Shown in pieces: positions 1 to 44,432 of a stretch of 44,432 nt of DNA. This DNA is from an uncultured Lachnospiraceae bacterium (GTDB lineage Bacteria; Bacillota; Clostridia; Lachnospirales; Lachnospiraceae): positions 1-44,432 of the forward strand of contig CANDKY010000019.1 in the NCBI GenBank assembly GCA_947385425.1, read 5' to 3'. Position 1 is the stretch's first letter. Each line of letters begins with the position of its first letter. A program made the translations under genes and the position numbers. The notes under the pieces are model-generated. The model saw only the letters and a list, made by a program, of their open reading frames with translations. It was not told where the DNA came from and did not search any database.

Positions 1-551
1 ATAACCTCTATCTGCCTTCCTGTCCTCTTCCCGATCCGTTCCGCCAGAAGCGTACTTGGGGAATATACACCATCTGCCCGCATAAGGGCGATATCTTCCA
101 GATAATCCGTAACCCTGATACACCCATATGTGCCGTGTATATCAAAATCAATCCTGTCCGCTGCCCGCAAAAGCGGCAGATCCGATGAAAGCCTGAGGAT
201 CGTCGGGATGCTTGTCCTGCTTAATGCCAACGCCATAAAATTAGAATATTGGGCAATATCAAAAGAGGCTCCTTCCTCCTTAATCTGCAGCAGTTTCCAG
301 TTCAGGTTCCTGCTCCACTCCCTATAATAGGAACCCTGCAGGCTCGGGTTCACATTTGACAGATCTGTCCGTACCCTATAGACGGTAATGCCGGGATAGT
401 AAGCAATCCTTTTCTCCGTTTCAGAACGGACGATCACCGTTATACTGTGCCCTTTGTCTGCAAGAAGCCGGGAGAGGTTGTCAAAATATACACCCAATCC
501 TCCGCATTCTCTTTCCGTTACAAATTCCGGCAATATGTATGCGATATTCAT
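1..551 (-). CDS. Glycosyltransferase family 4, N-terminal part (cut by window edge)
   Basis: The reading frame opens at an ATG (551) and stays open to the window edge, giving about 183 residues. It begins MNIAYILPEFVTERECGG and continues with GVYFDNLSRLLADKGHSITV, the usual N-terminal Rossmann half of a GT4 (GT-B fold) glycosyltransferase. The acceptor-side start, glycine-rich turn and following strand-helix pattern are present. The donor-binding C-terminal half with the EX7E motif lies outside the window. It starts 12 nt after the stop of the small Rossmann-like gene, so it is part of the same operon. It probably adds one sugar of the surface glycan at the cytoplasmic membrane face. Donor and linkage cannot be told. 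Confidence 0.85.
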   Translation of the reverse strand, partial: MNIAYILPEFVTERECGGLGVYFDNLSRLLADKGHSITVIVRSETEKRIAYYPGITVYRVRTDLSNVNPSLQGSYYREWSRNLNWKLLQIKEEGASFDIAQYSNFMALALSRTSIPTILRLSSDLPLLRAADRIDFDIHGTYGCIRVTDYLEDIALMRADGVYSPSTLLAERIGKRTGRQIEV

Positions 552-563
552 AAGCCCACCCGG

Positions 564-1052
564 TCACGCTTCCCAGACCACATCTGCCAGTGACAGGATC
601 GGGCAGTCCATCCGGGAAGCCAGCGCCGCCTCCGCTTCCTCATAATACTGGACGACAGCTACGACCACGGCATCCACTGCCGGCAATTCCTCATCCGGCC
701 TGCGGATATCCACTCTCGTAAACAAATTGTCTGCATTTCTGTCGATACAATATAGAACCTCTGTTTCCGATCCTTCCAGCTCCTTTAATACCATATATCC
801 CAGCTCATTCATTCCATAAACGGCTATTTCATAATACCCTTTCCTTTTAAAGTAGTCTGCCAATGTACGCCCCTCCTGATATACATGGACCCACCGGCGC
901 ATAAGCGAGTAAAACTCCGAAAACTGGTCCGCGGTTTTTTCGGTCTGGCTACAGTGTTTTTCGTATTGCTTTCCTACAAGCGTCTTCCCTGCGAAAAAAC
1001 CAACTGCGCCTCCCGCAAAAACTGTCATAATATGTTTTGCTGCACGATTCAC
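564..1052 (-). CDS. Small membrane-anchored Rossmann-like protein, copy 1
   Basis: This 162-residue protein has an N-terminal hydrophobic, glycine-rich helix (about residues 8-24, ITVFAGGAVGFFAG type). A linker with a WVHVYQEGRTLADYF block follows. The rest is a Rossmann-like half: a first strand and turn (IAVYGMNELG), a second strand with an acidic end (VLYCIDRN) and a conserved tail (CPILSLADVVWEA). It is paralogous to 3810-4298 and 12206-12670. The start is GTG, overlapping the deacetylase stop as GTGA, with GGAGAGGG upstream. No catalytic residues are evident. Related Rossmann-like domains are fused to other enzymes in this locus (4344-5429, 5444-6604, 14188-15342). I infer a membrane-tethered nucleotide-, sugar- or protein-binding role in the glycan machinery. 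The family is not one I can name. Confidence 0.85.
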   Translation of the reverse strand: MNRAAKHIMTVFAGGAVGFFAGKTLVGKQYEKHCSQTEKTADQFSEFYSLMRRWVHVYQEGRTLADYFKRKGYYEIAVYGMNELGYMVLKELEGSETEVLYCIDRNADNLFTRVDIRRPDEELPAVDAVVVAVVQYYEEAEAALASRMDCPILSLADVVWEA

Positions 1053-1981
1053 AGTCCCTCTCCTCTCTCTTTGTTATACCTCTTTGCATAATCGGAAATC
1101 CCAATCCCCTGAAATCCATACTGTCTGATTTCACAAAACAAAATATCCAAATCTTCATATAATTTTTCAATTTGTCCCTTCAGCCTGAATGTAGGGCTTC
1201 CGCCCGGCATCAGTTCAGACGAATGGAGCATAAATTCAATATATGCTGCCTTTTCAATATACAGATAATCCAGAATGCCAAGAAGTTCCATCAGGTTACT
1301 GCCTGTCGGGCGAAACCATTTTGATGTTCCCCTGCCCATTTTCCTAACAGACGTTACGGGGATTTCAACAATGCCGCTTTCTTTTATTATTTTCCCTTGG
1401 GGATAGGTAAGCCTAAAAGGCTGGTTGCCATAATTGCTCCAGTCGCTTCCACGGCTTCCTGCACTCCATCCCGGATGGGAACCCCAACTAATTCCCGGTG
1501 TACAGGTACAGTCAACCTGATAATCCAGCAGCTCCAATTCTTTTACAATAATTTCATTCAGGCACCATCTTCCGCCTCTATGAGAAGTGATCGGGCAGAG
1601 AAAGGTATCCTCCAATAACCGTGTCAGATATTCCAGCTTTTTCCGGATCACAGGCTGCGGATATTCTCCAAGATATGGCTTTCCTCTCTTTCCCGATGAT
1701 TTTAGCAACGGAAAGTACGGCGGGGAATTCCACGCATGTTCGTGCGCCCCGATTTCCAGCGTGCCTTTTTTAATACCCTCCCTGCCCAGTTCTTTCATGG
1801 CATCTGCATTTGCCATCTCATAATTAGTCAGGTAAGTTGACACAAAGCCATACTTTTCACACAATTCCTGAAACCGATATAGATACTCTGCATTTTTTGT
1901 CTGCACTTCCGTCCTTAGATTAGAGACAGCCCACAGATCATCCCCCTCTGTATCAATCGTAATGATAAAATAGCGTTCCAT
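1049..1981 (-). CDS. Polysaccharide deacetylase-like (NodB-fold) protein
   Basis: The 310-residue protein starts MERYFIITIDTEGDD, with the early Asp pair of the NodB metal site. EIGAHEHAWNSPP gives the His-containing second motif and TSHRGGRW the Arg/Gly motif 3, all in the order expected of the carbohydrate esterase 4/DUF2334-like superfamily. No signal peptide is seen, so it probably acts in the cytoplasm on a lipid-linked or nucleotide-linked precursor. I chose the ATG at 1981 because GGGGAGGG lies just before it. An in-frame upstream start (2023) would overlap the previous gene. Its stop overlaps the next start (GTGA). Substrate is unknown; the neighbouring glycosyltransferases suggest N-deacetylation of a sugar in the locus glycan. 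Confidence 0.82.
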   Translation of the reverse strand: MERYFIITIDTEGDDLWAVSNLRTEVQTKNAEYLYRFQELCEKYGFVSTYLTNYEMANADAMKELGREGIKKGTLEIGAHEHAWNSPPYFPLLKSSGKRGKPYLGEYPQPVIRKKLEYLTRLLEDTFLCPITSHRGGRWCLNEIIVKELELLDYQVDCTCTPGISWGSHPGWSAGSRGSDWSNYGNQPFRLTYPQGKIIKESGIVEIPVTSVRKMGRGTSKWFRPTGSNLMELLGILDYLYIEKAAYIEFMLHSSELMPGGSPTFRLKGQIEKLYEDLDILFCEIRQYGFQGIGISDYAKRYNKERGEGL

Positions 1982-1998
1982 AAGCCCTCCCCATGGCA

Positions 1999-3156
1999 TT
2001 AACTTTCGACAATGCGCTCCCACCGTGCTATTATTATTTCTTCTCTGTAATCCCTTGCCCGCTTTCTTGCCCTGGCAGAATATTTTTTATGCAGTTCTTC
2101 ATTTTCCAGCAATTGGAGCATCCCTTCCCCGAGCATCCTTTCTTCCCTCGAAAGCTGTTCCTCCGGCGGTTTCCCTTCCATATGCGGTGTCAAGATCCCG
2201 TATTTGCAATACTGGAGCTCATCATTGCTTCCGGCCTTTCCCACTATTTCACCGCATCCGCCGCGGGAATCCGTCGTTACCACCGGTACGCCACAAGCCA
2301 TCGCTTCCACCATAGCATTCGGAAACCCATCCACTCTTGACGACATGGCAAACACTTTCGCATTAGAAAGATAATATCCTACATCTGCTGATTCACCAAT
2401 AAAAACAACTCTGTCATCCACCCGCATTTTAGTGCAGACAGATTTCAGATAATTGATCCGGTTTCCCCCGCCTACCAGAAGGAGCCTTGCCTCCGGCTGC
2501 CGTGCCGCCACATAAGAAAAGGCACGTATCATCCGTTCCTGCTGTTTGATCGGATCCAGCCTTCCTACGCTGACAACCGTCTTTGGCCCATATTCCCACG
2601 GCATATCCTTACGCAAGGGAGCATACAAAACGGACACATTTGGTATCACGGTGATTTTTTTCTCCTTTATCCCATACACTTTCGATAAATCATTTTTCAC
2701 ATATTTGCTCACGGCAACAATCTGATCTGCCTTGCTATAAAACGTTTTTATCCATTTTTCATTAAGAAGTACACCCTTGCACTCGCTTCTTTCTGACAAG
2801 ACCGTGCGTACGCTGATCACGACTTTTTCTTTCCACTTAGAGCATATATTGATATAGTTGCAGGTTTCCATAAAAGAAACCGCGATATCGATCCGGTATC
2901 TCTTTTTTAATTTTCTATAGGAACGCCCTGCAAACGCCAGTTCCCTGATAATGTCAGCCTTCTCTCCCCTGGAAAAGGGCGAAAATACGTGCGTTTTTAC
3001 AATTGTCCCTTCTGCCTGGAAAGCCGCTCTCCCACATCCTGCAAGAAGGAAATAGAAAACATGATGCCCTTTTTCATAATAATAATTTCCCAAAAAAGCA
3101 GCAACGCGTTCCGCCCCGCCTATTCCCAATGATGGAACTAAAATTGCAATATTCAT
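1999..3156 (-). CDS. Glycosyltransferase family 4
   Basis: The 385-residue GT-B glycosyltransferase starts MNIAILVPSLGIGGAERVAA, the classical GT4 opening with GGAERV. The C-terminal donor domain has VVSVGRLDPIKQQERMIRAF and GFPNAMVEAMACGVPVVTTD, which carries the EX7E-type acidic motif. No membrane segment is obvious, so it is probably a cytoplasmic, membrane-associated retaining enzyme. I prefer the ATG at 3156, with GGGAG 11 nt upstream, over an in-frame GTG at 3168. It sits between the methyltransferase and the deacetylase and is co-transcribed with them. Sugar donor and acceptor cannot be inferred. Confidence 0.9.
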   Translation of the reverse strand: MNIAILVPSLGIGGAERVAAFLGNYYYEKGHHVFYFLLAGCGRAAFQAEGTIVKTHVFSPFSRGEKADIIRELAFAGRSYRKLKKRYRIDIAVSFMETCNYINICSKWKEKVVISVRTVLSERSECKGVLLNEKWIKTFYSKADQIVAVSKYVKNDLSKVYGIKEKKITVIPNVSVLYAPLRKDMPWEYGPKTVVSVGRLDPIKQQERMIRAFSYVAARQPEARLLLVGGGNRINYLKSVCTKMRVDDRVVFIGESADVGYYLSNAKVFAMSSRVDGFPNAMVEAMACGVPVVTTDSRGGCGEIVGKAGSNDELQYCKYGILTPHMEGKPPEEQLSREERMLGEGMLQLLENEELHKKYSARARKRARDYREEIIIARWERIVES

Positions 3157-3202
3157 CCCCTGCTTCACTCCCTACTATATGTCTCTATTTCCCTGCAGCT
3201 TT

Positions 3203-3763
3203 CTAAACATCCCAGCTCTTACGAAAATAGAGTATCTTTCTTATGGAATGCCTATATGCGGCATATCCTCTGGATTTATACTCCAAAGTGTATCCCAGAT
3301 CACCCAAAAGCTTTTCATAATCATGCGCATACTGATAGGGCGGGCTCTGTACTGCATCTACAACGATCCTGTCTACCTCGTTATAGCAGAGCAGATCCCG
3401 GAAATACTGGGAACATTCCTTATCATCGATCCGATGCAGGAAATTGAGCGCTATTAAAACAGCTATCTTCTTATCTCTGACTGCATCAAAGGAACCTGTC
3501 CTGAACCGTGTCAGCGGGTGAAGTATCCTGGCGCCACGGACTGCCCTTTTATCAATATCATATCCCATCCTCTCCCGCCGATGGATCGCGGAAATAATAT
3601 CTCCCAGTCCACATCCAACCTCTATCACTGTCCCAGCCGGATTTTCCTTTTGAAGAATTTCATTTATCCGGTTGATCGTGGGCAGAGCATAAAACCTTTC
3701 ATTCAGGCTATTTAAATGCCATTTGTCAAAACCGATCATTTTCTGTAAATATTCTCTGTACAT
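3203..3763 (-). CDS. Class I SAM-dependent methyltransferase (copy A)
   Basis: A 186-residue methyltransferase with SAM-binding motif I (VIEVGCGLGDI, residues about 46-56), the acidic end of strand 2 (GYDIDKRAV) and a strand-4 region (IAVLIALNFLHRID). It is clearly paralogous to 13586-14173, sharing a KWH/EWH block near the N terminus, the ILHPxTxFRxGSF block and the GCGLGDI loop. The start follows TGAGGAAAATCA. Two such enzymes in one glycan locus suggest O- or N-methylation of the glycan or its substituents. In C. jejuni the phosphoramidate group is O-methylated by small methyltransferases beside the biosynthetic genes, so that role is possible here, but it is inference. Confidence 0.85.
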   Translation of the reverse strand: MYREYLQKMIGFDKWHLNSLNERFYALPTINRINEILQKENPAGTVIEVGCGLGDIISAIHRRERMGYDIDKRAVRGARILHPLTRFRTGSFDAVRDKKIAVLIALNFLHRIDDKECSQYFRDLLCYNEVDRIVVDAVQSPPYQYAHDYEKLLGDLGYTLEYKSRGYAAYRHSIRKILYFRKSWDV

Positions 3764-3809
3764 TGATTTTCCTCAATCCCATTCACCGGATGGGCAGGCA
3801 AAGCCCAAA

Positions 3810-4298
3810 TTAAGCGTTATAGACCACATCTCCCAATGACAGCACCGGACAGCCTAATTTTACCTTCATGTCCTTTTCTATGCCGTCAAACCAATGAACG
3901 GCCGTGACAATTACAGCATCCACCGGTTCCAGTTCCTCATCCGGCCGATATACATCTGTTTCCACATATAATTCATCTGCATTCTTATCAATAGCATATT
4001 TTACTTCCACTCCGCTGCCCGCTAACTCATACAGGAGTTCCTCACCAAGTTCTTTCATGCCATAGATCGCCACCGTACGATAACCGCATTCTTGTAAATA
4101 AGCGCCGATCGTTTTCCCCTCATTATGCATATGGACCCACTGAAGCAATATCTCATAAAATTCATGAAATTTCATATCGTCTTCTTCCATTCTGCTAATG
4201 GTATTCTTTCTTGTTTTTCCTAATGTCATTTCCCCTGTCAGGATCCCGGTAATTACTCCTCCCACAAATGGCAGTGCATTTTTTATTGTATTGTTCAT
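3810..4298 (-). CDS. Small membrane-anchored Rossmann-like protein, copy 2
   Basis: This 162-residue paralogue of 564-1052 and 12206-12670 has a short hydrophobic N-terminal segment (ALPFVGGVITGILTGEMTLG). The shared WVHMHNEGKTIGAYLQECGY block follows, then the Rossmann turn AIYGMKELGEELLYEL, the strand VKYAIDKNADEL, the VDAVIVTAVHWF strand and the CPVLSLGDVVYNA tail. The conserved acidic residue after strand 2 suggests a nucleotide or sugar ligand, but no catalytic motif is seen. It is spaced 45 nt after the Rossmann-SGNH gene and precedes methyltransferase copy A. The other two copies also sit among polysaccharide genes. Function unknown; a scaffold or sensor on the inner membrane face is an inference. 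Confidence 0.85.
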   Translation of the reverse strand: MNNTIKNALPFVGGVITGILTGEMTLGKTRKNTISRMEEDDMKFHEFYEILLQWVHMHNEGKTIGAYLQECGYRTVAIYGMKELGEELLYELAGSGVEVKYAIDKNADELYVETDVYRPDEELEPVDAVIVTAVHWFDGIEKDMKVKLGCPVLSLGDVVYNA

Positions 4299-4343
4299 AC
4301 CTTAATTTCCTTTCTCTATTTTGTATTATGATCCACTTTACAT

Positions 4344-5429
4344 CTACCATTCGATATCCCGGATCAATTTTTCAGTAAACGCTTCCGCTCCTGTTTGATT
4401 TAAATGTGAAACATCACTATAGTGACTATCTGGGCATTGATAAGAATCAAAATAATCCAACACTTGCACGTTATGCCTTAATAATATTTCATTCAATACT
4501 TTATAAAACATATTCCTTTTTTCCTGTGGAACGTATTTCTTGTATAATGAATGTACAGGCATAATCACCATGATAGGTTTTATATGATTAGCCTCCAAAA
4601 AAGAAAGATATTCATCTAAAATCAGTTTATTTTCATATATAGTCAATGGATAATGCTTATTAAAATCTTTTTGGGCAACTCTTTTTCCTTCTTCATCATT
4701 AAGCATATAATTCAAAGTTTTTACCTCAAAAACATATGATAAATGCTCACATTTGAGCATCCTCTCAGTTTCTTTTTTTGCATATGCCGGAAAAAATCTG
4801 GAATCCATCATATTATGTGCATTTAGTATCTCGGGATAGTAACGAATGATCCTATATGCATCGCGGGACTTGGAAAAATCATACTCCATACTATAATAAC
4901 TCATTCCAACAATACAATATTTTACCCCCCCCCGCTCTTCCCATTTGCAATTATGCATTACATATTTGGCTACTTCATAATCATAAAATAAGTCTTGAGA
5001 ACCCATGGCCATATTTATAGTGGGATATTCAAATTTATTATCCATAATTCCTTCATTATGATAGGAAAGACCCGTAATTAATATCTTCATTTTGTTTTTA
5101 AACTTGTCCATCCTTTTCAGTTTCTTATGAAATAATGAATCTCTTTTAAAGCTACTATACTCATTGTATTGGTTAAACAAAATTAACCTGTCTTCACTGA
5201 TACCGTACTTTCGTACTTTTTCTAATATAGCGTCCAGATACACAGAAAAAATAATGATATAATCATATTCTATTGTGCCAAGTTCTTCCGGAGATACTAC
5301 CATTCTGTTTTCAAAGAGAGTATTTGCCGGAACAGTTTCTATAAATGCAACAATTTCTATATTATCTTTCAAAAAATATTTAAATCTTGAATATGTTCCT
5401 CCCGTTCCCCATATGGCTACTTTCATCAT
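4344..5429 (-). CDS. Rossmann-like domain fused to SGNH/GDSL hydrolase-like domain
   Basis: A 361-residue two-domain protein. Residues 1-100 are a Rossmann-like unit (MMKVAIWGTGGTYSRF, then IEIVAFIET and YDYIIIFSVYLD), resembling the stand-alone small proteins of this locus. From about residue 110 it is SGNH-like: block I ILITGLSYHNEGI, a central YCIVGMSYYSMEY segment and a C-terminal SHYSDVSHLNQTGAEAF with the Asp and His of block V. Such proteins often act in O-acyl transfer or ester hydrolysis on glycans, though the substrate is unknown. The ATG at 5429 has GGGAG 9 nt upstream; the in-frame ATG at 5438 has no usable spacing. A fragment of a second copy of its last 33 codons lies at 6705-6806. 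Confidence 0.82.
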   Translation of the reverse strand: MMKVAIWGTGGTYSRFKYFLKDNIEIVAFIETVPANTLFENRMVVSPEELGTIEYDYIIIFSVYLDAILEKVRKYGISEDRLILFNQYNEYSSFKRDSLFHKKLKRMDKFKNKMKILITGLSYHNEGIMDNKFEYPTINMAMGSQDLFYDYEVAKYVMHNCKWEERGGVKYCIVGMSYYSMEYDFSKSRDAYRIIRYYPEILNAHNMMDSRFFPAYAKKETERMLKCEHLSYVFEVKTLNYMLNDEEGKRVAQKDFNKHYPLTIYENKLILDEYLSFLEANHIKPIMVIMPVHSLYKKYVPQEKRNMFYKVLNEILLRHNVQVLDYFDSYQCPDSHYSDVSHLNQTGAEAFTEKLIRDIEW

Positions 5430-5443
5430 GGCTTCCATCTCCC

Positions 5444-6604
5444 TTATATTAACGACCCAAAATACGCATCATATTTGGCCGGTATAAATGTATCAAGCCC
5501 TGACCATGTCTGAAATGTCATTTCCCCAAACAAAATCCTTCCATCCGGCATAATATACCAATCTATCCGTACATGCCTGAAATCCTTACAGAGGATCTTT
5601 GTTAATTCCAGCATTTCATTCAGTTTCTCAGGTTTTGGCGCAGGATATATGTCCAATGGATATCCATAAGAAAACGGCTGGCGGCTCCAGTTTGTATCAT
5701 AAAAAGTTGCCGTGCATTCCGGTTTATGGCTGCCTTTTATACACCAGATGTATTTAGGTTTCCCGTGGAAACAATATACGTTATAATCATAAAGAGTTTC
5801 TGCCATACCTTCCAGGTATTCTTCCGCAATGATTTTCGGCTCAATTCCATCATAAACATTTTCAAACCTGTGAAACATATAATTTGTTGACATCCAATAG
5901 TCAACCCGCTCTTTATATTCAGAAATATTTAGTTTCTCTTTATCCTTCACCAATATGTTTCTTCCGCTTGCATTGTTTGCCTTGAGTACAAAACTTTTTG
6001 GCAGCTTGCTGAAATCAATTTCGTCCAAATTATTCCACACTCCATAATGTTTTGTTAGATGTTCCTTCCCCACTTTTTCCCCTACCCAATTACGGGCCTG
6101 GCTTTTGTCGGTAAGAATTTTATGTCTTTCATCATAAACATTCAGTTTTTCCCAATTAATCTTTTCATTATACGTCTTTGGATTATCCCAATTCATAGGT
6201 CTTCCAAATTTCTCCTTAAACATTTCATCAATCTCTTCACGGTACTCTTCCGGGCGAAGCGTAGCATGATAGTCAAGACATCTCGCCGGGAAATAACATA
6301 AAATCGATGTTTCCTGGATCCCTAATTCAACCAATTGCTTCCGTAATACATACCGTAAAACTTCATCATATACGCTGATTACATAATAGATATCCTCACG
6401 CTCTGCATGATATGGCTTTCTAATTGGTATTCCAAAAACATCATACCCCCACAAATCCTCCTTATTATCAAAAAAACAGAAAATTTTCCTCTCGTGATCA
6501 ATAAATGCTCCTGCCAGCTCCTTCCCATGTAATCCGGCGCTGACAATGATAACATCCTTTCCTTTAGTAGCTTCCAATACCTTATTTAACGATTTCCGAA
6601 ACAT
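5444..6604 (-). CDS. TupA-like ATP-grasp protein with N-terminal Rossmann-like domain
   Basis: The 386-residue protein opens with a Rossmann-like segment (KDVIIVSAGLHGKELA, CFFDNKEDLWGYDVFGIPI) seen in other enzymes of this locus. From about residue 120 it matches the TupA-like ATP-grasp family: KFGRPMNWDNPKTYNEKI, LTDKSQARNWV, FVLKANNASGRNILV, EEYLEG and RHVRIDWYIMPDGRILFGEMTF. The last supplies the usual metal-binding acidic residues. TupA is known from teichuronopeptide formation, and relatives are common in capsule loci, where they probably ligate an amino acid or amine to a uronic acid or other carboxylate. AGGAGG stands before the ATG. The gene ends 14 nt before the Rossmann-SGNH gene. 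Confidence 0.88.
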   Translation of the reverse strand: MFRKSLNKVLEATKGKDVIIVSAGLHGKELAGAFIDHERKIFCFFDNKEDLWGYDVFGIPIRKPYHAEREDIYYVISVYDEVLRYVLRKQLVELGIQETSILCYFPARCLDYHATLRPEEYREEIDEMFKEKFGRPMNWDNPKTYNEKINWEKLNVYDERHKILTDKSQARNWVGEKVGKEHLTKHYGVWNNLDEIDFSKLPKSFVLKANNASGRNILVKDKEKLNISEYKERVDYWMSTNYMFHRFENVYDGIEPKIIAEEYLEGMAETLYDYNVYCFHGKPKYIWCIKGSHKPECTATFYDTNWSRQPFSYGYPLDIYPAPKPEKLNEMLELTKILCKDFRHVRIDWYIMPDGRILFGEMTFQTWSGLDTFIPAKYDAYFGSLI

Positions 6605-6704
6605 TCCGTTTTCCTCCTCATTCTGTTTCTTAATTGTAAAGCTTTGGACTAAGTTCTCATATTAAATAGATATTTGTACCCTTCCGTATCAATCCATTTA
6701 CCCT

Positions 6705-6806
6705 CTACCACCTGATATCCTGTATCAGCTTTTCCGTAAGCATGGATGCACCCGCCTCATTGAAATGTGAAATATGACAATAATGTGTGTCCAGGCATTC
6801 ATAACT
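6705..6806 (-). pseudogene. 3' fragment of a second Rossmann-SGNH hydrolase gene
   Basis: Between the TupA-like gene and the cytidylyltransferase, the minus strand encodes 33 codons ending in TAG (SYECLDTHYCHISHFNEAGA, then SMLTEKLIQDIRW). They align without gaps to the last residues of the SGNH protein at 4344-5429 (SYQCPDSHYSDVSHLNQTGA, then EAFTEKLIRDIEW). The match stops at about 6806, inside the 3' end of the cytidylyltransferase frame. It is therefore a scar of cassette replacement or duplication, not a gene. Nothing else is seen in the roughly 200 bp between 6604 and 6799. Confidence 0.8.
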
Positions 6807-7557
6807 TTTCCACCCATCTGCACGCATTTTCATAATCCTCATTTGTGTCAAACTCTATCCAACCGTTATGAAAATGCTCTGCCTTGACATTTTTGCCACA
6901 TTCAATGATTGCGTTCAGCAAGTCCGTCATATAGGCTTTTCTGACATTTTTTCCCGACTGCTGCCACGGCTTATCCCCAAAATTAAGGTATGCTTCTTCC
7001 ATAATTTTTTCAATATGTTCCAGACCTTGCCTCGAAAATTTCAGCAACCCTATATATCTCGCATCAATATTCTCAAGTTTTGGATTTTCCAACCCTAATT
7101 CGATAATGTTTCCATCTGCATCAATTGATAAACTCTCTGTATCAAAATCTATTCTTCCATACCTCCTCTGCCAGTATTGTTTCCAGTCATCATCGACGGC
7201 AACGGCAAAATCCGCTGTTGATTTCATCATAGTTTCCAACATTTGTTCTTCAAACAAGATATCCGAATAGCTTACAATGACATCATCATCAAATTCATTC
7301 TTTGCCGCCATCAAAGACTCTACCATATTTGTATTGGCATAATCTTTATTCGTATAATATTTGATCCCTTCATACGCAATCTTTTCAGCCGCATATCCGC
7401 GTACCACAATGATATCCTCTATACCGCATTTTCTGTACATCCCTATCTGTCGCTCAATAATGGTTTTTCCCATAAAGCAGAGCATTCCTTTAGGTAAATT
7501 CTCTGTATATTTTTTAAGTCTTGTTCCCTGTCCCGCCGCCAATATAATCGCTTTCAT
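6799..7557 (-). CDS. Cytidylyltransferase, probable CTP:phosphoglutamine type (Cj1416-like)
   Basis: A 252-residue sugar-nucleotidyltransferase fold. Residues 1-14 give MKAIILAAGQGTRL with Lys23 in LPKGM, the NTP-binding signature. VIVSYSDILFEE supplies the metal-binding Asp, and the C terminus has NGWIEFDTNEDYENA. Alone it could be called a LicC-like choline-phosphate cytidylyltransferase. Its ATGA overlap with an amidotransferase-like hydrolase, and the glutamine-kinase and CDPA-kinase homologues upstream, match C. jejuni Cj1415-Cj1418. There Cj1416 makes CDP-L-glutamine from CTP and N-phosphoryl-glutamine. I therefore favour that reaction. GGAGG lies upstream of the ATG. Family assignment is firm; substrate is inferred from context. 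Confidence 0.85.
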   Translation of the reverse strand: MKAIILAAGQGTRLKKYTENLPKGMLCFMGKTIIERQIGMYRKCGIEDIIVVRGYAAEKIAYEGIKYYTNKDYANTNMVESLMAAKNEFDDDVIVSYSDILFEEQMLETMMKSTADFAVAVDDDWKQYWQRRYGRIDFDTESLSIDADGNIIELGLENPKLENIDARYIGLLKFSRQGLEHIEKIMEEAYLNFGDKPWQQSGKNVRKAYMTDLLNAIIECGKNVKAEHFHNGWIEFDTNEDYENACRWVEKL

Positions 7558-8180
7558 ATTGCTTGTTCCTCCCTGCTAAAAAGTGATTTTATTCTGGTTA
7601 TATCCCTGTATGTAAATTCCTTTTCACGTTCCGGGTGCCACATGGTTGCAACAAGAGGCAGGTATTCATGGCAAACCGCTTCTATCACACTATCTTCCGC
7701 CTGCGATATTATTTTCAGACCACAATTGCTTTGTAATTGCATACAAGCCTGATTGTGATAGCTGTTTACTTCATATTGGCCTGCCCCATCGTTTACAAGA
7801 TGCCGTACTGCAACATGTCCATCTACACCAACGAGGCTGTTCCCAAAATAATCAAGTATTGACTGCATTCCCCTGCAGAAACCATAAAGCGGTATTGATT
7901 GTTTTACAGCAATGTTTATCAATGTTGCATCCATTGCATCTCGTTCCGGCGCATTGCCACCATATTTTTCAAGGCTGTTTCCTCCTGTCAATATAATTCC
8001 TGCAGGATGAATACTGTTGACAATATCTGAAGCCAAATCTTCCCTATTTGGAACCGGTATCGGTATAAATCCACACCGTCTGATAAAATCAGCTATTCTC
8101 TGATCTGCACAGTCTCTTCTTTCTTTGTAACTTTCAATTATCTCTACGCGTTGTGTATAAATTACAGGTTTCAATAACAC
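7554..8180 (-). CDS. Class I amidotransferase-like hydrolase, probable gamma-glutamyl-CDP-amidate hydrolase (Cj1417-like)
   Basis: The 208-residue protein belongs to the class I glutamine amidotransferase (peptidase C26) family. The nucleophile elbow is YGFCRGMQ (Cys102), the oxyanion strand GIILTGGNSL, and the His/Glu pair is WHPERE (His182, Glu184). In C. jejuni, Cj1417 of this family hydrolyses CDP-L-glutamine to cytidine diphosphoramidate and glutamate. Here it overlaps the cytidylyltransferase by 4 nt and follows the SGNH gene. A gamma-glutamyl-GABA-type hydrolase is the alternative, but nothing nearby suggests polyamine metabolism. The start is GTG (8180) or TTG (8174); AGGTGA is upstream and fits the TTG spacing slightly better. 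Confidence 0.85.
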   Translation of the reverse strand: MLLKPVIYTQRVEIIESYKERRDCADQRIADFIRRCGFIPIPVPNREDLASDIVNSIHPAGIILTGGNSLEKYGGNAPERDAMDATLINIAVKQSIPLYGFCRGMQSILDYFGNSLVGVDGHVAVRHLVNDGAGQYEVNSYHNQACMQLQSNCGLKIISQAEDSVIEAVCHEYLPLVATMWHPEREKEFTYRDITRIKSLFSREEQAI

Positions 8181-8200
8181 TTTTCACCTATTTTCTTTTT

Positions 8201-9280
8201 CTAAAACACATTATCAGATAGCATGATTCTGCTCCAAACATCATCCTGTCTGTATGCACGCACAAAACTTCCTGATAAAAATCCAACATAAATCAATATC
8301 TTTTTACCCGCTAGCAAGCCTTTTGGCATTTTATCTATTGTGTCCACTTTAGCAAAGGGCAAATATCTTCCTCCATAGTTCACAGGATAATTTAAATCAT
8401 ATGCCAATCTTGCCGTAATATCGCACCCTGTATACCGGTAACTTTGCAAATTGCAATTACCGATTATGCATATTTCTGACTCAATTTCTTCTCCGGTATA
8501 TATTTTATCGCTACCATTGGTTACCATTGATACACATTGCGTAATAAATTTTTCTTTTCCAAGTTTTTCACTGGAATAATCACCTGACACCCGCAAGACA
8601 TAATCCTCAATTTCTCTCTTTGTGCTTTTAAAAGCATGCTCTGAAACAGTACCATCTAAAATAGTTGTTTCTCTCAGATAGTCCGAAATTCTTTTTGCAA
8701 TCACTTGCGCTCCGTATGGAGATATGTGATGATTTTTAGAATATAAATCCCCTTTTTGTCTTACCCGTTGGAACTCATCGTAGCAATCTACTATTTCTAC
8801 TCCCAATGAACTCAGCCTATATAATTGGTTCCGCCACTGAGGTATAACAATGCGATCCGTCGGTATATCTACTCCCAATCCAATTATCTCCGGATATATT
8901 GCTATCTTGCATGGTAATGAAACATAAACAAACCGTATTCCCCGTTCCTTTAACCAATTATTCAACACACTTAATTGTTCTGTTGGAGTCCGATATATAT
9001 TTCCAAAACCAATTCTTTTAAATTCCATAGGTGCCAAATATCCCAAAATATGATGATCCAAAACATGCCCATTATTCAATATAGTAATTTTAGGTTTCAG
9101 ACTATCTGACTCCAAATTTCCATAAGCAAATTTATTTAAGATCGTTCGAAATGACTTCAATTCCGCATATCTTTGCTCATAATTTTTTAGACATTGCTCT
9201 GCTTTAAATATCCGCAACAATTTTTCATTTTCTCTTCGGATGTGATCATAACAGGAAATGATTTTCACACATGTATTCAA
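8201..9280 (-). CDS. SGNH/AlgX-AlgJ-like protein inside the phosphoramidate gene set
   Basis: A 359-residue protein with no clear signal peptide. Its middle resembles the SGNH-type AlgJ/AlgX/DHHW group: a KITILNNGHV strand, VLNNWLKERGIRFVYVSLPC, then KIAIYPEI, a conserved NHHISPYGAQVIAKRI block with catalytic-type His, and a late ICIIGNCNLQSYRYTGC segment. It starts at a TTG with a near-perfect GAAGGAG 7 nt upstream, so the 35-nt overlap with the kinase gene is real and implies translational coupling. No SGNH protein is part of the four known C. jejuni activation steps. I infer that it may transfer or remove a substituent, possibly the phosphoramidate itself, on the glycan. That role is unproven. 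Confidence 0.72.
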   Translation of the reverse strand: MNTCVKIISCYDHIRRENEKLLRIFKAEQCLKNYEQRYAELKSFRTILNKFAYGNLESDSLKPKITILNNGHVLDHHILGYLAPMEFKRIGFGNIYRTPTEQLSVLNNWLKERGIRFVYVSLPCKIAIYPEIIGLGVDIPTDRIVIPQWRNQLYRLSSLGVEIVDCYDEFQRVRQKGDLYSKNHHISPYGAQVIAKRISDYLRETTILDGTVSEHAFKSTKREIEDYVLRVSGDYSSEKLGKEKFITQCVSMVTNGSDKIYTGEEIESEICIIGNCNLQSYRYTGCDITARLAYDLNYPVNYGGRYLPFAKVDTIDKMPKGLLAGKKILIYVGFLSGSFVRAYRQDDVWSRIMLSDNVF

Positions 9281-9767
9281 TTATTTTCTCCTTCGATTCA
9301 TCAATGCTTAATATACTTGTATCAATGATCATATTACTTTTTAAAGGTCTTTCAAAATCTGCGTTTGTCCAATTAAAATTATTCAATATTCCTTGCTCGC
9401 TTAATTTATACAGTCCTTTTACATCCCGTTTTTTACATACTTCCTGATCTGTACTTACATATATTTCTATATAAATGTCCCCAAAGGTATCTCGAAACTG
9501 CTCCCTAATTTCTTCATAAGGGCAAACCAGGGCATAAATAACATTAATCCCATTTCTAACTAAATAGTGACCAATGGCACGATTTATATTCCCCATTTTG
9601 ACCCGTTCTTCTCTGTTGTATTTCATAATATTGCCTATTAATTGCCTGCTCTCATCACCGTCAATAACATCTACCGGAATATCTCCTTTCTTTAATTCTT
9701 TCGCAACGGCATTTGCCAATGTAGTTTTTCCGCTTCCGCTAAGACCTGTAAATAGCATTACAAACAT
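9246..9767 (-). CDS. APS-kinase-like protein, probable cytidine diphosphoramidate kinase (Cj1415-like)
   Basis: A 173-residue P-loop kinase of the adenylylsulfate kinase family. Walker A is FTGLSGSGKTTLA (residues about 6-18), followed by DVIDGDESRQ, NREERVKMGNINRAIG and a C-terminal CKKRDVKGLYK, all APS-kinase hallmarks. No ATP sulfurylase or other sulfate-activation gene is nearby. Instead it is embedded between homologues of Cj1418, Cj1417 and Cj1416. Cj1415 in C. jejuni is an APS-kinase relative that phosphorylates the 3'-hydroxyl of cytidine diphosphoramidate. That is the favoured role, with true APS kinase the alternative. It lies 30 nt downstream of the glutamine kinase gene and overlaps the following gene. 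Confidence 0.85.
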   Translation of the reverse strand: MFVMLFTGLSGSGKTTLANAVAKELKKGDIPVDVIDGDESRQLIGNIMKYNREERVKMGNINRAIGHYLVRNGINVIYALVCPYEEIREQFRDTFGDIYIEIYVSTDQEVCKKRDVKGLYKLSEQGILNNFNWTNADFERPLKSNMIIDTSILSIDESKEKIIEYMCENHFLL

Positions 9768-9797
9768 TTCTGGCTCTCTCTTTCTATCCTGAATTAA

Positions 9798-12137
9798 TTA
9801 CTTGATTTTAATGATCTGCTTTTTCATACAGTCGATTGTTACCCGCTTATATCTACTCCACTCAGTATAATTCTGCTCTCCAACACCAATAACCGCAGGA
9901 ATTCCCAGTTCTGCACAACGTATTGCCATATGGGAATTAGCGCCGCCATACTGTGTAACAAGCCCTCCGATTCCCTTTGCAAAGAGGAAATCATACCCTG
10001 GATCAGCCGCCTTTATAAAGACGATTTTATCCTCAATTTGCTGCCCACCGACATCGTTTATTAACACAATATCAGACGTAACGCTTTTCTGTGTAATAAA
10101 GTTTGGCTCTTCCTTAAGCAGTTCAAAAGAATAAACATCTTCCGGCTCTACTATAATGCTCGGTAATTTAATCTGTACAGCACTTTTATACTGTATCTTA
10201 TTTTCTCTGATATTCTTCGCAAAAATAGTTTTGATATCGCCTGTATACAAATCGGCATAAAGCTGCTTAACAACAGAAATATCCAAATAAGCCATATCCT
10301 CCACAGGTATACCGACTCTATTACCAAGTTCTTCCACAAGCTGTAATATCTTACTTACAGAGCGCGTAAATACAAACTTTAGATACTCTCTTCCTTCAAT
10401 GGCTTCTTTTATAAACAGCATCAATTTGTCTGCCGTTATCTCCAGTCCATTCTCCTCCAGTTCAATTTGTATACGTGTCATCTGCTCTTGTGAAAACAGA
10501 AATGTTTCATCCGTTTCTGCAATATCCGATGGAGTACCTCCTCCAAAATATTCATCAAATGCTTCGTCATACCGTCTAGACAATATGTCATATGTACCGG
10601 GACGAATATGTCCATATACTTCCAAAAAATCCTCCTCTGTCATATTCCCCTTATATAACTGTTGCAAATCCCTGTTCATTTTCTTATTGACAGTATCAAG
10701 TGAATTCATATACGCATCATATTCTTCTCTTTTTATGATCCCGATACTTACAAAGGATCTCAGAAACTGTACCGCGATGAATCCGGCTCTTGCCACTCCT
10801 GCAAATGGAAGAGTTCCATATGTTTTGCATTCCTCAATCAGCCAATATATTTTGTCAACAATTGATATATCAGTTTGAATTATTTTCCTATAAGCGTCTT
10901 CCAAAGTTGATATCTTCGCTATATCATCCCTGTATAGCCCTTTGTCTGGATCAATAATACTGTTAGTCAGATCCAGCAGCGAAAACTCAATTCTTGTGAT
11001 TTCATTTTCATTAAATCCATAATCAAGCAATTCCTTAAGTTTCGCATGCAACCCCAAATAGTAACAGGAATATACAATTTCAAATTCAATCTTATCATGG
11101 TATTTGGGATATCTGGCAAGCTTGTCTAGATAATAATTTACAAGTTTTTCAGATATCCGGTCATTTAGCTTCCGTGGTATAAAAGAGTTAAATGTTATTC
11201 TGGTATCAATATATGGTATTCCACAAAATGAAATCATCAATGGATGCATCGTCAAATCGCGATATCCATAATCATACCGCTGATGCGACCAGACATTATC
11301 CGTAATCAATTCTTTATATAAGGAAATTGCCATTTTTTTTGGCCTGACACCAAGAATTTCTGCCGGATTCCAATCGGGCATTACACCAAAACAAGTCGTA
11401 TGTCCAAGCAAAAAAGGATGCGCCGTAGAAAGCTTTTTTGCTTTTTTATAAATTCTGTCCAAAATCGGACTTAAATTAATCTTTTCGTAGAAATCTTTTC
11501 TGCCCTTCGCAATCGGTCTTACCTGCAAAATAAATACTTTACCCTCATTGTTAATTGCAAATTCAATATCAAGCACGTTAGTTCCTAAAAATTGTTCTAT
11601 CTGGTGGCAGACAGTAACAAGCTTATGCATATCCCTGTCCTTAATTGACTGTTCGGTATACTTATAATGGATAAATGTTTTTAAACTATTAGAATTCCCC
11701 GATGTTACAGCTGTTGTATCATCTCCTTCATAATAGTTTACTGTATAGTAATCCGCAAATGTTTCCATATCCACAGTAAACACCACACCAGACTTCTTTA
11801 TCTGAGCAAGCATAGGTTGAATTAAAATCTCTTCATTCAAACTCGTATCATAGGATTGATATACCTTTGCGATAGCATCTCTGACTTCATGAAAATCCGG
11901 TTTTACATTTAAGATTGATTCAAATTTCCCTGCGTTAGAGTAATTTGCTGTGTCCTCCGCCACAGACGACGAACGGACAATAATAAGTTTTCCATCTGCA
12001 AATTTCAATACTGACTTTACCGTTTCATACTCATTCCTAATAAAATCCTCACTTTTTATAGTCAGTATCGGAAGAACGCTGATAGATGATATATGTTCTT
12101 TTAAATATTTCAACATCCTTGATTTTGTATATTTCAT
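9798..12137 (-). CDS. PEP-synthase-like L-glutamine kinase (Cj1418-like)
   Basis: About 779 residues with PEP synthase/PPDK architecture. The N-terminal ATP-grasp-like domain has IIVRSSSVAEDTANYSNAG and later FILQVRPI. A long helical middle follows, then a C-terminal phosphohistidine swivelling domain with TQYGGANSHMAIRCAELGIP, whose His (about residue 736) should carry the phosphoryl group. There is no PEP/pyruvate TIM-barrel domain, so it is not a true PEP synthase. C. jejuni Cj1418 has this design and phosphorylates the amide nitrogen of glutamine, releasing AMP and phosphate. The Cj1415-, Cj1416- and Cj1417-like genes follow directly. The start is uncertain: ATG 12137 is used, and TTG 12182 and ATG 12176 are in frame. 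Confidence 0.87.
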   Translation of the reverse strand: MKYTKSRMLKYLKEHISSISVLPILTIKSEDFIRNEYETVKSVLKFADGKLIIVRSSSVAEDTANYSNAGKFESILNVKPDFHEVRDAIAKVYQSYDTSLNEEILIQPMLAQIKKSGVVFTVDMETFADYYTVNYYEGDDTTAVTSGNSNSLKTFIHYKYTEQSIKDRDMHKLVTVCHQIEQFLGTNVLDIEFAINNEGKVFILQVRPIAKGRKDFYEKINLSPILDRIYKKAKKLSTAHPFLLGHTTCFGVMPDWNPAEILGVRPKKMAISLYKELITDNVWSHQRYDYGYRDLTMHPLMISFCGIPYIDTRITFNSFIPRKLNDRISEKLVNYYLDKLARYPKYHDKIEFEIVYSCYYLGLHAKLKELLDYGFNENEITRIEFSLLDLTNSIIDPDKGLYRDDIAKISTLEDAYRKIIQTDISIVDKIYWLIEECKTYGTLPFAGVARAGFIAVQFLRSFVSIGIIKREEYDAYMNSLDTVNKKMNRDLQQLYKGNMTEEDFLEVYGHIRPGTYDILSRRYDEAFDEYFGGGTPSDIAETDETFLFSQEQMTRIQIELEENGLEITADKLMLFIKEAIEGREYLKFVFTRSVSKILQLVEELGNRVGIPVEDMAYLDISVVKQLYADLYTGDIKTIFAKNIRENKIQYKSAVQIKLPSIIVEPEDVYSFELLKEEPNFITQKSVTSDIVLINDVGGQQIEDKIVFIKAADPGYDFLFAKGIGGLVTQYGGANSHMAIRCAELGIPAVIGVGEQNYTEWSRYKRVTIDCMKKQIIKIK

Positions 12138-12205
12138 AGCTTTTTCTTCTATACATTGCCCCCTCATATACTGCATAAACAAAATAGTAATCCCTTTACA
12201 CTTTA

Positions 12206-12670
12206 TTATGCCTCATATACCACGTCATTCAATGCTACAATTGGACATTTCATCTTATCTTTTAGCTCCATCTCAATGTCAGCATAATCATGGATAGCCG
12301 TCACTATGATAGCATCTACTTCCTCCAAATTATCTTTCGCCTTAAACATATTTATATTCACATCCATCTTATTTACTTTGTTGTCAATTCCATACTTTAC
12401 CACAATTCCCGTATCCTCGAGTTCTGCCCAAAGAGCGATTCCCAATTCTTTCATCCCATAAATTGCTATTGTCCTGTAACCATATTTGCGAAAATAATCC
12501 GCCAATGTACGACCGCTCTGGTGAACCTTTACCCATTGAAGCAAAACATCATAAAACTCATGGAATTTAGTACTATTTTCCTCCAGTTTATATATTTGCT
12601 TTTCCTGGCATTTTTCTCCCAGCACAAAACCCATTACCATCCCAATCATTGATAATGCAATTTCCTTCAT
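12206..12670 (-). CDS. Small membrane-anchored Rossmann-like protein, copy 3
   Basis: At 154 residues this is the shortest of the three paralogues, with an N-terminal hydrophobic segment (IALSMIGMVMGFVLG). The conserved STKFHEFYDVLLQWVKVHQS block follows, then GRTLADYFRKYGY, the Rossmann turn AIYGMKELGIAL, VVKYGIDNKVN, VDAIIVTAIHDYADIE and the CPIVALNDVVYEA tail. AAGGAGGAAGG stands before the ATG. It lies between the LicD gene and the glutamine kinase gene. All three copies therefore sit at the head of a distinct sub-block of the locus. No enzymatic signature is visible. It might gate or anchor the cytoplasmic enzymes encoded next to it. Confidence 0.85.
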   Translation of the reverse strand: MKEIALSMIGMVMGFVLGEKCQEKQIYKLEENSTKFHEFYDVLLQWVKVHQSGRTLADYFRKYGYRTIAIYGMKELGIALWAELEDTGIVVKYGIDNKVNKMDVNINMFKAKDNLEEVDAIIVTAIHDYADIEMELKDKMKCPIVALNDVVYEA

Positions 12671-12687
12671 TATTATTGCCTTCCTCC

Positions 12688-13554
12688 TTATCTTTCCTGT
12701 CTATCCCAAAACGATACTCCTTTTGGCCTTTTCCCTCTAGGCCTCTTCATATAGTCACCGTATGTTTTCCTCAATATTTTTTTATAACCTGATGGTATTG
12801 GAAACATCGCACTTTCTATTGCCTTTCCCTCTCTATACACGGTAAATTTTACCATCACAGTATTTTGAAACCATTCAGCTTTATACAACGTTTTTTCCAA
12901 CGGATACCGTCCATTTGGACCTAATGGAACGATCAAGTATCTTCCGCATCTACTATCATATTTTCGCTGAATGTGATCCCGTATCTCACATAATCTGCTG
13001 ATATCTGTATGCTTGAATATAGTCCAACAAAGGCACTTTGATAGGAATGGTATCTGACATAAACCTGGTTTATATCCTTTTATACTGATTACCCCGTCTA
13101 TTGTTCCTAATTCCCAATACCATGCTTTCCATTTGTGCCTATTCTCCGGAGCTTTTACCAAAGGAAAAATATCTACTACAATTCCACATTTCCACGCAAT
13201 TTCTTCTCTAAAATAATCAAACTTTCTATATGTTCCGTTAACGGTCACTTCCGTAAGATAATTCCAACATGGAGAATTTTTTTTGGTTCTTTTATTGATT
13301 ACAAAATATTTTCTGCTGTCTAGTTCTTCTGCCAAAATTCTGTTTGCCTTATCCCAGCACCCAGGCATTATGACAAGATCTACATCATCATCCCAAGGTA
13401 TATATCCTCCATGCCTGATACTGCCAAGTAACGTCCCAAATGCCAGAAAATACCTGATCTCATGCTTTTTAAACAATACATCCAATTCTTTAAGCAATTT
13501 AAACAATTCAATATGGATTTCATCCACTGTCATTTTTATAAATTTTTTATTCAT
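12688..13554 (-). CDS. LicD family phosphotransferase
   Basis: The 288-residue protein has the LicD/nucleotidyltransferase-fold core FLAFGTLLGSIRHGGYIPWD followed by DDVDLVIM, near residues 38-65, with the paired acidic residues that hold the metal. Family members such as LicD of Haemophilus and pneumococcus move phosphocholine from CDP-choline onto a sugar. No choline kinase or choline transporter is visible here, whereas a CDP-phosphoramidate pathway is encoded directly downstream. LicD could therefore be the enzyme that moves the phosphoramidate group onto the glycan; this is inference from donor similarity and context. The start is ATG 13554, with a weak upstream site; ATG 13533 is possible. 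Confidence 0.85.
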   Translation of the reverse strand: MNKKFIKMTVDEIHIELFKLLKELDVLFKKHEIRYFLAFGTLLGSIRHGGYIPWDDDVDLVIMPGCWDKANRILAEELDSRKYFVINKRTKKNSPCWNYLTEVTVNGTYRKFDYFREEIAWKCGIVVDIFPLVKAPENRHKWKAWYWELGTIDGVISIKGYKPGLCQIPFLSKCLCWTIFKHTDISRLCEIRDHIQRKYDSRCGRYLIVPLGPNGRYPLEKTLYKAEWFQNTVMVKFTVYREGKAIESAMFPIPSGYKKILRKTYGDYMKRPRGKRPKGVSFWDRQER

Positions 13555-13585
13555 TATTCCATCCCAAAAGCAATATGTTTTATCT

Positions 13586-14173
13586 TCAATTTACTTTTTT
13601 ATAAATAATAATGTGTCGGTTCGCTCCTTGGGCGGCATTTATTCTTTTACTTTGATAACAAGCTATATATTGCTCCCCTAGAATTTCATCCCCATGGCAC
13701 TCATACCGATAAGAAGTTTTCTCTGTGCCACGCAATTCGTCCAGAACGACATATTCCACCTTGTTATTTTCTAAGATTTTCTTTATCTCCCTTTTTGTGT
13801 AATCCGGATCAATAAAATGCAGAAGATTAATCATGATCAGGCAATATACCTCCTGATTTCTGACATTTCCGAAGCTTCCCTTGCGGAACTGTGTATCCGG
13901 GTGCAATATGCCTGCCGCATATACTACCTTTTGTTCCAGATCCAATCCCATTTTCTTATTACGCCCTGCCTTTATGTATCCGATAATATCTCCCAGACCG
14001 CAACCAATTTCAATAATATGCCCGCTTATCTTTTTATCGCGTTCTATCAGGTTATTTATTATTTTGACCGTATATTGCGCATACTCCTTATCCCTGTGGC
14101 CAGAGTAATGCCATTCATCCAGACGGAATAACTTTATAAACAATTTTCTTAAAAATCTGTTCTGTCTTTTCAT
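13586..14173 (-). CDS. Class I SAM-dependent methyltransferase (copy B)
   Basis: A 195-residue paralogue of 3203-3763. Motif I is HIIEIGCGLGDI (residues about 52-63), followed by KMGLDLEQKV, AGILHPDTQFRKGSF and CLIMINLLHFI. A basic N-terminal stretch (MKRQNRFLRKLFIKLFRLDE) precedes the shared WH block and may bind membrane or substrate. ATG 14173 with GGTGGG just upstream is chosen over the in-frame GTG at 14185. It lies between the radical SAM gene (about 14 nt away) and licD. Methylation of a sugar or of the phosphoramidate oxygen is possible. The shared ILHPxTxFRxGSF block indicates that copies A and B act on related substrates. Confidence 0.85.
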   Translation of the reverse strand: MKRQNRFLRKLFIKLFRLDEWHYSGHRDKEYAQYTVKIINNLIERDKKISGHIIEIGCGLGDIIGYIKAGRNKKMGLDLEQKVVYAAGILHPDTQFRKGSFGNVRNQEVYCLIMINLLHFIDPDYTKREIKKILENNKVEYVVLDELRGTEKTSYRYECHGDEILGEQYIACYQSKRINAAQGANRHIIIYKKVN

Positions 14174-14187
14174 ATAACCCACCACTT

Positions 14188-15342
14188 TTATTCATATATC
14201 CATTTCCCGATATCGTTATTATCCTTCCCGCCAGGTTTCATGATTTCCCATTTTCCGTGAACCTGAGAACGCAATTCGACGTTGCAATGCTCACAAAGAT
14301 CCATCGGGCGGTTCAGACATTCCACCAGCTCATCAAAATCTTTTATCGAATCCAGTTCCTCCACTGGAACATCTTCAGGGAAATGAGTCCCCCAGTACTC
14401 GTTAAAATATCTGATATACATCATGACATTACATGGCGCCATCTTCCCATGATAAAGCTGATTGCAGCTGCCACTGCAGTTTCTTCTGTTAACAACGCTG
14501 TCATACCGTTTTCCTTTCAGGAAAACAGGCGCAAAATCCGATATCACCCTAAAATTAACAATATACTTTACCCCTCTCTCTTTCAGCACCCGGCCTATTT
14601 CATCCGCTTTCTTCCAAAAAGGTTTGTATAAGGACATGCGAAAACATACATCATTTTGCCGGATAAATTCCCAGTCTTCATCACTCATTTTTTGTATTAA
14701 CGTTCCGTTTGTTATTATTGTAATTTCAGAAAAGCTAAATATCCCGCGGGTAATCTCAACAAACTTTTTCCAGTCTTTATTTAGAAACGGCTCGCCTCCC
14801 AGGATATCAATCCTTTCAACATGTTTCACTAACCTCTTCAACTTAGTAAGATCCTGTTTCACCTCTTCGCTGTCTATAAAGCGCTCCCCTTCCACCAATG
14901 AGGAAAAGTGGCTGCAGGATACACAATTTAAATTGCAGTGATCCGCAATATGGTACTGTAGCCTGGGAAGTGTTTTGTAATTATCTATTGTAAACTGCAG
15001 CAAATCTTCTTCCGTGAAATTTTTCTTTTGTTCCACATCAGGAATAGCTGGCAGGAGAAAGGTTTCTCTTGGGATACCCATTCCCATCATTTCGTCCACC
15101 ACGTCCAATGCTGTATAGGCTCCCGAATATGGAGATATTAAAATTTTGCCGATTCCATCTGCTTCATACAAATCCAGGAATTTATAGGGGGAAACATAGG
15201 GCAGCCCACTCTCGCAGTCTATGGTTCCCCACTTTTTATCGTTTCCATCCACCAGGCATACTATTTCAATATCTTTACTTTCCAGCAAACGGTTTATCAG
15301 CTTTCTGGATTTGTCAGTTAACAGTCTAAATGCGATGCGCAT
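14188..15342 (-). CDS. Radical SAM/SPASM-type enzyme with N-terminal Rossmann-like domain
   Basis: A 384-residue fusion. Residues 1-100 form a Rossmann-like unit (MRIAFRLLTDKSRKLINRLL, then EIVCLVDGNDKKWGTIDCES, ending in MGIPRETFLLP) as in other proteins of the locus. The radical SAM core follows, with the CX3CX2C cluster at Cys136/140/143 (HCNLNCVSC) and the SAM-binding RIDILGGEPFLN. A later Cys-rich part (RNCSGSCNQ, APCNVMM, CEHCN) probably binds an auxiliary cluster as in SPASM/twitch proteins. It may modify a sugar or nucleotide sugar by radical chemistry; the substrate is unknown. AGGAGG precedes the ATG by 7 nt. Confidence 0.87.
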   Translation of the reverse strand: MRIAFRLLTDKSRKLINRLLESKDIEIVCLVDGNDKKWGTIDCESGLPYVSPYKFLDLYEADGIGKILISPYSGAYTALDVVDEMMGMGIPRETFLLPAIPDVEQKKNFTEEDLLQFTIDNYKTLPRLQYHIADHCNLNCVSCSHFSSLVEGERFIDSEEVKQDLTKLKRLVKHVERIDILGGEPFLNKDWKKFVEITRGIFSFSEITIITNGTLIQKMSDEDWEFIRQNDVCFRMSLYKPFWKKADEIGRVLKERGVKYIVNFRVISDFAPVFLKGKRYDSVVNRRNCSGSCNQLYHGKMAPCNVMMYIRYFNEYWGTHFPEDVPVEELDSIKDFDELVECLNRPMDLCEHCNVELRSQVHGKWEIMKPGGKDNNDIGKWIYE

Positions 15343-15458
15343 GGATAATCCTCCTAGTTTGCTATATTGTAAATATGTCCAAGATCAAATATCTATTATT
15401 TCTTTGTATATCCATCCGGAAAGCCCCCTTTTTACTTCATTCTCCTCATCTTCCAAAT

Positions 15459-16595
15459 TCACACATACCCCTCGTTTTTGCAGATATACATTTCCAGCAG
15501 ATCACTCAATTTAAATCCCATATTCTCCGTGATTGTATCCTCTATTTTCCTGCTGCTGTATATCCGGCGGAGCATCTCTTTTTTATCCTCTTGTGCCACC
15601 CCAAAATCTGCCTGGCATATGATATCCGTATGCGTATCTATCCTGAATAACTGTCCGTTAGATCTTGCCTGGAAATATATATCAGTCCCGTTTTTAAATA
15701 CTGCTTGAAACTGTGTAAACCCCGTTCCTTCCGGATACCCTCCCCTGCTTTCATATTCAAATTCCAATTCCCGCATCTGGCCACACGACTCGACAAAAAC
15801 CTTTCTCTCACATGCCGCAATATAGTAATTCTTGTCCCCTATATGATATGCCCTCTCATACAAATTGTTGCGACCGTGTAAAAGCCCCTGGCTTTTCATC
15901 CCTTCCACGCCGTCCGGTGGAATCCATGTAAGTGTCTCATCATTAACTGTTGTCAGCAAAAACTTCTCTTTTTTTTCCTGCGTATAGCCATCTATTGTCC
16001 ATAATGCTATCTTATCATTGTTCAGACGATGTATTGTATATTCTCTCCGCTCTAAATCAACTTCAAAAATGATATCTTTAAACCGTACTGGCAGATAAAC
16101 TTTATTTTCTTTCTGAAAATAGGTATTGCTAAATAGGGGATTGGACACATCACATCCTTCTTCCCGCAAGTATTCCCAATATTCCGTATTTTTCGTAAAA
16201 CTTTCCGAGATGGTATCATAGTAAAAAAATCCCTTAACACCGCATCCTACTAAAAGCAATTGTGACTTCCAGGCTGCAGCAATAACAAATTTGTTCTTCC
16301 TGCGCACTTCTTCTGCTTCATATGGAATATCAATATATCTTATTTCCCCTGACATCACATCAAAAGAAACCAAATTGCTTTTCTTAAACGGCGTAATATA
16401 TATAATATCCCCACATTTCGCCATTCCTGAGTACGCTGCTTGAATTATTTCCTTAGAAACCATATGGTAATCCAGCAGCTTCATTTCTGCAATATCGAAA
16501 TGCAGCAGAACCGATGTATTATAAGTCAACATCCAAAGGTCAGTACCTTCTGTTATCGCATAAACCGCCCCGAACAGCGCATTATTTTCCTGCAT
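15459..16595 (-). CDS. Beta-propeller-like protein of unknown function
   Basis: About 378 residues made of repeated short beta-rich blocks, such as LFGAVYAITEGTDLWMLTYN, VLLHFDIAEMKLL, NLVSFDVMSGEI, DIIFEVDLERREYTIHRLN and QLFRIDTHTDII. The repeated pattern of two aromatic or hydrophobic strands ending in a D-x-x turn is typical of a kelch- or WD-like propeller. No signal peptide or membrane segment is visible, so a cytoplasmic binding role is likely. The ATG at 16595 has GGTGGA 7 nt upstream; an in-frame start at 16634 would add 13 residues. It is the first gene of the glycan locus in transcription order. I do not recognise a family. Confidence 0.72.
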   Translation of the reverse strand: MQENNALFGAVYAITEGTDLWMLTYNTSVLLHFDIAEMKLLDYHMVSKEIIQAAYSGMAKCGDIIYITPFKKSNLVSFDVMSGEIRYIDIPYEAEEVRRKNKFVIAAAWKSQLLLVGCGVKGFFYYDTISESFTKNTEYWEYLREEGCDVSNPLFSNTYFQKENKVYLPVRFKDIIFEVDLERREYTIHRLNNDKIALWTIDGYTQEKKEKFLLTTVNDETLTWIPPDGVEGMKSQGLLHGRNNLYERAYHIGDKNYYIAACERKVFVESCGQMRELEFEYESRGGYPEGTGFTQFQAVFKNGTDIYFQARSNGQLFRIDTHTDIICQADFGVAQEDKKEMLRRIYSSRKIEDTITENMGFKLSDLLEMYICKNEGYV

Positions 16596-16706
16596 TATAT
16601 TCCACCGCCTGTGCCTTTCTTTTTTTCGCCCCACATCATCTTCATTCTTAACCTTCCTTTTCCAACGGCCCGAGCAATTCTTTATGTCCCGGTTTAAACT
16701 TTATCA

Positions 16707-16826
16707 TTACATCCCCCGATACTTTTTCTGCAGGCAAAATATCATGCCTGCTAATTCCAGGACATATTCCACTTCCTCATCCGTCTTGCCTTCCACCAAA
16801 TTATAAAAAAACCATTGCCGGCGCAT
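16707..16826 (-). CDS. Small 39-residue protein coupled to the XRE regulator
   Basis: An ATG two nt after the TGA of the XRE gene opens a 39-codon frame: MRRQWFFYNLVEGKTDEEVE, then a hydrophobic run YVLELAGMIFCLQKK and a basic end. The close coupling and the amphipathic, protein-like composition support translation. It may be a small interacting partner of the regulator. It is too short for family assignment. Only its position and composition support it. Confidence 0.45.
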   Translation of the reverse strand: MRRQWFFYNLVEGKTDEEVEYVLELAGMIFCLQKKYRGM

Positions 16827-16828
16827 TG

Positions 16829-17056
16829 TCACTTCATCCTCCCCCCGCCTGCCGCCAGGGCATCCATCGATACCCTCAGTGCCTCCGAGATCTGGATAAA
16901 CGTATCTATACGCATCCCGCTCTTCCCTGCCTCCACCTTTTGGAGCCCTTTAGTAGAAATCTGCGCCTTTTCCGCAAGCATTTCCTGCGTCATCCCCATC
17001 TGCATGCGGTAAGCCCGCACATTGTTGCCAAGAGTCCAATAAAATGCCATATCCAT
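16829..17056 (-). CDS. XRE-family helix-turn-helix regulator
   Basis: A 75-residue single-domain Cro/CI-type protein. The helix-turn-helix covers residues 9-62: NNVRAYRMQMGMTQEMLAEK, AQISTKGLQKVEAGKSGMRI, then DTFIQISEALRVSMDAL. The sequence is complete for a minimal XRE fold and there is no sensor domain. AAGGGG lies before the ATG. It is directly upstream of the glycan locus on the same strand, so it may regulate that locus or its own short transcript. A 39-codon ORF follows without a gap. Confidence 0.85.
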   Translation of the reverse strand: MDMAFYWTLGNNVRAYRMQMGMTQEMLAEKAQISTKGLQKVEAGKSGMRIDTFIQISEALRVSMDALAAGGGRMK

Positions 17057-17223
17057 AAAACCCCTTCCATGAAAGAAACTCCCTGCCGGCAGGGAATAGA
17101 GCCCAATTCCGGCAGTCTTCAGTATAATTACAATCCCTGTCTGTAAAACAAGGGAAAAAATACGGGATCTGCGGCAGGTTAAAACCTCAGTTCCCTGATA
17201 TCCTGCAAAGTTTCCCCATACCC

Positions 17224-17841
17224 CTACCCTTTCCCAAACAGGAGCGTTGTCCCAAGCACAAACCCTTTCACACCCCTCGGGGCATATTCCAGGATTTTGT
17301 TTGCACTGCAGGCCCCGTCCCAGTAAATATCAAAATCCATTTCTTCCTTTAAAGCAAGCAGTTTCGTTATTTTCCTGCCCACATAAGGCAGGTACATCTG
17401 CCCGGCATTCCCCGGGTTTACTGACATGACCAGGACTTTCTTCACAATCCGGAACATCTCCATCACTGTCTCTACGGAAGTCCCCGGGTTTATGGCAATT
17501 CCCGGTACCATACCGGCGTTGATGATACTCTGCAAGGTGGTGGACGGGTGGTATTCTGCCTCCGGGTGGATATATACCGTATCCCCCGGCCTTAAATGGC
17601 TGAGGAACAATTGGATACGGTTGTTTGGATGCTCTATCATCAGATGTACGTCCGCACGTTTTGTGGATACCCGGGTTATGTATTCCATATCATTCAAAGA
17701 CATGGCAAAATTTGGCACATACCTGCCGTCCATAATATCTATATGGAAGGAGTCTATGCCGCCCGCTTCCAGATCCTTTATTTCCTTTTCCAGGTTCCCA
17801 TAATTGGCGCACATCATGGAGGCCATTAACTCGAATTGCAT
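17224..17841 (-). CDS. Ribulose-phosphate 3-epimerase family protein
   Basis: A 205-residue TIM barrel with RPE family motifs: FHIDIMDGRYVPNF (metal His/Asp), DVHLMIEHP (second metal His), GIAINPGTS, VLVMSVNPGNAGQMYLP and DIYWDGACS, which corresponds to the final VDGG strand. The first motif is SMMCANYG instead of the usual PSILSAD, and the final one has Trp before the Asp. Active-site metal residues remain, but the substrate pocket is altered. The protein is slightly short at the C terminus. A specialised epimerase, for instance for a pentitol- or allulose-type phosphate of the neighbouring glycan locus, is more likely than the pentose-pathway enzyme. It follows the IspD-like gene. Confidence 0.82.
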   Translation of the reverse strand: MQFELMASMMCANYGNLEKEIKDLEAGGIDSFHIDIMDGRYVPNFAMSLNDMEYITRVSTKRADVHLMIEHPNNRIQLFLSHLRPGDTVYIHPEAEYHPSTTLQSIINAGMVPGIAINPGTSVETVMEMFRIVKKVLVMSVNPGNAGQMYLPYVGRKITKLLALKEEMDFDIYWDGACSANKILEYAPRGVKGFVLGTTLLFGKG

Positions 17842-18005
17842 ATACTCCCCGCTTTCCTTCCGTATAGTATCCTACCCGGATAAACCGGAACCAAAATTTT
17901 GCCGTTTTGCGCAAGATTTCATCCTTAAGTGCTTAATCTTAAGCGCCTAATCAAATATCCCATATTGCCCTGTGCCGGAAAACCACGCCCTGCACAGGCA
18001 ATGTC

Positions 18006-18692
18006 TCAGCGCCCCATATTGTCCCGGCCAGGATCCGCTGCCCCTTTTATCCGCAGTATTGCCTCCGCCAGTTCCGTCCCCTCCCCTGGGTACAGCGCAA
18101 AATTCCTTTTCCCCGTCTTACATAAATATGCCCCCTGCCCTGCCGCCAGTTCCAGCGCCTCCGCCTTCCCCCCTATCTTTTCCAGCAGCATATGGCCTGC
18201 CCTGGCAGCCACTGGATATGCCATATAATAAAGCCCTTCTTCCCCCAATACTTTCCGGCCGAACATAAATGCCAGGCCATCCCCTATCTCCCCGGCAGTG
18301 CCTGCCAGCCCATATATTGCGGCTTTTTCCATTACCCTGTAAACCATATCCGCATCCACAAACGGATACCTGGTATCATGAAGCACATACAGATCCACAG
18401 CCTGCTCCCCCTCTGCATTTTTTCCGGCCTTGCCTATTGCCTGCCTCAAACTCCGGCCCTCCTGGCATATCCATACCGGCTTGTCTATGCCATACTCTGC
18501 TTTCCATCCCCCTATATACCTTTCCACACCCGCCGCAGCCCCGCTGCCGCACCGCATCATAACAATACAGTCAATACCAGGATGCAGGTAAAAAACCTTT
18601 AAAGAATAACTATACAGTTCTTCCCCTGCAAGAACCGTACCAACCCCTGCTTCCCCGCCCTCCACAGAATCAAACAATACTGCCACATTCAT
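18006..18692 (-). CDS. Degenerate IspD/TarI-like cytidylyltransferase homologue
   Basis: The 228-residue protein keeps several IspD/TarI landmarks: a SLKVFYLHPGIDCIVMM strand, a central VLHDTRYPFVDADMVYRVME block (equivalent of the HDAARPFV motif), and a late ALYPGEGTELAEAILRI end that recalls the usual PTD..D region. The N terminus, MNVAVLFDSVEGGEAGVGTV, lacks the AAGSGxRxG nucleotide loop and catalytic Arg/Lys of active enzymes. It may therefore be an inactive binding protein or a diverged enzyme. It is paired with the epimerase-like gene downstream. GGGAGAAATAG precedes the ATG. A group of hairpins lies 24 nt upstream of the start. Confidence 0.68.
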   Translation of the reverse strand: MNVAVLFDSVEGGEAGVGTVLAGEELYSYSLKVFYLHPGIDCIVMMRCGSGAAAGVERYIGGWKAEYGIDKPVWICQEGRSLRQAIGKAGKNAEGEQAVDLYVLHDTRYPFVDADMVYRVMEKAAIYGLAGTAGEIGDGLAFMFGRKVLGEEGLYYMAYPVAARAGHMLLEKIGGKAEALELAAGQGAYLCKTGKRNFALYPGEGTELAEAILRIKGAADPGRDNMGR

Positions 18693-18715
18693 CTATTTCT
18701 CCCATTAATAAACTT

Positions 18716-18778
18716 CCCCGCCGCAAGCAGCGGGGTATTCGCCCCAGCTTCGCCTGGTTTGTTACGCCGCAAGCGGCG
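18716..18778. repeat. Cluster of GC-rich hairpins in the leader of the IspD-like gene
   Basis: Two GC-rich hairpins (CCCCGC with GCGGGG at 18716-18735, and CGCCGCAAGCGGCG at 18765-18778) flank a weaker one (CCAG/CTGG around 18744-18757). The repeated CCGCAAG-xx-GCGGGG pattern suggests a dispersed palindromic element or an attenuator. It lies between the 58-codon ORF and the IspD-like start, so it may reduce read-through. There is no long T-run, so a classic terminator is not shown. Confidence 0.55.
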
Positions 18779-18938
18779 GGGAATTTACCCTCCTAAAATT
18801 AAATGCCATACGCATACACAACAGTTTTCCGAACTCATATATAAGCTCCGGCCACCTACAATCTCCTCTTCCACTCCCGCACCTGTCCCTCCCGCTTAAA
18901 ATTTCCTGATACTCCCGGATTTCAGGATGGATCCCCAT
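18762..18938 (-). CDS. Small 58-residue ORF after the resolvase-like gene
   Basis: An ATG three nt after the resolvase-like stop opens a 58-codon frame (MGIHPEIREYQEILSGRDRC, then RWPELIYEFGKLLCMRMAFN). The first half reads like a real helical protein. The last residues (VNSPPLAA) are encoded by the GC-rich hairpin repeat, so the natural 3' end may have been replaced. Tight spacing suggests coupling. No family is recognised. Confidence 0.38.
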   Translation of the reverse strand: MGIHPEIREYQEILSGRDRCGSGRGDCRWPELIYEFGKLLCMRMAFNFRRVNSPPLAA

Positions 18939-18941
18939 CTG

Positions 18942-19595
18942 TTATATTAATATACTATCCTTCTCTCTGCTTTCCGCGGCGTACATCTCCTTCTCCCTCA
19001 CCTTCCCCGCCCTCTTATAAAACAGCGCCCGGGAAATATTGCAAAGTTCCGCCGCCTCTTCCCCCTTTATTTCCTTCCTCTTCCACATCTGGTACGCCCT
19101 GTCGAAGTTTTCTGTCCAGGGCCGTTCCGGCCTGCCAAACTGTACCCCCCGGTTTTTCGCCTTCTCTATCCCAGCTCTCTGTTTCTCCTTACGCATAGCC
19201 CATTCCGCATCCGAAGCGTATTCCAGCATAGAAAGTACCACATCCCCAACCAACGTCCCAAACTGCGTCCTGCCGCGCCGGGTATCCAGCGCCGGCATAT
19301 CGAGCACAACTACATCCGCCTTCTTCTCCTTTGTCAACCGCCGCCACTGCCTTCCAATCTCCGCATAGCCATCCCCCAGCATATCCAGGCTCTGCAGGTA
19401 AAGCAGATCCTTGTCCCGCAATTTCTTAAGGAGCCTTTCATATTGCGGGCAGGCATCCCCATTATTCCCTACCCCATCTATAAAGTCTATAAAGATATCC
19501 CTGTCCATTACCCCCATCTCATGCAGTGTAACAGCCTGTGCCTCCATATCCATCCTTTTGGGCATTACACGGATATATCCATATGCCTTCCCCAT
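18942..19595 (-). CDS. Serine-recombinase (resolvase) family protein lacking the catalytic serine
   Basis: A 217-residue protein with the resolvase/invertase fold: AYGYIRV at the N terminus, LLYLQSLDMLGDGYAEIGRQ, VVVLDMPALDTR, the long E-helix, and a C-terminal helix-turn-helix (RAYQMWKRKEIKGEEAAELC, then NISRALFYKR). The catalytic Ser that should follow YIRV is Met11. The SIDRLGR motif has become SLDMLGD, removing both arginines, and the arginine of the SG...R loop is missing. It should bind DNA but not cut it. A palindrome that looks like a crossover site is centred about 38 bp upstream of the start, so autoregulation is plausible. It could be a DNA-binding or architectural protein. Confidence 0.85.
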   Translation of the reverse strand: MGKAYGYIRVMPKRMDMEAQAVTLHEMGVMDRDIFIDFIDGVGNNGDACPQYERLLKKLRDKDLLYLQSLDMLGDGYAEIGRQWRRLTKEKKADVVVLDMPALDTRRGRTQFGTLVGDVVLSMLEYASDAEWAMRKEKQRAGIEKAKNRGVQFGRPERPWTENFDRAYQMWKRKEIKGEEAAELCNISRALFYKRAGKVREKEMYAAESREKDSILI

Positions 19596-19619
19596 AGGTA
19601 TCCCCCTTCCTTTCTTTCC

Positions 19620-19647
19620 AATCCAGAAAAGTATACTTTTTCGGATT
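19620..19647. promoter_or_regulatory. 28-bp palindromic site 1 in front of the resolvase-like gene
   Basis: The 28-bp palindrome has core AGAAAAGTATACTTTTTC and matched arms AATCC/GGATT. It shares the core with the sites at 19756-19783 and 25301-25328. It lies 24 nt upstream of the resolvase-like ATG, where promoter or operator elements are expected. Its length and central TA resemble subsite I of small serine recombinases. Binding by the nearby protein is an inference. Confidence 0.65.
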
Positions 19648-19755
19648 TTGATTTCATTAGGAAAACTTCGTCAAAATGGTAAAAAATTATATAAAATATA
19701 CTTGCATTTTGGACGATATAGATATATAATAAGATAGTTTTTAAAGCAAAAAAAG

Positions 19756-19783
19756 CGTCCGAAAAAGTATACTTTTTCGAACG
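19756..19783. repeat. 28-bp palindromic site 2
   Basis: The near-perfect palindrome has core CGAAAAAGTATACTTTTTCG (19760-19779) and arms CGTC/AACG. It is 136 bp from site 1, centre to centre. It matches site 3 at 25301-25328 in 25 of 28 positions, in the same orientation. On the minus strand its right side runs into a T-tract, so it could also end transcription. The roughly 270 bp to its right (19784-20050) hold no gene I can support. Confidence 0.65.
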
Positions 19784-20121
19784 TCTTTCTTCTTATTTTA
19801 TCCCCCTTTCTTTGCTCCAATCTTTGAGCCCTCAAACCGCACTTTCCGGATGCAGGGCAGATATCCGGCCATAATCAATAACATGTTCCTGTTCACAGGC
19901 AATGTCATGATGCTGGGGTCAAAAGGTCATATACTGGGAAATTGCATTAATTAATCTAAAATTGTTCATAGAATTATCCCCGTGATGCAACACAAAATTT
20001 CTCTGTGTTCTTGTTTTAACCGCACTGATTTAAACGATTCCAATAATCTCTGATGCTTCTGTTCCCTGCTCAGGCCTATTTTTTCCCATACCTTCCCCCA
20101 CGCCTCCAGGATCCTATTCAT

Positions 20122-20459
20122 ATGAAGCAGGACATAGAGAAACTACGCAAAAAATATATTGATAACCCACCAGAAGGGATGACATCCAGGGACATTCGCC
20201 ACATGAGCGGGGATGAACTTCTGGACATGGATTATTTCTTAAACGAGGACGACTTATTTGATGACGAGGCTAGTGCTCCATCCGGCCAGAAATTAGACTT
20301 CCGTTCTGCCTGTTTCGCACCATTGCCGCGTTAAAATTTCTAGTCGATGCACCACATCGCCGTCGAAATTTTGCCTTGCACTGGCACGAACCATGCAAAG
20401 CGGAAGTCTAATTTCTGGCCGGATGGAACACTAGCATGGAAAGTTTTTATATCTTCTAA
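20122..20459 (+). pseudogene. 58-codon mobile-element-type gene interrupted by an inverted-repeat element
   Basis: The frame opens at ATG 20122 with MKQDIEKLRKKYIDNPPEGM, TSRDIRHMSGDELLDMDYFL and NEDDLFDDEA, then runs into the 157-bp element at 20274. Immediately after the element, 20435-20459 encodes the ending MESFYIF and TAA. Removing the element with one CTAG copy joins the parts in frame into a 58-residue acidic protein. Small proteins of this kind occur in clostridial mobile elements, as far as I recall; their function is unknown. The present ORF would instead read into the insertion and gain a spurious tail. Confidence 0.75.
20274..20430. mobile_element. 157-bp inverted-repeat element (element A) with CTAG duplication
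   Basis: The element has 30-bp terminal inverted repeats with one mismatch. The left end is TGCTCCATCCGGCCAGAAAT (20274 on) and the right end is its complement (20401-20430). It is bounded on both sides by CTAG (20270-20273 and 20431-20434), a likely target duplication. It contains no gene. A diverged partial copy lies at about 26640-26695. It is therefore a non-autonomous, MITE-like element. No transposase for it is in the window. Confidence 0.82.
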
Positions 20460-20567
20460 ACCGTGTCGTCTTATCGTCATACTCCGGCAATAGTTTATTA
20501 AACATCCGTTCGGTAAACTCTTGCTCCTTTTTGTATCTCTGAATATCGCAATTTCCTATAAAGCCAG

Positions 20568-20595
20568 AAAATCCCGCCTTATAAAAGACGGGATT
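20568..20595. terminator. Hairpin AATCCCG/CGGGATT
   Basis: AATCCCGCC and GACGGGATT pair around an AT-rich loop. On the minus strand TTTTC follows, so it could be a weak terminator. The interval 20460-20850 has no gene I can support. A minus-strand frame ending at the CTAG near 20431 (about 55 codons, including RYKKEQEFTERMFNKLLPEY) looks protein-like and may be the 3' remnant of a lost gene. Confidence 0.4.
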
Positions 20596-20857
20596 CCCAA
20601 TTTAAATTATATACACTTCAACAATAAGGTCTTTCCACTGCCCTTCTCGCAGATAATCACCATTTGCCTTGCGAAAAACCAATGCCTGAACGTAATCTAT
20701 CGTGAAATCGAAGTATAGGTTACTTCCCCTCCCTATCGCATATAGCCGCCTGTGCGGTCATAGTCATAGGAGAGTCACCACATAAAACCTCTTTATTTCA
20801 GCCCAAAATAATGATTAAAGGCAAATCATTATTTCAGCTTTCCGTACAAATATTCTG

Positions 20858-21085
20858 TTATGCCGCCTTTGCATAGTCAATGATTGCGATTTCCTGCATC
20901 ATTTTCTTAGCCTGCTCCACAATCTCCTCCAACCGCTTGATTACATCAGCCGTATAAATTGTCTCGTTACATTCCGTACATTTATAGCAGGGAACATTCC
21001 TCACAATTACAAGGCAATTTCCTAAATCTGTAACATCCGTTGTATATCCTTTATTGGCATTTGCCCCACATTCCATACACAGCAT
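20858..21085 (-). CDS. YgiT-type zinc-finger antitoxin
   Basis: A 75-residue protein starting MLCMECGANANKG, with two CxxC pairs (CMEC, and CYKCTECNETIY) forming the YgiT/MqsA N-terminal zinc finger. A VIKRLEEIVEQAKKMMQE helix follows. There is no full-length XRE domain, so it is the short antitoxin type that accompanies DUF4258 toxins. GGAAGGAG stands 10 nt before ATG 21085, which decides this start over the longer frame to 21118. It lies 4 nt downstream of the toxin gene. It should neutralise the toxin and repress the operon. Confidence 0.85.
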   Translation of the reverse strand: MLCMECGANANKGYTTDVTDLGNCLVIVRNVPCYKCTECNETIYTADVIKRLEEIVEQAKKMMQEIAIIDYAKAA

Positions 21086-21089
21086 ACCA

Positions 21090-21401
21090 TCAACGCTCCT
21101 TCCTGGTCTTAAAATCATCTTCCCACTGCTTACTATCCGGGAAATACGCCGTTATCAAATAGATAAATTCTTCATCCCTGCTTATCACCAAATGCAGAGG
21201 TTTATCCTCCATAGACTTCCCAAGTATCAGGCAACTGGACAAAGGCTTATCCTCCGCATATTCCTTTATGATTTCTCCATTACCGATTGCCTTTACAATA
21301 TCATCCATCCGTATCCCACGTTCTTCCAGTCTCATTCTGGCATGTTTGGTAACGGCAATCTTATCAAGGCTGTTTATTGCCCGGTATTCATCCATATTCA
21401 C
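21090..21401 (-). CDS. DUF4258 family toxin
   Basis: A 103-residue protein of the DUF4258 (RelE/MqsR-related) family: ITKHAR-type start (IAVTKHARMRLEERGIRMDD), a GEIIKEYAEDKP strand pair, SCLILGKSMEDKPLHLVISR and YLITAYFPDSKQWEDDF. The partner downstream is a YgiT-type zinc-finger antitoxin, the usual combination. The start is GTG with GAGGTGA 7 nt upstream; an ATG lies two codons inside. The toxin gene comes first, as in MqsRA. It is probably an mRNA-directed ribonuclease, which I infer from the fold only. Confidence 0.83.
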   Translation of the reverse strand: MNMDEYRAINSLDKIAVTKHARMRLEERGIRMDDIVKAIGNGEIIKEYAEDKPLSSCLILGKSMEDKPLHLVISRDEEFIYLITAYFPDSKQWEDDFKTRKER

Positions 21402-21501
21402 GTTAATATCACCTCGCCACTATATTACCACAAATCCCCGTATATAACCACTCATTTTTCAAAATCAATGAATTTCCACTATACCCCTGAATCGAGTAGG
21501 A

Positions 21502-21760
21502 GGAAATTTCTCCAAATGAGAAATTTCCGACCTCTCACACCATATTGCATGTCCAAATTGATACAATTTTAGAATAGATGCTATCGTTTTTACATTTACC
21601 GCAAATGCCCTAAAATAAACACTTTTCAAAAAGGCAGATGCACCCATGCATGGGTGGCTATCGTTTTTTGAATTGGAATTGCCGCACTTTCGATATTTGG
21701 GAGTGTAAAATTTAACGATAAACTGTTTTTTAAGATGGCTATCGTTATTTTTTGCACCCA
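21502..21760. repeat. Intergenic repeat region with TATCGTT motifs
   Basis: The interval between the toxin and the STAND pseudogene (21402-21893) carries no credible gene. It has an 11-bp perfect inverted repeat (GGAAATTTCTC, 21502-21528) and a 16-bp palindrome CACCCATGCATGGGTG near 21640. GCTATCGTT occurs three times about 80 bp apart (21580, 21657, 21738). It looks like a dispersed intergenic repeat or an array of protein-binding sites. Confidence 0.45.
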
Positions 21761-21893
21761 AGGGATTATCATATTTTTGTAATTAGCCCTGTCAACTGGA
21801 ATTTGTGTTTTATGTGGGCTTAACTAAATGTATGACTTTATCAATCCTTAGTAATGTCAGAAATCTTTTTCGAACAGTGCATTTAGTCCTATA

Positions 21894-24800
21894 TTAATGC
21901 ACTCTAAATTCATCCAAAATTACAGCAGCTTCTTCATAATTTAAATCGATTAATATCTCAAGAATATCCTGATATGCTGTAATCAATTCTTGATCTTCTT
22001 TTATCATATCACTACATCTGACAAAAGATTTTAATATAATCATATTTACAATGCTCTTTTGTTCCTGTATATCTCTAGCGAATTTGGTACTTTCTGTTTT
22101 TGCATCTCGAAAACTATTTCTGATAGAAATTAAAATTTCCGGCAGCAATTCATCAATACGCAACTGATATATCGTTTCTAGCAGCTTTACTACATGATAC
22201 TTTCCATATTTTGAAAACTGTTCATTTAGAAACTGCTTATCTGTAAAAGAATAAGTTGTCCTGCACTTACTCCAATCTCCACAACAATATCTTGTTACAG
22301 AAAACATAAGGGATTGGTATAATTGCAAGCGAACATTCTCCACATCTATTGCTGCTACTTTTTGCTCTATATATAAAATTTTCTTTTTACACCTATTTCT
22401 TCTTTTTGGATCAACATAAGCATCAAAAAATTCCGGCAGAAAATTTCCGAAAATATCTTTGTAAAATTCAACAGCCTCTGAAGTAAACCTTGAGAAATCT
22501 ATATCGTTAAACAATGTGTCTATAACTGTTTTTGCATCACCTGAAGCCTCAATCACCTCTCTCCGATATAATTCTACCAATTCCTGCTCTTGAAATGTAT
22601 CCACAATTTTATGCCCATCATAATCTCTATCATGATATTTCCATATATCAACCATGCATGTCAATACACTATGAATTACTTTCTCAAAAAGTTCATTATC
22701 AAAATTCAGACCACAATTTACTACATAACACAATGTTGATATGTCGTAATTATTTATGTCAAATTCCTCTATCTGTATATTCTCCTCCTCAAATAAATAT
22801 TTCGTAAATATTGCTTCTCTTTGACTATCATAGCTTTCCGCACCTTCATTCTTTATATCTCGGTCTGCCCATGATAATCCTGGCTGCATATTAGGCACAT
22901 ATACAAAATCTTTATATCCTTCATGTGTTTTGATAAAATTTGCATTATACTTTTGATGATTCATCTCATCCTCTGCCAACTTAATAATCGTATAAAACAC
23001 TGCTTGAGCAAGTTTTTTGTTAACAAGCAGATACTTTTTGATACTTATTGTCAGCTTATCTACTGAACCATCCTGTCCTGTGTACATGAGGCATCTTATT
23101 CTGTCTGGTTGTCTACAAACAGAATCTTAATTTTAGTTGTTTTATTTGGATTATTGGCAGCATATTCAGATATTGCTTTATTAACAAATTGAATTGCCCA
23201 TTGAAATCCCTCTTTGAAATTTAATCCAAACAAATTCCGCAAAAATACATTCTGATTGACATTTCTATATGAACTATTATAATATTCAGCACTTTCGCTT
23301 AACCCATATTCCTTATCTTCGTTCAACCTATTGGAATAAAAACGATAATCCTCGCTTTCTTTATTACTGTCTAGCCAAAATTCGTCTGCCACCAAACAGA
23401 TTTCTTTTGTCATTATTTTAATCAAAGCAGGATATGCATTCCGCAACGTCCATTCCATTGTATCTTTTGCTATTCGTTTTCTTATTTCATTACTTTTATA
23501 GTCATCAATTAGCCGGTTCCAAAATTCTTTTATCCATTTATTGGATACATCTGCCATTTGATAAATTGCCTCAAGACACGGTTTTGCGCTATCTATAAAG
23601 TTATAATATTTTTCAGATTTCTCCGCAATTTCTATATAATGCTCCATTATGCTACAGGCAGCTAAAGAAGCATGATTTTCTCTGTTATTCTGTCTTGCAT
23701 AATCCTTACATAATTTAATAATATCTTCTTTGTTAATAATATCTTTTTTGTATAATTGCTCACTTTCTATTATCTTTAAAAAAGCTGTTGCAAAACCTTG
23801 ACTTTACAATCCCTATTTCTGTCTGCCTTTTCCATTCATGCGATATATCGGCTGAAAAAACGAGACAGCTTAAAAATTTATCCCGATTTGATTTTATAAA
23901 CAGCTTATTAGAAATCCATATCTGATAACGTCTATATACGCATCGTCCAAGCTGTTCTATCTCATCATAGAATATTCGATATTCTCCCTTACACTCATTA
24001 AACTCCTTGTCTAAATAATGTTCAAAACAAATATCCTCAAAAATATCATATTTAAGCCTGATATTCTCGTGTCCCTGCATGATAATAATATCTTCTGAAA
24101 TTAATGCTTCTACAATATTGCTGTTTATCTCATCTTCAGGAACCCCAAGCGAAAATTTTTTAGCCCTTTCAAATACAATTTTCGTTATTGCTTCCGCTGC
24201 TTCCTGATATGTCACCCTGTATATTTTCTTTTTTTCCTGTAAGCAAATTACCTTTGTCCAAATATATTCCCTAAAAGAGCTTTCATCACCTATGTCATCA
24301 ATATCCATTTTTCTACTGACAATCATATTAATGTAAAAAGGAGACTTCAGTAAATCACTATAGGATTTCATCTCATACATTCTCTGAATAACAGGGTACT
24401 TTTCCATGATTAATATAAGTTCGTTTATCGACAAATCATCAATCTCATATGGTTTTATAGCAAAATTTGATTCTAATTTCATAAAGGCACTTTTATCGCT
24501 TGTCCTGCATGATGTTAGTATGTATGCATTTTCATAGTTGCTTACAATTTCATACAGATACTGCAACAGTTCAAATTTTGTATCTGAACAATCAGCTATA
24601 AATTCCAATGCATCAACAAAGAAAACAATTTTTTTACCGTTCAAGTATTCTAAAACAGCCTTAATATCGCACTTCCATATCCCATTTATATCAGTTGCCG
24701 CCACAAAACTTTCAGCACGTGCATACAGAACAACATCTTCATTTTCAACAATTTTCTTACATAATGCCGATTTACCACTTCCAGCACGTCCCATTATTGT

Positions 24801-25307
24801 AACAAATTTTGCATTATCCTCCTTTATTTTTTTCACAAGTGTACTTCTATCAATTTCATATTCCCCGTTAATCAGTCCATTAATATTCTTTAGTCCAGTG
24901 CTTTTACAAAAATGTATTGCTTCATTTAATTTTTCTACACTTTCATTAAATCGATCGAATTCTAACTTCAGTATATTATATAAGCTATTTAAAAAAGCAA
25001 TGTCATTTTCTGCTCTATTTATAATATCTCTTGTTGTAATCAAATCTTCCTTCTTAGTAAATGATATCTTTCCTATCTGCTTATCACCATTATAATCTTT
25101 TACTTTATCTACACTATCATTAGTGATTACAAAAAACATAACTCGATTTAAAGCAGAAAATCTCTCATCTTTAGAGTCCCTTATGTTCTCCAGTGTTGTC
25201 TTAATTTTCTTAGGTATATCCTGTGAAGTGGATACTTGAACAAAAAGTTGTTTATCCTCTGATATCAAGTCTACATATGGAAACTGCGCCTTTGGACATT
25301 TGTCCAA
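21894..25307 (-). pseudogene. SMEK-STAND NTPase defence-type gene, 5'-truncated and frameshifted
   Basis: Three adjacent frames make up one decayed gene. The first (25307-23760) keeps the rear of a SMEK-type domain (VDLISEDKQLFVQVSTSQDI), a linker, a NACHT/STAND ATPase with Walker A TIMGRAGSGKSALCK and Walker B KIVFFVDALEF, and a helical region. The second (183 codons, 23647-23096) and third (397 codons, 23087-21894) look like the helical C-terminal sensor. Removing one T from TTTTGC near 23800 turns CNSFFKDNRK-stop into ATAFLKIIESEQLY, which runs directly into the second frame. A second shift at about 23090 is likely. The N terminus of the SMEK domain is absent because the gene is cut at the 28-bp site at 25301-25328. 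Such STAND proteins are commonly antiphage sensors. Confidence 0.8.
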
Positions 25308-25328
25308 AAAAGTATACTTTTTCGAATG
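25301..25328. repeat. 28-bp palindromic site 3 at the truncated end of the STAND gene
   Basis: A copy of the site at 19756-19783, in the same orientation with three differences. The shared core is AAAAAGTATACTTTTTCGAA. The STAND reading frame is broken here: SMEK homology begins right after it on the minus strand. It marks the right edge of the 5.5-kb segment carrying the split gene, the toxin-antitoxin pair and the STAND relic. The stretch 25330-25665 holds no gene I can support. Confidence 0.65.
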
Positions 25329-25667
25329 TTTTTTTGTATAGGAGGCGCAAGGAAATCAGCAGCCTTACCACGCAGTTCCCGGCCAAAAAGTCTAATTTCC
25401 AATTATTTCAACAAAAAGTATTGCATTTTCTCATCCCCTATGATACAATAAATCCATCACATATGATACTGCACAGCAAGTCATTTTAATCATAATGTGT
25501 TTGCTATTTCTAAATCGGCTATTCCCTATATCATCATCCGCGGGCATGTAAGAAAGCAGCACGTCCCGTCACATAGATATATAAAAGGAACTGCCCGATT
25601 TTCCGGCTTTTCGCCATCGATTCAAGCAACCAAAAAGCGCAGCGGCTATTGACAGGCGGAAAACCAT

Positions 25668-25703
25668 CCTCCTGTCCGTATGGAACTCACGCAGAACAGG
25701 AGG
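25668..25703 (+). promoter_or_regulatory. Hairpin covering the ribosome-binding site of the Rpn-like gene
   Basis: CCTCCTGT (25668-25675) is perfectly complementary to ACAGGAGG (25696-25703), the ribosome-binding site of the ATG at 25708, across a 20-nt loop. In the mRNA this would hide the site. It may keep translation of the nuclease low or couple it to a signal. Confidence 0.5.
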
Positions 25704-25707
25704 AATA

Positions 25708-26623
25708 ATGAAGAAAACACAAAGAAAAAGAAAAAAACAGGCAGCAAACCTCACACCAAAAGGATTGCAGATACGGGACTTAAACAACCGGGAAGTATTC
25801 CGTGATCCCGTCCTCTGTGCGCAGTTCCTACGGGATTATACCGGAATTTCCCTGTTAAAAGATATCCGGCCGGAGGACATCGAAGACGTTTCCCAAAAAT
25901 ACCAGGCCTACCTGGGAACGGCCTTCGAATCAGACACCGTAAAGAAAATACGCCTGAGAAATACCAATGCCGGACAGGAAAACATACCCTTATATATGAT
26001 TTCCCTGATTGAACACAAAAGCAATGTGGATTATAATGTATCCATGCAGCTCTTAAGGTAAATGGTATGCATCTGGCATGAATACGCCAGGGAAATGGAA
26101 CGTGAAACGGAACACATTACATCCCGTAAAAGTTTCAGATATCCCCCGATCCTGCCAATTGTTTATTATGAATGAAATCAGGGCCTTTTGGAAGGATATA
26201 CCCAAAGATAAAATAGATACCCTTATTAAAAATACCCCCTACCCAACCCTGGAAGTAATAGCTTCCGTGGCATGGAACCTGCTCATGAAGCTGAATGTTC
26301 CCCCGGAGGAAGCCGGGCAATATATAGATAAAATAAAGGAGCGCCAAATGGGATATTGGTTTGAAAACATGGAAAAAATGGATATACAGGAAGAACGCAG
26401 AAAAACCGAAGAACAGCAAAAAAGGGCCGAGGAAGCCGAGAGAAAACTAAAAGAAAAGGACGAACAGGAAATCAGAATCATTGTCTCCTTATGCCAAAAA
26501 TACAACGCCCCGAAAGAAGAAACCATCCAACAGGTAATGGAAAACCACAATTTATCCTATGCAGAAGCGCAAAAAAAGGTAGATTCCTATTTAAAGAATC
26601 CACCTTTAAACCAATCCCATTAA
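25708..26623 (+). pseudogene. Rpn-family (PD-(D/E)XK) recombination-promoting nuclease, broken
   Basis: The first part (117 codons) starts MKKTQRKRKKQAANLTPKGL and contains NREVFRDPVLCAQFLRDYTG and PLYMISLIEHKSNVDYNVSM, the Rpn/transposase_31 N-terminal nuclease domain with its E-x-K pair (IEHKS). A TAA then replaces the Tyr codon expected in SMQLLRYMV. The same frame continues past it (MVCIWHEYAREMER, then RKSFRYPPILPIVYYE) to a TGA. The remaining C-terminal half (ending PYPTLEVIASVAWNLLMKLN and a charged coiled coil with RRKTEEQQKRAEEAERK) lies in another frame, implying an internal deletion of perhaps 200 bp or more. Rpn proteins promote RecA-independent recombination. The gene is clearly decayed. 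Confidence 0.85.
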
Positions 26624-26639
26624 CTTGGCATGCCACAGT

Positions 26640-26695
26640 GCGCCATCCGGCCAGAAACCATACTTCTGTTATGCCTGTTCCGCACCATTGCCGCG
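26640..26695 (+). repeat. Partial, diverged copy of element A
   Basis: The sequence CGCCATCCGGCCAGAAA..., then CCTGTTCCGCACCATTGCCG, matches the left end and interior of element A (20274 on) with scattered differences. It is interrupted by element B at the GCGTTA position. The interior resumes after element B as TTAAAATTTTTAGT (26878 on). No right end is seen. Confidence 0.65.
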
Positions 26696-26698
26696 TTA

Positions 26699-26877
26699 GA
26701 GCCTGTTTAAAATCTCATTTCCACCATCTGTACACGGTGTAACCGTTTCCCCATTTTGCGGGATCTTTGCCCCTCATTCGGGGGGGGGGCGATGCCCCAC
26801 TACGCCTCCCTCATTCGGGGCAAACCTCTCACAAACTGTGGTGCACATCTGGCGAAAAGCAGATTTTAAACAGGCTC
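26699..26877. mobile_element. 179-bp miniature inverted-repeat element (element B) with TTA duplication
   Basis: The ends are GAGCCTGTTTAAAATCT (26699-26715) and its perfect complement (26861-26877). TTA flanks both sides (26696-26698 and 26878-26880). A 3-bp duplication with GAGC-type ends is typical of IS5-group relatives. It carries no ORF of note, and includes a run of G and two CTCATTCGGGG stretches. It sits inside a copy of element A. Confidence 0.78.
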
Positions 26878-26971
26878 TTAAAATTTTTAGTACGGCATTG
26901 CGGAAATAACGGTAAACTCCAGTGCCCGATTTTTGTATCAGGGCAGGGCACGCACCTCAGATACCGCGGCC

Positions 26972-28879
26972 TTATTGTGCAACCGCCCCGCCCGTATACA
27001 ATTGATAATACTTCCCTTTCTGTTCTATCAGTTCCTCGTGGGTGCCTCTCTCAATCACGCGTCCCTGTTCCAGGACCATAATACAATCGCTGTTGCGTAC
27101 CGTTGACAGCCTGTGGGCTATGACAAAAGTCGTACGCCCCTTCATCAGTCTGTCCATCCCGTCCTGGACGATTTTTTCGGTACGGGTATCAATGGAAGAA
27201 GTCGCCTCGTCCAGAATCAGCACCGGCGGATCGGCGATCGCAGCCCGCGCTATGGCAAGCAACTGCCTCTGCCCCTGGCTTAAATTGCTGCCGTCCCCGG
27301 TCAGCACCGTATAATACCCCCGCGGCAGACGGGAAATAAAACTGTGGGCATTGGCCAACTGGGCAGCCGCGTAAATCTCCCGCTCCGTGGCATCCAGTTT
27401 CCCGTAACGGATATTGTCCATAACCGTACCGGTAAATAAGTGGGTATCCTGAAGAACAATCCCGAGGGAACGGCGCAAATCCGCTTTTTTGATTTTGTTT
27501 ATATTAATGCCGTCGTACCGTATTTTCCCATCCTGAATATCATAAAAACGGTTAATCAGGTTCGTAATTGTCGTTTTCCCTGCCCCGGTGGAGCCTACGA
27601 AAGCAATCTTCTGCCCCGGCGTAGCGAACAATTTCACATCATGGAGCACGATTTTCTCCGGCACATACCCGAAATCCACACCGTCAAATACCACATCGCC
27701 CTTCAGTTCCGTATAGGTAACGGTGCCTTCCGCCTTATGCGGATGCTTCCATGCCCATATTCCGGTACGCTCCTCCGTTTCCGTCAAACTGCCGTCTTCC
27801 GCCTTTCGCGCATTTACAAGAGTCACATATCCCTCATCCGTTTCCGGCTCTTCGTCCAGCAGCTTAAAGACACGTTCCGCTCCGGCAAGGGCCATAATGA
27901 TACTGTTGAACTGCATACTGATCTGGTTGATCGGCATATTGAAGCTCCTGTTAAAAGTCAGGAAGCTCGCCAGTTTCCCGACCGTCAGCCCGGTCCATCC
28001 GTTCAGGGCAAGCACCCCTCCCAGCATGGCACAGAGCACATAACTCATGTTCCCTAACTGGGCATTGATAGGGCCCAGTACATTGGCATAACGGTTCGCC
28101 AGGTTTGCATTCTCAAACAGTTCATCGTTCCTGCGCTTAAACTCTTCCAGTGTAAGTTCTTCCCGGCAGAATACTTTCACTACTTTCTGCCCGTTCATCA
28201 TTTCCTCAATATATCCGTTCAGGTTCCCCAATGCCCTCTGCTGTCCGACGAAATTGCTGCCCGACAACCCGGCCACTTTGCCGCTGGCAAACAGCATTAC
28301 CGCCACCATCACCATCGTAATCACCGTCAGCGGGACGCTTAAAACTACCATACTGATAAATACGCTGACTATCGTAATGGCGCTGTTGATAAGCTGCGGT
28401 ATGGACTGGCTGATCATCTGGCGCAGCGTATCGATATCATTTGTATACAGCGACATAATATCCCCGTGGGGATGCTGGTCAAAATAGCGGATAGGAAGGC
28501 TCTCCATATGCGTAAACATGGCATCCCGGAAATTGCGCATCATCCCCTGGGTAATCACTACCATAATCCTTGCCTGCGCATAGGCGGCAATAATCCCCAC
28601 CGCATAGAAGCAGGCAACCCTGATAATAGCGTTTACCAGCCCCGAAAAATCCGGGTTCTCCTGCCCCACCAATGGCATAATGTACTCATCAATCAGCGTA
28701 CGCGTAAACATAGTGCCCTGCACACTGGCAAGCACCGATACGACAATACAGATCAAAACAACCACCGCGGCCGCCCAGTAATCTTTTAAGACAAATTTCA
28801 TCAGCCGTTTGAAAAGCCCTTTCGGATCCTGCAGCTTGGGCCTCGGCCCCCTTGCTCCCCGTTGTCCCGGTCCTGGCAT
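26972..28879 (-). CDS. ABC exporter half-transporter, catalytic-site subunit
   Basis: About 635 residues. Six membrane segments (residues about 40-320) include VVVLICIVVSVLASVQGTMF and the inner helices. The ATPase domain has Walker A FVGSTGAGKTTITN, signature LSQGQRQLLAIARA, Walker B VLILDEATSSID with the catalytic Glu, and FVIAHRLST. It pairs with the degenerate subunit at 28881-30629 to form a heterodimeric exporter of the TM287/288, LmrCD or BmrCD type, exporting drugs, lipids or peptides from the membrane. The ATG at 28879 has GGGAGGA 7 nt upstream and is 1 nt from the upstream stop. Substrate unknown. Confidence 0.92.
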   Translation of the reverse strand: MPGPGQRGARGPRPKLQDPKGLFKRLMKFVLKDYWAAAVVVLICIVVSVLASVQGTMFTRTLIDEYIMPLVGQENPDFSGLVNAIIRVACFYAVGIIAAYAQARIMVVITQGMMRNFRDAMFTHMESLPIRYFDQHPHGDIMSLYTNDIDTLRQMISQSIPQLINSAITIVSVFISMVVLSVPLTVITMVMVAVMLFASGKVAGLSGSNFVGQQRALGNLNGYIEEMMNGQKVVKVFCREELTLEEFKRRNDELFENANLANRYANVLGPINAQLGNMSYVLCAMLGGVLALNGWTGLTVGKLASFLTFNRSFNMPINQISMQFNSIIMALAGAERVFKLLDEEPETDEGYVTLVNARKAEDGSLTETEERTGIWAWKHPHKAEGTVTYTELKGDVVFDGVDFGYVPEKIVLHDVKLFATPGQKIAFVGSTGAGKTTITNLINRFYDIQDGKIRYDGININKIKKADLRRSLGIVLQDTHLFTGTVMDNIRYGKLDATEREIYAAAQLANAHSFISRLPRGYYTVLTGDGSNLSQGQRQLLAIARAAIADPPVLILDEATSSIDTRTEKIVQDGMDRLMKGRTTFVIAHRLSTVRNSDCIMVLEQGRVIERGTHEELIEQKGKYYQLYTGGAVAQ

Positions 28880-28880
28880 C

Positions 28881-30629
28881 CTACATTCCTCCCTTCTCGT
28901 CAAAATCCCCGCCGCCGGCAGTCTGCTGTTCATAGACCTCCCGGTAAATGTCATTGTTCTTCAGAAGGTTTTCCGGCGTGTCAAAAGCATCTATCCTGCC
29001 GTCTTCCATCACGATGACGCGGTCTGCATGTTCTATGCTGGAAATACGCTGGGCAATGATGATTTTCGTCGTGCCCGGTATCTCCTGCGCAAACGCCCTG
29101 CGGATCTTTGCGTCCGTTGCCGTGTCCACCGCGCTGGTACTGTCGTCAAGGATCAATATTTTCGGTTTCTTTAACAATGCCCTCGCAATGCACAGCCGCT
29201 GCTTCTGCCCGCCGGAAACATTGGAACCGCCCTGCTCTATGTAAGTCTGATAGCCCTCCGGCATTTTCTCGATAAATTCATCCGCACAGGCGAGGCGGCA
29301 TGCCCTCTTACATTCCTCTTCCGAAGCATCCGCATCCCCCCATCTTAAATTGTCGAGGATTGTCCCGGAAAAAAGTACATTCTTCTGCAGCACCACCGAT
29401 ACTTCGTTGCGCAGCGTCTCGATATCATAGGAACGTACATCCTCGCCCCCAACCTGAATGCTGCCCTGGGTTACATCATACAGACGGCTGATCAGGTTCA
29501 CAAGACTGGTCTTCGCGCTTCCCGTCCCTCCCAGTATGCCGATCGTCTCCCCGGAACGTATCTCCAGGTCAATATCCGCAAGCACGGGTTCCTCGCTCTC
29601 CTGCTTATATTTAAAATAAACATGGTTGAAACGGATGCTTCCGTCCGCCACTTCATATTTCGGTTTCTCCGGGTTCGTCAGGCTGCTTTTTTCATTGATC
29701 ACCTCGCAGATACGCTCCGCGCTGGCCATACTCATCGTCACCATAACGAAAATCATCGACACCATCATCAGGCTCATCAAAATATTCATACAATAAGTCA
29801 GCAGGCTCATCAAGTCGCCGGTCGTCATGGTTTCCGCCACAATCATTTTGGCTCCGATATAACTGATGCTGAGTATACAGGTATAAATCGTAATCTGCAT
29901 CAGCGGACTGTTCAGAGCCAGCACATTTTCTGCCTTTTTGAACAGATTGTATACATTCTGGCTGGCGGATTTGAATTTCTCCACCTCGTGTTCTTCCCTC
30001 ACATAAGCCTTTACCACACGGATAGCGGATACATTTTCCTGCACACTGGCGTTCAGTGCATCGTATTTTTCAAAAATACTGCGGAAAGTCTTCATCGTCC
30101 GCGACACAATGAAAAACAGGCAGCAACCCAGCACAAGCACCGCTATCAAATAGATAGAAGCCACCCTGGGGCTTATGAAAAAAGATAATACCATCGCGCA
30201 AACCAGGGAAAAAGGCGCCCTGATACACATTCTCAGAATCATCTGATAGGCATTCTGAATGTTGGTAACATCCGTAGTCAGACGGGTTACAAGCCCCGCC
30301 GTGCTGAATTTGTCAATATTAGCAAAAGAAAAGCTCTGGATATTCGTAAACATCGCTTCCCTTAAATTACGGGCAAACCCCGTAGAGGCTTTCGCCCCGA
30401 AATACCCGCCGCCGAACCCGGCTGCCAGGGATACTGCCGCCGCCAGCACCATACACCCGCCCATCACATAAATATGGCCCAGGTTCCCCGCCCCGACGCC
30501 GTCATCCACTATAGACGCCATCATCAATGGGATCACCATCTCCATAATGACCTCTACCATCATGCAAAGCGGGGTAATAATGCTTGGCGTCTTAAATTCC
30601 TTAATTTGTGCACCCAATGTTTTCAGCAT
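28881..30629 (-). CDS. ABC exporter half-transporter, degenerate-site subunit
   Basis: About 582 residues: a six-helix membrane domain (IITPLCMMVEVIMEMVIPLM onward) and an ATPase with Walker A GILGGTGSAKTSLVN, signature VSGGQKQRLCIARA, Walker B KILILDDSTSAVD and IIAQRIS. The residue after Walker B is Asp instead of Glu, and the H-loop His is Gln. This makes the site non-consensus, exactly as in the degenerate partner of heterodimeric exporters. It is upstream of, and nearly overlaps, its partner gene. The ATG at 30629 is preceded by AGGAGGAAATTT, so the longer frame from 30665 is not used. Confidence 0.92.
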   Translation of the reverse strand: MLKTLGAQIKEFKTPSIITPLCMMVEVIMEMVIPLMMASIVDDGVGAGNLGHIYVMGGCMVLAAAVSLAAGFGGGYFGAKASTGFARNLREAMFTNIQSFSFANIDKFSTAGLVTRLTTDVTNIQNAYQMILRMCIRAPFSLVCAMVLSFFISPRVASIYLIAVLVLGCCLFFIVSRTMKTFRSIFEKYDALNASVQENVSAIRVVKAYVREEHEVEKFKSASQNVYNLFKKAENVLALNSPLMQITIYTCILSISYIGAKMIVAETMTTGDLMSLLTYCMNILMSLMMVSMIFVMVTMSMASAERICEVINEKSSLTNPEKPKYEVADGSIRFNHVYFKYKQESEEPVLADIDLEIRSGETIGILGGTGSAKTSLVNLISRLYDVTQGSIQVGGEDVRSYDIETLRNEVSVVLQKNVLFSGTILDNLRWGDADASEEECKRACRLACADEFIEKMPEGYQTYIEQGGSNVSGGQKQRLCIARALLKKPKILILDDSTSAVDTATDAKIRRAFAQEIPGTTKIIIAQRISSIEHADRVIVMEDGRIDAFDTPENLLKNNDIYREVYEQQTAGGGDFDEKGGM

Positions 30630-30753
30630 AAATTTCCTCCTATTCCAGTTCCACAGGATTCCCACAGGGCACCGGCAGCTTTTTTCCCGTTGCCCTAAGG
30701 CACTCCCTCTTTTTAAAACTTTCCGTTCCAGTAACCTTCCTTTCCGAACACCC

Positions 30754-30915
30754 TAAGGATCCTTAAAGAAATAACCTGATATCTTGCTTGCCTTTTTCTC
30801 CGATAGCACCAGGCAAAAATTAGTTACATAGCCCACTATGTGCCTAATTTTTGCCTGGCACTCTCGAAGAAAAATTCTGCGCAATCTTATCATGTTATTT
30901 CTTTAAGGCTCCTAA
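30754..30915. mobile_element. 162-bp foldback element (element C)
   Basis: Nearly the whole stretch folds on itself. The outer arms CCTTAAAGAAATAACCTGAT (30761 on) and TATCATGTTATTTCTTTAAG (30888 on) pair with about one mismatch. The inner arms CACCAGGCAAAAATTAG and CTAATTTTTGCCTGG pair around a CATAGCCCACTATG centre. A diverged solo copy of the left half is recognisable near 42300-42380 (CTTTTTCTCCGATA). It lies upstream of the ABC operon, within the possible promoter region. No gene is inside. Confidence 0.7.
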
Positions 30916-31079
30916 TCAAAAGAAGAACATCCGACCCGGAACATGGTCAGATATTCTTCTGCATACCACATGGGGAAAATCCCTGAAACTTTTCCCCGCC
31001 TTTTATTTTAGCACATTTGTTTGGAAATATCACCCACTATTTTATAAAACTTATCTAAATTCTTCTCCACTGGGCGCAC

Positions 31080-31459
31080 TTACTGTTCACTCCCAATGTC
31101 ATTAACTTAAGGTTTCCGGCAAAACTCAAAAGTTTAAGTTTACCAGAAACCAGGAGCCTGTTTTGCTTCCGGAGGGGCCCGTCCTGTCTTTTTGCATCGT
31201 TTTGGATGGAGGTTTTACTTAACAGAAAATTCAAAAACCCAGGGGAAAATGGCCATGAATGGCCATTTTAGGCTGTGTTGGGCATGGATGCCCTTCACAG
31301 CCGACCCGGCCTGTATCAAAACATATCATCTTCTGTTTAGTAAAACCCCATCCAAATAAGCTGCAAAAAGACAGGACGGGCCCCTCCGGAAGCAAAACAG
31401 GCTCCGGCCTGCGAACCATCCCCCACACTTAAGTTAATGACATTGGGAGTGAACAGTAA
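31080..31459. repeat. 380-bp nested inverted-repeat structure (element D)
   Basis: The outer arms 31080-31111 and 31428-31459 are 32 bp and perfect (TTACTGTTCACTCCCAATGT at the start). The inner arms 31153-31196 and 31362-31405 are 44 bp and perfect, and weaker pairing extends them to about 77 bp. The centre holds two more hairpins: AAAATGGCCAT/ATGGCCATTTT (31246-31269) and GGCTGTG-GGGCAT/ATGCCC-CACAGCC (31271-31302). No credible gene is inside. It may be a foldback transposable element or a structured RNA. Confidence 0.8.
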
Positions 31460-31484
31460 CCTCCACTCGCTGCCGTCCACTCTT

Positions 31485-31703
31485 TCACACCATAGCTTCA
31501 ATCAGAAGTTTATCCCCAAGCACCACTTCTTTCGCACCGATTTCTTTCTTCTTATTAAACTTAAAGCTAAGCATATATCCCTTTTTCAGCCCAAAATAAT
31601 CCAGATAATCCGAAAGCTGCTTTTTCCCCCGCTCATTATAAGCATTCCCCCGCCATAAATCAAAAGTCTCCACAAATTGTGACGCACCTCTTTCGGAAAG
31701 CAT
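31485..31703 (-). pseudogene. C-terminal remnant of an AAA-ATPase/PD-(D/E)XK nuclease-like protein
   Basis: A 72-codon frame (MLSERGASQFVETFDLWRGN, then DYLDYFGLKKGYMLSFKFNK) matches the usual end of clostridial proteins with an AAA-ATPase-like domain and a PD-(D/E)XK nuclease domain. The ATPase domain and most of the nuclease are absent. It starts immediately downstream of the flippase stop in transcription order and ends next to element D. It is a relic. The 30-bp stretch at 31696-31726 recurs near 42420-42450. Confidence 0.72.
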
Positions 31704-31717
31704 TTTCCAAACACGCT

Positions 31718-33394
31718 CTAAAGCAGCCGCAGCTTCTTCGCTATTTTCACAAAAACATGCCCCTTCGGCAGCGCTTTCAGATCCTCTTCCTTCACCGCTT
31801 TCAGCTTAATCACCAGGACAAAATACAGGCAGGCGCCTAACGCCACAGCAGCAGCCAGGGAAATCAGGTTCACAAAATATGCCGACCGCATAAACATTTC
31901 CAGAAGATAAGACACACCCTCATACACACCGTAAGCCAATGCCCCCATAAGCGCCGCCGACAGCAGAGGCCGCATAAAAGTTTTGTCCACTTCCTGTTTA
32001 TACTTCAGATATTTCCTCATAAAAACATTATTCAGAATACACATCAGCAGCGAATACAATACCGTAGCCGCCATCACCGCATAGATACCGAAATCCGTAT
32101 AATAAAGCAGCGGGACAAGCACCGCCGTCTGGGCCGCCAGCGCAATTACCGCATTGATCACAGGCGTATTTACCCTTCCGATCCCCTGAAGCACCGCATT
32201 GGTCAGCGTTGACAGGCCGTAAAAAACCACTGTCGCAGCCAGCCCCATCAGCAGTCTGGAAGCAAGTTCCAGGGAACCCTGCTGCGGAAAAAGGGCCATC
32301 ATCACCGGCCGGGCCAGTACCCCTGTCCCGACAGCGGCCGGAATGGAAATCAGCATCGTCACTTTTATCGCCGAAGCCACCTTTTTCTTCGTCTGCTTTA
32401 CCGCCCCCTGTGCATAGGCAGAGGCAATGGTCGGTACAATCGCGGAGGACATTGCGGAAGCCAGGGCAATCGGTATATTGGCTATCGTCACCGCTTTCCC
32501 TGCCATGATTCCATATGTAACCGTAGCCGTCACCTCGTCCATCCCCTTCAGATACACCATCATCCTCGCATATACCGTCTGGTTCAGCGACGTCGTCAGA
32601 TTATAAATACAAGTGCTTAAAATAAAGGGTGTCACCACCGACATCATCATCCTGAAAATATCCCTGTAAGATGCCGTCGCCTTTGTCCTGTCATTATCGA
32701 TCCTTCTTTTTATCATCTTCCTGTTCAACAGGTAAATAGCAAACATAAACACCAGGGCAATCAGCACTCCCGACCCGGTGCCCAGCGCGCTCCCGATAGC
32801 GCCGTACATCGCCTGTGTACTGCTGTCCGCCCCCTGGGCCGCCGCCATGCCCATCAGCCCGTATGCCGCCCCCATACTGACCGCCGCATTCAATATCTGT
32901 TCTAAAATCTGTGAAAAAGAAGTCTGGAGCATCGTCTGATGTGCCTGGAAATACCCGCGTAGCACTCCAAGCAGCCCGTACAGAAAAATGGTAGGGGCAA
33001 AAAAACGGAGTACCGTAACAGAATTTCCCATGACAAAAACAGGCGCCCATAGAAACAAAACAAGACTTGCCGCTCCCCCGACTACCATAACATAAACAAG
33101 CGCACATTTGAAAATACGCTGCGCGTTACGGTATTCTTTCAGCGCAAGTCTTTGGGCAAGCACCTTTGCAATTGCCGATGGTATACTGTAAGAGGAGACA
33201 AGGAGGATAATGGTATATATATTGTAGGCCGTGTTGTAGTAACCATTCCCCTCATCCCCTATAATCCCGGTCAGCGGGCTTTTGTACAGCAGCCCAATCA
33301 CTCTGCAGAGTATGGACGCCGCTGCCAGTATACCCGCCTGCATTATAAAACCGTTCTTCTTCCCGCCGTCCCGGGACCTTTTCTTGTCAGACAT
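31718..33394 (-). CDS. SpoVB/MurJ-like polysaccharide flippase (MOP superfamily)
   Basis: A 558-residue membrane protein with about 14 hydrophobic segments. GILAAASILCRVIGLLYKSP near the start and the GNGYYNTAYNIYTIILLVSS motif are typical of the SpoVB/polysaccharide-biosynthesis group. A conserved TFMRPLLSA region lies in the last third. Relatives move lipid-linked glycan precursors across the membrane, for peptidoglycan, spore cortex or other polymers. It is 16 nt downstream of glgA, yet glycogen needs no flippase, so co-transcription does not fix the substrate. It could serve the wall or an exported glycan. Confidence 0.88.
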   Translation of the reverse strand: MSDKKRSRDGGKKNGFIMQAGILAAASILCRVIGLLYKSPLTGIIGDEGNGYYNTAYNIYTIILLVSSYSIPSAIAKVLAQRLALKEYRNAQRIFKCALVYVMVVGGAASLVLFLWAPVFVMGNSVTVLRFFAPTIFLYGLLGVLRGYFQAHQTMLQTSFSQILEQILNAAVSMGAAYGLMGMAAAQGADSSTQAMYGAIGSALGTGSGVLIALVFMFAIYLLNRKMIKRRIDNDRTKATASYRDIFRMMMSVVTPFILSTCIYNLTTSLNQTVYARMMVYLKGMDEVTATVTYGIMAGKAVTIANIPIALASAMSSAIVPTIASAYAQGAVKQTKKKVASAIKVTMLISIPAAVGTGVLARPVMMALFPQQGSLELASRLLMGLAATVVFYGLSTLTNAVLQGIGRVNTPVINAVIALAAQTAVLVPLLYYTDFGIYAVMAATVLYSLLMCILNNVFMRKYLKYKQEVDKTFMRPLLSAALMGALAYGVYEGVSYLLEMFMRSAYFVNLISLAAAVALGACLYFVLVIKLKAVKEEDLKALPKGHVFVKIAKKLRLL

Positions 33395-33410
33395 AAATGA
33401 ATCCGTCCTT

Positions 33411-34856
33411 CTATCCTATCAGCCAGTCATACATTTCCTGATATTTCTTTGCCGAAACATGCCATGAAAAATCAGCCGCCATACCGCGGTCAATCATCTT
33501 ATTCCATTCCCGCTTCTTATCATAATAAATACGCTCCGCATACCGGATAGCCGCCAGCATTTCATGTGCGTTATAATTGGTAAAACTAAAACCCGTCCCC
33601 GTATTCTCGTATTCATTATAAGGCTCTACCGTATCCTTAAGGCCGCCTGTCTCCCGCACGATAGGCACCGTGCCGTAACGCAGCGACATCAACTGGCTCA
33701 GACCGCAGGGTTCGAACAACGACGGCATCAGGAACGCATCGCTGGCTGCGTAAATCTTGTGCGACAGCGCTTCCGAATAGTAGATATTCGCCGAAACCTT
33801 ATTATTATATTTCCAGGCAAAATGGCGGAACATATTTTCATAACGCTCTTCCCCTGTCCCCAGTACCACAATCTGGACCGCATCCTGGCATATCTCGTCC
33901 ATCATATAATTAATAAGGTCAAAGCCCTTCTGGTCTGTCAGCCTCGACACAATACCGATCATCATCTTCTTGTCGTCCTGCTCCAGCCCAAGTTCAGACT
34001 GCAGGGCACGCTTATTCTTAATCTTCTCCTTGCGGAAATTCATCGCATTATATTTAAAGTCAATATACTGATCCGTCTCGGGATTGAAATCATCGTAATC
34101 CACACCGTTTACAATACCGCGCAGATCCCCGCTCCTTGCCTGCAGCAGGCCGTTGAGGCCCTCGCCGTAAAATTCCGTCTTAATCTCTTCCGCATAGGTA
34201 TCGCTGACCGTCGTAATGGCGTCCGCATACACCAGGCCGCCCTTTAACAGGTTCGCGTCCTTGTAAGCTTCCAGCTTATCCGGCGTAAAGAAATAATCCG
34301 GCAGGCCGGTAATGGACTTCACCGTCTTTACATCCCATTTCCCCTGGAATTTCAGGTTATGGATCGTCATAATGGTCTTTATGCCGCGGAAAAATTCATT
34401 CCCCTGGAAACGCTCTTTCAGATAAACCGGCACAAGGCCTGTCTGCCAGTCATGGCAGTGGATGATATCCGGCCGGAAATCAATCAGCGGAAGCGCGGAC
34501 AAAGCCGCCTTCGAGAAGAAAGAAAACTTCGTAATTTCATCCAGCGCATTGTCACTGTACGGACGGAACCCGGAAAACATCATTTCATTATCAATGAAAT
34601 AATAAGTCACGCCGTCCACCTCGGCCTCCATAATCCCGACATACTCGTTTTTCCAGTTAAAATCCATATAAAAATGGGTTTTGTAGGCCATTTTATCTTT
34701 CATCTCCTGCGTCATGCAGGTATACTTCGGAATCATGACCCTTACATCAAAATATTCCTTATCAATACATTTCGGCAAAGACCCAATCACGTCCGCCAAA
34801 CCTCCCGTTTTGATAAACGGCAAACCTTCCGATGCGACAAATAATACTTTTTTCAT
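33411..34856 (-). CDS. glgA: Glycogen synthase (ADP-glucose type)
   Basis: The 481-residue GT5 enzyme elongates alpha-1,4-glucan from ADP-glucose in the cytoplasm. Its N terminus MKKVLFVASEGLPFIKTGGL with KTGGLADVIGSLPK holds the ADP-glucose-binding KxGGL loop. HCHDWQTGLVPVYL, GLVYADAITTVSDTYAEEI, GIVSRLTDQKGFDL and the C-terminal FLMPSLFEPCGLSQLMSLRY follow, with GTVPIVRETGGLKDTV, as in the family. The length is normal. AAGGAG precedes the ATG. The other glycogen genes (glgC, glgB, glgP) are not in the window, so it stands alone with the flippase gene downstream. Confidence 0.95.
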   Translation of the reverse strand: MKKVLFVASEGLPFIKTGGLADVIGSLPKCIDKEYFDVRVMIPKYTCMTQEMKDKMAYKTHFYMDFNWKNEYVGIMEAEVDGVTYYFIDNEMMFSGFRPYSDNALDEITKFSFFSKAALSALPLIDFRPDIIHCHDWQTGLVPVYLKERFQGNEFFRGIKTIMTIHNLKFQGKWDVKTVKSITGLPDYFFTPDKLEAYKDANLLKGGLVYADAITTVSDTYAEEIKTEFYGEGLNGLLQARSGDLRGIVNGVDYDDFNPETDQYIDFKYNAMNFRKEKIKNKRALQSELGLEQDDKKMMIGIVSRLTDQKGFDLINYMMDEICQDAVQIVVLGTGEERYENMFRHFAWKYNNKVSANIYYSEALSHKIYAASDAFLMPSLFEPCGLSQLMSLRYGTVPIVRETGGLKDTVEPYNEYENTGTGFSFTNYNAHEMLAAIRYAERIYYDKKREWNKMIDRGMAADFSWHVSAKKYQEMYDWLIG

Positions 34857-34961
34857 TTTATAAGTGCTCCTTCCTCAGCTTACGGATTTATGCATCCGCC
34901 CAAACCCGCGGTTGAAAGGATTACTCCTCCCAACCCTGTATTTCCAAATATATTTATGGAT

Positions 34962-34967
34962 ATTATA
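34962..34967 (-). promoter_or_regulatory. Probable -10 element for glgA
   Basis: On the minus strand TGATGTATAATAT gives a TATAAT -10 with a TG two bases before, about 105 nt upstream of the glgA ATG. The -35 region (TTTTAA) is weak. The 210-bp interval between the Spo0A-like gene and glgA holds no other feature I can support. Confidence 0.45.
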
Positions 34968-35068
34968 CATCATTTGAGAAGGGTTTAAAAGAAGTAATTG
35001 TTAAATTTTACATCTTTCTTGCATATTTTACGGGAAAATACCTTTATTTAATTAAAAACCTTTTCCTT

Positions 35069-35590
35069 TTATTTTTTATACTGCAGTCTTATTTTATCTG
35101 CAATCAGGGCTATAAACTCCGAATTTGTCGGCTTCCCCTTTCCGGTATTGATGGTATAGCCGAACATCGCATCCAGCGTCTCCATTTTCCCCCTGCTCCA
35201 CGCCACTTCTATGGCATGGCGGATAGCGCGCTCCACCCTGCTTGGCGTCGTCTGGTACTTTTTTGCAATAGACGGGTACAGCACCTTGGTGATGGAATTG
35301 AGCATTTCGTTATCCTCCACGGACATCATAATCGCCTCCCGCAGATATTGATACCCCTTGATATGCGCCGGGACGCCGATCTCATGGATAATATCCGTCA
35401 CATCCTTTTCCAGATCCCTCTCCCTGTAAACATTCTTTGCCGCAGTATCCTGCCCTTCCGCGGAAACCTCCTTCTGATTAGACGGCACCGTAATCATAAT
35501 CTGAAATTCCTTATCCATGTTCATCAGATCTCCCAGTATTTTATAAACCCCTTCACTATCCTTTGTCGATGTCAGATTCAGTTGTTCCAT
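35069..35590 (-). CDS. Spo0A C-terminal DNA-binding domain protein without receiver domain
   Basis: The 173-residue protein has the full Spo0A C-terminal effector: [40 protein letters not shown], the recognition helix region [20 protein letters not shown] and [20 protein letters not shown]. Residues 1-50 ([20 protein letters not shown]) are a short acidic, non-receiver segment, so the phospho-acceptor domain is absent. A full Spo0A is about 260-270 residues. It is probably a paralogue that binds Spo0A-box-like DNA independently of phosphorylation. ATG 35590 is chosen from AAAGGAG 11 nt upstream; the frame could extend to 35707. It is transcribed alone. Confidence 0.88.
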
Positions 35591-35886
35591 ACCAAACCAT
35601 GCTCCTTTCCCAACCTGAGGGCCCAATGCCAAAACACTGAAAAACACCAGCAAAATTCCGCTGTCCCCCGACTTTTTTCTTCGCCGGTATCCGAAAATCC
35701 AAGGCAACCGATATGAATTTCCAAATACTGCTACCGTCTATTATAAAGGAACATTATTTGAGTATTCAAGCGTTAGGCATCGCGGGAAAAGACAGTGCGG
35801 GGCCGAAATGAATCATAATGAATTTGCATTATTATAATGCATATACTGCAAATACAAAATTACATGTTATGTGATAGTATATAGGT

Positions 35887-35956
35887 GTGCCAGAGATGGC
35901 ACAATGTAAAATTCCCCTTTTACATGGAAAGGCATCTGCTTAGCAGATGCCTTTTT
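35887..35956 (+). ncRNA. Candidate small RNA of three hairpins ending in a terminator
   Basis: On the plus strand three perfect hairpins follow one another: GTGCCA-GAGA-TGGCAC (35887-35902), ATGTAAAA-TTCCCC-TTTTACAT (35904-35925), and AAAGGCATCTGC-TTA-GCAGATGCCTTT (35928-35954), which runs into TTTTTG. The compact stem-loop string ending in a rho-independent terminator has the shape of a free small RNA of about 70-75 nt. A TATA-rich stretch at 35870-35884 could serve as a promoter. It does not overlap a gene. An attenuator for the downstream XRE-FHIPEP gene is the alternative. Confidence 0.6.
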
Positions 35957-36083
35957 GTGTATTCTTTTATTCTCCTAATCCGGATAAGCAATGCCCGGTT
36001 GACGGGCCTGTGAACCGCCGGTTGTTTTACACCCATGTTTTCCTGTTATACAATAATTACAGAACAGAAAGGAGCCGAAAAAT

Positions 36084-36947
36084 ATGATTAATAAAACCAC
36101 GGAACTGCAGCAGATCGGCAGCAGGCTGTCTGTCTGCCGGCAAAACAGAAATATGACACAGGAAGAACTGGCAAACCGTCTTGGGATCACTTCACAAGCC
36201 CTGAGCAAATGGGAAAGGGGGCTTAGCCTCCCGGATACTTCCATGCTGCCCGATATCGCACGCATACTGGAAATCAGTACCGATTATCTACTCGGCATCA
36301 GCCACCCGCAAAACCCCGGCGAAAACGGCCGCAACGGACTCCTGGACATGGACATCATCGGAGAAAACCTGAGAAATTCATCGGAACCCCTTGAACTTAT
36401 ATTCGGAAAAGAATGGATTCCGCTTTTTCTGGATCAAAAATACAGGGAAGAAATAAAAGACCTGCGGATTGCACTCTCCCGCGAAGGGTTCCTGCTGCCC
36501 GTCTTCCGGATCAGGGATGAACTGAGACTGGAAGAAAACGAATTTATGATCCTGTCCTACCACAAGGTCCTCTACTCCGAAGCACTTTCCCCGGATCACG
36601 AAGACCCCCTGCACTACATCATTACTAAGCTAGGGGACTGTATCCGTGAAAAATACTATGAGATTTTAAACCCGGATCTGTTAAAAGGGCTGGTAGATAA
36701 CTTGAAGATAAAATATCCGGTTTTGATAGAAGGGATTATCCCCGAAAAAATATCCTATCATATGCTGACAGACATGGTAAAACGTATTCTGCGCAAAGGC
36801 GGCCCGATCTCCGGCCTCCCGAAAATCATTGAAGCCATGGCCGGCGTGCCGATAGGCCCCGGGAATATTCCCGCTGAAGAATTGGAAGACAGAATCCTGT
36901 CGGAAGTCAAACCTTCTTCCCTGGAACAGCCTTTATTCCTCCGTTAG
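36084..36947 (+). CDS. XRE helix-turn-helix fused to FHIPEP (FlhA cytosolic)-like domain
   Basis: A 287-residue protein. Residues 8-62 are a Cro/CI helix-turn-helix (TQEELANRLGITSQALSKWE). From about residue 100 it resembles the cytosolic domain of FHIPEP proteins such as FlhA: LSREGFLLPVFRIRDELRLE (the usual LPGVRIRDN-type segment), EFMILSYHKVL, and YYEILNPDLLKGLVDNLKIK, then YPVLIEGIIPEKISYHMLTD and MVKRILRKGG. There is no membrane half and no flagellar gene nearby. It is probably a regulator that uses the FHIPEP fold to bind a partner. AAAGGAG with 9-nt spacing fixes the ATG. It is one of few plus-strand genes. Confidence 0.78.
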   Translation: MINKTTELQQIGSRLSVCRQNRNMTQEELANRLGITSQALSKWERGLSLPDTSMLPDIARILEISTDYLLGISHPQNPGENGRNGLLDMDIIGENLRNSSEPLELIFGKEWIPLFLDQKYREEIKDLRIALSREGFLLPVFRIRDELRLEENEFMILSYHKVLYSEALSPDHEDPLHYIITKLGDCIREKYYEILNPDLLKGLVDNLKIKYPVLIEGIIPEKISYHMLTDMVKRILRKGGPISGLPKIIEAMAGVPIGPGNIPAEELEDRILSEVKPSSLEQPLFLR

Positions 36948-37094
36948 GCCCCATTCGGGCAGGGTTTTGCAGTTGGCTTTTTCTTCCACTGTGCAGCCAG
37001 GTGCTGCCGGGAGGGTACAGGGCGCCAACCGCACAGGCGGAAAACTTTCCCCCGCCTGCCCGCCGGGCGCCCGTCAGCCCCTGCCGCCATATTT

Positions 37095-38387
37095 CTATAC
37101 CGTTAATCCAACCATCCAGTTTACCCATCCGCTGACTGTAGAGGAACGCCGCACAAATGTACTCATACTCTCTACTTTATACAGGCCGGACTTCTTCATA
37201 ATTTCAACAATCGACGGCGTATCCGGCATGGAACCCGTTTCCGCGTAAAGATGGAATGTGTCCCGGAAAACCCGGTGCCGCAAAATAGCTTCGCAAAAAG
37301 CCAACTGCCGCTGTTTATAATTCAAATTCATAATACGTTTCCCCGACGGGCTCAAAGAATATACCGGTTTCCGCCCGTCTTCATAATGCTTTTCGAGCAG
37401 TCCCAGATATCTCGCGGCATCCGTGTAATAATTGGTCTGCCGTATGTCAAAAGCATATTCTTCCGTAACCTGTTCGCGGCTCAATTCCTGCGTGTCCAGC
37501 AATTCGCAAAGATTGATAACACGTTCAAAACGGTTCGCCTGCGGAAAGGAGATATCGGGTTCCGGAACGATCCGGGAACGGGAAGCAACATCCTTTAAAT
37601 CCGGAAGCCCTATCGCCGTATCCTCGATCGAGTAATTCCTGTGTTTTACAAGTACAAGGGAATTATAAGAATGCGGATCCTTAAATTCATACTCATAGAG
37701 ACTGAATATCCCGTTGGAATAAACAAGAAAAACCGGCCGGACTTTCTTCGACACACGGCCGCCCCATACCCGGAATGGGTAATACAACTGCCGCACAAGA
37801 AAATCCTCGGATAAATCCCGTTTAGCCTCAAGCAGCGAAAGGCTGTGAACCCCTTCGAATGCTGCGTCTATCTCTATTTGGGAATTAACTACGGAAACTT
37901 CCGTCGGGGCCAATGTTGAAGAATTCCTGATTTCGAAATCAAATCGCCCCGATCCCATACGCCCGGATACCGTAGGATAAAGAATATCCTCCCCCAGAAA
38001 ATCCGCAAGCATCCCCGAAGCCAGCGCACAATTTATGGCAATCGCCTCGCTTGGGATATTATTCGCGTCAAGGCTTTGGAGATTCGGCGGCAAAGAAACC
38101 TGTGTAACGGATTTATCCAGTGTCTCAAAAGGCTGATACGCATCAAAATGGGAAATTATATAATCCCCCCGCGAGATCGGCAAAATCGCAAGGTTATGCT
38201 CCGCAAAAATATGCGGCAGATTAATATTGTGATCAAATTTTGCCATTAACCGGGGTTCACGGTATTCTTTTATTCGGGATGCCGAAATAATAAACTTCCC
38301 GTCCGCTTCAACACGCGGCAGAATCTTATACTTTTCAAATAAAGCTTCCCACGCTATATCATTCCGGCTCTTTGCCTGCTCACCCAT
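37095..38387 (-). CDS. Type II restriction endonuclease
   Basis: A 430-residue protein overlapping the adenine methylase by 8 nt. A PD-(D/E)XK-like core is visible: SGRMGSGRFDFEIRNSS, then NSQIEIDAAFEG and LSLLEAKRDLSEDFLVRQLY, where the D and the E-x-K are the likely metal-binding residues. A C-terminal winged-helix-like segment follows (LDTQELSREQVTEEYAFDIR, then YLGLLEKHYEDGRKPVYSLS). It should cut the DNA sequence that the partner methylase protects. Since no REBASE check is possible here, the recognition site is unknown. The association with a Dam-type methylase supports its role. Confidence 0.8.
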   Translation of the reverse strand: MGEQAKSRNDIAWEALFEKYKILPRVEADGKFIISASRIKEYREPRLMAKFDHNINLPHIFAEHNLAILPISRGDYIISHFDAYQPFETLDKSVTQVSLPPNLQSLDANNIPSEAIAINCALASGMLADFLGEDILYPTVSGRMGSGRFDFEIRNSSTLAPTEVSVVNSQIEIDAAFEGVHSLSLLEAKRDLSEDFLVRQLYYPFRVWGGRVSKKVRPVFLVYSNGIFSLYEYEFKDPHSYNSLVLVKHRNYSIEDTAIGLPDLKDVASRSRIVPEPDISFPQANRFERVINLCELLDTQELSREQVTEEYAFDIRQTNYYTDAARYLGLLEKHYEDGRKPVYSLSPSGKRIMNLNYKQRQLAFCEAILRHRVFRDTFHLYAETGSMPDTPSIVEIMKKSGLYKVESMSTFVRRSSTVSGWVNWMVGLTV

Positions 38388-39216
38388 AATTCCTTATCAC
38401 CACCTCGTCAACATGCCCGCGCTTTGCGGCATTGGAATTAACAGCCCGCTTCGCTTTTACTATAGTAATGTTATAAGCGGCATACTGTTCCCTTATAAAA
38501 TCCGTTGCGGAATTAGAGAGCATAAACCGGATCCCCCGCCGATCCAGCTCATCGCAGCACCGGCGCAGGCGGATCTGCTCCGAACGGTCAAAACCGCCCT
38601 TCGTATACCCCGTGAAATTAGCAGTATCGGAAACCGGATCATACGGCGGATCCAGATAAACAAAAGTACCCTTTGCCACCTCCCCAAGCACTTCCTCATA
38701 ATCCCTGCTGCCAAAAACCATCCGCGCCCTCCGGAAATAAGCGCTGACGGCCTTTAATACGGGGGCATTTACAATGTTAGGATTTTTATAGTGCCCGAAA
38801 GGGGTATTGAATTCACCGGCATTATTTACCCGGAAAAGTCCGTTGTAGCATGTCTTATTCAAAAAAATAATCCGTGCGGCTTTCTGCACTTTGTCCAGCC
38901 GTGCATACTGCTCCTTATCCCTGTCCCAATCCCTGACACGGTAAAAATGCCCCTCCTCATTCGGATGCCCGCTTAAAGCCTGGATAAGCTCATCCACATT
39001 ATCCCTGATAACCTCATACATCTGCATAAGTTCCGCATTAATATCATTCACATATGCGATATCCGGCTGCAGTTCAAACAAAACGGCGCCGCCGCCCAAA
39101 AACGGTTCGCAATAAGACGTGACACACTCCGGAAACAACGGCGTTAAATCAGCCAGGAGCTGCCTTTTTCCGCCAACCCATTTTACAACGGGCGCAACAA
39201 GACGATCTTTCTGCAT
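38380..39216 (-). CDS. DNA adenine N6-methyltransferase (Dam/D12 class) of a restriction-modification system
   Basis: A 278-residue alpha-class enzyme: VKWVGGKRQLLADLTPLFPE and YCEPFLGGGAVLFELQP give the SAM-binding motif I, YVNDINAELM follows, KTCYNGLFRVNNAGEFNTPF is the Dam-type target block, and GTFVYLDPPYDPVS holds the catalytic DPPY. It modifies the N6 position of adenine. Dam relatives often act on GATC, but specificity is not proven by the sequence. The ATG at 39216 has AGAGGGG upstream. It is paired with, and precedes, the endonuclease gene. The pair forms a complete type II system. Confidence 0.92.
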   Translation of the reverse strand: MQKDRLVAPVVKWVGGKRQLLADLTPLFPECVTSYCEPFLGGGAVLFELQPDIAYVNDINAELMQMYEVIRDNVDELIQALSGHPNEEGHFYRVRDWDRDKEQYARLDKVQKAARIIFLNKTCYNGLFRVNNAGEFNTPFGHYKNPNIVNAPVLKAVSAYFRRARMVFGSRDYEEVLGEVAKGTFVYLDPPYDPVSDTANFTGYTKGGFDRSEQIRLRRCCDELDRRGIRFMLSNSATDFIREQYAAYNITIVKAKRAVNSNAAKRGHVDEVVIRNYG

Positions 39217-39285
39217 AACCTGCCCCTCTTCCCTTTTTATACTGCACACTAGAGCTCCAAACGGCTTCCATCCCAATGCAGATCT

Positions 39286-41307
39286 TTACCCTTCCACTAC
39301 CTGCAGTCCCCAGGCCGGCAGCAGCCCATGCCCGCCTGCGGCCACCTTTTCCCCGGACAAAAGTTCCGTCCCGTCCGCGGCATACTGCACCTCCTGCCCC
39401 TGCCCGGAATAATTAAAATAAAACCGTACCGTCTTCCCGAAGCCATTCGTCCCCTTTCTTACAATCACCGGGAAACGGTTCCCCATGCCTTCCGCCGGCG
39501 CTATGCCCGCATCCTGAAATGCCCCGGATAAAATCTTCGCAAGCCCATCCTCCCCCGTCATACATCCGATATAATACGCCTGCCCTTTCCCGAAGCTGTT
39601 CCTCGTCACAGCGGCATATTCCCCCCAGTTGCCATGCCGGTAGGAAGCCAATACCTTTGCGGTATCCGGAATCAGCAGTTCCATGAACGCCTTCACCTGC
39701 GCGATGTCCTCTTCCCTGGCTGCTTCCCACGCAAGCTCCACCTCCTTCGGGAAAGTAAACTGATGGTAATGGACGCCAAGGCAGTCCCTTATAATACGCG
39801 GCTGGATCTCATGGCTTACCTTCACATTCTCATCCGTAAAGGCGCTCTTAAACGTGGCAACCAACGTACCGCCCTCTTCCACATACCGGTTCAGCTTCCC
39901 AAGCAGGCTGTCCGGCACGGAATAAAGGGCCGGGACAAGGATCAGCTTATACTGCCCGAAATTTTCCGATTCCGGCCACAGGAAATCACACTCCACATTC
40001 CTTTTATACAGTGTGTCGTACATCCACCGCACCACATCATTATACTCCACGACCTCACCGCCTGCCGGCCCTGCCCCTGCCGTAATGCCGAACCATTTCA
40101 ATGCCGTCAATGCCTCATTGCTCACTAAAATTGCCGCTTCGTTCTTCTTTTTCAAATGTACCAGGCGGCTCCCGATTTCCTGAAACTCCTTCCCTATCGT
40201 ACATGCCTCCAGGTAAGTGGCGTTTTCCTGGAAATCCTGGCTTAACAGCCCCTTCCAGTAAGTCTCAAAGGCATTATGCAGGGAATGCCAGTGCCAGTAC
40301 ATAACACTGTCGGCCCCCGACGCGATATGGCTGTACGCCTGCAGGCGAAGCTGCCCCTTGTACGGCAGCCATCCCGGGAACCCCTGCGCCTCCGTCTCCA
40401 GAAGCAGATAATTGTCCTGCTTTAGGGAACGCACCATATCCCCGCCGAACGCAATCTCCGCCCCCGTCAGGCTGTCCTGCGTGGGATGGTAAATATCCAC
40501 CCCGGCTATACTGAGTTTCTTTGCCGCGCTGAAATGATCCACATTCGGCTGCACGCCGTAGGAATACCCGCGCCAGTCGAAATCAAAATTGTGTGTGACA
40601 AACTGATCCTCCCTGCAGTACTCCCTCACGATATCCGCCTGCCAGCCCAGATATTCCGTCACAAGCATCCTCTGGAATTTCTCAAATTCCGCCCCCAGGC
40701 TCCCGTTAATGGTTCCCCGCACATCCGGGAAATCCTCCCAGGCATTGATCCGGTTGCTCCAGTAATCCAGGCCGAAGGCCGCGTTCAAAGCCTCCAAGTC
40801 CCCCTGGAATTTCTCCCTGAGATACTTCACAAAGCGCTCCTGCACATTTTTCCCTGCCGTCCCATAATGCTTCGTCTCATTATCAATCTGGAAACCGATC
40901 ACACATTTGCGGTGTGCAGTACGCTTCATCAGCTCCCGGATTACACGCTCCGCATAATACCGGAATACCGGGTGGGTGATATCCATAATCTGCCGCGCTC
41001 CGTATCTGCCGCGCCCGTTCGCGGTTTCCGCCAGCACTTCGGGATAGGACTTCACCATCCAGGTCGGGACCGCATAAGTAGGCGTCCCGATAATCACATG
41101 GATCCCCGCCTCTTCCATGGCGTCCATAACCCTCTCCACATGGGAAAAATCAAATACGCCTTCCTGCGGCTCGCAGGTACTCCATGTAGACTCCGCAATC
41201 CGCACCGTATTGATGCCTGCCTTTTTCATCATCCGCACATCTTCACTTAACCGCTCACAGGGCATATATTCATCATAATATGCCGCCCCGAACAAAATCC
41301 CGTCCAT
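39286..41307 (-). CDS. GH42 beta-galactosidase
   Basis: A 673-residue cytoplasmic enzyme of glycoside hydrolase family 42 with no signal peptide. The N-terminal barrel starts GAAYYDEYMPCERLSEDVRM. GFQIDNETKHYG carries the acid/base Glu144, and YLLLETEAQGFPGW carries the nucleophile Glu304. The trimerisation-like middle domain (LVPALYSVPDSLLGKLNRYV) and a small C-terminal beta domain complete the usual architecture. It releases terminal beta-galactose from short oligosaccharides. No transporter is adjacent. The downstream gene, in transcription order, is the methylase, 69 nt away. Its start codon is not preceded by a strong site, but no better candidate exists. Confidence 0.93.
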   Translation of the reverse strand: MDGILFGAAYYDEYMPCERLSEDVRMMKKAGINTVRIAESTWSTCEPQEGVFDFSHVERVMDAMEEAGIHVIIGTPTYAVPTWMVKSYPEVLAETANGRGRYGARQIMDITHPVFRYYAERVIRELMKRTAHRKCVIGFQIDNETKHYGTAGKNVQERFVKYLREKFQGDLEALNAAFGLDYWSNRINAWEDFPDVRGTINGSLGAEFEKFQRMLVTEYLGWQADIVREYCREDQFVTHNFDFDWRGYSYGVQPNVDHFSAAKKLSIAGVDIYHPTQDSLTGAEIAFGGDMVRSLKQDNYLLLETEAQGFPGWLPYKGQLRLQAYSHIASGADSVMYWHWHSLHNAFETYWKGLLSQDFQENATYLEACTIGKEFQEIGSRLVHLKKKNEAAILVSNEALTALKWFGITAGAGPAGGEVVEYNDVVRWMYDTLYKRNVECDFLWPESENFGQYKLILVPALYSVPDSLLGKLNRYVEEGGTLVATFKSAFTDENVKVSHEIQPRIIRDCLGVHYHQFTFPKEVELAWEAAREEDIAQVKAFMELLIPDTAKVLASYRHGNWGEYAAVTRNSFGKGQAYYIGCMTGEDGLAKILSGAFQDAGIAPAEGMGNRFPVIVRKGTNGFGKTVRFYFNYSGQGQEVQYAADGTELLSGEKVAAGGHGLLPAWGLQVVEG

Positions 41308-41400
41308 TTCTTATCCTTTCCCGCCTGAAATCAGCACATCCCTTTTCTGCTGCATTTTCCAGATACCGTTTTTCTCTTTCCCCCCGCATTTTACCCGAAA

Positions 41401-42138
41401 TCACGACCGCGCCGCAAGTCCCCGCACCTGATATGCCAAATCCGGCCTGTTCGTAATCACTGCCGTGACGCCGGCTCCAAACAGCATCTCCATATCCGCC
41501 TGCTCATTTACGGTCCACACCCGCACATCCAGCCCTGACTCCAGGTACTGCTTCAGGAAATCCGCCATTTTCACATGATATAGCGCCGGGTGCAGCCCAT
41601 GTACCCCATGTTTCCGCGCATAACCCGCCACATCCAGCATAACGTCTCCAAACAGCCACGCCGTCCTGGCCTCCGGGGCAAGCTCCTGTATCCTGCTGAT
41701 ACTGTAATGGTTGAAAGAAGAATAAATCACCCTGTCCTCCATCCCCTCTTCCCTTACCAGGCGCACCACCTTTTCCTCCATCTGCGGATACCAGTAAATC
41801 CCTGTCTTCAATTCAATATTAAGCTTCATTTCCCACGGCCTGATCATCTGAAGAACTTCCCGCAGGGTAGGAATGCCCTCACTCCCATACCCTTCCATCC
41901 CATTGCCGAAAGAAAACGCCCTCAGCTCTTCCAGGGTAAAATCACCGACAGCGCCCTTCCCGTTGCTGACGCGGTCAATGGTTTCGTCATGGATTACCAC
42001 AACCTCCCCGTCTTTTGAAAGCTGGACATCCAGTTCAATCCCGTCCGCCTTCTGTTCCTGTGCCAGCGCAAATGCCGCCATTGTATTTTCCGGGGCATAC
42101 TGGCTCGCCCCTCGGTGCGCAAATATTTCCGTATACAT
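41401..42138 (-). CDS. Glycerophosphodiester phosphodiesterase
   Basis: About 245 residues. FAHRGASQYAPENTMAAF has the catalytic His and Glu. GIELDVQLSKDGEVVVIHDE supplies the metal-binding Glu/Asp and the second His. LNIELKTG and WTVNEQADMEMLFGAGV follow, as in bacterial GDPD enzymes. It hydrolyses glycerophosphodiesters to glycerol-3-phosphate and an alcohol, with a divalent metal. No signal peptide is seen, so it is probably cytoplasmic. Start ATG 42138 has GGAGG 7 nt upstream; ATG 42144 would be too near. A 26-bp tandem repeat occupies its upstream region. Confidence 0.93.
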   Translation of the reverse strand: MYTEIFAHRGASQYAPENTMAAFALAQEQKADGIELDVQLSKDGEVVVIHDETIDRVSNGKGAVGDFTLEELRAFSFGNGMEGYGSEGIPTLREVLQMIRPWEMKLNIELKTGIYWYPQMEEKVVRLVREEGMEDRVIYSSFNHYSISRIQELAPEARTAWLFGDVMLDVAGYARKHGVHGLHPALYHVKMADFLKQYLESGLDVRVWTVNEQADMEMLFGAGVTAVITNRPDLAYQVRGLAARS

Positions 42139-42193
42139 ATCCATTCCTCCTTCAAACCAGCCCTATCTTCCCTGCTGCTCCCCTTTTTCCTTC

Positions 42194-42297
42194 TCCGGAA
42201 TTTTCCAATTTTTCCATATCCCGCAACTTCGCAATTTTTCCATGTCCCGGAACTTTCCAATTTTTCCATGTCCCGATACTTTCTAATTTTTCCATGT
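42194..42297. repeat. Tandem repeat, four 26-bp units
   Basis: Four consecutive units (42194-42219, 42220-42245, 42246-42271, 42272-42297) follow the pattern CCCGGAACTTTCCAATTTTT, then CCATGT, with a few changes each. They lie upstream of the phosphodiesterase gene and have no spacers. On the minus strand each unit reads ACATGGAAAAATTGG, adding repeated ATGs. It is probably a slipped-strand, copy-number-variable repeat. The rest of 42300-42568 includes the element C relic and the terminator-like hairpin. Confidence 0.75.
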
Positions 42298-42408
42298 CTA
42301 AAGGACCATATGTAAATAACCTATGCCGTTTGGCCTGTCTTTTTCTCCGATATCAAGTGTTCCTAAAGAGATTATATACTGACCGCCTGTAGAACACAAG
42401 TAAAAAAA

Positions 42409-42436
42409 TGCCTTCCATCCGGAAAGCATTTTTCAA
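42409..42436. terminator. Hairpin AAATGCCTTCC/GGAAAGCATTT
   Basis: AAAAATGCCTTCC pairs with GGAAAGCATTTTT around ATCC, with A/T runs on both sides. It could act as a bidirectional terminator between the serine hydrolase and the upstream intergenic region. The adjoining GGAAAGCATTTTTCAAACAC and CGCTCTAAAG are shared with 31696-31726. Confidence 0.5.
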
Positions 42437-42568
42437 ACACGCTCTAAAGCAAAAGCCTCGCCGTTTTTCACAAAGACAGTTCCTGCTTATCCACATTCTA
42501 TTTTAAGACCAACGCCAATATAAATCGGCTTTGTGGTAAAGTCAACTGATAATGCAATTATGTTCAGT

Positions 42569-43537
42569 TCATAAAACAGGCTCGATGAATTCCTTTATCA
42601 GTTCTATTCTATCCCCTGCTTTGGGTACAAAGAGAGCCGCCATAGAAATCACCAGCTTTTTCTTTGTGTTTACATAAATGATGTTGCCGCCATCCCCCAT
42701 CGCTGCATAACCATCCTCATTTACCCACCAAAGGTATCCATAGGGCAGGTTTTCTTTTTTCCATCGGCTGTGTTCTCTCGTGCTGTCCTCTATCCATTTT
42801 GAGGAAATGATCTGCTTCCCCTCCCACATACCGCCATTCAGATATAACTGCCCGATCTTTGCCATATCCATGGGTGTAAGCGTAAGCCCCCAGCCTGCCG
42901 CATGAATCCCCACAGGGTCAGTTACCCACCCGCTAATATCTGTAGACTGGTTAAATGCTAATTGCTCCTCTTTGCTTTCAAACAACAAATTGTTTTCCAC
43001 TTTTATCCCAAGCGGTTCAAATAAATTTTCTGCAGCAAAATCCAATACGGACTGTCCTGTTGCTTTCACTAAAATCCCCGATAAAATATCCGGTCCAATC
43101 AACGGGGCATATCGGAATACTCCTACCTTCCCACGGCCGCCTAATAAATCAAGTGAAAATTTTACCCAGTCACCGCTTGTAAAGTACTTTATATAAGGTG
43201 CAAAAAAACGGTATTTATAAGGTGCCGTCATGGTCAGCATATCTTTTAGTGTAATATTCTGTATTTTTTTCTCTCTCCTTTTCACCTTATATTCCGGAAA
43301 GTAATCCAGCACTTTCTCTTCCATATTTTTTATGTATCCTTTATCCAGAGCAATCCCAATCAATATTGAAATAATGCTTTTGGTCACGGAATAGATGTGA
43401 ACACGGCTATTCGCTGTGCAGCCCTTAAAGTATTTTTCACAGGATACAACGCCATCTTTTATTATGACGATACCTGTGGTATTTCCATATTTGCTGCTTA
43501 TAATCTGTTCCAACTCTTTCACTCTTATCTGATCCAT
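42569..43537 (-). CDS. Serine hydrolase of the beta-lactamase (class C/PBP-like) family
   Basis: A 322-residue protein with the SxxK motif SVTKS (Ser50, Lys53), a middle YXN-like region near RYAPLIGPD, and the late PYGYLWWVNEDG block followed by AAMGDGGNIIYV, which stands in for the KTG strand. There is no signal peptide, so it is cytoplasmic or secreted by another path. Family members are esterases, peptidases or penicillin-recognising enzymes, and the substrate cannot be read. GAGGAAG stands before the ATG. It is 21 nt downstream of the MerR gene, implying co-transcription. Confidence 0.88.
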   Translation of the reverse strand: MDQIRVKELEQIISSKYGNTTGIVIIKDGVVSCEKYFKGCTANSRVHIYSVTKSIISILIGIALDKGYIKNMEEKVLDYFPEYKVKRREKKIQNITLKDMLTMTAPYKYRFFAPYIKYFTSGDWVKFSLDLLGGRGKVGVFRYAPLIGPDILSGILVKATGQSVLDFAAENLFEPLGIKVENNLLFESKEEQLAFNQSTDISGWVTDPVGIHAAGWGLTLTPMDMAKIGQLYLNGGMWEGKQIISSKWIEDSTREHSRWKKENLPYGYLWWVNEDGYAAMGDGGNIIYVNTKKKLVISMAALFVPKAGDRIELIKEFIEPVL

Positions 43538-43558
43538 ACTTTCTTCCTCTCATGCATT

Positions 43559-44413
43559 TCACATCATCTGCTTGCCATTTCGGTCCTTTGAAACCCTCTT
43601 TTTAACCGGATAATAGACCTCCGTAACAAGTTCGCTTTCCTTTGAAACCTCTGTCGGATCTGTTACATATACCTCATACAACGCATTGCTGTTTTCATAG
43701 CCTTCCCTTTCCGCCCATTCTATTTGTCTTGCATAAACGGAAGAAAAATGTAAATAAGAACCCTGTACTACTGTTTTCAAACATAATCCAGGGCAGAAAT
43801 CCCTTGTTCCGGTTGCATACTCCTTTATAGGGATTGCAAACTCTGTATCTAATCCAAACGGGGTATACTCATCACCATGAAACAGTACCATTGGCGGAGC
43901 AGCCGCTGTCAGTTTCTTCTCTTCCATTTTCCGAAATAGTTGCCCAAAGCATGTACCATATTCCTCTGAAAACTCATGTTCTAAAACATTCTTTCGTATC
44001 GACAGAAGATACATCATCGGTATCTCGACTAGCCGTACATCAATGCTTTCCATATAGGACATGACGGATTTTCCGTTTCTCAAATTTAATATATCACTGT
44101 CTATCCGGTGCATTGTATCTTCAAACTTCTGTACCTTTACCGCAATCTCCTTTTTCTTTTTATTAAGTGCGGTAAAAAGTACCTCATCCATCTGTTCTTC
44201 CGAATCCAAAATTGATTTGATTTCTTCCAAAGAAAAGCAATAATCCTTCAGACGATTAATCAGCAGCATTTTCTCCAATTGTTCAATGGAATAATACCGG
44301 TAGCCATTTTCCGGATTGATTTCATCCGGCAGTATCAATCCTATTTCAGCATAATATCTAAGCGTTTTTGTAGATACCCTGCATATGTTTGAAAATTCTC
44401 CAATTGTAAGCAT
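43559..44413 (-). CDS. MerR-family regulator with GyrI-like effector domain
   Basis: The 284-residue regulator starts MLTIGEFSNICRVSTKTLRY, then YAEIGLILPDEINPENGYRY, the MerR winged helix. A coiled coil (residues about 85-115) follows, then a GyrI/SOUL-like effector domain: VRLVEIPMMYLLSIRK, FGLDTEFAIPI and HFSSVYARQIEWAERE. This is the BmrR-like arrangement, known to bind multiple drugs or other aromatic ligands. AGGAGGG with 7-nt spacing precedes the ATG. It should control its own operon with the serine hydrolase. Confidence 0.93.
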   Translation of the reverse strand: MLTIGEFSNICRVSTKTLRYYAEIGLILPDEINPENGYRYYSIEQLEKMLLINRLKDYCFSLEEIKSILDSEEQMDEVLFTALNKKKKEIAVKVQKFEDTMHRIDSDILNLRNGKSVMSYMESIDVRLVEIPMMYLLSIRKNVLEHEFSEEYGTCFGQLFRKMEEKKLTAAAPPMVLFHGDEYTPFGLDTEFAIPIKEYATGTRDFCPGLCLKTVVQGSYLHFSSVYARQIEWAEREGYENSNALYEVYVTDPTEVSKESELVTEVYYPVKKRVSKDRNGKQMM

Positions 44414-44432
44414 ATGCGAACCCTCCTTCCAT

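Follow-up and report, generated by a model that had tools for sequence, protein, structure and literature searches.

The question raised by this locus is whether a member of the Bacillota encodes a pathway for the synthesis of an activated phosphoramidate destined for a surface glycan, a chemistry that involves P-N bonds, which are rare in biology. In Campylobacter jejuni, the enzymes Cj1415 to Cj1418 are reported to convert glutamine, ATP, and CTP into the 3'-phosphate of CDP-phosphoramidate (PMC11800397), and the phosphoramidate of this species is described in forms with and without methyl (PMC9561416). Knock-outs of Cj1419 and Cj1420 are reported to show no apparent capsule change, so that both proteins stand without an assigned function in that account (PMC11800397). 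Phosphoramidate glycans are described by one source (PMC3907429) from Campylobacter and, without methyl, from the lipopolysaccharides of Xanthomonas campestris and Shewanella.

The window, i.e., the whole stretch of 44,432 nucleotides that was analysed, contains at positions 6799-12137 a run of five genes in tight succession on the minus strand, preceded upstream by a gene for a LicD-family protein:

6799-7557, minus strand: nucleotidyltransferase, Cj1416-type cytidylyltransferase by identity and tree; 4-bp overlap with the hydrolase gene
7554-8180, minus strand: class I GATase of the Cj1417-type gamma-glutamyl-CDP-amidate hydrolase family (C102, H182, E184); 20 bp from the SGNH-like gene
8201-9280, minus strand: AlgX/SGNH-like protein of 359 aa (PF16822, 42 bits), candidate tailoring enzyme, between the hydrolase and APS-kinase-like genes; its listed start overlaps the latter by 35 bp
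9246-9767, minus strand: APS-kinase-fold protein of its own clade (PF01583, 116 bits), proposed 3'-kinase of CDP-phosphoramidate; 30 bp from the kinase gene
9798-12137, minus strand: Cj1418-type glutamine-kinase family protein with PPDK_N and a swivelling phosphohistidine domain; the open frame reaches 12182
12688-13554, minus strand, upstream: LicD-family protein, candidate transferase (PF04991, 86 bits)

A sequence-only reading of this DNA had proposed a complete and contiguous four-gene set for phosphoramidate activation in a surface-glycan locus. All four proteins were found at their positions on one strand, including the overlap between the nucleotidyltransferase and hydrolase genes, and the genes sit in a surface-glycan-type operon; the run, however, comprises five genes, the open reading frame at 8201-9280 having been missed.

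The kinase scored 980 bits against profile NF004508 (cut-off 501), is 48% identical to the C. jejuni row (L049), and is conserved over its entire length. Its Pfam architecture combines PPDK_N with the PEP-utilizers mobile domain, and no PEP barrel is listed, as the sequence-only reading had described. Moreover, the motif GGANSHMAIR with H736 is identical in all four aligned rows. In the kinase tree the protein groups with the C. jejuni enzyme, and 12 other PPDK_N proteins fall outside the Cj1418-type group (SH-aLRT 100). Relatives of the kinase number at least 549 among the matches listed, and none was found in viral contigs; a relative on a Cupriavidus plasmid (32%) has no annotated partners adjoining.

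All four families occur together in 55 of the 88 loci examined, in many phyla. The hydrolase gene lies within 3 kb of the kinase gene and on its strand in 74 of the 74 loci that have it, as do the nucleotidyltransferase gene in 75 of 76 and the APS-kinase-like gene in 49 of 63. Because the same families adjoin repeatedly in unrelated phyla, their linkage is not due to chance. For example, genes for a kinase, hydrolase, cytidylyltransferase, methyltransferase, and APS kinase are annotated together on an Azospirillum plasmid. In view of this distribution, synthesis of CDP-phosphoramidate by the window set is well supported by homology, and on gene content the activation genes are not confined to Campylobacter. 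The proposed extension beyond that genus thus stands for Bacillota and other phyla, but given the number of kinase relatives the present set is not unique.

The window probably specifies the synthesis of an activated phosphoramidate with which a surface glycan is decorated. By homology, the kinase would N-phosphorylate the amide of glutamine, the cytidylyltransferase would couple the phosphorylated glutamine with CTP, forming CDP-glutamine, from which the class I hydrolase would remove glutamate to release CDP-phosphoramidate. A 3'-phosphate would then probably be added by the APS-kinase-fold protein, as by Cj1415 although from a different lineage. Since no Cj1419/Cj1420-type methyltransferase was found near the genes of the window branch, the glycan is predicted to receive phosphoramidate in plain form or after alteration by the SGNH-like protein, and the LicD protein may perform the transfer. 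As in C. jejuni, the same four enzyme families are encoded in a single cluster within a surface-polysaccharide setting, and the phosphohistidine and GATase catalytic residues are kept; the locus differs from that of C. jejuni in the lineage of the APS-kinase-like protein, the lack of a neighbouring methyltransferase, the additional SGNH-like gene, and the Bacillota host. Judging from this set, Bacillota and other phyla encode the activation chemistry, with variation in the tailoring step.

The tailoring step can be compared within the host, as its genome contains a second set on contig C15 (L026 12041-18032), behind GmhA- and HldE-like genes. This set likewise holds all four families, but it differs from the window set in carrying both methyltransferases and an APS kinase of the Cj1415 subfamily, and its glutamine kinase belongs to another clade. 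Each of its two methyltransferase homologues is 40% identical to the C. jejuni counterpart, and the two are paralogues (34% identical). Homologues of Cj1419 or Cj1420 occur in 55 of the 88 loci, 86 of the 89 genes concerned lie no more than 3 kb from the kinase gene, and 28 of the 88 loci have only one of the two types, a number to which contig ends may contribute. The paralogy and the single-type loci together suggest redundancy of Cj1419 and Cj1420.

With both sets in one genome, the C15 methyltransferases could serve the window set in trans, and the product would then be the ordinary O-methyl phosphoramidate of C. jejuni. We regard this as unlikely. The window kinase falls in a clade of seven rows, and in all seven no Cj1419/Cj1420-type methyltransferase was found in the stretch examined; six of the seven instead carry an SGNH-like gene (two rows, including the window) or a formyltransferase-like gene pair, c26 and c16 (four rows), and one carries neither. 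In addition, the window and C15 operons each appear to lie behind a recombinase-type switch of their own. The closest window-type sets (L128, L129, L029, and L031) share kinases 60-73% identical to that of the window, the same APS-kinase clade, and the lack of a detected Cj1419/Cj1420-type methyltransferase, and differ in having protein c26 and the formyltransferase-like c16 in place of the SGNH-like protein. Since no such methyltransferase adjoins the window set, the methylated form is a less likely product than phosphoramidate that is plain or tailored in some other way. Two SAM-methyltransferase-like genes of the window (3203-3763 and 13586-14185) were considered as the missing O-methyltransferases and rejected, the best match to the Cj1419/Cj1420 type having an E-value of only 0.011.

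The SGNH-like protein shares the motifs S-x-N-H-H and G-[ND]-C-N-L-Q with a homologue in L085, which is in two pieces and lies immediately upstream of the kinase gene. No homologues were detected in 396 other genomes of the host family (E<=1e-5) or in plasmids (E<=0.01). A further-reaching proposal, to which we give only a small chance, is that the window represents a separate, non-methylating branch, in which exchangeable enzymes would tailor CDP-phosphoramidate. The tailoring would be done either by a thiol-type SGNH protein or by the formyltransferase-like pair, the latter yielding N-formyl phosphoramidate, and transferases of the LicD type or of other types would move the product. If so, the resulting surface groups would be hitherto undescribed, and a single cell would combine methylating and non-methylating versions of the pathway, each in a glycan operon that can be switched separately.

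The predicted phosphoramidate synthesis presupposes that glutamine is the compound activated, and the hydrolase bears on this point. The protein is a Peptidase_C26/GATase by Pfam and keeps the catalytic C/H/E, and its best named family is the gamma-glutamyl-CDP-amidate hydrolase model NF045546. The earlier equation with Cj1417 stands to that extent, but the score of 115 bits is below the cut-off of 250, as is that of the C15 hydrolase (103.5), whereas C. jejuni scores 331. Together with the different lineage of the APS-kinase-like protein, this leaves some room for the same chemistry on a different acceptor, another N- or O-phosphorylated compound; such an acceptor is improbable, as the kinase lies strongly inside its family and the hydrolase is kept adjacent.

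The cytidylyltransferase (NTP_transf_3/NTP_transferase by Pfam) is 34-36% identical to Campylobacter rows and 80% to G262. Its tree drew on 40 of the 77 cassette rows, and with these, including the C. jejuni enzyme, it forms one group (support 85), with 12 sugar-type rows and a single, partial LicC row outside, and its proposed likeness to Cj1416 was thus borne out. LicD relatives use CDP-choline, and among solved structures the nucleotidyltransferase matches LicC best (66 bits), as would be expected of a phosphocholine decoration in which a CTP:phosphocholine cytidylyltransferase supplies LicD. This reading, which would leave the glutamine kinase and the hydrolase unexplained, was set aside as very improbable on the basis of the grouping and the gene context.

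For the transfer of phosphoramidate, the LicD protein (LicD-family motif of 20 protein letters, not shown) is the best candidate; the new transfer machinery announced by the sequence-only reading is not supported as written. No DUF2972 protein, the Cj1421/Cj1422-type MeOPN transferase, is among the open reading frames in the first 24 kb of the window. A sulfotransferase-like family, c2, present in 25 of the 88 loci, was rejected for the host, whose genome gave 0 matches in a search run without a positive control. Locus L030 has c2 and shows no APS-kinase-like gene, a combination at odds with a simple 3'-phosphate/sulfotransferase scheme. Transferase type showed no link with the presence of the APS-kinase-like gene (Fisher p of 0.35 for LicD, 0.12 for c2, 0.10 for c39, and 0.38 for DUF2972), and LicD was not enriched in loci without that gene.

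Finally, the APS-kinase-like protein had been assigned to the Cj1415 family, and this did not hold: it scored 96 bits against NF004041 (cut-off 127; C. jejuni 291, C15 protein 184), and the tree places it, together with four cassette relatives, in a clade that lies on the same side of a 100/96 branch as CysC. It shares the family PF01583 and the P-loop with CysC of sulfate assimilation, but the motif R-x-x-N-[IV]-R-R, presumably involved in APS binding, is present in the E. coli and Nostoc rows and absent from the window row. The claimed lack of sulfate genes was confirmed in the host genome (97% complete), with 0 matches to ATP sulfurylase (PF01747) and to CysD (TIGR02039), models that gave matches in 5 and 10, respectively, of the 14 control genomes, so that a non-sulfate role is likely. 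Sulfation by way of PAPS, although the protein is nearer to CysC (109 bits with Nostoc CysC against 75 with C. jejuni), was therefore rejected as scarcely credible. The only two APS-kinase matches in the host genome belong one to each phosphoramidate-type set. Related sets in L030 and G262 show no APS-kinase-like gene in stretches of 15.6 and 20 kb, and a Phocaeicola plasmid stretch contains a 42% APS-kinase match.

The putative phosphoramidate activation set lies in a minus-strand run of five genes, neighbours being separated or overlapping by 4 to 35 bp:

9798-12137, minus: kinase, first gene
9246-9767, minus: APS-kinase-like protein, second gene
8201-9280, minus: 359-aa SGNH-like protein (PF16822, AlgX; 42 bits), third gene
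7554-8180, minus: class I amidotransferase-like hydrolase, fourth gene
6799-7557, minus: nucleotidyltransferase (cytidylyltransferase), fifth gene

The four enzyme genes that the sequence-only reading had placed at 6799-12137 were all recovered, and the 359-aa gene among them had been overlooked. Assignment of the run as a phosphoramidate activation set is supported by homology; the strongest evidence is the kinase and the gene linkage, and the weakest concerns the fourth enzyme (APS-kinase-like), tailoring, and transfer. The kinase combines PPDK_N and PEP-utilising mobile domains without the barrel (Pfam), and scored 980 bits with the glutamine kinase model NF004508 (cut-off 501), versus 1173 bits for the C. 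jejuni protein (locus L049). Identities to the C. jejuni proteins, of which the ORFs were labelled Cj1415-Cj1422 by us on basis of family and gene order, the hydrolase alone being named by a model (NF045546), were 48% (kinase), 33% (hydrolase), 34% (cytidylyltransferase), and 30% (APS-kinase-like). In the alignment, the phosphohistidine motif was the same in the window, in C15 (another contig of this genome, carrying a second set), and in two C. jejuni rows. Residues C102, H182, and E184 of the hydrolase were conserved in six of six aligned rows, but cannot by themselves separate the hydrolase from its relatives, because E. coli PuuD is among these rows.

A genome scan detected at least 549 kinase relatives, and the closest named records among the matches listed were Lachnospiraceae/Acetatifactor-type assemblies, which suggests a host in the Lachnospiraceae and an origin in the gut. 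The best 80 of these relatives were sampled with the window (first 24 kb), C15, the related set G262, and seven further stretches; of these 90 loci, L066 and L095 lacked a kinase ORF above threshold and were left out. The resulting sample of 88 is skewed to the query, with near relatives and contig ends among its members; all four enzyme families were found in 55 of these loci, and methyltransferases of the Cj1419/Cj1420 type (two kinds, m and M) also in 55 (both in 27, m only in 9, M only in 19). Of the rows searched with simple patterns, 68 of 75 showed the hydrolase motifs, 83 of 88 the phosphohistidine motif, and 57 of 64 the P-loop. Kinase matches at E<=1e-60 occurred in 14 of 397 genomes of the host family, some being divergent orphans, and 2 of 291 genomes at class level exceeded the curated kinase cut-off, the host being counted in both. 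Among annotated plasmids, one of Azospirillum carries the full kind of set, one of Vibrio the kinase, hydrolase, and cytidylyltransferase with a CDP-glycerol-glycerophosphotransferase-family gene (cysD and cysN being close by on the opposite strand), and one of Cupriavidus a kinase without annotated partner genes. Passages of PMC3907429 report cj1416-cj1418 orthologues in 13 of 30 Campylobacter strains, and unmethylated phosphoramidate in Xanthomonas campestris and Shewanella lipopolysaccharide; 'Clostridi', 'Gram-positive', and 'Helicobacter' do not occur in that paper. None of the open-access titles and abstract openings among the matches listed describes a Bacillota version of the pathway, which argues only weakly that none has been published.

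Divergent orphan kinases (33-36% identity) were seen in housekeeping-type surroundings at L131 (10148-13183), L134 (9787-12834), L132, and L133. Those of L131 and L134 are fused to an amidotransferase-like domain that retains T-C-R-G-M-Q and W-H-P-E-R, and no cytidylyltransferase was found in these two stretches; the fusions might liberate free phosphoramidate. In two gammaproteobacterial loci, the kinase set (L101, 4978-9906; L102 by ORF lengths) follows genes that we read as flgJ/flgK/flgL-like, which suggests decoration of a flagellin glycan. Inositol-phosphatase-family (CysQ-like) genes in 16 of the 88 loci (PF00459, 137 bits in the one member scanned) could recycle the 3',5'-bisphosphate remaining after transfer. 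A 34% identical kinase (MT837632.1, 682-2988) stands in an unannotated human-faeces 'Bacteriophage sp.' record, which may be wrongly labelled bacterial DNA.

Of the 57 rows in the kinase tree, 41 were cassette kinases and 4 were orphans, all chosen from the 88 loci; the remaining 12 came from 14 weaker PPDK_N matches. These 12 separated at SH-aLRT 100 (quick method, with a program warning on long branches), and the window kinase fell in a seven-row clade with L128, L030, L029, L031, L085, and L129 (support 100). In the cytidylyltransferase tree, the 40 cassette rows included formed one group (support 85), with 12 sugar-type rows and one partial LicC row outside. The proposed equivalence of the APS-kinase-like protein to Cj1415 was not supported: it scored 96 bits with the Cj1415-subfamily model NF004041 (cut-off 127; C. 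jejuni 291, C15 184), and in a tree of 63 proteins (59 of 64 locus proteins, five being left out by length, and four CysC references; L033 and some other rows are long branches) it formed a clade with L128, L129, L029, and L031 (100/95) on the CysC-reference side of a branch (100/96) that places the C. jejuni and C15 proteins in the opposite group of 53 rows.

Putative tailoring genes differ within the window kinase clade, of which none of the seven rows had a Cj1419- or Cj1420-type homologue in the stretches examined. In L128, L129, L029, and L031, two genes separate the hydrolase gene from the APS-kinase-like one: the first encodes a protein without Pfam family (c26; two of four members scanned), the other a protein that resembles formyltransferases (c16; PF00551, 41 bits in L029). 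In the window, this position is taken by the SGNH-like protein. The L085 SGNH homologue is directly upstream of the kinase, and L030 has neither the SGNH-like gene nor the c26/c16 pair. Family c16 occurred in 7 of 88 loci and in 0 of the 55 with methyltransferases (Fisher p 0.0007, relatedness ignored), the seven representing three lineages, with L101 and L102 apparently near-copies. It was located at L128 10398-11703, with equivalents in the methyltransferase-free sets of L129, L029, L031, L098, L101, and L102, and c26 was detected next to it in all but L101 (6/7); the substrate of c16 may be a sugar amine instead of phosphoramidate. The AlgX nucleophile is a serine. S-x-N-H-H and G-[ND]-C-N-L-Q are common to the SGNH-like proteins of the window and L085, and on these two sequences a cysteine would, by analogy, occupy the position of that serine. 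The L085 gene (5511-6643) is interrupted near a seven-G run, which may reflect phase variation or sequence error.

The genes flanking the set look like surface-glycan genes:

12688-13554: LicD (Pfam)
5444-6604: TupA-like ATP-grasp (Pfam)
4344-5438: DltD-like protein (Pfam)
1999-3168: glycosyltransferase-like ORF (our reading of the sequence)
also among these neighbours: radical SAM gene

Three small Rossmann-like paralogues (564-1052, 3810-4298, and 12206-12670; our reading) have no Pfam family (two of three scanned) and have relatives in C15, L071, L089, and L128. A TwoAYGGAY RNA lies at 31195-31362 (+; 88.7 bits).

Putative transferases vary among loci: DUF2972 (C. jejuni type) in 18, the sulfotransferase-like family c2 in 25, c39 in 13, and LicD in 6, while in the close relatives L128 (62 bits) and L029 (51 bits) the kinase instead has sulfatase-family genes in its vicinity. 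The host genome gave no c2 match (search without positive control) and has three LicD copies, one of them in the window. LicD uses CDP-choline, and by analogy it may act on CDP-phosphoramidate.

The C15 set (L026, 12041-18032) contains the cytidylyltransferase, Cj1415-subfamily kinase, glutamine kinase, both methyltransferases, and hydrolase, and is preceded by GmhA- and HldE-like genes, both below curated cut-offs. The C15 and window kinases are 44% identical and fall in different clades, and the sets are therefore not recent duplicates. At four genomic locations, paired palindromes around AAAAGTATACTTTTT lie next to where a resolvase-like gene begins:

window 19622-19645 and 19758-19781
L026 36-59 and 173-196
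pairs on contigs C12 and C1

The palindrome has nine genome sites (18 strand hits versus 1 with the reversed control), and the pairs resemble promoter segments, invertible or excisable, at the head of glycan operons. A lone extra copy at window 25303-25326, where a SMEK/STAND-type gene (23760-25307) starts, may mark an inserted block.
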